A stretch of DNA of 64,000 bases from Kappaphycus alvarezii (taxonomy: Eukaryota; Rhodophyta; Florideophyceae; Gigartinales; Solieriaceae): the NCBI GenBank assembly GCA_002205965.3, contig NADL03000037.1:434001-498000 (forward strand), written 5' to 3'. The translations under genes were made by a program, and so were the position numbers. The notes below the pieces were generated by a model. It saw only the letters and a list, made by a program, of their open reading frames with translations, was not told the origin of the DNA and ran no database searches. The first letter of the stretch is position 1; each line of letters opens with the position of its first letter. Positions 1 to 64,000 of the stretch are shown one piece after another.

Positions 1-1516
1 ATACAAAAGGACTCACTACGGCATCATCAGCAATAAATATGAATGAATTTCCCTTATGTTCGATTTTCACCTCATTATTAAAACAATTGATTTTTGCCCC
101 ATGCGAGGCGCACCATTCTTTCCCAAGAATTGCATCATAACGCTTCAATGGGCTTACTGCAAAGTACAGAGGTTCAGTATAGGCAGTTATATGTACAATG
201 ACAGCATTTACCAATTCTTGAAGTATCTGGTCCGCACCGTTGGCCATTTCAGCAAGCTCTCTGGAATCTCGGGTCTTTATTTGATGTTTCTTGCAAAACG
301 ATTCACTCAAGAAGTTGATCTCACCACCAGGGTCTATGAGGATTTTTGCTGGTCCACCAGCAATTGTACCCTTGACAATGAGAAGGCCCTTGTGATTTCT
401 CTCGAATGCAGGGGAGAATGTTTCAATGAACGTTGCATTCGATCTGATGGTGGACACAATGGACCTTTTTGTTTGATTCAATGATAACTCCCGAGTTTCT
501 TTGTCTAACACAAGGTTGTCTAATGGTTCTTCAATGACTGGAACTGACTGGGGACCTTCAATCAGTTCCTCCGGGCTTTTGGGCAGTTCTTGGCCATGTG
601 CCTTTCTGTCTGCACCTGAGACAGAGACCTTCGCGCATACATCTTTCACGTTCTTCTTTGTCAAGCTTCTGTAAATTGGGAGTGTTTCTTTTTAGCCCCG
701 GTATCACTTCTACGTTCCCAATTTCCATTGGTACAGGACTGCTGGTTCCAGCAAAAGAGCTTCCATTTCCATTCCTTCCTCCAGAAGACTTTGGTAGGTT
801 ACCGGGTCCAGAACGCCGATAGGCCGACTCTACTCGCTCAGCATCCTTCATTAGATCGGAGAGGTTGACGTATTCTTTGGTGCACAACGCCTTCCAGATA
901 TAGGGCTTCAAACCGCGAGAGTAACGATCTATCTGGTCTTTAACTCCAATATCGGGGATGTCGAGTATAATTTTGTTGAAGTCTTCGTTGAAGGTAGGAA
1001 CATCTTTGACTTGTTTCCAGCGGGCGAGTTTGTCTCGAGCGATCTTCTCTTTGTTCAGCGTTTCAAAACGCTGGATCAAAGCAACCTTCAGGGACTGCCA
1101 GGAATTTATTCCTTTCCCTTCTTCTGTCTTGAAGTGGACCATCCACCATTCATGGGCATTTCCAGCCAAGTAGCTGAGTGCTATGTGTAGGGGTCCATTT
1201 CCATCATTTCCCCGAGGTAGTTGTCCATTTGAACGCACCAGCTAGCAATTGATCCTTTCCCAGTGAATGTAGTTGGCTTGTTTTTCTTTGGGCCAGCCTG
1301 ACTGTCCACTAGGGCATTATTTGACGAGCTGGCCTGGTTTCGGGCGTTTACGAGTTCAGATTCTAAGGAGGATACCTTTTGCGCTGCAATAGAAAGCTCT
1401 GATCTGTGTGCCGCAATTTGGTTATTGGCGTGCTCAAGATTCTGCTGCAACTGAAGCACCATTTGCGTAAGGGACTCTAGGGTGACTTGCGGCTGATCCA
1501 TAGCGATTAGGTTCAC
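1..1516 (-). pseudogene. Ty3/gypsy-like retrotransposon gag-protease, 3' part off the window
   Basis: Read on the minus strand. An N-terminal coiled-coil-like stretch (ORF from 1516) runs into a Retrotrans_gag domain with the typical HEWW motif and RYSRGLKP. A CX2CX4HX4C-type zinc knuckle (CLRC...) follows at about 590-640, broken by a small indel. Below about 560 an open frame to the window edge reads as a retropepsin-like domain, ILIDPGGEINFLSE, followed by AILGKEWC. The catalytic triplet is DPG rather than D(S/T)G. Frame changes near 1190 and around 570-620 make this a broken copy. Reverse transcriptase and integrase would lie beyond base 1. Family assignment rests on domain order; Ty3/gypsy versus a related LTR family cannot be settled here. 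Confidence 0.72.
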
Positions 1517-1566
1517 AAAGCCAGTAACAGTATTTGGCCTGGTATCTGAGAGAAGTTTCCGACCTT

Positions 1567-1596
1567 ACACGTGTACACGTGGTATACGTGTACACG
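1567..1596. repeat. Double palindrome CGTGTACACG
   Basis: The self-complementary 10-mer CGTGTACACG occurs at 1570-1579 and again at 1587-1596, separated by seven bases, just upstream of the gag start at 1516. The whole block can fold or act as paired binding sites. It may belong to the untranslated leader of the retrotransposon. Confidence 0.7.
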
Positions 1597-1760
1597 ATTT
1601 CTGTAACACCTGGAGTAACAGAGAGTCTCCTAGATGGTTCCTGGGCAAACTACCCACGATGCGAAGCCTCCAGTAAGCTGGTTTTTCAAAATGCCAGCAA
1701 TGATTTTTGAAAAAATTGTGATTTATAACCTGATTGGTTCTCCTTGCACCTTCAAATTCC

Positions 1761-1834
1761 GGTCTTGGTGACCTAGTGGTTAAGTGTAAGTAGCTCCTGA
1801 TGAGTGGTCGCGGGTTCAAATCCGCCAGGAGCAC
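1761..1834 (+). ncRNA. tRNA-like / pol III promoter-like sequence
   Basis: An A-box-like TGACCTAGTGG (about 1769) and an exact B-box GGTTCAAATCC (about 1813) are spaced as in a tRNA gene. The segment from 1793 folds as an outer stem GCTCCTG/CAGGAGC around a T-arm-like hairpin. The cloverleaf D and anticodon arms are not convincing and the acceptor ends pair only partly, so this is more likely a tRNA-derived SINE head or tRNA relic than a working tRNA. Confidence 0.4.
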
Positions 1835-2125
1835 TTACAAAAAGTTCCTTCTTTGACGTAAGGGTTGACGTCAGTCACGTCGGGTGCGTTATAGTAGCCC
1901 TTCTTCCGATTCTTGCTTTGCGGTGGTTGTCCTGTCTAGGTCCTGATGGCGATACGGACTTACAATTGTAAGTCCTACTACAAGGATCTGGGGGCAGCAG
2001 AGGAAAGCTTGCAATCACAGCGGAAGGGTGAACAACACACACACGAAGTCGATTGAGAATGAACTTATTGCTTATTTTCCTTTTTCTTACTCAAAAACAA
2101 GCAATTTTAATGGAAAACAAAGATA

Positions 2126-2851
2126 CTAATTGTGACCTCTGACTGTGAGTCGATGCTGAGCCCCGTTCTGATGGCGGACAAGGTCTTGTTCACTGAACAA
2201 CTCAATATTGCAGTCCTTGCACTTGTACTCCTTCTTGCTTGTACGGCGGATGTGACGACGGGAACGGAGGTGCTCGAAGTACTGAACGCGGCCGGAGCAG
2301 GTCACTTGACAATGACGACAATGGAACGGAGAGGACTTCGGGTTCTTGTTCATCCGCGGCCTTTTCGAGGGCCTAGCCTTGCGGATTCGATGGTTTACCA
2401 CCCTTTGGATCGACACAGAGGCGGCGTCCGGCAGTACTTGAAGCCTTCTCGGAGGAGCCCTTGAACTTGTCGGTGGCCTTGACGGGTTCGAGACGGTCGG
2501 ACGCGACGGCTTCCTCGGGACCGGGGGTAAGGATCGAAGGCCGGTCGATGGGGTAGGGCAAACGATCGAAAAGGGGTGCGAGGCTCTTCGACCGTAACAA
2601 AGGGAGATGCCACTGACAGTGCTCGGGGTAAGACAAGATCTTGGCAAGTCGGCGTCGGTGTCTTGGGCTCCTCGGGGCTGAGTAAGGCGATGGGGTTCTC
2701 GGAGTCGACGGAGGAAGCGGGGTCTTGGGATCTTCTTCCTCGCCAATCGGTAGTATTGGCGAGGTGGGCGGGGAACGAAAGTCGCGAGGTCTTCTGAGTC
2801 GTACTCTGACGGCGATGGAGGGCGGCCCTTTGACTTCCTGTTGTACGACAC
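2126..2851 (-). CDS. C2H2 zinc-finger protein, hypothetical
   Basis: A 241-codon open frame on the minus strand is rich in Pro, Arg and Ser in its first two thirds. It ends with two C2H2 fingers of the matrin/U1-C-like spacing: CRHCQ...HLRSRRH at about residues 178-200 and CKDCN...HQNGAQH at about 211-233. A basic stretch separates the fingers. Such fingers usually bind double-stranded nucleic acid. The frame has no ATG at its 5' end: it opens at a GTG just after a CAG on the minus strand, and a GTAAGT lies about 130 bases upstream. A short 5' exon is therefore possible but not shown. The gene abuts an LTR-like repeat, so it may be element-borne. Confidence 0.5.
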   Translation of the reverse strand: MSYNRKSKGRPPSPSEYDSEDLATFVPRPPRQYYRLARKKIPRPRFLRRLREPHRLTQPRGAQDTDADLPRSCLTPSTVSGISLCYGRRASHPFSIVCPTPSTGLRSLPPVPRKPSRPTVSNPSRPPTSSRAPPRRLQVLPDAASVSIQRVVNHRIRKARPSKRPRMNKNPKSSPFHCRHCQVTCSGRVQYFEHLRSRRHIRRTSKKEYKCKDCNIELFSEQDLVRHQNGAQHRLTVRGHN

Positions 2852-3004
2852 TGTGGGTTACCGCGTAAGGGTCAGAGTGAAAAACACAATGTTAGTCTCT
2901 GTTTGCAATCGGGCAGCTGAGATAAATCTAGTAGAGATTTTATCCCAACTGGCGGATTGGAAAAACGCACAATAAGGCACAACTTACTTGCGATACTACC
3001 ACGA

Positions 3005-3522
3005 TGTGGGGTGTTAAGCGCACACGAGCAGATCAAGGTAGAACTGTGGTTGAAACTTTGGTTGAGGCTGGCTGGGTAAAGCCGGCCGCTCCAAACCAGG
3101 GTTTATATAGAACTGAAGATAGCTACAAACTAAAGGAAAATGCAGTCTAACAGTAGCGAATTCAAAGGTATTCCCGTAAAACAGCCCTGACGGTATCGTA
3201 AGTAGCGCTTTCAGAATTGTAGTCGGCAAGAGTGACATACTCTGACAAGATGTAAGAACTACATTGGTCCAGATGGCATGGGATAGCAAGGCGACTTTTG
3301 ATTGGTAAAGCAATGATGTAATATCCCAGTGTGCAACTCGCCCGTAACTATTCCAAGTGTACCAATGGGGTCAAACGCTGTGTTCAGAACTTTAAGGAAA
3401 GTGTAATGACAGCAAAGTGCCTAGTAGCCCTGGCTGCAAGGTTACTAGTGGTTTGAATCTACAGTACAGTATATGCAGTGAATTCGTTTAAAGCTGTAAG
3501 GTCTGTGAAGTGAACTACAACA
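3005..3522. repeat. LTR-like repeat, copy 1 (TGTGGGGTGTTA...)
   Basis: This ~520-bp sequence recurs in the same orientation at 61363-61893 with many substitutions and small indels. It begins TGTGGGGTGTTA and carries a TATA-like GGTTTATATA about 95 bases in. No internal element joins the two copies at a plausible size (58 kb apart), so each is best read as a solo LTR or an element remnant. Confidence 0.6.
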
Positions 3523-4160
3523 CTTCCAGTGCTTTTAGAGCTTGACATTAATGTTCATTCACACCTTCCACGCTTTTTGCATAGAACCTATTGGCATTAT
3601 CTGTAAGGGGATGGTAATGGTGCTTGAGCTTTTGTGTGTTATTGAGCATATATTCCTGGCAGGCATACCTGTATTCAGCTATGAGCTCGTTCCAACATTG
3701 AGGTAGGCTAGGAGAAAATTTCGTAATTTCTTCCATAAAGCTGAAGTACATGGAGTGTGAGACCTCTTATTACGATAATTCAGAGGGTTTGATGGACACT
3801 GGAGTGGAATATATGTGGTTTGGAGCTATTGTTAACGGTGATCCAGTTGGTGACACAACAGAATTGAAATATGGGTCAATTTTGTTTAATCCTTTGTTGA
3901 TGTCACTATTGCGGAGAATAGTTACGGAAAAGGTCTTTGGAAGCACTGAGGATTAATGGTGGATGGTTGGAACATTGCGTTACGCAAAAAAACTACGATC
4001 AATTTGTGAAATTCGATGGTTTGCTCTGAAAATGTCCCGAGAAAAGCATGAGGATGGGGAATTCCTCAAATAGCCGATCTTTTAGTCCATCACGACAGAG
4101 GTAACTATCCTCTACATAACCCTTGATGAAGTTCACATAAGACTGTTTCATTTCACTGTT
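3523..4160. repeat. Dispersed element family, copy 1
   Basis: Two blocks match 50600-50870 and 51860-52200 in order and orientation. On the minus strand, 3548-3751 encodes a peptide with ELIAEYRYACQEYM, echoed at 50649-50948 as KFIAEYKYACREYM. On the plus strand, 3810-3950 encodes WFGAIVNGDPVGD, echoed near 51900 as GFGAILNGDKVGD. In the second copy about 900 bases with a primer-binding-site-like motif split the two blocks. I do not recognise the family. Confidence 0.5.
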
Positions 4161-5880
4161 TGTCTAATACATTGACCAATAAGAATATTAATGCACCCTT
4201 TTTCAAGTCCAAATTAATGATGATTTAATGCTTCGAAAATTTTGACCTCTTTTAATGTTTACCCTTTTTGTACCAGTATTCTTTTCTTTTGTTGCAGGTG
4301 GTGGTGGCCTAATTTTTTCGTTCTTTGCTTTCCTAATCGCACTGTAGGCCCTCCTTTTTCAATTCGATTTTTTCAATTTCAATTATCAAGCAAAAATAAC
4401 AATGAATTTCCTAATTAAAGTTTAAATTTAGTCAGAACAAGATCTAATATCCAGTTTGGATTTAAAATATATCTAATTTGAGAATTAAAATTGATTCTTT
4501 ACAGCCTTGTGGGGCTGTAAATGTGAATGGCTCTCGAAGCCACGTTTCTACTCCTGATAGTGCCGTTTATTTTTCTTATTTTATATGCGGCTCTTGTGTC
4601 TGGCCTCTGGAATTGGTTGAAGTAGGTTCCCGACCCGTTTCAAGCAACCTTGCAGAGCTTAAAGGTCCTCTGCTTTACAGCTACACATGTAAAAGTATTC
4701 TTAGTAACCCCAGTGCGATCAGCCAATCGAAGATCAACTTTGCTGCGTAGGAGAAGCGGAGCCATAGAGGTCGGTCTGTAAGCATTGTCAGCCGTAGGAC
4801 GACCTATAAGTCCGATTACTGAAATTTGACGACGTGCCACACCCGTAAAATGATATCTGAACTTCGCCTGAACCTGAATTCAAACTTAAAGTATCTGGAT
4901 GCGAACCTGAAATATTAGCGAGACCTGGCATTATTTGATTTCCCGAAAATAAAGACATCGGGTGTGTCGGGGACTCAGATTTATGTTTGCCACGTGTAAG
5001 TTCCTTGTTGGTCGGGTAAGTTGCGTCAAAAGTACTATCATCACTACCGGAGAGTAGTGATGATAGTAGTTATGGTACTTGCAGTCGGAGTTGATGTGAT
5101 GCTGACAGATAATGACAACTTATAGAAGGTCGATTTGGATTCCGATATTGTTCTGGATTCGTCCTGGCCAGATGGGTTACGTGGCCCCACAGTCAAATCC
5201 TTGCTTTTATTTTCCACTAAATGGTGTTTAAGATAATCAAAAAAATGTATTTGTCACTATTTACTGGCTCACACGTGGCTGGAAACAACGCGGAAATATG
5301 AAACCCGGTACATTTATACTATCAGACAGTGAATAAACGTACTTCTTAAATTACCCAAAAACGGCGACCCCACTTCGTCGCGAAAATTCAAGGGATAAAA
5401 AGCAGACTGGCTGCGTTAGCAGTGTGCCTAAAACGATAGACTTTGTTGCCAGTGTAGAACGGCTGAAACGGTTGGAAATAAAATTGTTGATTTTTGTTTT
5501 ACTTTGGTGTCCAAGATGGTGAGGTATTTTATAAGATGTGAATTCCGTCGTCTATGTATAGCATATCCACTAACTACTAGCTAAAATTCCTAGCAAATAG
5601 TCCTGTGGGCGGTCCTAGTGACCATGATACTACAGTGATCCTAGCAGGCATCTCCAAAAATACGATACGATGGAGAGAGTATTGACTACGTAGAATAGAA
5701 ATACTAGTACATTCAAGAAAGCTACACTAGATCTCCAATTCAGATACTGGATAGATATCTGAGATGACCTATTTCCTAGCTCCGCCGACACCCTTGCCTT
5801 GCGTTTCGCCGGATAGCGCTGCTGGGCCAGTCTGCGTTTCTTATTTTCCTCCCTCTATTTTTTCCCATCAAATCTAGCCA
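4161..5880. other. Intergenic, no gene seen
   Basis: AT-rich sequence with no convincing coding frame. The 5400-5700 stretch faintly resembles 56190-56480 at the end of the DNA transposon in the right half (shared words such as ACGTAGAAT and CTAGCTAA), so it may be a transposon end. A short hairpin, ATCATCACTAC...GTAGTGATGAT, lies at 5037-5064. Confidence 0.4.
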
Positions 5881-6831
5881 TCTTACGATCTTCATCACAT
5901 AGCGGATGCCACTTCACATTCGAATTTTCAAAGCTAAACAAAGCCTAAAAATAGTTCCATACAACTTCTCCTCCCATCTCCAACTGTCAGTCATCACAAC
6001 CCATAGCGACGATAAACGCATAAAGAAATTCTCGACAATGATGCTGCCGGAACTGATCTCCTTATTCACACGAATCTCTTCAGACGATAATACACCAGCG
6101 ATATGATTCCTCTTTGGATGAACAAACCTGGTACGCTCGAGGCTCCCTGGTATCCCTTACCCACCAATATAGCCCAGTTGTTGGGGTACTTTCCTGAAAG
6201 TAGTCCTACATCCGGAATTTCTTGAAGCTTTTCATGCGCCTTGGAGGTCGAATTTCCACGGAATATAATATTTTCATTAAGAATTGTAATGTCAGCGACT
6301 GAAACAGCACGATGGGGGGAACCCCCAGTGGTTAAGCCACCGGCAAGGACAGAAATCTCATTCTTGTAGCCGTAGAGCTTGTGCTTATTGCTGATGAATT
6401 ACTTTGCTTCTTCATGTTTTCAAATCAGTAGATTGGTGCTTTGGAATTTCACATCAGTAGCATACAGCGCGAACTTGTAGTTCTTGAGTTTTGCTCCTTC
6501 TTTAACCAATCGAGACATTATAAACGACCCTATCGAATGTTCGTTCATTGAAATCAAAGTTTCCACCATGCTTGAGTGTTGAAAGAACCAAGAAGAGGAT
6601 ATATTTCAGTTTCGACCCAGATTTTCGACCTCAACCTCTTTTGTACTAAGCACGGACCGGTTGTTCTATAATTCGCCAAACAGCATCAAATTCCAAAAGA
6701 GAAAAGTTAGTCATTTCCATAACTGCTATAGATCCTCCAGATTCTACAAAAGCGTCAATAACTGGGCAACCCGACTCCTCATTATCCGACTCCGACTCTG
6801 TCTCTTCTGAGTCTTGTAGCGGTTGGTGCAT
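5880..6831 (-). pseudogene. DDE_Tnp_4/Harbinger-type transposase relic 1
   Basis: Read on the minus strand, three collinear pieces match the usual order of a DDE_Tnp_4 transposase. The first is an N-terminal segment MTNFSLLEFDAVW followed by GRKS..KLKYILFLVLSTLKH. The core is at about 6130-6400: KLYGYKNEISVL, SVADITIL, NWAILVGKGYQGA. The last, at 5900-6060, is VENFFMRLSSLW followed by a basic tail. Several stops and frame changes separate them. No convergent Myb-like partner is evident for this copy. The proposed role is cut-and-paste transposition of its own element; it is clearly inactive. Confidence 0.68.
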
Positions 6832-7849
6832 TCTTTCATGCTATTCTGCTCTTTTCTCTGCCATAAGGCGTAAAATTCTTGCCGCTAAAGGTGCTGCTTC
6901 GATCTTGCTGCTTACATCCCTAATCTTTCCTTAAGGTAGTATAACTTAACTCTTTTATAGGCAGAGTTTCATTTTATGTTTGTTGTAATTGTGGCAATGA
7001 GAGATTTAGGCGGCATGGGGTTTCTGTTTTACAGTTTTTTTAAATGGTGGGTTATTTCCTTTATGTTTTTCTTTTAATTTTGAAGAGGGGTTACGGTAAC
7101 GAATCTTTTAATATTATAATTTTCGAAGGGGTGGGAGATATCTTTTCCCGTGGTGTTAATTTGCTTTGGCGGGAGCATGTACACCTCTCTAAATTAAGAG
7201 CAAATCGTGGTTTGCAGGTCATGCAAATGACTCTCAACCCTAACCTTAATCGTTTACTTTTCAGAATGGTCACCTGCGGTACTGTATTTCCTAATTTTAG
7301 TTCACTGTAAAGTCAACTACTTACCGCAGAGTACTAGTGTAGTCGTACTCGACTATGCATAAAGACAGGGTCTTTACAGAAGTACCCTAATAATACTCCT
7401 TGCAATATTACTAAATCATTTTTTGAACATCATAAAATTATAGAACTCATCTTTTCTTTTATTAAATTTTTGGATTATGTCATATTTGGATGTCACGTTG
7501 GTGCACTGCTATTTCGTGTTTAAATTTACTTTTTTTGTATAATGTCTTGTCATATCAAGAAAAATGAGTGTTTTCGCCAAAGGTCTACTACAGGACTGTA
7601 AATAGTACAAAATTTTGAACTTCCGTATTGCGAATTTTTTTAAATAATTTCTTCACCAGGATGGACAGGTTGAACAAGTTGCGAATTCCTACGAAATTAT
7701 GAAAGTAAACATGACGAAAATTCCGTTACACACCTCGACTTGACGAAACAAAATCCGTCTCTTTTGGCGTGAGGCAGTGACCGCCACATCCAAGTAACCC
7801 CCACACTATGAAATCAAACATGGACACCAAAGAACTCAAATAGCGCCCT

Positions 7850-8940
7850 TTGAAGGTCAAACTAGTCCTGACAACTTCCAACCCGCCCATTCTGAGCGCT
7901 GCAATCATCTCTGAATCCTCACCGACCGCGGCAACGAATTCAAAAATACCTTCCGTTTCTATGCCGATTCCAACTGCTGTGCTACAGGTATCAATATGCA
8001 ATTCTATCCCGCCAACTTTGCTAACAACATTCGTTATGCTCGCCCTGCAAAGTCTAGCACCAGCAGCTCCGAGGAGCTCAAAACCCGCGATCATCACTCA
8101 AGAACCACCGATGGAGAACAACCCAAATGCAGGAGCTTCCGTACTAGATGACGACACAAGGAACAAAGATGATAGGTCATCTGCAAAAGAGGGAAGTGTT
8201 CGTAAAATACACAGATTCTGTTACACGAACTGGGACTACGCACTGTTAAAGTGCATTACGGCGACTGATGCGCACCGCCAAGGACGTGGATCGAAGTGCA
8301 ATGCATTCTCGGCAGCGCGAGATTTGTTTCTCGCAGAGGTCCCAAAAATGGATTTTGAGCATCAGAAAAAGCCGAAGCAGAAGTTTTTAACGGATTTCTT
8401 TCATTTACTTGTAGAGATTCGCAGGGCAACTGTGAATAAAAATGCGATGACATCGGTACTCGCAGAGGAAGTGTCTGAGAAAGACCAGCTACTCGATGAC
8501 TTGATCTTAGAAATTGATTAATACGAAGAGTCTTTAAGGAAGGAAAAAGAGCAGGGGAGCAGTGCCGGGCATACCCTACTTATTGCTGGAGAGCAGATTA
8601 GAAATGCTGCGTTGGCTCGTCACAAGAGCAGTTCTACAAGTGACGGGTGAGGTGAGGAAATTGTTAAGTTAGTAAGAGGGACACCATGCAAAAAGACGAA
8701 GACGATTGCGGAAGATGGTGGCGACATGCATGAGATTCTAACGGAATCTGTTAAAAGAAGGCGCCACTTGGAGGAGAAGAAATTGTATCTGACAGAAGAA
8801 CGTTTTTCATTTGAGAAGGAAAGGGCTTCAGAGGAAGACGCACGTTTTCTCAAATCGTGCGATGTAATGGAAACGAAAATGTTTCTTGATGAGCGAAAGT
8901 TTGAGATTGAGCAAGAAGAGGGGAGAGAAAGTAGGAGCTA
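7850..8940 (+). pseudogene. Myb/SANT-like transposon partner protein, copy 1
   Basis: A frame of 223 codons (likely start is the ATG at about 8112 or 8037) contains a Myb/SANT-like region, TNWDYALLKCITATDAHRQG, with a following basic segment. After stops near 8520 (TAA) and 8647 (TGA) the same frame continues as a charged coiled coil to 8940. Such proteins are encoded beside Harbinger-type transposases and are thought to bind element DNA. The transposase relic at 9250-9859 lies immediately beyond, in convergent orientation, matching the arrangement of two other pairs in this window. Confidence 0.55.
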
Positions 8941-9249
8941 AAGAGAGGAAATTATTTAATTGATCGGTTCCATGGTCAAAAAGCTCAATTGATTATCTTG
9001 CGGAGGGTTCGGAGGAGCAAATTCCTCCTCTCGAGCTTGCGAGGGTTCACGAAGCGGACGCCTTACGCCAAAAATCGAGCAATTCTGCATTTTCACAGTA
9101 GTAAGATGTCCTTTCACAGTCGTTTTAAGATGATTCTAGATACTCCTGAAAAGAGGGCGGATCAAGGTTGAAATGTGCAATTGTCTGCCCTTCTTTCAAA
9201 AAACAAGTTCTCATGCTATGAAGAAGGATTTTTGTCTTGTACAATAGTG

Positions 9250-9859
9250 CAATTGTAGCATGTCTTACCTTTAAGCACCGAGCGTAGTCCTTTCTGGGTC
9301 ATTATTGCTTTAAGTCCTTGTTGTTCCATCCCACTGCCACTCGCGGCGAAATCCTGATCGAGTTAAACGCTTGTTGCGCAGGTGTCGCACCACCGCTATG
9401 AAGTGCTCGTTGCAGATATGGCTTCAGATATAGGCTAGGTCCCCAGATGTGATACTGCGTTCCTTAGATATTTAGACGACTCGCTCGTACATCTTCCAAG
9501 CCTGATATTCGCAGCAGATTCAAGTCTTGTCGCCTTCGTTCCACAGGTCCGTGTGCTGAAAACATAAGTTCATCAGGTGTCGACACTGTTTGGTAAATGA
9601 GGCAGTACATACCCTTATGCCCGGAATCCCAGCTGCGCTGAAGGATTCCGTGGCCCCCTGGCCTTCTTCTTCGGATCTTCGTCCAGTCTGTAAACCCAAT
9701 GCAACTGTCGAACGGGCATCCCGCGTTTTTCAAAGCATTATCGTATAGTGTTGTATGTCGTTGCATAAGTTGAGGCCTGAACTCCAAAAGGTGCTCATAG
9801 TTGGAAGTAAAGCGTTCTATCTTCTCCCAAAATACCTCACTGAGGCGTGAACTAAACAT
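9250..9859 (-). pseudogene. DDE_Tnp_4/Harbinger-type transposase relic 2
   Basis: The minus-strand frame 9464-9859 contains a recognisable DDE_Tnp_4 core: CIGFTDWTKI in place of the usual F(I/M)DGT, RPGGHG.LQR, SGHKGMYCLIYQT, TPDELMF and HGPVERRRQDLNLL. The first catalytic Asp (FTD) is retained but the following Gly is Trp. The C-terminal catalytic part below 9464 is only faintly visible. Convergent with the Myb-like gene at 7850-8940. Confidence 0.65.
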
Positions 9860-10193
9860 GCCAAACTCCTACTCCATGTCTACATGGCGATTTTTTTGAA
9901 ATACCGTATTTTAGTGTTTCGACTGTACAGTACAGTATACGAACTTTGTATAAGTTTTTCGTAACATTTAAGTTCTCAAATAGAGTTTATGTATCCTGCT
10001 AGTGTCCAAAGAACAAGCAAATGTACTCATATGAGTACAGTAATGTACCCATATGAGTACAAATGATTGTTCGAAATTACCGAGATTTTTTTAATTAAAA
10101 TTATACACTGGCACGCTGAATCCCTGAAAAATAACTTCCCCTAACTATAAAAGAAGTAGTTTCATCCTCATTCACAACAACCGCTGTGGCCTA

Positions 10194-10253
10194 ATGGGCT
10201 TCAAGTAAAGAATGAACAAAGAAATCGTGAGTCCGACTCGCTGCGCTCCACAG
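10194..10253 (+). ncRNA. Second tRNA-like sequence
   Basis: CTGTGG and CCACAG close a ~60-base unit with an A-box-like TGGCCTAATGGGC and a B-box-like GAGTCCGACTC. Directly downstream comes CAAAAACTTCCTT, close to ACAAAAAGTTCCTT that follows the tRNA-like unit at 1761-1834. The shared tail hints at a tRNA-derived SINE family rather than tRNA genes. Confidence 0.35.
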
Positions 10254-10517
10254 GAGGGCAAAAACTTCCTTCAGGAAGGTCTACATTTCTGCGACAGCTG
10301 CTACCTCAGTTTGCCTTAGCGCGCCCACTTTAACATGAGTAGAGGGGTTAATTCACTGATCGCTCATAAAGGGGAATAAAGCCACAGGTAAGTATGCTAA
10401 TTCCGCAAGTCGAACGACGCGAATCAGAAATGTAGGCGGCAATAGTCAAGGACTCATTTTTTTTCATTTGTACTCATTCAATTTACATAAAATTTAAGCG
10501 CAGACAAGTAAACATCA

Positions 10518-12600
10518 CTATAGAGTAGTATAAAGCATCTTCTCAATATGACAGAAGTGGACATTGCGTAAGTGATTTTGAAAGCAGTTACGTCCTGTCT
10601 CTGAGTGGCATATCCAAACCTCTTCGTTCAGTTTGAGGCACTCAGAGCAGAGAAATTTGGACTTCTTGTCAGATTTGCAAATTTTGCATCTGCTTTGAAA
10701 CGCCGCTTTCGTTGGGGGCCCCATTCGCTCCTTTGCGCCTTTTCACTGTGGGTACCAGGTGGATTCCAGTGCCGCAGGCCAGTGAGGGAACATATTCCTC
10801 TGGAACGTCAATATCAGATCTGCGGAGGCCAATAGCATCAAATGAATTGTCAATGAGTTGCTCTGCAAGTTTTGCATAAAAATCTTTTTGAGACATGCAA
10901 TTTCTTGCACCCATCAAACCCTTGTATAGAAGCCATGAGTCAACAATGAAAATTGCAAGCAAAGATGTATTAAGCCTCAACGACCAATCATTGACTTCGA
11001 ATTTCATCTCCAATCCAAGATCATCTTGTCTGCATCTGTTATGCCTGTCAATCTGGGAGCACGTCTGATAACTGGAATTTCCATTTCCACAAGTAGCGTT
11101 TCATTACCAGCAGATCTCCAACGAGACCTTCTGATAAGCTCTGACGGAAGTGTTGTACCAGAGGTGCTGACAAAGTATCTTCTGTCTCTATCCACCCATA
11201 GAACGGCCATCATAGAAGGGTGGCTTTCCGTCCTCGGACTTACCATACAGATATGATCTTCGCGCCTGAAAAGTTCCAGCCCTGACAAAAATGACATAGG
11301 AAACTGCCTTGTCGTATTCTTCGCGACACCTGTAAACCTCAGTCCATATTCAAAAAGCGCATTTGCTGTGGCCACAGAAGCAAATGCAGAGTCTACACTG
11401 ACAAGTCGATTCGAATGAAACCAAGGCTCTGTAAGGCGAAGAACAATAGCAGTACCATGACGAAAATTTGACTCGTAACGCCGATTACTGCTGTCAGATG
11501 CTGACAAAACAATCTCCAAACTCAGTACAATGCCACTGACACCGCAGCATGCAGTCTTGATCTCACATCCGTTTTCAGGCTTACGGTCCATGGCGACATA
11601 GTGCGGTAGTCCTTCTGACATCCAATCCCCCCCCATTCCGTACCAGCGTGACATACTTTCATCCACGCAAATTCTCTCCGATGGCGAAAAACTTGACCTC
11701 CTATGCCGTTTTATGGCCTCCACAAATCCGCTGACCAAAGACCATCTTCTGTCAGTGCTTTCAGTTTCAGTGTAGCGGCTGAATGTAATACATGAAACCA
11801 GTGCTTCGAAAAGGTTCCTCGAAATGATTTTTCCAAAAGCCGCCAATGGAATGTATTTGGATGTAGACTGTGTACTCCAAAGTGAACTTCTGCTTGTAAA
11901 CTCGAATCTGCATAGCAATATGAGAATTCCAAAAAACTTTAGAATTTCACCAGCTGTTGTACGTATGTGCCCACCATTAACGATTTTCCGGTTTGTAAGT
12001 TCGTTAATTGTGGAAAGGTGTTCGACGGGAAACATGCAAAGGAAAAAATCATACGGGGCCTTCTCATACTCGGTATGACCTTGTATGTACGTGTTCCCTG
12101 CTGGACCAATTACCTTTCATGGTCGATATGCCGTTGATCCATTCAACGGTAATACTACCTCCTGATTGGTCCAAATTTTTCCATGCACTTCTTTGCATAC
12201 CCCTCCTACTCCGGCCATCCCATTGGCTTCTTCTCGAGGTTCTTCAACAGAAGGTTGACGATTCGGTAGCTCTACCTCAGCAGCAGTTGTCTCTATTTCA
12301 TTGGACGTTGCGAGGCCACCTTCAGATGCTTCCCCTGGCTTGATGTTGACGAGTTTCAAGCTGACGCGCTTTGTCCTGTCCTGAATGTACCAGTCTGCGG
12401 TGACCGAAGTCTGACGTCTTCCGGTAGATGTGTCAACTTCGATGCTGACCACGGTTCCGTTGACGCGCTTACCTCCCCAAAGGGAACCGAATAGTCGCTT
12501 ACACTCAGCCGCTGACGTGACAAGGGTTGGCGAGTGTTGACAAGGTTTCCGGGCTGTTGACGGGGGTCATTTGGATTCGTCATTTTTGGTTAAATTTTCG
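10518..12600 (-). pseudogene. piggyBac-like transposase, broken
   Basis: On the minus strand an N-terminal segment (about 12117-12530, LFGSLWGGKRVNGTVV... then YIQD) leads through one in-frame TGA near 12117. The DDE_Tnp_1_7 domain (11004-12035) follows: FPVEHLSTINELTN, ICVDESMSRWYG, SVDSAFASVATANALF. The frame then shifts near 11010 into the rest of the domain (WSLRLNTSLLAIFIVDSWLLYKG). It shifts again near 10700 into a C-terminal Cys/His-rich domain with CKIC, CSEC and HLRNVH, as in piggyBac proteins. The expected function is TTAA-specific cut-and-paste transposition. The catalytic DES and DSAF positions look intact, but one nonsense and at least two frameshifts inactivate it. Confidence 0.8.
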
Positions 12601-12639
12601 ATGTTGATAAACTTGTTGTGTGTTCGAATGAAAAGTTGG

Positions 12640-13490
12640 GAAGTAAACTCCGAAGTTTTGCACGTTTGACTACCTAAGGGTGCTATTAGATATGGTGAAA
12701 AGCTAATGGTGTCATTATGTTAGTTTTCTGTATAAAATCTAGCCGTTAGAAATATGGACTCATATGAGTACAATTGTCCTCTGGACACTAGTGTCGACAG
12801 AAACGGCACTGGCTTAAGTATAAACGGCCGCAGAACACCGTGTCACGCTCAGTGGCAAAGTTTGAGTCAGGGATGCAATTACCACTTCCCCCCGGAAACC
12901 AGAGATTCTTTCGATTTCTGTTAATTTATTCTGTGGCCTGATAGATCAAACAGGCTCCGTAAAATCTGATAAATCACCTCATTTAAATATTTAAACGGCT
13001 ACCCACCGACGGCGGATGCATCTCTAAATTACATCACTTCATTGGCATTCACGGCATCGATAGGGCCAGTGATAAGCGTAAGCACGTTGCTCATTAATGA
13101 AATTCTGTAGTAAATTTGCACACCCAGTAGTGAGCAGTGATCAATACAGGCGGGAATTTGAGGTGCTTTACTGAGTAGAGATGTAGGACGGCTATCTCCC
13201 GAGACGGGGGGGCAGTTATGTGCATTGGAGCGTCTGAAAAGGAGACAGAGTCATGCGGAACTATCTCACAAAGCTGGTATAAGACTACATGTAACACAGG
13301 CCGTGTTTGACGAAACCGTCGCCGCAGCGTGTCGATGCATAGCGTAGTAGTGCTGTAACTCTGCATAGGACACAGGGGAGGCTGGGTTCGGGTTGCTGCA
13401 CTGATTAGAGACGTAGGACTGCTATTTTCCCAGAGGAGGGGTAAAGGGGTGGTTTACTGCGAGTAATGGAAAGGTTGGGAGTCCTCTGTA
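12640..13490. other. Intergenic with a short repeated motif
   Basis: No gene seen. A ~45-base motif, GTAGGACGGCTATCTCCCGAG at 13171-13202, reappears with changes at 13410-13436 (GTAGGACTGCTATTTTCCCAG). Confidence 0.4.
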
Positions 13491-13497
13491 CTGGTAA

Positions 13498-14010
13498 TCA
13501 AACCATTGGCAGGACCTGTAATGCAAGTGCTTGAGCGTGTGTACCAACTAGAAAGCAGCTGGTAGACCGGTTGACAAGCAGGCTGCGTTGGAGGTGACCA
13601 TCAACGCTGCGTGTCGTTGGAGGAGAATTGCCCTCACCCTGGAGTATTGGTCCAAGGCTCGGTTGGCGACCGCTCGGGCTACCTCCGTGATGTAGCGGAA
13701 CGCTACGGGATTCCACCCCCCAAGTGTGGAGATAGGAACGGGCACGAGTCTGTTCCTGCCAGGTAAGCTGGCTGAGAGTCCCTGGTATTTTCGTAGCTTG
13801 TCCGCGTGGGCTGGTAAGGGGGTTAAAGGTTCTCATTCTGAGGTGAGAAGGGGCCAGCGGGTTCACGAAGGTCACATCGAAATAATCGGTGCCGCCGGTG
13901 GCACCCGTTGCCCTGATGTCAGGCCTTGTTTTGTGTTCCCCGTGCGACCGGGGCTCGACGGCAGGATGCCTTGCGCCTAGGCTCAGGTCGTTACTTAGTA
14001 GTGTGACCTG
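13498..14010 (-). pseudogene. Retroelement polyprotein C-terminal fragment, copy 1
   Basis: The minus strand encodes KTRPDIRATGATGG followed by YFDVTFVNPLAPSHLR, then a Gln/Arg-rich region with YLHTWGVESRSV. The RPD...(F/Y)DVT spacing resembles the PD-(D/E)XK nuclease-like C-terminus found after reverse transcriptase in protist retroelements. The same pattern recurs at 19450-19880 and 33303-34123. Frame changes split it. Assignment to a retroelement is inferred from family memory, because no reverse transcriptase is present in this copy. Confidence 0.45.
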
Positions 14011-14129
14011 GTCATTGTGGCGGACGATCTGTTGCGTTTTCCCATAGCACAGCTCTGTAAGCACTATTGTATTGCGAAAACCCTGGACTAGTTTTGATTC
14101 CCCGATTTTTACCGCATCAGATCCCGGAA

Positions 14130-14440
14130 AGTACACTGTGCAATACTGTACAGTACAGCAACTTTTACAGTAATCCCTTGTATGATTCTGTAATGCGACC
14201 ACCTGGTAGTCCCTCAATGAAATAACAACATTTTAATGTACGGTTTACTACTGTACTGCATTTCACATTTTTCATTGATTGTACTGTACTGTTACTGTAC
14301 AATCTGATTTTATTGATCGCCATTGTACTGCAGGGGACTGTAAATGTTACTATCTAGTGCAGCAACAACCCCTCATATTTTAAATTAAAAAGAGGACTTA
14401 TGGCACTGTACTGTACTGTATCGACAGATCAGCCCTGTGA
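14130..14440. repeat. TACTG/CAGTA-rich patch
   Basis: Several TGTACTGTACTGT and TACAGTACAG words occur around 14145-14160, 14245-14300 and 14400-14420. They are part of a repeat that recurs through the window and can form hairpins because CAGTA is the complement of TACTG. Confidence 0.7.
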
Positions 14441-14703
14441 TGACAATTGTTAAGCGAAAACCTGAACCACTTTTGGCGGGAGTTCCATTACGCTTCCCTT
14501 CAACCGGACAAAGTTGAGTAGAGCGCAAGTTGCCTAGAAGGTCATTCAGTTCAGACGTCCCGCGAAACAAGTCTACTTTTCGAATCTCAAGGCTTATTTA
14601 TATGTTACATGTTTGGGGTCAGGGCCCAGTCACCTCCATCCCTTGCTGCAACCTCCTGCATCAACCATGATCAGGAATTCATCCAAGAAGCCCCTCTAAT
14701 TAT

Positions 14704-17700
14704 CTGAAGCGTACTCCGGTTAAGAAGCAGCAATCTATCCTCTCTTTTTTCTCCACCTCCGCCACTGCACCTGGCCCTTCCCGTCCCTCTCTGACACCAT
14801 CTACACGCAGGCCATCTCGGAATGGAGGCGCCGCAACACCCAGCACAACTGCCTCTCTTGAGGATCGCGCTATGGCTCGCCGTCGTACTCCCTCAGACAA
14901 CATGGCACCCGAGCAGACTTCCCCTCCTCATTGTCCAACAACATCTCCCTTGAGGGTCCGCCGTGAGCTGTTCTCGGAGAACGTTCTCGATCAATCCCCC
15001 CCACAACGAAAAAGGAGACGTATGCTTAGACTGGAGGATTTCTCTGATGACGATTCCACCTGAGCCTTCGTCTGAACGCAACACTACTATTGGTGCCTCG
15101 CGAACTTCACCTCCAAATGTGCAACCATCATTCAACGCCATGTCACAGAAAGATGAGATCCCATCGAATGATAACAATCCCGCTACAACTCAGGTTGCAT
15201 CGTCCTACGGAACTAATCATTCAGCACTACATCCTATGGAGCATGGCTTTATGGATTTCCACTATGACCAACGCTGTCGATCCAAGCCTGGCGCTAAGAT
15301 TGCTCTCGAGAGACGCCTTGAAGCTAGAAACTTGGCGCGTTAGGCAATGCCCCCACCGTAGGCCAGGAAAGTGGTGGATGGTGCGAGCGCCATGCCTGGT
15401 CGGTTAACATTCGCGACTCAAAAAAGCGCCCGCCAAATCATCCAGATTACGACAAGACAACCCTGTTTGTCCCCTCATCCGCATTTTCGGGGACCGGCAG
15501 CGGATCGAAAGGGGGCGCCTTGTCCCCATTCCAAAAGCAGTTTTGGAAAATCAAGATGGTTAACTATGATGTTGTGATCTTCTTCAAAAAGGGCAAATTC
15601 TACGAACTTTATGATATTGACGCTGATATCGGACATCAACATCTCGGCCTTAACTTTACAAAGGGTGGACGCGTGGACATGAGGTGCTGTGGCGTACCTG
15701 AGCAGGCTTTTGAAAAGCATTGCGCGCGCCTCATCGACATAGGCTACAAGGTAGGTCGAGTTGAACAAACGGAGACGGCTAATGCTGCAGAAAAACGCAA
15801 GAGTGGGAGTAAAGGGAGCACTCCAGCTGTATGTGAACGTGCCCTTGTGCGTATTCTTACTAAGGGAACAGTAACAGAAGAAGGATTGCTGCGAGACCAC
15901 AGAGCTCGTTACATTCTTGCCATAGTTGAGCGCAATTATACATCCAGACCTGCGGATGTCCCGCCGGTAGGAGCAAAGGAAACTCCCGACGACTCTGGAG
16001 AGTTTCCACGAAGTTACGGTGTTTGCTATGTGGACGTTGCTTCAGGTAGTATCAATATTGGTGAATTCTCGGACGACTCCCGCATTGCTAATCTGGAGCG
16101 CTTGGTCATGTTTCTCCGCCCGTATGAATTGATTGCTGACATGTCGCACTTGAGCGGAGAGCTCCTGAAGCTTATCAAATGGACCAGCCGACGTGATGAG
16201 GCAGAGGTTATCGACACCAGTCGCAATAGAAAGTTTGCAGCCATGACCGAAAAACGGCTCACTGAGCAATTGCGCGGCAGCTTTTCTGAACAAGCAGTTG
16301 AGGAATATGAACGGGTCTGTTCACATCTCAGGCGATTCCCACTAAGTTCTACTGCCTTTGGCGCTATGGCCTCCCACTTGCGATCTTTACTTATTGACAA
16401 GGAAACTTTGTCGCTTGGAAACTACAATCTATTCCCTTCGCATAACCCCGATAATCACACGAAAACCAACTCACTGAACGGCTCGTTCAGCGCCCCACTA
16501 CAAAAAGCTAACTGCCTAGGGATGGATGCACCAACTCTACAAAATCTGGAGATATTAGCATCATCAGGGGGAAGGTCTGATAGAGGGTCTCTTCTTTCAT
16601 TTGTTGATCAGGCTATGACGCCTGCTGGACGCCGACTCATTCGTAAGTGGGTAGCAGAACCCCTCACCGACCCTGCTGGGATTGATGATAGGCTTCAGGC
16701 CGTCGAAGATATCCTTAACTTGGAGAAAGAAATTGGGGGAGCAGCTTTCGCGGAGATCGTTAATAGCCTGAAGACCAAGAAAGACATTGAACGAGCCCTT
16801 CCCAAATTGCACCGGCAGGCTACTGTTAATGATTCTGCTGTAATGTTTGACGACTCCAATAAGCGAAGAGTGAAGGACTTTCTTGGTGTTCTTCGCGGAC
16901 TTCAGGATTCCTTGAAAGCTTTGGAATCAGTCCAACATGCCCTGCAATCCTGCCCGCCGTCTTCGCAACGGTTGGCTTGGCTGTCCACCAGTGGTTGCGC
17001 AGTGCCCACAAATGCTACTGAGAAAATCAAGTACTTTCTAGGACAAGCGTTCGACGTTGAAACGGCAGAATCCTGTGGGCTCATACTGCCCAAGTTCGGG
17101 GCGGTACCTCAGTATGACGCCTGCAAAGCGAGACTTGACGAAGTCGAAACTGCGTTGGACAATGAGTTATTGAAATGGAAGAAGAAGATTGGTGATTCTT
17201 CGATGAAATTCTATCATCGTGGTAAGGAGCCCTATCAGATGGAGATCAGAACTGATGTGTTACGCACAAACTTTCCCAGGGAACTTGAGCTTGTCTCAGA
17301 AAGCAAGACAGTGAAACGGTTCTACACACCCCAGATAAGGCGTCTTGTTCAGGATCAAGTGTCGGCATTTGAAGAATATGAGAATGCGAGTCAATCAGTT
17401 GCCCGTGACATGATTCGCCAGTTTGATCAGGAGTTTGCGACCTGGGCTGCGATTAGCAATGCCTGTGCGGAGCTGGATGCATTGATTGGCCTCGCCATTG
17501 TGAGTCGGGGCAGCGGTGATGCTGTGATGTGCCGTCCAAAAGTTCTGTCCGACAATTATCCTGAGGCAGTTTTCGAGGCAACTGGTTTACGCCATCCAAT
17601 CTTAGCCGCTAAGTCAGACCATTTTGTGTCAAACGATATAACTCTTGGAGGGGATTCTTGTCCAAAGGTAATGATTCTGACCGGTCCAAATGCGGGCGGA

Positions 17701-18360
17701 AAGTCCACACTGGCGAGACAAGTTGGGCTTGCTGTAGTCCTCGCTCAAATCGGATGCTTCGTTCCCGCTAAGTCAATGCGGATACGGCCATTTCATAACA
17801 TATTCGTTCGCATGGGTGCGTCCGACGATCTAGCAAGGGGGCGATCGACATTCATGGTTGAAATGGAGGAGGTTGGACATATTCTGAAAAACGCCGACTC
17901 AAGGTCACTGGTCATTGCTGATGAAGTTGGCCGAGGGACATCCACTCATGATGGGTACGCTGTCGCTGCAGCCAGCTTGAAGCACATTGTCGGCGTAAAT
18001 CGCTGTCTGACAGTGTTTTCCACTCACTATTCTCACCTAGGAGAAGAGATCGCAGCCTCTTGTGATGAGAAAGGCGTGGCAGCTGCGTCACTCTATGAGA
18101 TGAAAGCTATCATTAACGAGAGAAGCAAAGATATTACTTTCCTTTATAAGCTACAACCTGGTACTAGCGGCGATTCACGTGGGATTTATTGCGCAAGAGT
18201 GGCTGGCATCCCGGAAAATGTCGCGGCGGATGCTGAAAGGGCAGCTAATATGTTTGATCATCGCCTACAGCGAAGACTACTATCATCAAAGTTCCGCTCA
18301 ATATCGAGACTACTCGACAGTGACAACATCGTTGAAGCAGGGTCATTAGCCGCCTTATAA
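14704..18360 (+). CDS. MSH6: DNA mismatch repair protein, MutS family, MSH6 type
   Basis: The catalytic part is one intronless frame (15328-18360) of MutS architecture. The mismatch-binding motif KGKFYELYDIDADIG lies at about 15586, then connector, lever and clamp, then the ATPase with Walker A GPNAGGKST (about 17684), DEVGRGTSTHDG (about 17920) and STHYSHL (about 18020). It ends with the VAGIP helix-turn-helix region. Just upstream is the segment NHPDYDKTTLFVP, which precedes the mismatch domain in MSH6. An N-terminal PCNA-interacting box QQSILSFF at 14728-14751 also identifies MSH6, which pairs with MSH2 to recognise mismatches in the nucleus. The disordered N-terminus is not in one frame. 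PIP-box frame 14704-15060 and the catalytic frame agree, but 15061-15343 reads in a second frame. The ATG at 14667 lies in a third. Short introns, sequence errors or real frameshifts could explain this. Confidence 0.88.
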
Positions 18361-19190
18361 AGGCTGAACGGCAAATCAACCCGATCTAGTTGACGACGTT
18401 CCCAGTGACTTGCATTCTAGCAATCGCACATATTCCTATCTTTCTGTTATGTAGTGATCTCTTTGACTTGTTGGTGCTGTACCATTGTCTGGATCTTTAC
18501 GAAGTGTCTCAGTAGGTGGATGGGCATAAGTAAAACATTATGTTTCCAAACCTTGCTTAAGTCGTAATGGTACCAACACTATTAAGGGTTGACAAAACAA
18601 GCCGGTGAGGAACACAAGGAACTAGAGTGGGGACTCGAGAGGCGGAGCGTTAGAAAGTTGAATCAATGTTGCAAAATTTGTAACGAGATCCGCTGGAATT
18701 GGGGGTTCAACTGAAGACTCTAGTGTTTCGAGCCCGCAAAAGCGAATGCATGCTCGTTAACAAACGAATAGAAACTCTATCGAACCTACATGCGCTACAT
18801 GCAATAGTCAGCACTAGAACTGAAACCAGGACCGCGTCCCATCTTCGAGAGAGCAACTTTACATTACAAGTGATATTTTTGCAAAGCGGAAGGGGTTTAT
18901 GGGTCTGTTGGTCTCAGCAACACGTCGCAGAATTTTGGATTTCGAATATGGCATATATTTGTCTTTGCTCCCAAGTCGAAGAGGAAAGCTTTCATGTCAC
19001 TTTGAATCTTACCTTCCTCGGCCTCGGCGCTTTGTACAGAAAGAAAGAAAGAAGTTTAATGCGTTCAGTATCTACTGGGGACTGCGCACGTCCTATCTAC
19101 ACGGTTAAGAACAGTACAATGATACGATATCTACGCTTCGGTACAAAGTTACTGGATACCAACCCACATATCCACCACAGTAAATTAACC
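18361..19190. other. Intergenic after MSH6
   Basis: No gene seen. Frames here are short and overlap in conflicting ways without recognisable motifs. Confidence 0.4.
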
Positions 19191-19265
19191 CTTGTATTTC
19201 TCTAGAACAGTACATGTACTGTACAGTTTTGCACAGTACTGTATGTACAGTATTGTACACTGGAT
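19190..19265. repeat. TACTG/CAGTA palindromic repeat
   Basis: CAGTACATGTACTGTACAG and neighbouring CAGTACTGTATGTACAGTA words form overlapping inverted repeats over about 60 bases. Confidence 0.75.
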
Positions 19266-19446
19266 TCAGGTTAAAAGGCTCTATCGGGGGGAATAGGGGA
19301 TGCATTTACGATGGGAGCCCGGAAGGCTGAGAACCAGGCGGTCTCGTGGGGAAGGCGTTGTGTTACCAAGAAAATAGCAGGCGTCGTCATTCTATTTGGA
19401 AAGATGTAGGGAGACCAAACAACAAACAGGACGCGTTAAGAGGAGA

Positions 19447-19880
19447 CTAGCAGTGCGGCGTGCCGTTGCAAAAGAATGGATCTCGTCCTCGAGAAATGCT
19501 CCATGACTCTATTCGCCGACAGCTCTCGCCAGCCCCGTGACAACGGAAAAAGCTTCCGGATGCCATCCTCCCAGAGTAGAGATTGGAATGGGAAGGAGCC
19601 TGGCCCTCTCGGCCTTTACATAAGTGAAAACTTGACACCATCTGTGCTTGACTGACATGGCGGCGTGAAGACTAGTGAGAAGGCTAAAGTTTCGAATCCT
19701 ACAGTGGGAGGGGTCGAGAGGGTTGACGAACGTGACGTCGAAGTAGTTCTTGCCACGTGTCGCTCCTGTTGCTTTGATGTCGGGCCTTGTTCTGCGGAAG
19801 GTTGCAGGTCGAGGCTCTACGATAGGATGCTTTGCCGCTCTGGCGAGGTCGCCTCCTAACGATTGTCACGCCGGATACTG
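19447..19880 (-). pseudogene. Retroelement polyprotein C-terminal fragment, copy 2
   Basis: The minus strand gives AAKHPIVEPRPATF, then TRPDIKATGATRGK and YFDVTFVNPLDPSH. Near 19640 comes a Ser-rich region with the analogue of the LGGWHPEA motif also found at 33480. It is the same family as the copies at 13498 and 33303. It is broken by stops and frame changes and carries no polymerase part. Confidence 0.48.
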
Positions 19881-19984
19881 CGCTCTCTCCCGATCAAAAA
19901 TGAATGAGGTGGTTTATCTGATGCACTCTCGCAAATAAAAATTGAACGCAAACCTCAGTTAAAATTTGTTACCTGGATCTGTGT

Positions 19985-20406
19985 AAGGAAAGTCCCCTTT
20001 CAATGACACAGAGAGGTTAGTGCAAGGACAGGCCAAGGCCGCAGTTCGCACCACGGCGACCCAGGTTGCCGGTGGCGCTGCTGAAGTGGCGGCCCGTAAC
20101 AAGGTTTCAACTCTGTAACGCAACCTCGCCCGACGCCTCCCCGCTCCCTCAACTGGCCCATCTTCTGCGCCTAACACGCCGAACTTCACGTTTCGACCTC
20201 TGGCGTTTGATTCCCTGGGTGCCTCGTCCCCTGGTACAATTGCATTTATCGAGGAGTTAGTTCCGCGGATCGCGTCCACACTTGGCGTTATCCGCCGCCG
20301 TATCCAGCAGCGCCAGAGTTGCACCCTATGGTCATCCATTGCTCAAGCTATCCTCTCACGAGCCCCCATGAGCATGGACGACGAGGTTCATCTGGTTAGG
20401 TCATAG
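19985..20406 (+). pseudogene. Retroelement C-terminal tail fragment (+ strand)
   Basis: An Ala-rich stretch is followed by FRPLAFDSLGASSPGTIAF, EELVPRIA and VIRRRIQQRQSCTLWSSIAQ, ending SRAPMSMDDEVHLV and a stop at 20404-20406. The same peptide is encoded on the minus strand at 39575-39800 and 39905-40150. It lies head-to-head with copy 2, so two insertions have been joined in opposite directions. Confidence 0.45.
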
Positions 20407-23400
20407 CCGTAAAGTTGGATCGTGCGCAGTCCCCAGCAGATACCGAATGCATTAAACTTCTTTCCTTAGGTTGATATCAATCCGTTATGTTCACCCATTG
20501 TCGTTCACTCTGAGATAGTTTCAACCTGCCACTCAAGATAAGCAATGAGTAAAGATCATTGCGTTTTACATGTACAGGTCATGTGAGCGATTGTAAATGT
20601 GCGAGCCACGAGACGATCTGGAATTCCTTTTGCCCGGGCATTCTCCTGTAGTGAGTGAATGTAGACACCGGTCTACCAGCTTTGTACGCATCAAATCTTA
20701 ACCGAGATGTCAAGAAACGGCCGACAACTATGGTTTTTGTTTCAGTAGCTTCGCATTGGTAGTTGCTTTTGCGAGTCGCAGTGATATAGAGATACTAATC
20801 CTTTTCTAATGGATCTCTTCTATTCCCAGTAACTGAGTTTTAGGTAGCATCACCAGAAAGAAGACGAAGTAGCGGCATGTCGTAATATGGACTCAGATGC
20901 GAGAAGAATAACAAAGCCATTTTCAATTCTTCTTATGTCTCTCACATAAGAATCTATGGGAGCTGCAACCATCCTAAACAAGGCATTAACTTGCTGATAT
21001 ACCTTTTTCGCTTTCCCGAGCTTAACGGCCCATCAGATAAGCTGCTTTCCTCCCAATGAAAGATCTGCCTCCTTCGTCCAACCCTTATTCGACCATGCGT
21101 TCTTAAGTACGAACCTTCATTATAACAGGTTTGGCTTCAGGTAAACGTGTTGCTTCAGAAGCAAGAAGCCGACGTTTGTGAAGTGTATTGGGTGGCGTAG
21201 GAGGAGTGGGTGATTTCGGGCTCCAAAAGCAAGCGCATTACTTTTTCGGAATTCAAATATGTTTTTCCGTTTTGCGCTTGCAATAGCTTGCAGTTCGATA
21301 GTAGACTAGCCTTTATTCTGACTTCGTCACATTCGGATGTTAATAACGCAAAAGCACACGAACCGGATTCCGCGAAACTTGAAAAATAGAGACCACATCT
21401 TTTTGCACCACGGCGAGTCTTGGGAGCAATATAGTTACAGCTTAAATCGAGATTAGGCAACTTTTCTGTCTTCATCATTTCTTCTAATCTGTCAATAACT
21501 TCCTTCGTTAGATTATTTAAGGTCATGGAGATGTAACTCTTCTCAGAGACCTTACACACTTCAACTGGTTCACCAAAAATCCCATGATATTCCGGAACAA
21601 CCAACAAACCTCATTTAAATGCTTCTATTACTCTAGTAACTAGTCTAACAGAACATCCTTTTCCGCCAAAAATATGATCAGCTCCCTGAGATACTTCTTC
21701 GATAAACTTGCAATACCCACTTTTCCCTAACCCCCAAATTGTTTAGTATATATGTACTGCTCTTTCTAGGACAATGTCGGAGGAAGGGGCAATTTCTCAA
21801 GAAATCTTTCACTCTCGTACCACTTCTTCGCGTAGATCACATCGCTGTGGTGATGCTCTTTAAGTTCCGCTGATGCTTGTATTCAATGGAAAATTTCTTC
21901 GCGGCAGTATTTTCTTCTTACCATTACAGCATTTTTCAGAAATGGTACAGCATATTGACTCTTCCCCCTACTCTAAAATTATAACCGACTTCGTTGAAGA
22001 ATGATTTATCATTAAAACCTCCAACTACGTGAATAATAACTTCTTCTGGAGAGTCTACTGTTAGTAAAAAATCCTTTTCCTTTGGAAAGTCGTGATATTG
22101 AATATATTTCGATCCAAAAATACCTTCTGGGTTTGTCCTGTTAGAAGATAGGGAAATTCGCGAAGCTGGGTCCCGAACCAATTCCATGTCTTTCTCAACT
22201 AGCCCGGTTTGAATATCACTTTCTTCATTTCCCCTTATTCGCGGGCCACAGATTTTCATTTCTTCATTTTTTTCATGCAAATATTCATCATCTGAGCTGC
22301 ATATCTCAATAATTTCTTCTACTTAACGATCAATTTCTTCAAGATCTTCCTCTTTGCCGAGAAATATTTCAATTCAGCCATTTGCGGGACGCTCACAGTC
22401 GATAAATAGGATGCCACAGAGTTGAGTACGAACATGAGATAATTCTACTGAATTTAAACACGAAAGCACAGTAAAATCAAAGAAAGTAGCGCTGTGCCTC
22501 CTGCTGCCCCTTAAGACAACTGGTAGCGATCGTGAGTACGAGAGTGCGTGGAGTATGAGGTGAGGCACTAGCGTATGAGGGTAGGCCGAAAGTAATTTAA
22601 TTCCTTGGTAATAACAAAGTTAAGCTCGGGGGAAAACGCCTGCTTGATCGCAAATGGCATATATCTTAAAGTCCGATGAAAATATCTTCCGGGGGATCTC
22701 ACAGTTAAATCGGATGTTTCTGTTCCCTATTCTTTAATTTGAGAACAACAGCCAGAAATCTAGGATAAGGTCTTAGTAAAGGATATTACGTAGTTTTATT
22801 GTGGAAATTTTTAACGGATGCCAATTAATTTACTGACAGCAATGACTTTTCAGCCCAAATTAACAGTTTTATACACCATATAAAAGCAAAAATTGTTACT
22901 GACGGCATTAAAAAAGTTCTCAAAGATTAGGAGCAACGGTAACTATATATATTTTATTTCCACTCTTGTTCTATGATTTATATGTAACGTCTAACTGAAG
23001 TGGAACAGCAGATTCAAAGTTTTCAATTATCAGCGTCTTTAAACCACTTATGTTAGCATTCGCCCGCTTCGATCCTCTGTTTTAATCTAAAACTGAGGTG
23101 ATGGTTAAAGAAAAAATTTTGGGAATGTTCAGCAAGCTCACGTTAGTATCTCTCGTGAAAAAAAACTATTTCCATGATTTCAGAGATATTCCATAGTTGT
23201 TAGACAACTTAATCCAGTATTCATTAATTATTTTTCGTGATCCTGTCAAATCATTTTCTGGATATTGCTTGTTGGGTAATGGTCTTTTTAAAGTTCTGTT
23301 CAACAGATCCAAATGTGCCGTGTCAGGAGAGGAGAGTCCATTCTCCTAAACGCAGGCCTTAACGTTTCTATAATCATTTCTTACCATATAAAACAGACAG

Positions 23401-24700
23401 AAGCACTGTTTAATCAGCATCTGCGCCACTCTTCACCCTACATGCCGCTTTATTTATTCCCTATCTAAATATTAAAATTTACAACGAGAGCGAGATTTAA
23501 TTTCGGGTCTTAGGTGGTCTCCACTCACTAAATGTGCGCTCGAATAGGTTTGGGTATCAGCAGGGGATACAAAAAAAAGGCACAAGGTAACTTATCAAGG
23601 TTGTAGAAAATTTTCAATATTATTTTATCATTGACCCCCGGCTTAATTTTCAAGTGCTTTCTACATCAGATCTTAGAACGACTGAGAAGTAAATTTGTAG
23701 TACGATCCAATCCTGCAACTGTCCGTCACCAAATTTGGAGGAGTGCTGATGACCCTCTGAAATATACTAGAATACCACTACTCAGTAGTGTGTTGAAGTA
23801 TCAAATTCGGAAAACATCCAAATCGTTATACGCAATTGCGCTTGTGTAATTCCATTTGGTTTAATCATTTACGTCCTTAAAAGAAACTTTTTCCTGGTGT
23901 ACTTGGTCAGAACATGGACAGCCACTGTATGAAGTTAGTATATTCAGCCAGTATAATTATTATATGATATATATATTCCCCTCAATCTCATCCTTCCATT
24001 TGCCACTATTAGCATATCAATTTTTGAAAACCTTATAGCTTTTAGTTCGGAGGATATTCCATTTAGAGCATCAGAGGAGTCCGATTCGTGCCTCTGGAGT
24101 GGTTTCGATGGTCCTGGACCTAAAAAACCAGTTCTTAGCTCAGATTGCTGTCGGATTTGTTCAACTTGATACTGAACGTTCAAAACTAGAATGCGTACTA
24201 TTAATTTTCCATTCGTTATTGTGATGTTCTGTATAAGTAAGCATAATTTTACAGACTGCAATGAAAATAAAGTCTTGGTTCAGATCTGGCATCCAGGAGA
24301 AGTACGCGCTGATGTAAATTGTCAACTTTCGTCATTCTCCGGAGTTTACTAAACGGGGTGTAGAATGTTTCGGATAGGAACTAGCACCATGTATTGGACT
24401 AAATTTGACCGACTATTCATGTACTTTTTTAATATGATCTAAGTCTACTTCGGTCAACGAGTGCAGAAAAAATCCACACTTTGCGTTACAGTTTGTAAGG
24501 TATTCGTAAAAAATCAGTTTATAGAGGGGAACATACGAGGGTTCGTACACATCGAATAATATGTCAACTTATATGAATACAGAAATGGGCTGGGGACCGC
24601 AGGAGGTTTTTCGAAGGAAGGTGAGTGGCAAATTTAGGGCTTAAGGTCGTCCAGAATGTTTCAGGGAGATAGGGAAACAGACAGGCCCCGCTAGATGAAA
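20407..24700. other. AT-rich gene-poor stretch
   Basis: Mostly non-coding. Two minus-strand frames stand out, 21155-21607 (150 codons, Leu- and Glu-rich) and 21936-22280 (114 codons). They may be pieces of one decayed gene, since they are collinear and separated by a stop-rich segment. No known motif is visible in them. Nothing supportable is seen in 22570-24700. Confidence 0.35.
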
Positions 24701-24739
24701 TCTATGGCGCCGCTGCAAGAGGACTGGCCTCAACTTTAA

Positions 24740-25120
24740 GAAATGTTCCCCGGGTCTGGTTTACCCCAGTCCAAGTATACCAGGGCTGGGGAACGCTTCT
24801 CAAAGGGTAGGCCGTTAAAGCAAGAAGCTTTTTGTCAGCTCTTTGACAGCGGAATAAGTGTCCGTGTGCCACACCCGAAGCGTGTAAATAAGAATGCGGA
24901 TTGGCCTTCCCATTTTTGGCACTCCAGGAATGAAACCTAGGTATCCTCTGTGCTCTTCTGAGTGAGCGGAGTTGGTATTCATCTGAGCGTTAAAATGTAT
25001 TATTCTAAAGTTGAAAGGAGCGAATTGGTTGACGAATGTGACTCCATTGGAAAAAGGGACGAATGACCATGAGCCGTATGTGAAACGGTATCTGTGGGGG
25101 GTTGAGCGAGGAAAGGTCAA
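24740..25120 (-). pseudogene. Retroelement C-terminal fragment, strongly decayed
   Basis: The minus strand encodes SNGVTFVNQFAPFNFRI and then RVWHTDTYSAVKE. These parallel the FDVTFVNPLAPSHLR and TWGVESRSV segments of the copy at 13498. Only this spacing supports the assignment. Confidence 0.3.
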
Positions 25121-25135
25121 ATTTAGGATGATAAA

Positions 25136-25530
25136 ATGTTGCGAAATCCTGATTACAGCTCAGAAAGTGTTGCGGAATCCTGAGTAAAGCTCAGAAAGTA
25201 TCGCGAAATCTTGTGTATAGCTCATATAGTGTCGATAATCTTGAGATTGGCCCAGAAATTGCTGCGAAAAAATGGACTGTACGCTACAGGAGGGTAGATG
25301 TGCTCTGATGGAGGGCGTGATGCATTGATGGTTAAAAAATGCGGGCCAATGAAGTAATGACAATTGAGACCCACTTGCGGGGTAATTTGGGGGGCTAGAC
25401 AGGGGAAGGGCAAAGTAAAGCTCAAAAACTGTCGCTAAATCCTGAGTATAGGTTACAAAATGTCGCAAAATTCTGAATATATGTCAAAAAGTGTTGCGTA
25501 AAGTGTACTGTACGCTGCAGGATGGTATCT
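25136..25530. repeat. 31-bp minisatellite in two blocks
   Basis: Four degenerate units of about 31 bases (type TCGCGAAATCCTGAGTATAG) run from 25136 to 25260, and about three more from 25415 to 25500. Both blocks end in the same sequence, GGACTGTACGCTACAGGAGG at about 25275 and GTACTGTACGCTGCAGGATGG at about 25505. A ~280-bp segment has therefore been duplicated together with its array. The minus strand translates it as repeated TYTQDLATVFELY peptides; this is a by-product, not a gene. Confidence 0.7.
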
Positions 25531-25699
25531 TTGTTTGGATGACGACAGTGCCTTGCGGCAAACGTATGAGGATGTATGGTTGCTTAAGTTCTAAACACAA
25601 AGATCTGAGCCCATCCGTCTCGGTACATTATGCTTCTCCAATTAGTAAAGCAACCAGTCATTACCCCTCGGGTGGCGACTGATACTTTGAACTTTATTG

Positions 25700-28600
25700 T
25701 CTGTGGCGCGATTAAAACACTGATATTTGGTAGTGCTTTTTCAATCTGTACTCGGTCCCCTAGATTTTTCTATGCGACCAATTTTGGTTGGCATGCATGA
25801 GGACTTCTTCTTTCTGAACTGGGGGGGACAATGCTTTTGAGTCACCGATATTACTCGAAGGCCATCTGATTCATTGAATTTGCTTATCGGTAATTATAGA
25901 CCATCTTCCTCGTAGCAACGATTTGGAAAACGAGTTAGGTCGCCACCAAGCATTAAAAAAGACACAAAAGTTACATAAATCCAAGAAAACTTTTAAATCT
26001 CTCCTTATCTTCACTCTTAGAACCCTTAGTCGGAGGAAATGTATTCACTGAAATCTCTCTACAATCAGCGATGAAGAAGAGCATATCTGATACTGTCTGC
26101 TTCGGCACTTCAATAAAATCTTCATTGTCATGTAAATCCACTGCAATTGATTTCCTTTCCCCAATGTCGGCAACCATCTTCTCAAGACTTTGTAAGTTTC
26201 TATCAAACGATCTGGAAATATGTTGCATCCCCGTTGAGTGATTATTTCTTCCAAGCTGATCTCCTTAGGATTTTGAAGCCGCGATACCAGACCCACAAAC
26301 ACAGCGCTTACGTAGTGAACGGGTACACTCAGAAGCTACTGCCGTTGAAAAGCGCATTGCCTTCATGGTTTGTGAGAACAATTTTCTCGGGAAAAGGATG
26401 GTGTCTAAACGATCTGCTATAAATTTAACGATTCTTGCGAATTCCATTACATGTGATGGACCTTTTTCGTCCCTCGCCTGCGTTGCGAGTTCCAAAAACC
26501 GCGTCGTAGGACATATAGCTTCCCCGTGTTCTCCATCGATTCTCGAGGAGATTTATTCTGTAAAAAACTCTTACATGCCCCTAATTTCTTTACTTCTGCA
26601 CACCAAGTATAACTGGCAATTCTGAATTTCATTGAAAGACTGAAGGACAAGCTTGGTGAGATGAACCCTCATCAACTTCGGAGACGCCTCGTTTAGAGTA
26701 GAATTGACAAACTAAATTGGCTGTTACAATTTCTACCATTAACGGGTCCTCAATGCACGTACCTCCTAGATCAAGAGATATGATTGCACGAAACAGAATG
26801 ATCGAGAGATTTTATTTAACCAAACAGAATGATCTCGTACAAATACGTGACAAATCCAAGCGTTGATAATATTGATATCGAGCTTGTTGCAAGGCTGTAT
26901 TTAATAATATCCACCAGACATTTCCTTTTGTTGTTCTCGATCTGTATGTCGGTCTCCATTTTGTCAGACGTTGAATAGTCCCGGTCCAAAACTTCCGAAA
27001 AATCATCTCGTAAGCGCATGCTAATCGCCGAAGTAATCCCGCTCATATCCTTCTCACACTGCGGTGATTCTCGCGAGAATTGGGCTATTGTCTTAGCTCT
27101 TCGAAACCTTGGTCGAAATCTAGAGCTAACAAGAGCCTGGAAAAAACCAAGGGCAATGTATTTGTTTTCAATTGAAGTTACTTTTTGTATAAACAGGGTA
27201 ATTTCAAAAATTATCATAAATTCAACAAATATCCTAGTACTTGCAGCAACTCCTCCCCGAAATATTTCTTCTCAGAAAACTCGTTTTCTGGACCCGCTCT
27301 TGCGATCGCTCGATGTCCTCCGTGTCACAGCAACGAATCGGAAATCTCCCAATCTGTCAGCGCTCGCAAATGGATAGAATCATCAAAAAGAAAGTCACTA
27401 TGAAATGTTAGCTTTTTTAAATAGAGAAGCTACTGGAGTTTCATTCATGACAGGAACTTACCAACCCAAAAAAATCCGCAGTTTGTAGAAATTAGATGCA
27501 ACAAATAGCCCTACGGCGTTTTGAATCTCTGTGGATGCACTAAAATTGTAACTGGTTAAAAGAAGAATTCAGGAACATTCAGGGTATCTCTGGAAATATT
27601 ATTGATTCAAAAGAACCAGTTTTTTACTACCAAATCGACACAATTTTCACCAGCGTTGACGGAAGAATTCCATGAAAGAATCAAACAAGAATTTTCACAG
27701 CATTAAGAGTCAAATTGGTACACAACAACAAATAGTTGCTGCATGCGGTCTGAGAGGAAGGATGATTTCGCGTACAAAATGTTTGCCTGAGACCCCAAAG
27801 ATTTTGATGTGCAACCTGGCTTATATACTATTGAAATACAGGTAGCTTGTGGCTTCCAAAGGTAGGATCCTTTCCGACCTGCCCAAATCATGTTGTCGTA
27901 GCTCTTCAATTTTGATATGTCGATGCAGCATTTACGTTGCCAAAGTCAAATTTACTAGTTGTTAAAGACGTGACTTCTCATTATTCTTCGTACGTTTGTT
28001 TACAATTAAACATTATAAATAAATTACAGAACCACGGTACGGAGGATTTACATTGTTACTGTATTCAATTTTGATATGTCAATGCAGCATTGACCATGCT
28101 ACAGTCAAATTTAAGAATTGTTTTACTACGTAACTTCTCATAATTCTTTGTACGTTTGCATATAGCTAAACATTATCAATAAGTATAGAATTCAATTATA
28201 GAGAATGTACATAACTATTAGATTCTATTTGGAATACCCAATTTGCATATATTTTAAAATACCGCAACTGGTTCGTAAATATGTGATGGTCCCTTGTTTT
28301 CGTATCGATGAGGATTTTAGATGTTACCGTTAGAAAATTATTTCAGGCTCATACCCCTCTCATTTGTATTTCTTTCTCTCTCTGTTCATAAATTTGGATA
28401 TTAAATTCTGAAAATAATATTTCAGAGGATGCTTCTGAATTTTGCCTTTATTGTGGTTCAGTGGCACCGCCTGACTATTTTATTCCCTGCACAAATATGC
28501 AATTTTTATGTTGTCAATTTTGCAAACAGATTAAACTAAAAGTACATTTCTCGTATCATTATTTTCTGAGAGTTAAACTCGTAATATAATGGTCCAAGTT

Positions 28601-28860
28601 CGACAATCTCTGAGACTTTTACTGTGATTTTACTCAAAAACTTTATTTACAGTATCCTCCTTCATTAACCTAGCCTGCCCAGAGGGGTGGGTAGGTGGGA
28701 ACAACGTCCGTCCGTCTGCCCATACAGTATCTATGTAATGTACGCTCGTTAAACTTACATGTTGGCCGCATGCCGTAGCTGCTGTACACTGCTGCTGCGT
28801 ACAGTACAGCAGTGTCAGCTTAAATTAATACACAACTGACTACATTGGGTCATTCCTGAA
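25700..28860. other. AT-rich stretch with decayed minus-strand coding traces
   Basis: Minus-strand frames at 25971-26228, 26265-26495 and 26816-27217 have protein-like composition (for example RVKFIADRLDTI-like and FSEVLDRDYSTSDK segments) and are collinear but split by stops and frame changes. I do not recognise them. Nothing supportable is seen in 27400-27900 or 28230-28860. Confidence 0.3.
27904..28221. repeat. Tandem duplication of ~160 bp
   Basis: The segment starting TTCAATTTTGATATGTCGAT near 27906 is repeated from about 28065 (TTCAATTTTGATATGTCAAT). The two copies share TGCAGCATT, AGTCAAATTTA, ACTTCTCAT and TACGTTTG in order, with scattered changes. No coding content. Confidence 0.75.
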
Positions 28861-29029
28861 AACTCAATTTGATACGGGCACAAAATGTGCAGAAAGCACG
28901 CAAATTAGATTTGGTACGCTGCGTGGAGTGCGGAAATTGGATGTACCAAATTGTGACCACACACACGTGTAAAGCCGAGTACGAGGCCCAAGAGCACAAA
29001 AGGCACACAGATAGCAACAGCTGATCGAC

Positions 29030-30222
29030 TCAAACCTTGGCAACCGTGTTTCCACCTACCTTTTTGCTCCTGCTGCTTTTGCTCGGAGAGCGTCGCGCGC
29101 AGAGGAACATTTCTTTTCGCAACCGCCTTAACGCTGAGAAGCGTACTCGTAGAGATCTGCGGATAACAAGGAGTGCCTTGCAGAACCCATCAATCGCGAC
29201 TTTTACTTTTCCCTTTTGTTCTGCATGCGATCAGTCCTTAATCACAATCACAGGACTTGACCATGTTTCTTTCCATTACATTCTCGACGTTTTCAGAACT
29301 ACTACAATAGATATTCCCCTTATTCACAACATGGGGATATAAGAATCCTTCCAATAGGTGTTGGTCGGCGAGGGCGACCACGAAGCATGACATCGTGGCA
29401 ATCTCTTGGGCTAGTTCTGGCGTGGAATCGTACAAGAGGATCTACGGTGACTTTTTGTATGCTTTTGGAGTAACATCATCAGTTTGCTCGGTATTTCTTC
29501 GCTTTGGTTGAAAACTTCTTCTCCGAGTGTTTAGCACAAACGACAAGGCACGCGTTCGTATGCGAAAAGCTCAAGAGACTCATGAGTATCAAAATAATTC
29601 TTTTGGAAATACTCAATGCTCAATTATGTCTACTGTGTCGCAGATGGACTCAAACTCTACTTAGAACAATCACGCGATTTAGTTATTCAAAACATGTTCT
29701 ACGAGGGACGGACTCACGACCGCTACGTAGGGAACGTATTCGTGTTTGCCCCAAGTGGCCTTATCATTTCATGCGCCCTCAATGCACCGGGATCTATCAA
29801 TGACTCTCAAATTGCGGAATGCGGAGGAGTCTAAGAGAACCTGGAACGTCTTTTTCAAGAATTCGGTGGCACGTGCGTCGTAGATTCCGCTTTTTCTCGT
29901 GGACAGTACCTTTTCCTAATCAAGTCTTCTCAGGACCCTTTCATGAAAAATGAGGGAGGTGATCAACTTTTAAGATGCCGTCAGGCGACATCAGTTTGAC
30001 AGGAGTCAGAGTGGAGCATCAGAGCATTTCAAGGGAAGTTTCCGCGCATGAAGGATCGCTTCATCTGTGAGGAATTTGGGTAGAGAAAGGTCGTTCTGCT
30101 TTGCACAGTCTTGCTGTTCAACCTACGCACGCGTCTGGTCGGAATGAATCAGATTCTCTCTACATACATGCCAAACATGAGCGCCGAAGCTAACCTTTTC
30201 ATACGTGAAAGAGCTGGAACTT
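29030..30222 (+). pseudogene. PIF/Harbinger-type transposase relic 3
   Basis: The plus strand starts with LLLLLGERRAQRN, then ITGLDHVSFHYILD, GRPRSMTSWQSLGLVLAW, then the DDE core. The core reads YVYCVADGLKLYLEQ, QNMFYEGRTHDRYVGN, APGSINDSQIAE, AFSRGQYLFLIKS, RQATSV and AFQGKFPRMKDRF, then VGMNQI.STYMP. This is the order of a HARBI1/DDE_Tnp_4 transposase. Stops at 29832 (TAA) and near 29998 (TGA) and 30080 (TAG), plus frame changes before 29616, make it inactive. The convergent gene at 30277-31250 is its DNA-binding partner. Confidence 0.75.
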
Positions 30223-30276
30223 AGTGCCGCTGGTAGAACAGTTCCTGTGGGCGTTCGACATTATCAGTAGAAGCAT

Positions 30277-31250
30277 CTACATAAAAAGATCTTGCCTCCT
30301 CGTTTCGTGCTCTCGTCTGGCGTGCTTCTCCCTGCGCTCCTCCTCCCTGCGCTCCTCCTCCCTGTGCTCCCTATCTTCCTTCCGCACTTCTTCTCTCCTC
30401 CTAGCTTCATCTTCTCTTCTTTGCTGCTCTTGCAGCATCGAGACCTTGAACATCGACATGAGATCATCAGATGTTTCATGTCGTCCGCGCGAAGCAGAGC
30501 GCCTATGAACGATAATTATTGGAATATGAGATGACTTCAAAGGTGCACCACGATTTGCAGCAGTACCAGGTGTGGAAGAAGGGTTAAGAACGTCATCCTC
30601 TTCTTCTTCAGGAGACTCAATCACCCTAGCACCTGTGACCTCATTCTCTACATCCCCAACATCATTTGGTGGAAGGCTGCTGGCCTCCTCCTGGGCGTCC
30701 TCTGCATCTCCTAGATTTTCCAGCTCTGTCATTTCACTGCACAGACGCTTTGCTCGCCTCACATCGTCTTGCAAGAGAGGATCGCCTTTGGGCATCTTCT
30801 TTCGATGAAGAGTTGAAAACTTACGCTTCGGGCTGTCAATTTGCGCTGCTGTTGCGGTTGGGCCCTCTGGTGATCGCAGTGAACGGCGTCCCACTCTTCT
30901 GGAGAGGGGGGGAAGGTGGTTCTCGATAATTTCCAAAAGAGAATCAACTTTACGCTTCTTTAAACAGCTACCACGCGTAGGCCCAGGAGGCGCGGCAGAA
31001 ATTCTGACACCCCTCGAGGCGCTTTTTTTCTTCGCAGTAGATGATGAAGAAGGCCTGACCGACGGAAGCGAAGAATTTGATGGACCCCAGTAGCCGTACG
31101 TCCCCCTGACGTGTGGCGATGTGTTGCTCTGTGGGGGCGTATGAGGGGTTGAAGCTGTAGGAATTGTATCGACATGATGAGTTGGTTGCGGGGATGATGG
31201 GGGCTGTGTTTGAAGAAAAGGCTGTAAAGACGTGGGTTACTGTGTACCAG
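30277..31250 (-). pseudogene. Myb/SANT-like transposon partner protein, copy 2
   Basis: From about 31250 the minus strand encodes a Pro/Ser-rich N-terminus, then KKRKVDSLLEIIENHLPP, then a SANT-like PSPEEWDAVH...HQR. Next come KFSTLHRKKMPKGDP, an acidic stretch (SPEEEEDDVL) and a C-terminal Arg/Glu coiled coil (30280-30480). The SANT core is one frame off from its flanks: a C-run near 30905 shifts out and a second indel near 30830 shifts back. The coiled-coil codes for strongly alternating Arg and Glu. It sits convergent to transposase relic 3. Confidence 0.62.
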
Positions 31251-31559
31251 GAACAAAGTCCGCCGAGTGTGGTATGTAAATTGGGAGAAGACTTGTGTTG
31301 TTCTGCATGTTAAGCTGGGAGAAAAGGGCGAAGTCACGAAAGGGTAAAAGACCGAAATGCAGAGCTCCGCGAAAAGGGCAAATGCCACGGAAGGGGAGAA
31401 GTACACGAGGGAGGCACTGAAAAAATTCGCGAAGGGTAGGCGGAGCGGATGAGTGCTTGGGTGGTGGGGGCGGGAGGGTAGGGCGTGTGAGGTGGATGCG
31501 AGTAATAAAGAAATGCTACGCTGGTTTTGATGAAAAAACGGCGTTCTGGACGCTCAGGG

Positions 31560-32460
31560 CATCAGTATGTGGCATCTCAGCGGCGTATTCGAGTTTTCAT
31601 TTTGGAAGCAAATTGGATGTTTTGTGAATTTGATACTGGTGCTAATTCATCTGTGACGGTGTCGAGCCACAACCATTTGTGACGTTCGGGAGTACTAAAA
31701 TTGCGCACATTTTACCTATGTTGTGTACTCGCAAAATTAGGGGACTTAGGGGTTTTTACCCATACAGTCTTGGACGTAACAAAGCCAATGTTGCAAACAG
31801 CTGTAAAGAAAAATACAAGTGCTCTGGATCTATTTCTAGCAAATTTCCACTCCATCGTGTCAGAAATAGGTTTCTCGACGCCGTACGTGACCAGAATATC
31901 CCGAAAACAGACGAGGTTGCTTTACTGCATTGCTACCTCTCTGGCATGGCATATGACTTCTACAACAGGAGCAAAAAAGGCATATGACAGTCAATAGACG
32001 AAGCTTTCTCGGCGCTGGAAAGTCAGTTTAATTCTTGCCAGCATCAAGCACAAGCGAGAACCTACCTGAAAAACTTAACGATCGCCACAGTCATCAAGGA
32101 AAAGCAATGCTCTCTATGTTAGCCCTTGAAACATTCCACTTCCGTATTACCGAGACTGCGCCAAGCTTTAGAAAGGAATACCAGCACACTATTCACTACT
32201 CTAACTTCCTAGAAAATGCAGTTCTGGGTCATCCATGGGCAGACCCTGTCATACAAGAGCGCCTTACACCCAGACCAAAACAAAACTTTGACTACAACAC
32301 GTTTTATTCTAAGCTCTGCGCAGCCTTGACTTCATATGAGGCTAGTCGGAAACACGACAACTCAAAGACTCTAGCCGAAAATTTTCGGCTCCGACTTTCT
32401 ATGATTACTCGACCTACTACGGTGAACGCTATGCCACAAGGCCACCGCGTATGAATAAAT
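31560..32460 (+). pseudogene. Retrotransposon gag fragment
   Basis: A plus-strand frame ending at 31987 reads RFLDAVRDQNIPKTDEVALL then HCYLSGMAYDFYNRSKKG, followed by EAFSALESQFNSCQHQAQA and TYLKNLTIATV. After a frame change it continues at 32140-32400 as FLENAVLGHPWADPVIQERL and FYSKLCAALTSYEASRKHDN. This is capsid-like gag of an LTR element, distinct from the gag at 1-1516. No protease or polymerase follows. Confidence 0.5.
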
Positions 32461-32864
32461 CCTTAAATCGCGGTTATCAGTGGCCCCGCTCAAAATGTCA
32501 CCTCCATGCTGCGACCTCCCAATAGGATTTGCACAGTGCAGTGCATTGAGTGCAAAAAGAATAGGGTCATCCTATTTTCTGTTCGGACGGCCTTATACTT
32601 GGGTTCCTAATTGGATTTAACCAATCTATATCCGGTGATCGGACCGTAGAAACCATTTGATGTAAACATTTGACTGGTGTCCTGGAATATTGCATTCAAT
32701 GCCGCACTGCAAATCGATGAGATTTTTAGATCAAATCACCAATTACAGAGATCTTCTGGATTACTTGGCACATTTAAGGAGAGAAATTTGGAAACAATAA
32801 GGGAAAAAACGACAATATTAGTAATGTAATTGTACAGTTTCGAAATATACTGAAAACCTAATTG

Positions 32865-33235
32865 CTACCGCCAGTCTGTACAGTCTGTACAGTCCCGTGC
32901 AGCCACGGTAGTAGTACACTTGATGGCATCAGCAAAACGGGTGCACTGTACTGTACAAACTGTTGCCAGTAAGAGCTGTCGCGCATGAAGCCGTACAGCA
33001 TTCAGCGAGGGCAATTCTTTTGCAATGGCACGCCGTACCGCTGGTCTTTTCCAACGCGGCCCGTTTGCTGTCTGAACTCCCAAAGTTTTGTGAAGGGAAT
33101 GAAGACGTCTGCTGTCTTCTTTGTTACACAGCGCCTTCGTCACAAACTCCCCTGGTTCTCACCCTTCCGAGCTCCCACCGGGGTTCATGGGTTTTTTATT
33201 GTGAAGGATCAATGGTACGGTAGGTGGGTTTGAGC
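32865..33235 (-). pseudogene. Retroelement C-terminal fragment, short
   Basis: The minus strand resembles the region after LGGW in the neighbouring copy (33303-34123), with a CHCKRIAL-like and an AVRLHARQLL segment, in broken frames. It is followed by a CAGTA-rich tail at 32870-32955. Confidence 0.3.
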
Positions 33236-33302
33236 TAGAAAATACGGAAGGGATGCCTAATATGCGTAGCGACTGATATACCCGGATAACTGAGATCCTC
33301 TG

Positions 33303-34123
33303 CTACCAACTTGCTGCGGAATTAAGATTCGCCCAAAACTCCTTCCAACAGACAACTGGTGTTATTCTGGAGGCGTCTCGCCCCGTGACGAGCGGACAGT
33401 GTTTGCCACGCGTCAGCAATGGGAATAGCTGCACGTGCGGCAATGCCAGTCGCAACACGGTTGGCGGAGTCCTGAGCAGCCGGGCGCCAGCCCCCCAACG
33501 CAGAGAGTGAAAGGGCAATGAAGTGATGCCCAGGACCCCTTGAACGTATCAAGTTGGCAAAGCGAGTGTCCTTGCCAAGGCGGGTATGGTTAAAGGGCTT
33601 GGGCGGGCATCGCGCAAGGAGGGAGGCGGGCGGTGTCAAGGGATGGATGCTGGTTACGTCATAATAGTGTCTGCACCCGTTCTCTCCAAGCGCGTTGATG
33701 TCCGGGCGAAATGCATGGCCTCGTTGTGAGGCCTCGAGGACAGGGTGACAGGTGGCTTTGGAGAGATCTGCGGCAGGCAACCTTGTTTGCGAGTCATGCC
33801 GCCACCCGCGGGTGGACCCATGGTCACAGCACAGCGCACGGTCACAGCACAGCGCATGGTCACCATACCGATCTATAAATGTCGCGCGTCCCCCTTGCGG
33901 CATTTGTAAGCGGGAGGGAATAGTGGTACCCCGGCCAGTAGAACTGCAACCACGTTTTGTAATTGCGGTCAATGATGTAAGTGGCAAGGCTGGAGCCGGT
34001 GACATGAAAGCCAGTCCTTGCAACCATCCACTGACAAGGAGACTCGGGATACCGCGCTCCTCCCATCCCCTTTAGGCATGCCATCAAGGCCTTTTCTTCA
34101 TCTGCGGGAGCAAGCACGAGCAA
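33303..34123 (-). pseudogene. Retroelement polyprotein C-terminal fragment, copy 3 (best preserved)
   Basis: A 233-codon minus-strand frame contains a Cys/His segment (DHALCCD, partly duplicated), RGWRHDSQTRLPAADL and FRPDINALGENG. These are followed by HYYDVTSIHPL, FNHTRLGKDTRFANLI, LSALGGWRPAAQD and a closing ARHGARRLQNNTSC. The PD...DVT arrangement suggests a PD-(D/E)XK-like nuclease fold at the end of a retroelement polyprotein. In the CCD segment a 15-base word (TCACAGCACAGCGCA) is repeated in tandem at 33825-33858. Upstream coding parts are missing. Confidence 0.5.
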
Positions 34124-34204
34124 GTTGCCCGCGCCCCTAATGGATTAGTGGAGTTAGTTTCTTGCGAACGCTGCAAAGGTTAGGGGTCCTGAAGTTTTCC
34201 ATTC

Positions 34205-34750
34205 AAACCATGTGGCAGGATCAACAGTACAGTACAATGCAAAAAATAGATCATGTCTACAGTACAATGCAAAAAAAAATCGTGTCTACGGTCTAGATAA
34301 CCCAGGCTCCGACAGTAAACACTACCCCTATTTTCCCCGTTGTACAGTACTGCAGTGCTCTGTGGGTTTCATTATTGTCGCATATTCAAATCTCACCTAA
34401 AAAAACATCTTGTACAGTACACTGGAAACGACAAGGGAGCAAAATATTGCTGTTGGATGAGAGCGGGCTACAGTATTTAGCTTAATTGTACTGTACAGTA
34501 TACAGTAGTGTAATGTAATTGGGTGCTATACAGTACAGTGTAGTGCGCAGTGATATTGTACTGTACAGTATCCCTAATTCAAACGCTGTCTGAGCAGTAC
34601 TGTACAGTACGATGACTGGCGCTACTGTAAATATAAGAGCTAACGAGATGTGCCACGTCGGCCACATCCCGTGCAGTACCTGGTGCAAAATCACGTACAG
34701 TGTACTGTACTGTATACTTCACTGGATTCTACTGTACAGTACCCCTGAGT
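34205..34750. repeat. Dense TACTG/CAGTA repeat region
   Basis: At least ten TACTGTACAGTA-type palindromes occur in 540 bases, for example near 34488, 34558, 34600, 34695 and 34732. At 34225-34290 a ~35-base unit (CAGTACAATGCAAAAAA...TGTCTA) is tandemly duplicated. Confidence 0.8.
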
Positions 34751-35368
34751 TGAGAATTCAAAACAACAGGCTACAATGACAAATCACGGAAGAGACATCT
34801 GCTGTAATTAGCTTGACGAACCGTAAGCTCATAGTCTACCAATCATGGTGTTTAGCTAAATCGAGAAATCGAATGGGTGATAAACACATGGGTAACGTGC
34901 CAGGCTCCACTGCCCACCCGCCCCTCTGCCTTGTACTGCCGTTCTCAACCATGGACATATCATTTAAACAAATTTCTAAATTGACGATGCATCCAATCCC
35001 GGGCATTGTATACCCGCGATTTCCACAATGTTTTACTCTCGTGCAACCAGCCGCTACACTCGCCTTTTTTTGGTTTCAACAATCTCGCCTGAACACATCC
35101 GAGATTCCGCACAATTCTACGCAACCACATCAGCACTCTGTACTACAGCCTCTACCTTGCCTCGTGCCGCGACAACGACCCCGTGTTTCGCCACCTCCGC
35201 TATTTTCCTGTCGTTCTTGTACTTTTGTCACATCCTCGTTGCAGTGACTTGTTCACTCCTTCTTCGGACCGAGGCTTGTAGAGGGCAGTCAAGCGTCACC
35301 CGCAGTCATCTCTATTCCAATATAATCCCCTCTCGCCCCCGTCAACCCCTTCACATAGTGCACCCCTC

Positions 35369-36035
35369 ATGCCATACTATAGCCCACCCGATCCGACCTA
35401 TTCCTCTGTCTCTTCCTCTAGACAACCACGCAGAATGGATGCCGCCCTGTTTGAATACTTCGACGTCTGTGCTTGGTCCGTCATTCCGGCCGACCACGAA
35501 CAACCTGCGCAGCAACCCGTTGCACCCTCCAAAATCTCCTCTGTATTTAACAACATAACTACACGATTACAATCTTTTCTTCCTCGCCGTCTTCACGAAC
35601 CCACTGGACCATGGGGTTTGATCCTTGACATGGTTCTTAGCCTTTTTGTCGCTCAAGGCGCCTGCCGTTCTGTGATCGACGCGTTGCCGTTACAAGTTGT
35701 CGGAAAAAGTTCTGAAGTTCCCTCCTCTCCTTTGAAGAGCCATCGTGGGCAAGTGCCAGTACAGGTAGGCGACAAATGTGCCATCTGCCTTGGGTGTTAC
35801 GAAGAAGGAGACTCAGTCAGGCATTTGGCTTGTAATCACGCATTTCACGCTGAGGTACGTCCACCCATCTTCAGTCAATTGGATTCCGCGGGATCCTTTT
35901 TACAACTTCGGAAAGCTCCTAACATGTGCTCCTTAACTTGTTTCCTTCTGTCTTGATTTTGCGCTACATCAGTGCGTTGACGTCTGGTTAGAAAGGAAAA
36001 GCTTGTGTCCAATTTGCAAGAGAGATACCTGCTGA
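35369..36035 (+). CDS. RING-H2 finger protein, probable E3 ubiquitin ligase
   Basis: Exon 1 from the ATG at 35369 (or 35432) encodes a Ser/Pro-rich N-terminus, a hydrophobic-amphipathic stretch WGLILDMVLSLFVAQGACRS, and the first half of a RING-H2 finger, CAICLGCYEEGDSVRHLACN, then HAFHAE. The GT at 35855 and AG at 35971-35972 bound a 118-bp intron. Exon 2 completes the finger, CVDVWLERKSLCPICKRD, and stops at the TGA 36033-36035. The joined finger has the order CX2C, CXHX3H (RING-H2) and CX2C, at usual spacing. Without splicing the finger is incomplete, which supports the intron. The domain at the very C-terminus binds E2 enzymes in this family; substrate unknown. Convergent with the Rab3GAP gene, about 130 bases apart. 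Confidence 0.82.
35855..35972 (+). other. Intron of the RING-H2 gene
   Basis: Donor GAG|GTACGT and acceptor CTACATCAG|TGC. Removal fuses HAFHAE to CVDVWL in frame and restores all eight metal ligands of the RING-H2 finger. Confidence 0.82.
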
Positions 36036-36162
36036 AATTCTTCGAACAACATTTCCCGCAACACGTCGGTGGGGTCCAGTCGGCATGCGGTGTTTCTCTA
36101 AATGACATAGGAGCAATGATACTTTTCGTGAGATTGTCACTTACTGGAAACCCATATATCGA

Positions 36163-38949
36163 TCACACAGAATAATCAAGCCCAAGGCGGAAAGCGACCC
36201 GGAATTCATCCCGACCAAGCCTCGCATACATTCGATCCGTCATGTTCTCACCACGCTCATCATAGTCGCCGCCGGTGATAACAAACTCTCGCACATCCGG
36301 GAGTAACATGCTTCGCCAGCCGCCGTCGTCAAGGCCAGCCATTCTCGCAATTAATTCCCTCTCTCGCTCTTGCACGACATCGGCATATCCGCCGCATGCA
36401 AGACGGTCAACGACATGTCCAAGCCCATTCACTGGGGGCAGCTTTGTAAATACAGACGTAGCAATGAGTCCTGTGTGTTCTGCAGCAGCCGCTCTATCTA
36501 TCGCCGCGGCAACCAAGCCGATTTCCACCACGGTCGACTGGCTCAGCTTCAAGGTTGCGCAGATTTCCCGCACAGCTTGACGAGCTCCCTCAATTTGTTT
36601 CCGCACGTTGGGTAAAATTGGCGTTCTCGAGAATGCTCGATCCAGTAGAGCTACTGCGTTGTTTCCCTGAATCGCTGCCAAGTGGAGTAGGACTTGTGTC
36701 ATCGGCATTGCCCGTAAATCCGCAAGCGCCTTCCTTCCATGCGCCGCAGCGTCAAAAAGAGGAAGTTGTTGAGAGGCAGGGAGCTTCTCAGCTTGTTCCC
36801 ACAGTTCTTCCCATGCGTTTCCCTTTCTTGCCATGCGCGCACTGAGCCTCCCCCTGCGACTCTGATGGGCAGCCGCCGTGCTAGGGACTGGAATGGCCTT
36901 CTCGACAGCCTGGCCTTTGTCGGCCAGTTTCATGGGTGCAAGCTCCGCATTCCGCGTCTTTTCAACCTTCATTGACGTGGGACGGTGTGTCTCTGAGGCA
37001 TCGAAATTCGTACTAGCATCATCTCGGGGCAACCAGTCTGAGGGTGAGAACCATCTTACAAAGTCCGCCATGCTAGCTGTAGGGTTGGCAGCCTTAAATG
37101 CCATCATATCGCTTTTCAAAGTCAAAGACTGGCGTTTTGCGTCGAGATCCACTCCTTTCTCACTAGACTCTGCTCGTAGCACCATTCGTTGTAATTCCTC
37201 CTCAACCATGTCTCGAGTCACCAAAGGATGTGGTTGCACATAGGGCTCCCAGACTCCAGCACCAGATTGTTGGCCCGATTTGCCAACATCACCCCCGCCA
37301 ACAAGTTCAACCCCCTCAAGCAAACTCTTTCGTCCTTTACCGTCATCCTTTTTCCCTCCCGTTGCAGCCTGAAATCCTGCGGTTTCCCGTCTTCGCCTTT
37401 CAACACAGCAATTTATCATTTGCAGTTTCTGTGTGATCAAGCTTGCGTCATGATCAGGTCCATCCTCTGCATTAAATGGGACTCCGCAGATGATCCACTG
37501 ATGTTCCCAATGGACTTCGACCCCATCAAGAAAAAGATTCCATAGCTTGGAGGCCCCATTTACTGTTTCAGAAGCACCGATAAGCCTCGCTAGTCTCTCG
37601 AGAACTGTGGTTTCTGCCGCATTTGGCCCAAGGGCATCGACCACATCAGCCATTATTCCCCGCCCGAGATCCATTTCGAATAAGGCAGCAACAGACGAAG
37701 TCAAAAACTGCTCATCAATACTGTCATCTTGAACGGCAGCTGCGGCTACGTACTCCCCAACTTGGACCAAGTAATCGTCGAGTGCCACTGTTGCCGGAAC
37801 ACTGAAGGTAGTAGGTGTGGAAGTGCCCTGTGGTTGATTAGAGTGGGATGCCGCTGAGCTCTCGTGCTCCCCAGCTGACTTTTTTGTGCTACTTCTACTC
37901 CTCCGAACGTTAACAACGGGAAGAGGGGCAGCTGGATTTGAACTGTTGACTAAATTCGATGCACTCTGTGTTAGGCGTAAGATTGAGAGTGCTGGTGCGG
38001 TAGCAGGAATTCGCGACGATGGTATTTGCGAGCTAGCAATTGCTTCCAATAAGTCAGCCGCTGGGGACAGTCGAAGTCTGGTGGCAGTCGACGCGGGCAG
38101 TCCAGCGAGAACGGTATTTCTTTGCAAAGCAGACGCGTGGAAATTATCCCAAATAGCAGTAACTCTTATTCTTCTGATTGGATCCGACTGCGACAGGGCA
38201 AGTGCCTGCTCGGCATTTAACCTCCTGTCAGATGCGAACGATCCAGGAGTGGGTGCAAGCTTAAAAGAGAAGTCCGTCCAGTCGTAAATAAATTTGGCAG
38301 TAATGCTAGCGTCATTAAGTGGGGGCGGGTGGAGATGTTTGGCAGAAATACGTTTGTTCTGAAACAGTTTGAGTAAACCAGCAAGATGGGTGTAATCTTC
38401 TGATAGTTGGTAAGTATAATCACATGAAAACCGGATGTGATAAGGATGTAGCTGGCGACCTATGAATCGCAGAGAACTTGGTCTCCCAACCGGAACTATT
38501 ACCGGAAGAGCAGAAGAGCAGGCGGAGGATGCAACAGCCATTGCTGAGAGAAGCACCGCCGCATCAGATCCGTCGTCAGCAGCAATGCCATCTGGAGTCT
38601 CTGCAGTTAAAAGAATGCATTCACTCACTCCGAGAAGCCGTTCCAGAGGATAAGATTCCCATATGTCTGTTGGGGAATGACTTCGAAGCTCCATCCAGAG
38701 CGGCTTTTCTCCCAACTTGACAACCGTGCTCGTGATCGGTTGAGGTTCAAGAGGAGAAGTGGATCTCTTGGTCTCAGAGGATTGATCCTCTTTTGCTATT
38801 GTAGCGCTCGGGCGTTGGCCATCCTGCAGCCCCCACCCGCGGAGCTCTAGTTCGATGTCCAATGCCAGACGCTCCCAGGGAGTAGCACAAGTAAAGTCGA
38901 TCAATTCCCCAGCGTTGCTTGAAGGAAGTATGTCTGCACCCAACGGCAT
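36163..38949 (-). CDS. RAB3GAP1: Rab3 GTPase-activating protein catalytic subunit homologue
   Basis: A single intronless 928-codon frame opens at the ATG complementary to 38947-38949. Family signatures in order are FTCATPWERL near residue 20, EHQWIICGVPF at about 485, ITQKLQMINCCVERRRR at about 510, SDMMAFKAANP with DFVRWFSPSDW at about 620-640, and LSARMARKGNAWEELWEQ with LPLFDAAAHGRKAL at about 700-735. These match the conserved C-terminal half of Rab3GAP1, including the region holding the catalytic Arg. The family acts on Rab3, and as a GEF on Rab18, together with Rab3GAP2 at membranes. Length is close to the animal protein (about 980). The middle part (residues 330-480) is Ser/Ala-rich and poorly conserved. 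Stop is TGA. Confidence 0.88.
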   Translation of the reverse strand: MPLGADILPSSNAGELIDFTCATPWERLALDIELELRGWGLQDGQRPSATIAKEDQSSETKRSTSPLEPQPITSTVVKLGEKPLWMELRSHSPTDIWESYPLERLLGVSECILLTAETPDGIAADDGSDAAVLLSAMAVASSACSSALPVIVPVGRPSSLRFIGRQLHPYHIRFSCDYTYQLSEDYTHLAGLLKLFQNKRISAKHLHPPPLNDASITAKFIYDWTDFSFKLAPTPGSFASDRRLNAEQALALSQSDPIRRIRVTAIWDNFHASALQRNTVLAGLPASTATRLRLSPAADLLEAIASSQIPSSRIPATAPALSILRLTQSASNLVNSSNPAAPLPVVNVRRSRSSTKKSAGEHESSAASHSNQPQGTSTPTTFSVPATVALDDYLVQVGEYVAAAAVQDDSIDEQFLTSSVAALFEMDLGRGIMADVVDALGPNAAETTVLERLARLIGASETVNGASKLWNLFLDGVEVHWEHQWIICGVPFNAEDGPDHDASLITQKLQMINCCVERRRRETAGFQAATGGKKDDGKGRKSLLEGVELVGGGDVGKSGQQSGAGVWEPYVQPHPLVTRDMVEEELQRMVLRAESSEKGVDLDAKRQSLTLKSDMMAFKAANPTASMADFVRWFSPSDWLPRDDASTNFDASETHRPTSMKVEKTRNAELAPMKLADKGQAVEKAIPVPSTAAAHQSRRGRLSARMARKGNAWEELWEQAEKLPASQQLPLFDAAAHGRKALADLRAMPMTQVLLHLAAIQGNNAVALLDRAFSRTPILPNVRKQIEGARQAVREICATLKLSQSTVVEIGLVAAAIDRAAAAEHTGLIATSVFTKLPPVNGLGHVVDRLACGGYADVVQERERELIARMAGLDDGGWRSMLLPDVREFVITGGDYDERGENMTDRMYARLGRDEFRVAFRLGLDYSV

Positions 38950-39400
38950 GGTCCTGTGGAGTAGAAGAGCAAGCTTAAACTCTACGAATGTAGGTATTGA
39001 GGAAGTTTCAGATTAGCCAGCCGTTGTTTCGGAAACTTCTATTCTCAGCGCAAGTCTCCTTTGAAGTTACCTAACAGTAACGCACGGTGGTGGTCATTTA
39101 AAAATGGTTAGTCGGCGGGGTGAGCTTGTGAGCGGTAGGAATTGATATTTTTGATGGGTGACGATTGCTGCTCAACCAGGCCTGCGCGTAAATGCTTTTA
39201 CCGCTTCGTGGCAAAGCCAGCACCTAGAGCGACGTCGGAGGATGATGACTCTCGATACAAGAACTGCAGCTGGCAGTATTGTGCGAGCGGCAAAACGTTT
39301 TGCTCTTGTTGATGTCAACAGCTTTATATTGATGTCAACATCAAATTGAAATGCTGCTAATGTTAATATCAATATTTCAAGTTTGCCTAAGAGGACAAGA
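38950..39400. other. Upstream region of the Rab3GAP gene
   Basis: No gene seen. This is the probable promoter side of the minus-strand gene. No clear TATA-type element could be fixed. TTGATGTCAACA is repeated at 39309 and 39330. Confidence 0.35.
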
Positions 39401-39560
39401 GTACTGTACTGTACTGTACTGAACAATGCTGTAAAGTACAGTATAGAACCAATTGTACTGTACTGTACAGTACAGTATTTCGTACAGTACGGAAAAGCGA
39501 AGTGAATTCCTTCGTGAAACTTTACTGTACTTTATAGAGTATCTATAGAGTACACAGCAG
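39400..39560. repeat. TACTG array with palindromes
   Basis: GTACTGTACTGTACTG at 39402-39420, then TGTACTGTACTGTACAGTAC at 39454-39473 and further copies to 39550. Array direction flips, giving long hairpin potential. Confidence 0.8.
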
Positions 39561-39574
39561 TACTGACTATACGG

Positions 39575-39800
39575 CTAAGAACTAACCGGATGTTCCACGT
39601 CAGGCACGTGCAGTGGGGCTCGCGAAAGAATCGCCATTGCAACAGAAGACCACAGTGTGCAACTAATGCGCTGATAAATACGTCTGCGGATCACTGCTGT
39701 GGTTGTGTTGAACTTCTCTGCGATGCGCGGGATGAAGTATTCGAAGAACAGAATCGAGGCGGGGGATAGGGCACCCAAGGGGTCGAAAGCCAGGGGCTGA
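39575..39800 (-). pseudogene. Retroelement C-terminal tail, minus copy A
   Basis: The minus strand encodes LGALSPASILFFEYFIPRIA, then FNTTTAVIRRRIYQRISCTL and WSSVAMAILSRAPLHVPDVE. It is the same peptide family as 19985-20406 (+), preceded by PLAFD-like residues. No upstream domains are attached. Flanked on both sides by TACTG repeats. Confidence 0.5.
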
Positions 39801-39904
39801 AACTTGGAAGTTCAGTACAATACAGTTTGAAATACAGTATATATACAGGTACAGTATAATCATGTGTACTTCATGAATTAAGGATGAAAATTCTTCAAAG
39901 TTTA

Positions 39905-40150
39905 CATCAAATGATTTCTACGGTGTCCACTGCAGGATCCGACTGTGGGGCTTGGAACTGACCCGATGGTCCACGTCGGTCACGTGCAGCGGCGTGCGCG
40001 GGCAGATAGCCATAGCGATAGACGACCAGATGATGCAACTAAGGCAAGGTTCATTCACACGCCGGCGTATCACGCCTGCATTCGTATTATACCGCCGCGC
40101 TATTCGCGGGATTAACTCCTCAAACAAAACAACAGTTTCGCTGGTGCCGT
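39905..40150 (-). pseudogene. Retroelement C-terminal tail, minus copy B
   Basis: The minus strand encodes LFEELIPRIARRYNTNAGVI, then RRRVNEPCLSCIIWSSIAMA and RTPLHVTDVDHRVSS. It is a second, diverged copy next to copy A. It ends about 10 bases from the left edge of the bacterial-type island. Confidence 0.5.
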
Positions 40151-40319
40151 TGTAAAGGGCCTATCGGCCGCTCGCTACACTTATATATATCCTGGCTATG
40201 TTTCCTAACGCTTACCTGCCACGCTGACATGAAAGTCTCGACTTACAGTTGTCGGTCACGTTTACGTAAGAATGCTTTTAATTGCTGACAATATAGGTAG
40301 GGCTTTATTCGGTTGGTAC

Positions 40320-41330
40320 TGACCTGAACCCCATAGAGGTGGTCTTGGATTTTGGACCAAATCAGCAGCGTTTTAAGGTGGAATCTGGTTTCATTTATGC
40401 TACTAATTTCTCAAGTAATGGTTTCGTGTCATAAGCCTCATTTGGGGTCAATATGCCGTGGGATGAATGGGGCCGTTCGGCATTGTAGTAATCCATCCAG
40501 CATCCGATTTTCCGTTTGGCTTGCGAGCCTGTTTCAAAGGCATGCAGGTAAACGCATTCATATTTGACAGACCGCCAGAGCCGCCCGACCATCCGGTTGT
40601 CGATCCAGCGACCACGCCCGTCCATCGAGATTTTCACCTCAGCATCTTTCAAGGCATTGATCCATTCAAAGCTGGTAAATTGAGAACCCTGGTCCGTGTT
40701 CATGATCTCAGGCTTCCCATATCGGACGAGCGCCTCCTTCAATGTCTCAACACAGAAGCTGGCGTCCATCGAGTTCGATAGCCTCCAACTCAGAACCTTG
40801 CGGCTGTGCCAGTCCATGATCGCCACCAGATACAAAAATCCGCGATGCATCGGAATGTACGTTATATCCGCACACCAGACCTAATTAGGCTGGTCAATGA
40901 CCATGTCTTTGAGAAGATAAGGATACACCTTGTGTTCTGGATGTTTCTTGCTGGTGTTGGGTGTTTGATAGACCGGAACCAGCCGCATCAAGCGCATCAG
41001 ACGCCGAACACGGTGACGACCACAGGAATGCCCCTGCGGCTGCATCCAGCGGGCCATTTGGCGAGAGCCATACCAGGGTGTCTGCAAAAACTGCTTGTCG
41101 ATGATTTCCATGAACTTCAGGTTTTCCGCGCTCTCGCCCTTTGGCGTGTAGTAAAGATTGGAGCGCGTCAGGCTCAGCAGTTTGCACTAGCGGCGCACGT
41201 TTAAATCTTCCTTTTCCCTGCTCACCATTTTTTGCCTCGCGTCCCGAGTAGTTGATGCGAAGCATCCGCTAAAAAATCCCGCTCGACAAACAACTTAGTA
41301 GCAGCGGAGAGCAAATTAGAAACAATCAAA
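40320..41330 (-). mobile_element. IS3-family insertion sequence, 5'-truncated, copy 1
   Basis: The terminal TGACCTGAACCCCATAGAGG at 40320 has the look of an IS3-family end and coincides with the point where this sequence leaves the uninterrupted arm at 45727. The other end is missing. Only the last ~20 codons of orfA (ending GTRGKKW and TGA at about 41226) remain, upstream of orfB. Confidence 0.8.
40395..41228 (-). pseudogene. IS3-family transposase orfB, copy 1, two in-frame TAG
   Basis: The frame runs from the ATG at 41228 (overlapping the orfA stop) as VSREKEDLNVRR, TAG, CKLLSLTRSNLYYTPKGE, then PWYGSRQMARWM. The integrase core follows: DQPN, TAG, VWCADITYIPM (first D), MNTDQGSQFTS (second D), and DNRMVGRLWRSVKYE (catalytic E). 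It ends at a TAA at 40395-40397 after PNEAYDTKP. No frameshift is present. In this family the two TAG positions are normally Gln (RRQCELLG and PNQVW). Under the standard code it is dead. The bacterial type of transposase in a eukaryotic setting is unusual. Confidence 0.88.
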
Positions 41331-41398
41331 AACAGTGCATTTACTGATATCACCTAATTACAACACGTCGAAGACATGTCGCCCGCTGAGGGAAATCA

Positions 41399-41840
41399 CT
41401 ATGAGTGATATAATGTGTAAAGAGGCACGTTTTTCTGTTCCGCCTCGGCAGCAAGAGACCTTAGCTCACTCGGCGACCCCGGAGGCTTTTTAATGATCAC
41501 AGGAATATCCCGTTCAATATACGTTCTCGCAACCTTGATGTTATAACGAGCGCCAATAGCAGCATAGGAGACTTGTTTTTCGCCCTTGGGCTGCGGCTTG
41601 CAATTTACACCTATAATAGCTGATCTAAGATCACGATAGATTGGCAACTTATTGGTACGGAAAAGGTCCAGGCCGACAGCATTCTTGTCTATGTCAGCAG
41701 CAGCTATCGGACAGGCATTATTGATAGAAAGGAGCGCTTTAAAAGCAGTGGTTTTCACAATCTGGCCGGCATCAGCAAAAAAAACACCCCCCAAGCGAAA
41801 GTTAGGCTTGAAAAAGGAGCGCTTGAAGATGACATAACGA
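41399..41840 (-). pseudogene. Gfo/Idh/MocA-family oxidoreductase fragment, galactose-dehydrogenase-like
   Basis: A minus-strand frame encodes DAGQIVKTTAFKALL, CPIAAADIDKNAVGL, NKLPIYRDLRSAI, then YNIKVARTYIERDIPVIIKK with PPGSPSELRSLAAEAEQ and LYTLYHS. The pattern of a nucleotide-binding N-domain, the (E/K)KPPG motif and the WHS-like end fits NAD(P)-dependent sugar dehydrogenases, closest in style to bacterial D-galactose 1-dehydrogenase. In the motif EKPPG the Glu is Lys here. The frame ends abruptly in TAG at the edge of the IS3-bearing repeat, so the C-terminal domain is lost. The N-terminus overlaps the opposite-strand repeat gene. Confidence 0.5.
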
Positions 41841-42007
41841 TAGTATGAAGGGCGACGTTGTGGGAAAAGTTTGATGGTTTGATGGGGGAGAAAAGGATGG
41901 TGTTCGAATAGATGGCAAAATTTTGGCTTGCAGCACTTTGGCATCACCTTATAACCACAAAAAAAGTTCTGCAACTATTCAAAAACAAGCGGTCATCCAA
42001 GCCGCTC

Positions 42008-42300
42008 AAATGCAAAACTTACAAAACATTAAACCAAGCGATCTCTTGCACTAGAGTGGGGTCTTTGATTGCAACACGGGAAACAGCGAGGCATTCAACT
42101 GGGTTTAGACAAAACTATTTTCACTCTCCCGATGCAACGGTAAAAAATAGTATTACAACACAGTCTCGTGCTTTCGTTTATTCAAAGCACAACACAGTGT
42201 AGAAACAAGTGTATTCATCTCAATCAACAAAACCACGGGCTTACACTACGCGAGCTTAGAAATTTTTTTTGGAGCATTCAGAGAATATCAAGCTGCTCAA
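42008..42300 (+). repeat. 293-bp tandem repeat, unit 1 (uninterrupted)
   Basis: From ATGCAAAACTTACAAAACAT to the same word at 42301. Unit 2 is 42301-42367 plus 43752-43970, split by the IS256 element. The units differ by about ten base changes and no indels. Confidence 0.9.
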
Positions 42301-42367
42301 ATGCAAAACTTACAAAACATTAAACCAAGCGATCCATTGCACTAGAGTGGGGTCTTTGATTGCAACA

Positions 42368-43743
42368 GAGACTATTCGCCCAACTGTGTCAATTGATTTT
42401 CAGCGATAGTCTTTGCGGGAAATGAATTTCCAGCTGGGAGACGATCAGAGCCCAATTGGCGAGTAGCGTGGTCCAGTTTTGCATGGCCTTTTTGTATACG
42501 AAATAGATGAGTTTTTCGAGTGCGGCCTGCGATGTTAATGCCCCCTTGGATTTGGTGTATTTTCTGATCATACGTTGTAGGCCCTCTACTGCATTGGTGG
42601 TGTAGATGAGGCGGCGTACGTGATGGTCATATTTGAATAGAGTAGAAACCTCGGGCCAATTGTTCTGCCAGGAGCGAATAACATGGGGATATTTTCTGCC
42701 CCACTTTTCTTCGAACAGCGCCAGATTTTCCTCAGCACCTGTTTTATCAGCAGCGCGATAGATGAGCTTGAGATCGACCATCACCGCTTTTTTTGTCCTT
42801 GCTGGCGATATAGCGCATGGAATTGCGAACCCGGTGGATGATGCACAGTTGGACTTCGCACCGAGGGAAGAGAGAAGCTATGGCGTCAGGAAACCCTTTA
42901 AGTCCGTCCACGCAGGCAATGAGGATATCCTCAACGCCGCCCTCCTTGCGGCTGGCAAGCACGCTGGCCCAGTATCTCGCGCCCTCAATCTCACCCAGAT
43001 ATAGCCCCAAAATCTCCTTGTGGCAGTCGCTATCAATGCCCAGAAGCATATAAACGGAAGTTTCACTGACGCGTCCGTCCATCCGCATTTTGAAGTGAAT
43101 GGCATCAAGCTAGAAAACTGCATAGACCGATTGCAGGGGGCGTTCACGCCATTCTTTGAGTTCAGGCAGCAGCCGATCCGTAATCTTGGAGATTGCGCCA
43201 TTGGAGATTTCAACCTGATAAATGTCTTCCAGGTTCGAGCGTATATCCGAGTAGCTCATAACGTTCGCATAAAGATCGAGAATTTTGCTATCGAGGTCAT
43301 CGTTAAGAAGGGTTTGGCGCTTTTTGAAGATTTTTAGCTCAAACTTGGCATTACGATCTCTCGGCACTTCCAGCTCGAAGCTGCCCGATGATGACTTAAC
43401 ATGCTTCTTCGAGATGCCGTTGCGACGGTTTCCGCCAGGTGCAACATCGCACAGGTGATGATCCATCTCACCGTCGAGGGCGGCTTCCATCACGCGTTTG
43501 ATCAAAGGTGACAGCGCATCGCTCAAACCCTTGCCAGTTTGCAGATCGGCTAGAATTCCTGCCTCAACGTCACTTAAATCATTCTTTGATTTTCTCATAT
43601 CAGTGTCCTTCAATTTTGCTTCAAAACGGCCATTGATATGATGGATAACTTGTTGCTGAGCAAAAAAAAGGGCTTTGCTGCCAAGTTAACCACATACCAA
43701 CAGCATAAACAAAATCAGATGACACAGTCATTGGAACAATCCC
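42368..43743 (-). mobile_element. IS256-family insertion sequence with 8-bp target duplication
   Basis: Ends: GAGACTATTCGCCCAACTGT at 42368 and, in complement, GGGATTGTTCCAATGACTGT at 43743. These give imperfect inverted repeats of about 33 bases with a shared ACTGTGTCA core. TTGCAACA flanks both sides (42360-42367 and 43744-43751). The neighbouring repeat unit holds the same target with a single TTGCAACA at about 42067-42074, which defines the empty site. Boundaries are therefore exact to the base. Confidence 0.92.
42389..43613 (-). pseudogene. IS256-family (Mutator-like) transposase, one TAG and one frameshift
   Basis: The N-terminal part (43110-43613) reads LSPLIKRVMEAALDGEMDHH, GGNRRNGISKKHVKSSSG and ELEVPRDRN up to SVYAVF. 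After a TAG come LDAIHFKMRMDGRVS (first D), ILIACVDGLKGFPDAI (second D) and IIHRVRNSMRYIASKDKK. A run of seven A near 42790 then shifts the frame into MVDLKLIYRAADKTG, IYTTNAVEGLQRM (catalytic E) and the C-terminus, ending in TGA. All three catalytic residues are present. Reduction of the A-run by one base would rejoin the frames, so a single slippage event or a read error suffices. Length (~400 codons) is typical of the family. Confidence 0.88.
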
Positions 43744-44052
43744 TTGCAACACGCAAAACAGCGAGGCATTCAACTGGGTTCAGACAAAGCTATTTTCACC
43801 CTCCCGATGCAACGGTAAAAAATAGTATTACAACACAGTCTCGTTCTTTCGTTTATTCAAAGCAAAACACAGTGTAGAAACAAGTGCATTCGTCTCAATC
43901 AACAAAACCACGGGCTTACACTACGCGAGCTTAGAAAATTTTTTTGGAGCATTCAGAGAATATCTGGAAGCTTATATCTATAAATCGCAAACTCCGACCA
44001 TACCCAAGCGGTGACCAGCATTCCACCCAGCACATTTATCACCTGCAACACA

Positions 44053-45318
44053 ATTCATTCTCTCCGCTCACCCTCATAGCAAACCCACAGGTTTACCCTG
44101 CCCTTCAACGTTGAATATGAAGATGTTACCCTCTCTTCTCACGCCTTTACTCTCAAAATTGGCCAAGACATCGTCAAGGCCTCCTACAATCAATCCACCG
44201 GACAAGGAACACTCACTGGCCCGGCGAAGTACCCCAAGGAAATAAGGTCCATCGCCGAGGTACTCCGCATCGACGAAAGTGATGCAGGCCAGCCGGCTCT
44301 TCTCCTCGACCCCAATTAGATCCGCAACAATCATGCTGTGAAGTCTGCTATACAACGTATTCGAACGGGACATTCATCTGCTGGGTTCACTGGTTGGCGA
44401 TCTCTCGGCACTGCTTGCAATGGGGGAACCACCGGCGCTTTCTTGTTCGTGACGGTCGTCACGGGTGGGTTTGTAGGGCTGGAATACGGCTTCCGAAACG
44501 TTGCGATTGAAGATGCCTTGAAGAAACGCATCTACAATCTGATCATGGGTGTCACCACGGCCATCCCACAACCGCTCATCTTTAGTGCACAAGAGCTGGT
44601 TAGAAGTGCTCTACAAAGTAAGCGCAGATATAGCGTGCCTGATAATGCACATGGGGTTTTCAAGCCTATGCTGGAAGTGCTCAACAACGAACTTGGCGCT
44701 ATTGGTATTGTTGGCGGTGTGAGTGGGCTACTTAGTGCTCTTGACCCCACACGATCTTTCATCACCTCCACCGCTTGGAGCCACGGTAAATTCTTCTCAG
44801 GTTTCGCAGCCTGGAGCGTATTCAGAGACTTGATTGCAAGCATGTGCCTTGGGGCCGCGGAGGTAATCGATGTCAACACAAAGGTACTAACCCGCACACA
44901 TAAAGCTCAACTTGACCGCTGGACAACAGAGTTTTGGACCCAAAAGATCAAGAGTAGGAGCACTCGAGTCATGTTTGCCAATCTTTTTCTTCGTATGATG
45001 GTGGCTGAAAAGGTGTTCACCAACCACAACGCTATCACTGAGGCTTTAACCAGTGGACAAGCCTTGGCAGAAAGCAGTGTCACAATTCGCTTTGCAGAAT
45101 TCTTCTGCAATAACGCTATCTACGCAGTCTGCATGACAACGGCGACCCGCCTTCTTAGCTGGCTCTCTTTGGAGAAACTCGCCCATCCCCGCAAGTAGTG
45201 CTCCACTACTCAGTAAAATTATTATCCGTTGTTCTTGTCTCGCATTTTCCGCAATCTATCCGAGTATTTTCTAGATAGTCTAACTGTCAAGTACGCACAC
45301 AGCTCACTTCCGCCTTGA
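44053..45318 (+). pseudogene. Unknown gene, membrane-associated, with in-frame TAGs
   Basis: The longest uninterrupted part is 44320-45198 (ending HPRK, TAG). The same frame is protein-like both upstream (FNVEYEDVTLSSHAFTLKIG, IRSIAEVLRIDESDAG) and downstream (NYYPLFLSRIFRNLSEYFLD), crossing TAG at 44077, 44317 and 45196 and TAA at 45214, until a TGA at 45316-45318. The protein has several hydrophobic segments (GAFLFVTVVTGGFVGLEYG, IGIVGGVSGLL, FSGFAAWSVFRDLIASM), suggesting membrane association. I do not recognise it. It may be one gene of ~420 codons under a code where TAR is sense, or an ORF with decayed ends. Confidence 0.45.
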
Positions 45319-45329
45319 AAGCTGCCGAA

Positions 45330-45574
45330 TGGTTCTTTCTTTTCTTCATCGTGGATCAATTCCTTCATCAATCAATCCACCTTAACACATGGTCCAAAAT
45401 CCAGGAACACCTCTCTATTTTGTATTACGGTGTCATCATTTGTCGATTGCTTTTGCCGTGTTAGGTGCCGATGCTACCGAAATAAGCTGTCTCTTACGTG
45501 TCACCCCGTTTTCCTCGCGGTTACCCACTTGCGGTTACCCACTGTAGGCAAGCTTACAGTGGCTTAGAGTGGCT
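45330..45574. other. Spacer with short repeat
   Basis: No gene. CGCGGTTACCCACTTGCGGTTACCCAC at 45514-45541 is a direct repeat of GCGGTTACCCACT, next to the left arm of the HAD element. Confidence 0.5.
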
Positions 45575-45851
45575 GCTCGCTACACTTATATATATCCTAG
45601 CTATGTTTTCTAACGGTTACTTGTCACGCTGACATGAAGGTCTCGACTTACAGATGTCGGTCACGTTTACGTAAGAATGCTTTTAATTGCTGACAATATA
45701 GGCAGGGTTTCATTCCGTTGGTACTGGTGCCGGGTGTCTTTATGGCAAGCATTACGGTTTCCCGGTTAAATTCTTTTGCAATGGTTTTGGAAGGTGCAGG
45801 TCAGTTCACATTTTACGATATAAGGGGATTACGGCTCACTTAACCAGCCGC
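45575..45851 (+). repeat. Left arm of ~275-bp inverted repeat
   Basis: Complement of 46856-47130, with few mismatches, from CTCGCTACACTTATATATAT to GGCTCACTTAACCAGCC. The outer 155 bases recur at 40168 and 47244 beside the IS3 copies. The inner part opens a short frame, MASITVSRLNSFAMVLEG, reading toward the centre in both arms. Confidence 0.9.
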
Positions 45852-45992
45852 CCACGCGAGGGAAATCACTCTGAACGGGGCAGGGATTGCTTACGAACAA
45901 AGCTAAAAACCTAAGGCCACGCGGTATATTCTCTAAACATCACTCACGGCACCATCATAGTGAGTGCTATTGCTGTTTGCCGCAGGCAGAGA

Positions 45993-46964
45993 TTATGCCC
46001 GGTTGTCTCGCGGCGCTTGCCACCCCCTGTCTCCGATGTAACGCCAGATAAAATGGAGCCCTCTCTGTAATTCGCCAACATTCTTCAGTGAATTGAGCGA
46101 TACCTTCGATATACAGCCGATCCAGTAGCTTGAACCATACCCCTTTGGCACCTTAGGTTTGTACTTGTTGGCTAGCTTTAGCATCCCGATATCGTTACTA
46201 GAATTTCCTAATGTGAAAAGGATCACATTACTGAAATTGAGTATACTCACGAGGTGGTCAATTACCTTAGTGGTACCGATTGCCTTGGTGTGGAGCCCAT
46301 TTTGGATAATGATCTCCACAGTAGTGTCGTATTTGTGATCATACACTACTATGTCATTACGCTTGGAGGCAAGCCTTCGGAAGAAATCTAGGTGCTGGTC
46401 GTATTCAGGTCCTGTTTCGCTGCGCTAGTAACTGAACCCGATGGCGTCGCCCAATTCCAGTTCAGAGACATGAGCGTGGTTATTAAGGATATCTCTGGCT
46501 TTGGCCTTGAAGTTCTCGCATTCTGGAAATGGATAACAAAAGGGCGAGGCTTCGTAACCTGCATTGCTAGGGAAACGTATCCAGCTACCATCTTTGGCGA
46601 TAAGTGGCAGCTGAAGCCTCGGGAAAGCGGCATCCGCATCTTCAGGGCTTCGGCCAGTTGCCAAAACCACGATGACTTAGGCGTTTGCACCATGGATGAG
46701 CTTGAGAGCGTTAATGACTTTCTGTGGTGCCGGGATGATGGCGCCAGTACCAGATGATCGCTTGAGATTGTCATCAATATCGAAAACCAGTAAAACGGCG
46801 ACCTTGGGATCATTTTTTGCGTAATCGATGGCTCGACGGATCGTTCCCCCATAGGTGGCTGGTTAGGTGAGCCGTAATCCCCTTATATCGTAAAATGTGA
46901 ACTGACCTGCACCTTCCAAAACCATTGCAAAAGAATTTAACCGGGAAACCGTAATGCTTGCCAT
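45993..46964 (-). pseudogene. HAD-superfamily hydrolase (Cof / sugar-phosphatase-like), three in-frame TAR
   Basis: On the minus strand one frame without indels runs from the ATG at 46964 (inside the right arm) to the TAA at 45993. It shows HAD motif I, VAVLLVFDIDDNL, at about 46800, motif II-like VVLATGRSPEDADAAF at about 46650, a cap segment, and motif IV TLGNSSNDIGML at about 46190. DxDxT is DIDDN here. TAA interrupts after GLRLT and after HGANA, and TAG after IGFSY. The family removes phosphate from sugars and small metabolites; the general style is bacterial Cof or sucrose/trehalose phosphatase-like. It is the only cargo between the inverted arms. Confidence 0.68.
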
Positions 46965-47130
46965 AAAGACACCCAGCACCAGTACCAACGGAATGAAACC
47001 CTGCCTACATTGTCAGCAGTTAAAAGCATTCTTACGTAAACGTGACCGACATCTGCAAGTCGAGACTTTCATGTCAGCGTGACAAGTAACCGTTAGAAAA
47101 CATAGCTAGGATGAATATATGTGTAGCGTT
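46856..47130 (-). repeat. Right arm of ~275-bp inverted repeat
   Basis: Inverted copy of 45575-45851. It supplies the first 33 codons of the HAD frame. Together the arms enclose a 1.55-kb unit that looks like a mobile cassette or a foldback element. Confidence 0.9.
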
Positions 47131-47167
47131 AAGGGCCTATCGGCTTCACGGCCGATAGGCCCTTAAC
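47128..47167. terminator. Perfect 17-bp hairpin
   Basis: GTTAAGGGCCTATCGGC pairs without mismatch to GCCGATAGGCCCTTAAC around a 6-base loop TTCACG. It lacks a T-run, so a Rho-independent terminator is not certain. It sits at the junction of the inverted repeat and the duplicated segment, and half of it (GGGCCTATCGGC) recurs at 40157 at the left edge of the island. Confidence 0.7.
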
Positions 47168-47269
47168 AACAGCACCAGCAGTCCAATCGGCCGCTCGCTA
47201 CACTTATATATATCCTAAACAACAGCACTAGCGGTCCAATCGGCCGCTCGCTACACTTATATATATCCT
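47165..47269. repeat. 53-bp tandem duplication
   Basis: AACAACAGCACCAGCAGTCC... and AACAACAGCACTAGCGGTCC... each run through CGGCCGCTCGCTACAC and TTATATATATCCT. The second unit continues into the 1.24-kb duplicated segment. Confidence 0.85.
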
Positions 47270-48478
47270 GGCTATGTTTCCTAACGCTTACCTGTCACGC
47301 TGACGTGAAAGTCTCGACTTACAGTTGTCGGTCACGTTTACGTAAGAATGCTTTTAATTGCTGACAATATAGGTAGGGCTTTATTCGGTTGGTACTGACC
47401 TGAACCCCATAGAGGTGGTCTTGGATTTTGGACCAAATCAGCAGCGTTTTAAGGTGGAATCTGGTTTCATTTATGCTACTAATTTCTCAAGTAATGGTTT
47501 CGTGCATAAGCCTCATTTGGGTCAATATGCCGTGGGATGAATGGGGCCGTTCGGCATTGTAGTAATCCATCCAGCATCCGATTTTCCGTTTGGCTTGCGA
47601 GCCTGTTTCAAAGGCATGCAGGTAAACGCATTCATATTTGACAGACCGCCAGAGCCGCCCGACCATCCGGTTGTCGATCCAGCGACCACGCCCGTCCATC
47701 GAGATTTTCACCTCAGCATCTTTCAAGGCATTGATCCATTCAAAGCTGGTAAATTGAGAACCCTGGTCCGTGTTCATGATCTCAGGCTTCCCATATCGGA
47801 CGAGCGCCTCCTTCAATGTCTCAACACAGAAGCTGGCGTCCATCGAGTTCGATAGCCTCCAACTCAGAACCTTGCGGCTGTGCCAGTCCATGATCGCCAC
47901 CAGATACAAAAATCCGCGATGCATCGGAATGTACGTTATATCCGCACACCAGACCTAATTAGGCTGGTCAATGACCATGTCTTTGAGAAGATAAGGATAC
48001 ACCTTGTGTTCTGGATGTTTCTTGCTGGTGTTGGGTGTTTGATAGACCGGAACCAGCCGCATCAAGCGCATCAGACGCCGAACACGGTGACGACCACAGG
48101 AATGCCCCTGCGGCTGCATCCAGCGGGCCATTTGGCGAGAGCCATACCAGGGTGTCTGCAAAAACTGCTTGTCGATGATTTCCATGAACTTCAGGTTTTC
48201 CGCGCTCTCGCCCTTTGGCGTGTAGTAAAGATTGGAGCGCGTCAGGCTCAGCAGTTTGCACTAGCGGCGCACGTTTAAATCTTCCTTTTCCCTGCTCACC
48301 ATTTTTTGCCTCGCGTCCCGAGTAGTTGATGCGAAGCATCCGCTAAAAAATCCCGCTCGACAAACAACTTAGTAGCAGCGGAGAGCAAATTAGAAGCAAT
48401 CAAAAACAATGCATTTACTGATATCACCTAATTACAACACGTCGAAGACATGTCGCTCGCTGAGGGAAATCACTATGA
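47239..48478. repeat. 1.24-kb segmental duplication, copy 2 (contains IS3)
   Basis: Direct copy of 40163-41404. After the shared end GGAAATCACTATGA it continues ACGGGGCAGGGATTGCTTAC, a word also found at 45878-45897. Confidence 0.9.
47471..48302 (-). pseudogene. IS3-family transposase orfB, copy 2
   Basis: Same gene as copy 1 and the same two TAG codons at the same places. Two additional single-base deletions near 47504 and 47520 shift the frame in the last ~20 codons, so the C-terminus reads LTQMRLMHETIT. The truncated orfA remnant upstream is also identical. The nonsense codons and the 5' truncation therefore predate the duplication. Confidence 0.88.
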
Positions 48479-48479
48479 A

Positions 48480-50590
48480 CGGGGCAGGGATTGCTTACGA
48501 ACGAGAAAGGCTCAGTCCCTGCGGAACCTGCGTCCCAGTAGTGCGGCGGATCGCGGGGTAGCATACTCGGCAGAACGTTCACGGGCCGGTGCAGCGTCTA
48601 TGACGCTATGTCGCCCTGTATCAGCACGTGGGTACTTTAAATGGAGACGTGCCCTTTCCGGTTGCCGTACGATTTGGCAGCGCACTGCACAGTAGAACAG
48701 AAAAAAAAGTGGAGCTGGAACAGCGAAAGCAAGCGCAAGGAAAGGAAAGGGATGAAAAGTGAAGGTTCTGCTTGACCGCAGACAATAGAAAGGAAATGGA
48801 CAAACTAAAAATAGTGGCGCACCCATGGAACGACGACACCATGAACAACACAAAGCCCGGCGTTTTATTCAACAAATCCCCTTCTTCCGACGTTTCCTGG
48901 TCCATTTTCGCATAGGAAAAAGTAGTAATACACGGTAGGAGCGATGAGGAGAGGAGCTCCTGATCATCTATCACTATCATAGTGTGGCGTTTGAGTGCAA
49001 CAATGAAGCATTTCTGCGCGAGAAATTGACGTCTCAAAAGGCAAAAAAACTACTAGAAGTGAAGATTTACGTTCCTTGGGGGTTAAAAAGAGAAAGAAAC
49101 AGAAAGCAATTAATGGCATCAGCACTAAACTAGATACAAGTGAGATATTGGGCTCTACTACACAGTTGGATGCTCTTTGCTAAAGAGTTTGTTCCATATA
49201 AATACCTACATTCAGATTCTTCAGAAGTCAGTACCCGAGTAGAAGAAAATAGAACAGTTTAAATGCATCATATTCAAAAGAGCAATAAATGTTTAATGTG
49301 GGCTATTAGTATTTCGATACCGGTAGGAAGAATTTCCGCAACTATCCGAGACAATCTTTTGTATCTCTGAATTTTACACAGAAGATGTTGAAGAGAAAAG
49401 AAGTACGAGATGTAGACTAGAAACAAAAGAAGGACAAGATGGATCAGATGACTAGTCAGTTAAATGAGATGTAATTTTTCCTAGAAGCAATTAGTGAGGT
49501 CGGGGCCTTCAAAAAAACGCTAAACAGAAGCAGCTAATAGTCTCAGCCATTATGTTCAGAGTGACCATCAAGCGATTCAACAACCTCAAATACCGCACTG
49601 GACCATTCATTTTACCGATAAAGAAATAAAATCCCATTCTTAGGACTCCGTATAATCCTCAGGGCAGCATTGTTAAGTTCTTGGAGCTTTTTCTCGGGTA
49701 AAGGTCCCGATAGAATGAAGAATTGAAGAGAAAGGAACAAGAAGGGAGTAAAACAGCGGATAATTCATAAATTTTGTGAGAGGTTGATTTTTTGGGTGCG
49801 GCGAAGAAAGATGACCAATAAGAAGCACTGCTGAAATATAGGAGAAACAGTGTCATCTAATTCGACGCCTATATGGGTAAGGCCCCGATTATTTGTTCAT
49901 CATTGACAGTTCTGGTGTTCAGCAAGAAAAAAATTTAGGTCAAAAGGACTTGGAAGGAATAATGGACCAGTTTTTTACCGTTTAGTTTGGTTAGGATGCT
50001 TACTTTGGTCTTTAAATGTGTGTAATTTGGGCAGTTTTGTCGTTGAAAAGCAGATGAAGCTAATAAATAACTGAATAGGTTGCTAATGAAGCCTGTTTTG
50101 CTTATGAAGGCCTCCATAAAGGGCGTTTTAGAAAGTCAGTGCAGTTTGAAATTCGCATTTGTGAAGTCTTATAAGACTGAAACTCATCCTTTCTTGGATA
50201 CAAATGCCGTCTGATTTCAAGTCACCCATTTTTTGCGAAAAGCTGAAAATTGCCCAAACGACCACCCATCATCGAATGGTCGCTATGGAAATTGCAGTTG
50301 CTCAAGTATTTGGTTTTTTGGATAAATTTCTAGCTTCCTACGAATTTTTTGTCTAAGCTTTTGATTTTTGACGTACGGAATGCCCTATTCGGCCTCATTA
50401 TGAACATTTCAGCTCATAATTAGACTTCTAGGTGTATATAAACAATCCTCCGCTACGGTCTTCAGCAGGTGAAACTGTACGTTGGGACGTTATTTCCTGA
50501 TGAACTTTCTTGACAGTACACTTAGCGGGAATATGCTGGCTTACACGAATATTTCGAAGATATGCGGCAATTAGATTTTGTCCGGAGAGT
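48480..50590. other. Right flank of the island, no gene seen
   Basis: 48480-48700 is GC-rich, then AT-rich low-complexity sequence. No coding frame with recognisable motifs on either strand. Confidence 0.4.
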
Positions 50591-50599
50591 GATTTATAC

Positions 50600-52260
50600 T
50601 TAAATTATAACGCTTCTAGTGCTTTAAAATAATGCTCAAGCACACCTTTCAATTTTGTTGTGTATAATATTTGGAATTTACTGTAGGGAGATGGTGGAGA
50701 TGCTTGAGCTTTTGTTTGTTATTTATCATATATTCCCGGCAGGCATACTTGTATTCAGCTATGAACTTGTTCCGGCATTTAGCTAGGCTACCAGAAACTT
50801 TCATATTTTCTTCCCTGAAGCGCATGGAAATGTAGTATGAGACCTCCTCAACCCATGGTGCATGTAGTGCAATGCGCTGTGCGCAGTTCTTCACGTCTAG
50901 AAACGGAACCCCGCCAGACAAATGAGAGAACCAACACACACACACCAAGACCCACAGGGTTTTCGCTGTCCCTCTTTTTCTTTAAGAAACCTGCGATGCG
51001 CTAGCACAGCTCGCCGACGGCGAGGAAGAATGGGGTTGGAAGAGCGGGGGTAATTCCTTGGACTGCTGGACGGTATACTTTTCCTCTGGGTTGTGAGGCC
51101 GGACCGTGGTCCGCGGAATGCTAGAAACTTGATGAGGATCGATTCCAAAGAACCGTAAACACCAGTGGTGTAATATTGGACAAAGAAGATGTAGTAGTGT
51201 GTCAGCAGTGCTGAATATCTCCTTTGAAGATAAGGATGTTGTCACCAACGACAACCATGAAGTTCCTACTTGTATATAGACGCCGGAGTCCGGGGCGCCA
51301 AGTGTGAGTAAATATCACAAACAAACAACAAAAGGGGTATTATAATATCGGATAGAGGGGGGGAATAGAAATGGAGACCCCGGCGGATAAACGTGGCTAT
51401 AGCCAAAGTTGCCGTTGGTAAGGTTTCTGCAAAGGCGGAAGTTGGGAGTCAAGTTCAGAGCCAACACAAGCGTGCCTGTTTAATCTAGGGCCCTAGTGGC
51501 CAGGTAGTTACAAATAATAGTTAGCTAGGTTAGTTTTATCTACGACGGCGGGGTGAGTGAAGTTAGGGTCAGCCAAGTAAGGGAGATCCAAGTTAGAGAT
51601 AAGTAAATTCGACAGTTGGTCCAATAGGTGCATTTCACATGCGAAAATGTCAGGTCCAATTCGGGGCCCGAGTGGTCCAGATTGCAAGCCTTCAAGCACT
51701 CTCGGGTGGGTATATGGTACCAAGAGTAATAGTGGGCGACAAGCGAAAATTGCTCTTACTGTACAGTACAGTGCCTGCTGGTTAGCAGTGAATCAGATCA
51801 AAAAAAGATCACCAAAATCAGCTCTGCCGATAGCAATACAGTGTGAGTGCCAATTGCACTACAGTGCAGAGGATTGGGTGGGCAATGGAGTGGAACGTAT
51901 GGGGTTTGGAGCTATTCTTAACGGTGATAAAGTGGGTGACGCATGTGAGTTGAAATACGCATAAATTTGGTTTCGTGCTTTGCTTAGTTCACTGTTGCGG
52001 AAACTAGATGGCGCAAAGGTCTTTGAAAGAGCTAGATACTTTTTTAGGATCATTATAATACTTCGCTTCGCGATAAATACAATCAACTTGCGAGTTTTCG
52101 ATGGATTGCTCAGAATATTTATTGAGAAAAGCATAATGATAAGGAAGTACTCGAGCACGCGATCCCTTATGACATCATTAGAGAGGTAATAATCTTCAAC
52201 ATACCCTTAATGCAATCCACAAGAGACTGTTCCAATTCTGTATGTTGTCTAATATCCTGC
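50600..52260. repeat. Dispersed element family, copy 2, split by an insertion
   Basis: 50600-50870 matches 3523-3770, and 51860-52200 matches 3790-4130, both in the same orientation. The ~900 bases between include TGGCGCCCCGGACTCC on the minus strand at about 51287-51302, right after CACA. That would suit an LTR end followed by a tRNA primer-binding site, suggesting an LTR-element remnant inserted into the family member. Confidence 0.45.
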
Positions 52261-52599
52261 CCGAAAAGCATACTCCTAATGTGGATTATGTACAGTAAAA
52301 TGATCATTGGCAATAATTGGCTCTTGACCTTTACAGGTCAATAAATCATTACTGTGTTCATTGGGCGTCCTCAAACGATCATTTTCAAGTGCCCCTGGAA
52401 GCAATAGAATAGATTAGCTCTCTGATAAATTTGAGTGAAGGCGTGGCAGATTTTATTACATCGGCGCTACATTTGAATGCTTGAAGTTGGTCAATTTCCG
52501 GCCAAGCTGGAAGCAACTGTCCTCCGCACTCCAAATTGCACTATTTCATGATCATCATACCCATCCTTGATCATTTTGAGGACCGTTGCCCTCCTTCTT

Positions 52600-55500
52600 C
52601 CCCCTCATCACCCCTCGTTGGCCAAATTTGGGAGCGAAATACCGACAAAGTAACCGCTAGAACCACTGCAAAGGGTGGAGCCTCATTGGCAAGAATGAAA
52701 GGGCCGAATAGGAACAAGGCTGCAGCGACACATCTTGATCTGCGTGGAAGGCCCTTAGTCGGCGGTAGAACTATCGCAAGTAGAGGGGGAGAATCAGAAC
52801 CACCCATTCAATAGGAATCTTCAGATGAAATAAGGATAAATCTTGCAAAGAATGCTGTTCAGGCCGCCAGCGGTGCACATGTATTGGAAGTGGAGTAAGA
52901 TGAGGTGAGAGTAGGTGCTACAAGGGGGAGGAGTAGAGGATGGAAAGGAGTCTCTGTAGACGGAAGAGGTAATGGAAGAGGCGGAAGAGGCGTGGGAGAA
53001 GGAATAAGGTAGCGCCAGATGTCACTGTCAGTGCTGGTTGGAAATTGGAGTCTTTTCAGAAGCAAGTTTTTATTATGGAGAGAAAAATTTCCCACATTCT
53101 TGTGCAGCAGAGAGCTATAATTTTCTGCTCAACTGCCGCTAGTAACTTGCGCCTTTAGTGTAATGTAAGAAGCCTTCCTCCGACTTGAAGAGGGTTCATA
53201 GTTCCGCTTATTAACGGTTCGTAAAGACAACTAGCTGAGTGGTTGAATGAACGGATTTTCATTTAATCTTTGGAACACGAGAAGGTTTCTCTGGCAGACA
53301 TATATCGGTATGTTGCCGTTCTATTGTACTCACATGCAAATGGGTTCGGTTTCCAGCGTACAATACAAAATCTTCAGATGTTTGGTTGTGTTCTACCTTC
53401 TTTTGACCTTGTTAGGGTTGTTGCCAACAATGTTCTGGCATATTAGTGGATGAGAAGAGGTGATTAAGGAGCACCGCACTGGAATGCGCAGCGGGATCAT
53501 AATAGGCAGCTTTTTAATTTCGAGAGCCTCGCTTTTATGGATAGACAGAATGTTTTCTTCATCCCTTTGTACATACCGGCAACATTGGACGACGAACTAG
53601 TTGAGAAAAGGGCCATCGACAACCAAGTGCAGACAGTTATCTCGCGAATAGCTGACAGAGAAGGCCGTCCTGCAGAGACAGTCGAATGTGTTCCGTGTGA
53701 TAGTTATGTTACAGTTTAGTAGGATGCGAGAATCAAGCATTGAAAATGTGAGGAAGCTGATGACTATTCTGTTGGATGGAAGGGGTGAAGATTCGTTGAT
53801 TAGCTTCATTCTAACAGCTGACCGAGGGTACGGAAAGCAGGCGTTTATGGAAATCATGTCCGATTTTGGCATTGAAACCGTGTTTGTTATACTAAAGCAA
53901 CTTCTTATGGTCAATCAATTTGTAGTACAGTCGTACTTGAACCCCGGTAGGTTTGACGTGGAGTAAATGGAGGGAGAGCAGTAGGAAAATGAGGACGAAG
54001 GTGAGCCTAGTCAGAACGCAGGATCTGTGCAATCAGGTGCACTAGAAACAGGTGCAGTCAATGATGGAACAATTGAAAGGATGAATGTTGTTGGTGATTT
54101 TCAGTTAAATCGCAGGAAAGAGTTCGTTATTGATGATAATCCGTCATTTGGGGCCGAAGCTTTCTTTGCATAGCGAAATGCGGGATCTCTGGCAAAGCTA
54201 ACAGGGGAGAAGAAGCTAACTGCAGTTGAAATCTGGGAGCATGTAACAGAAAGCTTTTCTAAGGTTCTACGCTTTATTTATACAGTTCCTGCATCAATCA
54301 GTGATTCAATTAGCACTTGGATAGCAGTTCCTAGGACAGATTACGAGACGGAACCTTTGCTGTTCATCAATCATGACAAGGAGACTCCCACAGCAAAATT
54401 GGCAAGAGAAGCTGTAGAGAATGCACTGAAGGAAAGATTTGAGATCCTCAAAACAAGTAAAAGGTGCGCTGGTTGGTTTTTGCTACGACAGATACGAGTT
54501 ACTGACACAATTGCTGGGAAAATTTTTTTGAGGAACTTTGATATGAGAACCATTTTGAAGATAAAGGAAAAAGGTAGGAGTGACGCGTTATATAAGGATA
54601 AGACGAGAAAGGCATGGTTGGAGGATGTCATGAAGATTTTGTTCAGTAGTAAGGTATCAACAGAATCGATGATGCGTGAGAGTGCTAATTGACGTGCTGT
54701 TATAAGCGCGTTGCGGGTTAAATCAAGAGTGCGGGCTGTTTTAGAGGCTGAAATGTTGGCGAGAAAGGATGAGAAGTATTTACCCTGTCCTTCAGACAGT
54801 ATTGTTTTGTTTTAGACGGACGTATTGGTTGGATTGGACGATGGTCAGCTTCGTGGTGAATATGATGAATAGGAAGCTTACAAAATGGCTATACTGGAGA
54901 TAAAGAGCCGAGTCGCGGCAAGCAGTTTAAGCCTAGCAATCACTCTCTCCAAGTCGAATCTGGTCAAGTGTTGTGCCGGCGACGAGTTTTTTTACAAGCG
55001 CATCCCAACGGAGCAGATGGCGCAGATTCTTCTCCAGCTGTATGTGGTTGGTATTCATTATTCGCTATACGCTTCTGCAGGGGAGACAGTCTTTTTGTGT
55101 TGCGTTCTAATACGATGCATTTTGGAGTTACGACGCAGATGTTTGGATGTTTCGAAGGCAATCGCAGGGCCTGTTGTTGCATGGGCTCATCAAGAGAGGA
55201 CGACAATCCAACAATTTGCTACAGCAGACCAGATTCAACCACGCGTCTCAAACTTTCTATTCTAAAACCAAAGGATGAGTTGATGGTGCTGGGCAGCTGA
55301 GATCGTCTGGTTCCCATTTTAAATGGGAGCAAAAGGTACTGGCACAAATTACTAAGACCTTAGCTGTGAATTCATTCATTGCCTATCGAATTTTTCAAAG
55401 GCAGGACTTGCTGGATAGAGAAGATTCATTTCAAACTTTGGAAATCTACAGGGTTAAGTTGGTTCAGAACACGACAAATTTTATGGCCGATGCAGCGCTC

Positions 55501-55980
55501 TATCATTTGGACATCGCTTCTTCGCTTCTGTCAGATATAGAAGGTGATGATCTGGCTGTATAGAAGATCAAGGAAAAGGGAGAAATTAAGAATCAGATTA
55601 GAGAGCCAATGCGCGGAAGAACAAGAGACTTCAGTGGTTTAATAGTTCAAAGGTGTTGCAATTAAGTCTTTGGGTTCGCATTCATCGCACAGTTCAAAAC
55701 AAGGACAAGCAACCCGTGTTCTACATCCTTTGTGGTCAAAATGGAAATGTTTGGACTGGTCACCGCTCGTCTTTTAGATGTGAGACTTGTGGTGTCACGC
55801 TTTGTATCAAGACTTATGGACGTAATAAGAAGAGCTGCTCTATGGCATGATACCAACGGTCTACAGCATATAAATTGTTCTGATTCCATTCCTAGATCTA
55901 GCAACAAGCCAATTCATGAAAGTGGGAACAGTTCAGGTGGTAAGAAGAGAAAGGGAAGGAAAGAATCGTTTGGATGATAA
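52600..55980 (+). pseudogene. DNA transposon open frame, many stops, family not recognised
   Basis: The plus strand has a collinear protein-like path. It begins with a Gly/Arg-rich segment (GRGNGRGGRGVGEG, about 52960) and IDRQNVFFIPLYIPATLDDE at 53535. Next are SSIENVRKLMTILLDG and FILTADRGYGKQAFMEI at about 53730-53860. An Asn/Gln/Glu-rich linker and KLAREAVENALKERFEILKT at 54390 follow. It closes with a Cys-rich C-terminus (CETCGVTLCIKTY...SCSMAWH type) at 55780-55850. The TADRGYG segment and the terminal zinc-ribbon-like domain suggest a DDE transposase. It is interrupted by at least five TAG, one TAA and one TGA and by frame changes near 53690, 54970 and 55640. A Lys/Glu-rich tail follows to about 56150. 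Confidence 0.5.
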
Positions 55981-56594
55981 TGAAGAAGAGGGAAGCGGAG
56001 GAGTACTGTGAGGAGGAAAATGAGGTTGTGGAAAAGGAAAGTAAATCCCCTGCAAAAAGGACGAGAAGCGCTTTCAAACAAATGAAGGCGGAAAGCGTTA
56101 TGAACGGGAGTGAACAGGAACAAAGTGCGAGAAAAATAAATGGCAGCTAGGTTCATACGGATAATCTCGATATTTCAAGATAGAAAAAAGACGAGCGCGT
56201 TAAAAAAAGGGCCTGAAAATAACGGGAGACGTTTTTGGTATTTTAGAACGGTTGAGTAGGTTGAAAAAGATTTGTTGTTCTGGTTAATACTTTGATGCCG
56301 GAAGCAACGACACCTTTTTAAAGGTACCATATATAGCTCTAGCATACCCACTATTTTCCTAGCTAAGATCCATATTGAGTGTTATAGAGCCCCCTACTCC
56401 AACAAACACACTATAGTATGTTTAACATAACGTAAGTAGATGGCCAGGATAGAGAAATATAGACCACGTAGAATAAAATAGTAGCAAGGGCAAAATAGCT
56501 ATTTCTATGGTACTTGGAATAATACGGTACATAAATGAAAATTTTGCAGCTATCCTGTAGGCACTGGAAAGATTATTTTCTACAGACCGTATGT

Positions 56595-56790
56595 TTCATC
56601 TGCGAGAAGTGTCGGATCGGGGGGTAATCGGAACCGAGCTCCTTAAGTGTGTCAGCACCGTCCCGACATCAGTGTGCCCTTTATTTAAATTCGCGTCGGT
56701 GTGCCATTGAACACTACTCGACCATTTGGCCAATTCAGAGTGGCTCAAATATCTTTCACCTAATTTTCAGTCCATACGCCATACAATAAT
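56595..56790. repeat. Dispersed ~190-bp repeat, copy 1
   Basis: Matches 63675-63850 in the same orientation. Shared words are GCGAGAAGTGTCGGAT, CCGTCCCGACAT, GCGTC(G/A)GTGTGCCATTG and GAGTGGCTCAAAT. No coding content. Confidence 0.7.
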
Positions 56791-56989
56791 TTATCGTTAC
56801 GGTATACTCCGATACTGTAATCACAGAACTAAATTCCAGGGATGCACCGCCATGACAGGTAACTTCTCGGAGGTACCACTAAAGCTCCCACACAGGTGCA
56901 AGTCTCGCAGAGAACAGTCAAAGTCCTCAACAGCAAACGCAAAAGCTTTCACACCATGATAAACAAGTCTTAGATGGAAACAATTTACT

Positions 56990-57440
56990 CTCAGTACATA
57001 TATCCTTTGATGAATAACTTGCGCCTGCCTTCTCTTCCACAGTGCATGCTGACATCGTCCAATATATATCGATCACCTTCTCTCTGATACACTGTCTGTA
57101 GGTGTAACTCTGGCATCCCCTGGGAACTGCGAGCTGCATTAGTCAGAAATTCGGTGTTTCCCTCCTTAAAAGCATCTATTCCATCCGCAACACATCGTAC
57201 GGTCGTCAAACAGGTTAAATGATTGTCAGCGTTGTTACGCTGGTACACTGTTCCACGCTGTCGCGTTGCCACCTAGACTGTATTCTGTCACAGAAATTGT
57301 GCTGTAAAGTACCTGGTGCAGTCCCTTTGAAGACATCTAGCCATACGACTTGACCCTTAGATAGCAGTAAGGATTTACCCACACTAGAGAGTTTACAACA
57401 GAGCGATTCTGCAATACGTAAGAAATACAAATCGACCACG
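56990..57440 (-). other. Minus-strand coding trace, unrecognised
   Basis: Two overlapping minus-strand frames (57215-57439 and 56991-57272) look like one short broken gene or transposon part; motifs such as RYILDDVSMHCGREGRRK are not familiar. Confidence 0.25.
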
Positions 57441-57645
57441 TGAAAATTTTCATATCGATTGCAGAATTCTGCAATTAGGACGCGACTAAGATTGCAGAAT
57501 TGTGACCATTTGGGGAATTCGCTTCAGCAAGGATTCTGTAAACTCTAGCGCTAAAAGTTGCCACAAGCTGCACCTTGAATACATATCAGTACACTTGCGT
57601 ATCTGGTGAGGTAGTGAGCAAAGCAGGTTATTTCGCGTCGCTGCT

Positions 57646-58548
57646 ATGGTGGCGTCTGTTTTAGCAGGTCAAAACGGTTCCGAGGCAACAAAAGCCTGTT
57701 CAGTGAATGTAGTTGCTACTGATAACGGAGATGAAACTAACGTTAACGCGGCGCATGGCAGAGGAAGGAGATCAAAATTCAAGCCGGCAGAAGACGTAAT
57801 CATAATAAGGGAAGTTGCGGCTGCGCGTGCTCATGTTATGCCTATTGGAGAGACGAGGAAGAGGTTTGAAGTTGCCGCTGCCAAGATCAACGGTACAAAG
57901 CGCATTGCGTCGTCGGTAACATGGAAGAGTGTTCATGATAGATACAAGCGGTTACAAAGCCGCTTTGACAGTAGCGATCGAATCGAAGCTGCCATGTCTG
58001 GCGTTGGGGGTGAGATTGGAGAAATAGAGGAGATTCCAAGCTCCATGCAGGAGGCTCGCCAAGATTTGTCAAGTAATAGACAAACCAAGAGGCAGAAGGT
58101 AATGGAGCGCGACGCAGAGAAGTAGCGACTGGGCTCTCAAATTCGACTCATATCTACCAACCGTCGGGTGGGTAACGGGGGAGTAGGTCTGCACGAAGGA
58201 ATCATTGTAAGTGTTACCTCAGATGGTGAGGATGGCAGTGATGCAAATACACCTAACACCCGGCGCACGCCAAGTCTTGACCCGTTCAAACGCGTTATCG
58301 AGTTGTTCGCGCAAGTTGTTTCTGCAAGTGACAAGCTGCGTGCAGAGGTGGACAAGGAACGCTTACTCCTAGACAAGCAGCGCCTCGAGATTGAACAGAA
58401 AGAAATTGAGGACCTGAGGAAGGATATGGAAATTGGAAGGGATGAACGCCTAGTTGAGAGACAGGAAAGTAACAGGTTGAAGCTGGAGAAGTTTAAGCTG
58501 ATGATGGCTGTATTCATGGATGGGTTGTCGTTTAGTTCCGGAGCGTAG
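57646..58548 (+). pseudogene. Myb/SANT-like transposon partner protein, copy 3
   Basis: The ATG at 57646 opens a frame with a basic GRGRRSKFKPAEDVIIIREV, then MPIGETRKRFEVAAAKIN, SSVTWKSVHDRYKRL (SANT-type third helix region), an acidic linker and a TAG at 58123-58125. The same frame continues to 58548 as a long charged coiled coil (LRAEVDKERLLLDKQ...). It is the best preserved of the three partner genes, and a single nonsense codon is its only visible lesion. It is convergent with the transposase relic at 58600-59880. Confidence 0.65.
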
Positions 58549-58599
58549 GCCACTAGAGAACACCCAGAGGGTTACAACGTCTAAACCGTCTTAATCATC

Positions 58600-59880
58600 T
58601 CTGCGCCATGCAAAGAACTCCTCCAGCGAAGGCGGGGCACATCCGAAGTAACTAAATACCTGGTTGCCGTGGAGACAAGACTTTATGTTGCACAACAGCG
58701 CCGTGAGGACGTAAAGAGAATCAGTAGGCCCTTCACAAACTTTAATCTTTCGTTTGAAGTCTAGAGCTGTCCAATACAGCTTTAGCTCTTTTAAAATCCA
58801 TTATACTGTCACCCTAGCTCTCGACATGGCCTCTTTATACTTTCGTTGTTCTTTATTAGCCGTCCCTTGGAACTTAATGCGCAGGTACTCCCTCATATTG
58901 TATCCAGAATATCCGTACACACAATATATTGTCATGCCCACACTTTACGTCTGCTGAAGCTGGCCGTCAATACCAGACCTACTCTATAACGTCCAGTCGT
59001 GACGTCTGCCCTCTAACAGGCCAAAATTATGAAGAAAAATACCATCAGATGTGCCAGCTGCTTGGAATTTCAAGCTGTGTCTACCTTTGTGGCCGTTGTA
59101 CACCACGTTTTGCAGACCGTTGCTTTGCGGCCTTGCTATGTCCATGAAGGTTCCATCCATGAACGCGATGCAGTTTGATAGCGCGTTTGTCTTCGCTTAT
59201 ACTGCTGCAGCGTCACGAGGAGCGTCTCTTTGTATGTACGGCAGTTGCAGAGCGCCCGTCACCAATTTTTCGTACTTTTCAAGTGGGTGCTCAACTGTCT
59301 CCCTGAAAATCTCGGACATTTGGCAGCTATGTAATGCCGAAAACACACTCAAAATCGCGCCAGAGATATGGAGCATCCATGAGTCGTAGTACGACGCAGA
59401 GGGAAAATAAAGGGGTGGTGGAGTACTGGTTTTGGTAAGTGGTTTGCAAGCTGGTTTCTAGCAGTTCTGATAAACGCATCAACTCTTGCTTCCGGGAACG
59501 AAAGAAATATGGTGAATACTCATCTGTTAAGTTCGTAAAGACGAGGCAAATCTCATTACTGATATTTCTTTACTCCTTCATGTGTGCGAGTGAAACTCGC
59601 GTTGCTAGTGCATGTACTGCTTGTAGCAGTATAGTAGGAAAGAAGACGGCAGGGGATGGGCTTTTTCAGAACGGCGCTTTAGCAGAACCAGTAGGATAGC
59701 TCTCCATTTGCGGATCTCACGTCCATATGACAACTTGGCGTTGCTCTTAATTGAGAAGTTTCTGTGCATGTTGGGGAAGCTTTTCTTGGTAATAAGCACA
59801 GTCGTGCTCATAATAGCGAACCGCAAATATGCTTCAGCAATAGTACTGTCCCTCATGTGATCAATGTCAAAAATTATCAT
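58600..59880 (-). pseudogene. DDE_Tnp_4/Harbinger-type transposase relic 4
   Basis: The minus strand reads FDIDHMRDSTIAEAYLRF at the N-terminus, then MLHISGAILSVFSALHSCQ and VEHPLEKYEKLVTGALQL. The core has ALSNCIAFMDGTFMDIARPQ (first D in FMDGT), VVYNGHKGRHSLKFQ, and LLEGRRHDWTL (second D). Further down is TVEWILKELKLYW, holding the expected catalytic E. Stops occur at about 59205 (TAA) and 58996 (TAG), with at least one frame change. With the Myb-like gene it forms a two-gene element of ~2.3 kb. Confidence 0.7.
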
Positions 59881-60003
59881 TGCTGGAGTTTAGTTGCAGT
59901 ATTGTTGTATAATTCTTCTGTGCCGTAAACTCCGTACTTGTCTTGTGTTTCTTCAACCAAAATTATTACTAAAAACAAGTACAGTAACCTTGTGTGGTTC
60001 AAA

Positions 60004-60200
60004 GTCACATCATTTGACACAATAGTCAATAATAACCTAGACACAACAGTCTGGTTCACAATCACATTATTTGACACAATAGTAAATATTCACTAGGATA
60101 AGAGAGTCTTGCTCGCATGCGCATCATTTGACACACCAGTAAATATTAACCTAGACGCTGCAAAAAATATAATTCACTAATATGCGAATCATTTGTAGAC
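60004..60200. repeat. ~58-bp tandem repeat, about 3.3 units
   Basis: TCACATCATTTGACACAATA, TCACATTATTTGACACAATA and CGCATCATTTGACACACCAG start at 60005, 60062 and 60120, each followed by AATA(A/T)T..CTAG. A partial fourth begins at 60185. Confidence 0.75.
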
Positions 60201-61360
60201 ACCGCTTAACTTCAATTAACAAACAATTGTTCGGAAAATCGAATAAGGTTTGTCTATCAGGGCGAGAGAAGTAAAAAACAAATTAAGACATTAAAGACAC
60301 CAGAACATTATCACATGCAGAGATCAAAAAATGTCAGAGTAAAGAGGTATGGATGAGCTAAATAATTTACGACATTTATATTTACAATATAGAATTGATA
60401 TAACTCCAGTCCCTGCGGAAAAAATTACACTATTTGGACTCGTTAAAGTCTATGGAACCCTTTTTTTCAATATATCAACAGGCTGTCTAGAAGACTCAAC
60501 ATGTTGTAATGTCACAATCCTTGTAAATATGAGTTCCTGAACATGATAGACTTTCAGGTCTATGTGTTTGTTTACTGCATAAATTGAAACTTGTCTTCCA
60601 TAGATTGATCAGAGGTTCTTTCCATAAACACATCAGTTGCGGAGTACTGCATATTTGACCTCCACTGCTGACAGTGAAAATTTTACCAATACAGTTCTCC
60701 TATCTAAGAGAAATCTTTTGCACTGGACGAAAGAGCTACATATTCTTACTCTGCAGAGGAAATTTTGAGAATTGATTGTATCTTGCTCCTCCAGAACAAT
60801 TGCAGCATTGCTACCCGCCTGGCTTCCCTAGTGTTAGAGTAGCAAGGTAGTGTATAGGTTAATGGCGGCTTTTTCCAAACACCAGGATAAATGAAAGTAG
60901 CAATGTTGTTCTCCTTCTTGTAGTTAGCTGGATCAGTAAAGTTTTATTTGTTATGCTTCTCTTTTTTATTTCACCGCTTGGGCAGCTAGAGCATAAATAA
61001 GAGTACAACAACAATCGAATTTCCTCAGGAAATACTCTACTGAACCTCGAGAATTCTCGTTGTGGCTTCAATACTACTGTCAAGTCCCACTTTTCACCCT
61101 GTAACGCCATGACCGAGAAGGAATTACCCGGAAACACTAAATTTACAAGGCGATTGTTGACCGCGATGATAAACCCCGGTGTTAGATCTTCTTCTCTCTT
61201 TACGTCCCTCAAGTTGGCGCCGAAAATGCCACGAGTGGATCTGAAGTCACCCCCTTATTCGCCTGAAAGTAGAGTTCGTAGTGCTTTGTCGTGATGCGGT
61301 GTTTCATAAGACGTTTGAGATATTTGACATGTCTTTGAGTGGGTGCATGGAAGTGCCGAG
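60200..61360. other. AT-rich spacer, no gene seen
   Basis: Short frames only. The minus-strand frame 60859-61212 (117 codons) has no recognisable motif. Confidence 0.35.
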
Positions 61361-61362
61361 AG

Positions 61363-61893
61363 TGTGGGGTGTTAGGCACACACGAGCAGATCTAGGTTGA
61401 ACTGTGGTTGAAACTTGGAATGAAGCTGGCTGAGTTCAGCCGGCCGCTTCAAACAAGGGTTTATATATAACTATGGATAGCTAGTTATCGAAAGGAAATG
61501 TAATCGAACGATAGCAAATGCAAAGGGTTTACCGTAAAAACAGCCCTGAAGCTATCGTAAATAGCGCCTTCGAAACTTGTAGTCGGCCGAGTGACATACT
61601 TTGACAAGATGTAAGACGTAAGTTGGTCCCAGTGTCATGGGATAGCAAGGCAACTTTTGATAGGTAAAGCAGTAATAAAATATCCCAATGTTCAACTCGC
61701 TTGTAACTATTCCAAGTGTACCAATGGGGTCAAAATTTGTGTCAAAAAATGTAAGTAAAAGTGTAATGACAGCGGGGCGAAGTGAAAAAAAAGTACTTAG
61801 TAGCCCTGGGTATAAGTTTTCCGGCGGTTTAAATCGAAATTTCAGTAGATTCAGTAAATTCGTATAAAGCTGTGAGGCTTGTGAAATACTACG
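61363..61893. repeat. LTR-like repeat, copy 2
   Basis: Diverged direct copy of 3005-3522, starting TGTGGGGTGTTAGGCACACA, with the TATA-like GGTTTATATA conserved and small indels after 61760. Confidence 0.6.
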
Positions 61894-61899
61894 TCGTAA

Positions 61900-63670
61900 A
61901 GGTTGTTGAGCCTGTGGAATACAAGAGAGAGAGCACAAATTGAGAACGATATATCCGGCCTTGTACTCACTGGGATGTATAACAAAGCGCGGACCATGAA
62001 GCGGTACTCATCTTGTAACGAGGGAGCGAAAACGGGCTCATTTTCGTACGGCAGAAGAATTTATGCCTTAATTGTGAGAGTAAGGGTGCACCATTGGCTT
62101 ACAAATTATTGTAAGATGCGAGATAGATACTGAGTTAGGTCGGCCTTAAATAAAGGTTCGGATCCGAGATATTTTTTATCCGATAATCGATTCAATAGAC
62201 CCGAGAAGCTTGATGTCGAGATGGGCAGAAAGCCCATCTTTGAAATAGGATATGAGCTCGTTGCTGTTAAAAGCAATATCAGTATCGACTACTACGACTT
62301 TGAGCAACATGAACTGGGTTTTCTTTTGAAAGGAGATTGAAAGACATCAAACTGAGAGGGATAAAAAATCCACGAGCAGAGACATTTGTCAAGAAGAGAG
62401 ACTCAAATTTCACCATCTTGTTTTGTCATGCACCCGTCTAATACTAACAAAATCTGTCTTTCTGTAGTTCCATCTGCCCTCTTGCACTCACGGCGGGAGT
62501 ATAGGTTATCTTACGACCTGACAAAGTCCAACTGTCTCTAACGTAGTGGCCCTTTCAGCCGCTGAAATGGAAAGTTCGTTTATCAATGCATATTCGATTA
62601 CTATTACCAGATCCACGGTTGCTGTTGCCACGTCGATTACTTGTTTAGCGTCGAAATCTATGCCCTAGTTCAGAGCTTTCATTGGCTGTTTTGCTCCTGA
62701 GTAATGTTGTTCCTGAGCTGTGTATTTTTGAGATTGGATCGCACAGCAAGTATAGCCTGACCTACTTTACAATTATTTATAGTTTCAGATCCTTCAGACT
62801 TGAAACCATGGAGAGTGGAGAGAAAAAGTGTGGCAACTACCTAAGCATTTTTGAGGGTATTTTTTCTTCAGGCAGCTCAGCATTGTATGTTGCGAGTTAT
62901 ACAGCCACAGAGATAAAAAAACAGCACGATTTTCAAAGTTACTGCCCTCTTTGAAAATCAGGCTGTCGCGCTCCGGTTTGAGGTTCTAAATGACTTTTGT
63001 ATTCAACATTGTAAAAAGTGTATCAAGTTCGAACCATAGCTCTCTGGCATTTATGTCGTCGTCATCAACGAAATTCTTTGCTAAGAACGCGGCGGAATCT
63101 CCAAGGCAACGAATGATTTTACTCTTTGGGATTGTGTTATCGGTTGTCCGAGAATTAACAGCGTCACTTGAGCTTAGACGCCCTGTCGGGCTCGTCTTGA
63201 GTCCAACAATTTGGGGAACCGATCGGCGAGGGTAGGTCTTTGTTTTACGTCGCCATGAAATGAAATCTGAGGGAACCTTTTACTATTGTACTTTGTTGAT
63301 ACAGTCATTATCCTCACCTCCTGCCACATTGAAGGGATGATTGGAGACCAAGAAGAAACTCTTCGTAGGGAACAAATTGTGTGTTGACGGTGATTTTTAT
63401 GGCAGTTGGCTGAGTTTTCTATGGGGATCGAAATAATCTCTAGGATTTTTGAGCCTCCTCTTCGGCTTTTACTCCCCACTTCTTCCCAGTATGTAGAGTT
63501 AGACTCTTGGCCCCATATTAGATACTCCGGGTATGTTCTTTTGTGAGAAGTGCTTCCCGACTACCAAATACGCAGGTGAGAGCCAGAAAACAATAAAGGG
63601 AAAGGTACCAGTCTTGTCGCGAATCGCTGTGCAATTTGGGAGCGAGAGATGTGGCCAGAGGTGACCTGAC
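61900..63670. other. No supportable gene
   Basis: Minus-strand traces between 62190 and 63480 are protein-like in places but cut by many stops; I could not assign them to any family. Confidence 0.3.
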
Positions 63671-63674
63671 GATG

Positions 63675-63850
63675 ATAGCATGCGAGAAGTGTCGGATGAG
63701 GGGTAACCGGTCCCCTGCTCGTTTAGGGAGTAGGGCCGTCCCGACATTACTGTGCCCTATATTTAGTTTTGCGTCAGTGTGCCATTGCCCACTCTGGACC
63801 ACTTGGCCAATACTGAGTGGCTCAAATGGGTTTCGCCTAATTGCTATTCC
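63675..63850. repeat. Dispersed ~190-bp repeat, copy 2
   Basis: Second member of the family at 56595-56790. A CTGTACAGTACTTTGCAGTACG word follows at 63872. Confidence 0.7.
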
Positions 63851-64000
63851 ACAGGCTATAACTGTACTGCTCTGTACAGTACTTTGCAGTACGTGGCATC
63901 ATCTGACTGGCTTTTGCGACAGAAAATTTCAAAACTAATCAATAACTTTACGGCTTGCTTATCAAGGGTCCAGTGAAATTAAAGTCCTATTTCTGCGTAC

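Follow-up and report, generated by a model that had tools for sequence, protein, structure and literature searches.

An old, decayed and rearranged piece of bacterial mobile DNA is, very probably, resident in the algal nuclear genome, as an island of 8364 bp (40139-48502) within the window, the whole stretch of 64,000 nucleotides of contig C37 that was analyzed. The island is bounded on both sides by parts of one host repeat. IS3 and IS256 domains were detected inside it and host genes to its left, which supports the claim of the first-pass annotation that bacterial-type DNA lies within a eukaryotic contig at this place. Comparison with the repeat moved the limits given there (40163-48478) slightly, to 40139-48502. 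Since worn-out bacterial elements of marine type sit inside a common host repeat, the island is best regarded as old transferred DNA rather than contamination.

MutS domains at 15328-18360 and a Rab3GAP catalytic domain at 36163-38949 confirmed host genes left of the island, and a transposon was also found on this side. None of 10 frames to the right had a Pfam match, and the recognized host genes are on the left only. Host DNA was thus found on both sides, as genes and repeats on the left and as repeats alone on the right, among them a host repeat at 48634-50659 common to contig C586 (83% over 2064 bp). At the junctions, the left remnant of a high-copy host repeat (39897-40138, plus strand) is cut at 40138, and the right remnant of the same repeat (48503-48607, plus strand) begins at the island edge; the two are parts of one repeat, with order and orientation kept. 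Outside the window, at least 38 copies of the left remnant, at about query positions 198-439 (40 of 1836 candidates scored), and at least 38 copies of the right remnant, some of them partial (40 of 106 candidates scored), were detected. In all six fetched copies the left part was 88-91% identical and the two parts were 847-926 bp apart. No island sequence was matched in these six copies on either strand, and upstream of the right junction all six run on with sequence unmatched in the window. Because two pairs share 99.6% identity over 3.1 kb, the six stand for about four different loci. Being only 105 bp long and from an abundant repeat family, the right remnant may owe its position to some other process.

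Insertion sequences account for about 41% of the island. Clear similarity to bacterial elements covers about 3.4 of 8.4 kb (the IS3 pieces and the IS256), and over half of the island is without it; the inverted-repeat module, filler U, the tandem repeat and the 286-aa frame described below had no bacterial match in the searches made. Base composition was rejected as a means of telling the island apart, as neither GC (0.476, against 0.494 on the left and 0.435 on the right) nor the CpG ratio (0.94, against 0.87 and 0.83) separates it from its flanks. Module R (156 bp; 40166-40321, plus strand) has further copies at 45571-45726 and 47242-47397 and, inverted, within 46854-47128, and all five of its matches in its own genome fall inside the island. 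Filler U (109 bp; 41296-41404) lies between the IS3 break and a dehydrogenase fragment, with a second copy in a 1248-bp duplicate and a third on contig C590 (97%). A plasmid DNA search returned no match for U, nor for 45415-45860. The arms of a 275-bp inverted repeat (45578-45852, plus strand; 46854-47128, minus strand) are 96.4% identical. An antisense frame at 44074-44373 had no Pfam match.

The IS3-family orfB occurs twice (Pfam rve, 1.1e-17 and 9.6e-18), as the first-pass annotation had it, but the two are better read as one split IS3 and a duplicated piece than as separate elements, because the orfB copies sit in a direct repeat and the left end lies apart at 45305-45414. Family membership is indicated by the transposase domains of the first orfB copy, with stops read as X: rve (2.4e-24), rve_3 (8.4e-16) and HTH_21 (6.2e-12). 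The right-hand piece (40335-41295, minus strand) contains a terminal repeat and orfB with two in-frame stops, at both of which all four aligned relatives have a residue. The left-hand piece (minus strand) contains a terminal repeat and the start of orfA; its flank (45415-45571) is present on C590 too. The contiguity of orfA and orfB is lost: a gap of about 4 kb separates the pieces, and the approximately 190-200 bp of the bacterial element between them were not found. The terminal repeats (40335-40359 and 45390-45414) are 92% complementary and both match bacterial IS ends. Judging from their orientation and these repeats, both pieces probably once formed one element. The direct repeat of 1248 bp (40157-41404 vs 47233-48478, plus strand) is 99.3% identical, with 9 differences (7 substitutions and 2 single-base gaps), and includes a second right-hand piece at 47411-48369; this duplicate reads as having arisen after the split.

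The best plasmid relatives of the IS3 are from Rhodobacterales, with up to 80% identity over 142 of the C-terminal 151 aa, and the orfB protein is 71-75% identical over 287-295 aa in four Rhodobacterales plasmid elements. Six loci, five on Rhodobacterales plasmids and one on a viral contig, match the DNA of the right-hand piece at 70.6-73.6% identity, in some cases over a shorter stretch. For the left-hand piece, identity was 72-76% over 104-111 bp to three of these six loci (L032, L035, and L036), and the match to the other three was weaker or terminal only. The relative in the viral contig (62%) was used only for locus comparisons. The elements in plasmids of Haematobacter, Paracoccus, Roseovarius, Phaeobacter, and Falsihalocynthiibacter share orfB and terminal repeats with the island IS3, whereas the latter is in two pieces about 4 kb apart, in which some of orfA was not found and orfB has two in-frame stops, with CAT and ATT at its two ends in place of a 3-bp target duplication. 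Among three relatives shown with both ends, such a duplication can be seen by eye in two (L032 and L035) but not in the third (L036). In the assembly, the orfB stretch 40440-41290 matched only C37, with no match other than its duplicate.

The IS256-family element with proper ends reported in the first-pass annotation was borne out at 42368-43743 (1376 bp, minus strand). PF00872 was above cut-off on three fragments (3.9e-27, 6.9e-25, and 3.3e-20), and matched terminal inverted repeats are bordered on both sides by a perfect 8-bp target duplication, TTGCAACA. The target duplication of the IS256 family is 8-9 bp. One in-frame stop and one frameshift leave no intact transposase and mark a decayed member of the family; the score of a 233-aa part read in a single frame was 106.2 bits, where the NCBIfam cut-off for the whole protein is 150. 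The protein is 46-55% identical to bacterial IS256 in two segments spanning most of its length. Identity was 49-55% in the 15 best-ranked plasmid matches, and 9 of 5000 plasmid records counted matched at 60-80%. Most-of-protein similarity, matched ends and an 8-bp duplication are common to this element and the IS256 of Acinetobacter, Vibrio, and Psychroflexus, but the island copy has a stop and a frameshift and sits in a eukaryotic contig. The target was a tandem repeat, with unit 1 (41998-42288) and the first part of unit 2 (42289-42367) to the left of the element (41998-42367, plus strand) and the rest of unit 2, with the second copy of the duplication, to the right (43744-43964, plus strand). 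When the IS256 is skipped, the units are identical at 278 of 292 positions, and the empty site is retained in the sister unit. The element appears to have entered the surrounding DNA by ordinary transposition, which most likely preceded the transfer to the alga. An assembly search with 41380-44030, covering the IS256 and its tandem repeat, matched C37 only, and no other copy of the tandem repeat was found in the assembly.

Between the inverted arms, a frame at 45990-46850 (minus strand) matched PF08282 at 8.6e-08 with stops read as X. The earlier reading as a HAD hydrolase therefore stands at moderate strength, as a pseudogene with three internal stops. This frame had no plasmid match, and its seven PDB matches (E 0.087-0.62), some to toxin chains, were weak and taken as chance. 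The reported sugar-dehydrogenase fragment (41402-41974, minus strand), of the Gfo/Idh/MocA type, is moderately to weakly supported. The frame itself had no Pfam and no PDB match, while its one match in the plasmid collection was a Halomonas protein (E 0.01, 24% identity) that contains PF01408 at 3.2e-22; the pair scored 42.7 bits against a maximum of 20.4 in 100 shuffles, the match having been pre-chosen as the best. A 286-aa open reading frame (44338-45198, plus strand) without assigned function had no match among plasmids, PDB or viral contigs. Its reading as a GMC oxidoreductase was rejected (E 0.0057 and 0.0099, below the cut-off), and AlphaFold without an alignment gave a mean pLDDT of 38.

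Relatives of island pieces were also found on other contigs. C590 contains diverged pieces (88-97%), including a copy of the IS3 left end with its flank and a fragment of the 286-aa frame, and a decayed relative of the last part of this frame (73% over 371 bp) lies on C719. Both are large contigs with eukaryotic transposon genes near these relatives. The C590 copy was considered as a possible transposon that is bounded by terminal inverted repeats and includes the IS3 end. The end motif of this copy, searched with up to 3 mismatches and no gaps, was found only at its two ends, so no transposon family is claimed for it. C780 contains a second cluster of bacterial insertion sequences, in which an IS256 (77.8% aa identity to Leisingera thetidis) adjoins an IS3-family remnant and is interrupted by an insert that resembles IS30 in translation (HTH_38 at 24.5 bits, below the cut-off of 27). 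The host context on C780 is weak. C534 and C556 look bacterial, indicating that contamination is real elsewhere in the assembly. The island's orfB and IS256 stretches were not found on these contaminant contigs and matched C37 only; a missing match in such assembly searches does not demonstrate rarity.

Those bacterial contigs bear on the main alternative of the first-pass annotation, contamination or a chimeric assembly, with a bacterial piece wrongly incorporated into an algal contig at repeats. Both junctions do lie in a high-copy repeat, where misjoins are likeliest, and no host gene was recognized to the right. This explanation fits poorly with a repeat whose parts match in order and orientation, with elements that are decayed and nested, and with orfB and IS256 stretches matched on no other contig. 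It is made quite improbable by the host repeat that the two junctions share, by the layering of events in the island and by diverged relatives near eukaryotic transposon genes on two large contigs. It is hardly credible that these are eukaryotic transposons of families resembling bacterial insertion sequences, such as Mutator-like or IS3-like superfamilies. An IS3EU superfamily named for its similarity to prokaryotic elements exists, according to PMC10045372, and in one IS256 fragment a MULE domain was hit at 19.3 bits, short of the cut-off of 27.6. Against this, the IS3 protein reaches 80% identity with its counterparts on Rhodobacterales plasmids and the element shares their termini, the IS256 similarity to bacterial proteins covers most of the length, and a second close copy of either element was not found in 336 Mb.

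An origin of the island as a red-algal plasmid that acquired bacterial elements before it integrated also seems improbable. Red algae have plasmids, some with bacterial-derived genes (PMC4814812), and the nucleus of a red alga retains bacterial plasmids (PMC6110788), but no replication or plasmid gene was recognized among the island frames scanned, and no other finding of the analysis pointed to such a plasmid. A variant of the preferred reading places the transposition of the IS256, and possibly of the IS3 too, in the algal nucleus, where the bacterial element would have acted as a working unit in a multicellular host and duplicated a target that was already host DNA. The perfect 8-bp duplication with its preserved empty site agrees with this, as do the relatives of the neighboring 286-aa frame on C719 and C590, given which some of the sequence next to the IS256 may have come from the host. 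We consider the variant unlikely, given a struck tandem repeat without another copy in the assembly, the single copy found of this IS256, and an IS3 without target duplication.

Under the reading of transferred bacterial DNA, DNA whose source was probably a marine alphaproteobacterium associated with the alga, an affinity based on similarity ranking, would have entered the nucleus. It may have been joined in while a break in the host repeat was repaired, as suggested by the target loss and the scrambled and inverted pieces, and would then have decayed and rearranged without function.

To our knowledge, bacterial insertion sequences have rarely been documented in eukaryotic nuclear genomes. An IS5-like element in a bdelloid rotifer is a similar case of a bacterial insertion sequence reportedly transferred to a eukaryote (Gladyshev and Arkhipova, 2009, cited in PMC10045372). 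Unlike that case, two IS families are found here in one scrambled, decayed island, and a further cluster lies on another contig. In Porphyridium purpureum, whose nucleus maintains bacterial plasmids, there is a route by which bacterial DNA could persist near a red-algal genome, although these plasmids stay episomal (PMC6110788), whereas the island lies in a large contig.

The base-level junctions, the empty site and the diverged relatives make the route and age of the transfer testable. The island is also a warning against dismissing every bacterial-looking gene in assemblies of this kind as contamination. The clusters on C37 and C780 contain IS kinds carried by marine Rhodobacterales. If the host is a red seaweed, the two clusters would suggest that mobile DNA of its companion bacteria reaches its chromosomes.

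The island at 40139-48502 (8364 bp) lies between two parts of one high-copy host repeat. The left part terminates at 40138 (query 198-439) and has at least 38 copies outside the window (40 of 1836 candidates scored); the right part, which starts at 48503, also has at least 38, some of them partial (40 of 106 candidates scored). Among the matches listed, both parts were found with a spacing of 845-926 bp, ordered and oriented as in the window, on eight contigs (C44, C46, C447, C590, C609, C771, C782, and C841); they are 5.1 kb apart on C32 and 7.4 kb apart at another site on C37, the contig of the window (C37:434001-498000), and no partner part was listed for the remaining copies. In all six repeat copies compared at the DNA level, the spacing was 847-926 bp, the sequence upstream of the right junction went on with mutually similar DNA unmatched in the window, and no match to the island was detected on either strand (0/6). 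Because two pairs of these copies are each 99.6% alike over 3.1 kb, the six correspond to about four distinct loci. Neither this nor the lack of a recognised host gene on the right shifts the odds on the explanations, since the two parts keep their order and orientation in the distinct loci as well. Replacement of the middle of one repeat copy by the island is the simplest account, and the case for it is strong but not final because the right remnant is short (105 bp). The paired 3.1-kb stretches, C590/C46 and C841/C44 (L070-L073), are on different contigs and possibly represent one locus assembled twice.

The DNA to the left of the island is eukaryotic, with a piggyBac-type transposase (DDE_Tnp_1_7, 11004-12116), a MutS-homologue gene (15328-18360), a RING domain (35282-35956), and Rab3GAP (36163-38949). 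To the right, none of 10 frames had a Pfam match at E 0.01 and no host gene was recognised; this side appears to be host DNA as judged by repeats only. Farther right, past the remnant, the stretch 48634-50659 is 83% identical over 2064 bp to a repeat on C586.

The first-pass annotation counted two IS3 copies. IS3 is present, and its layout is read here as one split element plus a later duplicate. The right-hand piece (40335-41295) was compared with six loci, five on Rhodobacterales plasmids and one on a viral contig, and matched all of them at 70.6-73.6%, in some over a shorter stretch. The left-hand piece (45305-45414) was matched over 104-111 bp in three (L032, L035, L036), by short weak pieces in L031 and L033, and by the terminal repeat alone in L034, a record that starts inside the element. 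The two pieces share orientation, their terminal repeats are 92% alike, about 4.0 kb of other DNA separates them, and some 190-200 bp that would join them in a bacterial copy was not found. A second right-hand copy (47411-48369) is cut off at this break too and includes the 109 bp next to it (filler U, at 41296-41404 in the first copy), and was therefore duplicated after the break; the 1248-bp repeat containing this piece differs at 9 positions between copies. Two stops lie where 4/4 aligned relatives carry a residue, so that, if the element was split, it was dead before the duplication. The IS3 sequence was interrupted, later duplicated, and has decayed. All close IS3 protein relatives are on C37 (2 of 9 assembly matches), and the other seven are 24-37% identical. 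A weak, broken IS3-like integrase match at C54:286781-287059 (L067; rve_2 27.9 bits, above the cut-off of 22; rve_3 below cut-off) was assigned neither to host nor to contaminant.

The IS256 was described earlier as having proper ends, and this description holds. The element (42368-43743, 1376 bp) is flanked on each side by TTGCAACA and lies within unit 2 of a tandem repeat; unit 1 keeps the same junction uninterrupted, and the units are identical at 278/292 positions. The element was inserted by transposition into its present surroundings, either before or after the proposed transfer. Its reading contains one stop and one frameshift, and its translation aligns in two segments with an Acinetobacter protein (55% and 47%) and a Vibrio protein (54% and 46%). 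The 15 listed plasmid matches were 49-55% identical, nine others with 60-80% identity were found among at least 5000 plasmid records counted, and eight bacterial-genome loci gave 34-50%.

The IS pieces total 3406 of the 8364 bp (41%). The remainder includes a 286-aa frame without assigned function (44338-45198) and a HAD-hydrolase-like pseudogene (45990-46850), which had no match in the plasmid collection. The sugar-dehydrogenase fragment named previously can be retained at moderate to weak confidence: 41402-41974 looks like part of a diverged Gfo/Idh/MocA dehydrogenase, and its one match in the plasmid collection is 24% identical, with no close relative there. Inverted arms of 275 bp (45578-45852 and 46854-47128) enclose the HAD pseudogene, and every match to this module found in the assembly lies within the island. 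A short palindrome (47128-47167; 17-bp arms, 6-bp loop) follows the inverted module and precedes the duplicated unit.

Contamination or a chimeric assembly had been raised as the alternative, and bacterial-looking contigs do exist in the assembly (336.02 Mb in 884 contigs). Stretches of C534 (1-20000, 20 kb) and C556 (181500-191499, 10 kb) have dense, long bacterial-type frames and a mean GC of 0.54-0.56; they were called bacterial by inspection of these frames alone, and are probable contaminants. Those with PF00872 hits showed no DNA match to the island. In the assembly search, the island IS3 orfB and IS256 stretches matched C37 only, and 41380-44030 had no second match.

A second bacterial IS cluster was found at C780:774027-777163 (L018, L019, L062). 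It contains an IS256 of another subfamily (774584-777063) with bacterial IS ends, 77.8% identical in amino acids to Leisingera thetidis and 74.2% to L. methylohalidivorans; 82 bp just outside it also match a Leisingera plasmid. A 1.09-kb insert splits this element; HTH_38 in the insert is below its cut-off, and its translation resembles IS30, judging by the motif. An IS3-family remnant (HTH_21, rve, rve_3) lies beside it, and three further frames had no Pfam match. Signs of host DNA there are repeats common to the window and a Harbinger-type domain just below threshold (DDE_Tnp_4, 22.8 bits; cut-off 24.8), a weaker host context than that of the island.

The bacterial DNA may have entered from an associated marine alphaproteobacterium and been captured at a repaired break. 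This entry route is plausible because, according to the excerpted text of PMC6110788, a red-algal nucleus can maintain bacterial plasmids; those plasmids are described there as nuclear but non-integrated, whereas the island lies within a large contig. Transfer of a bacterial IS to a eukaryotic nucleus has been reported before, for the IS5-like element of a bdelloid rotifer (cited in the excerpted text of PMC10045372); among the titles listed from the open-licence literature, none dealt with IS3 or IS256 in the nucleus of a red alga.

Diverged relatives of the island are present on other contigs. The 3.1-Mb contig C590 holds island-related DNA at 1576119-1576870, with a DDE_1 transposase remnant nearby. 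In this copy, U is 97% identical and 45203-45571, which covers the IS3 left end plus the flank outside it, is 90% identical; 45145-45322 is present in inverted form (95%), and no part of the copy matches 41405-45144. A 56-bp palindrome, 93% self-complementary (L049, 4460-4515), directly adjoins it. On C719 (200330-200695; L043, L047), the final portion of the 286-aa frame has a decayed relative (73%) next to retroelement genes. The relatives on C590 and C719 suggest that the island DNA has been resident in the K. alvarezii genome long enough to diverge and rearrange.
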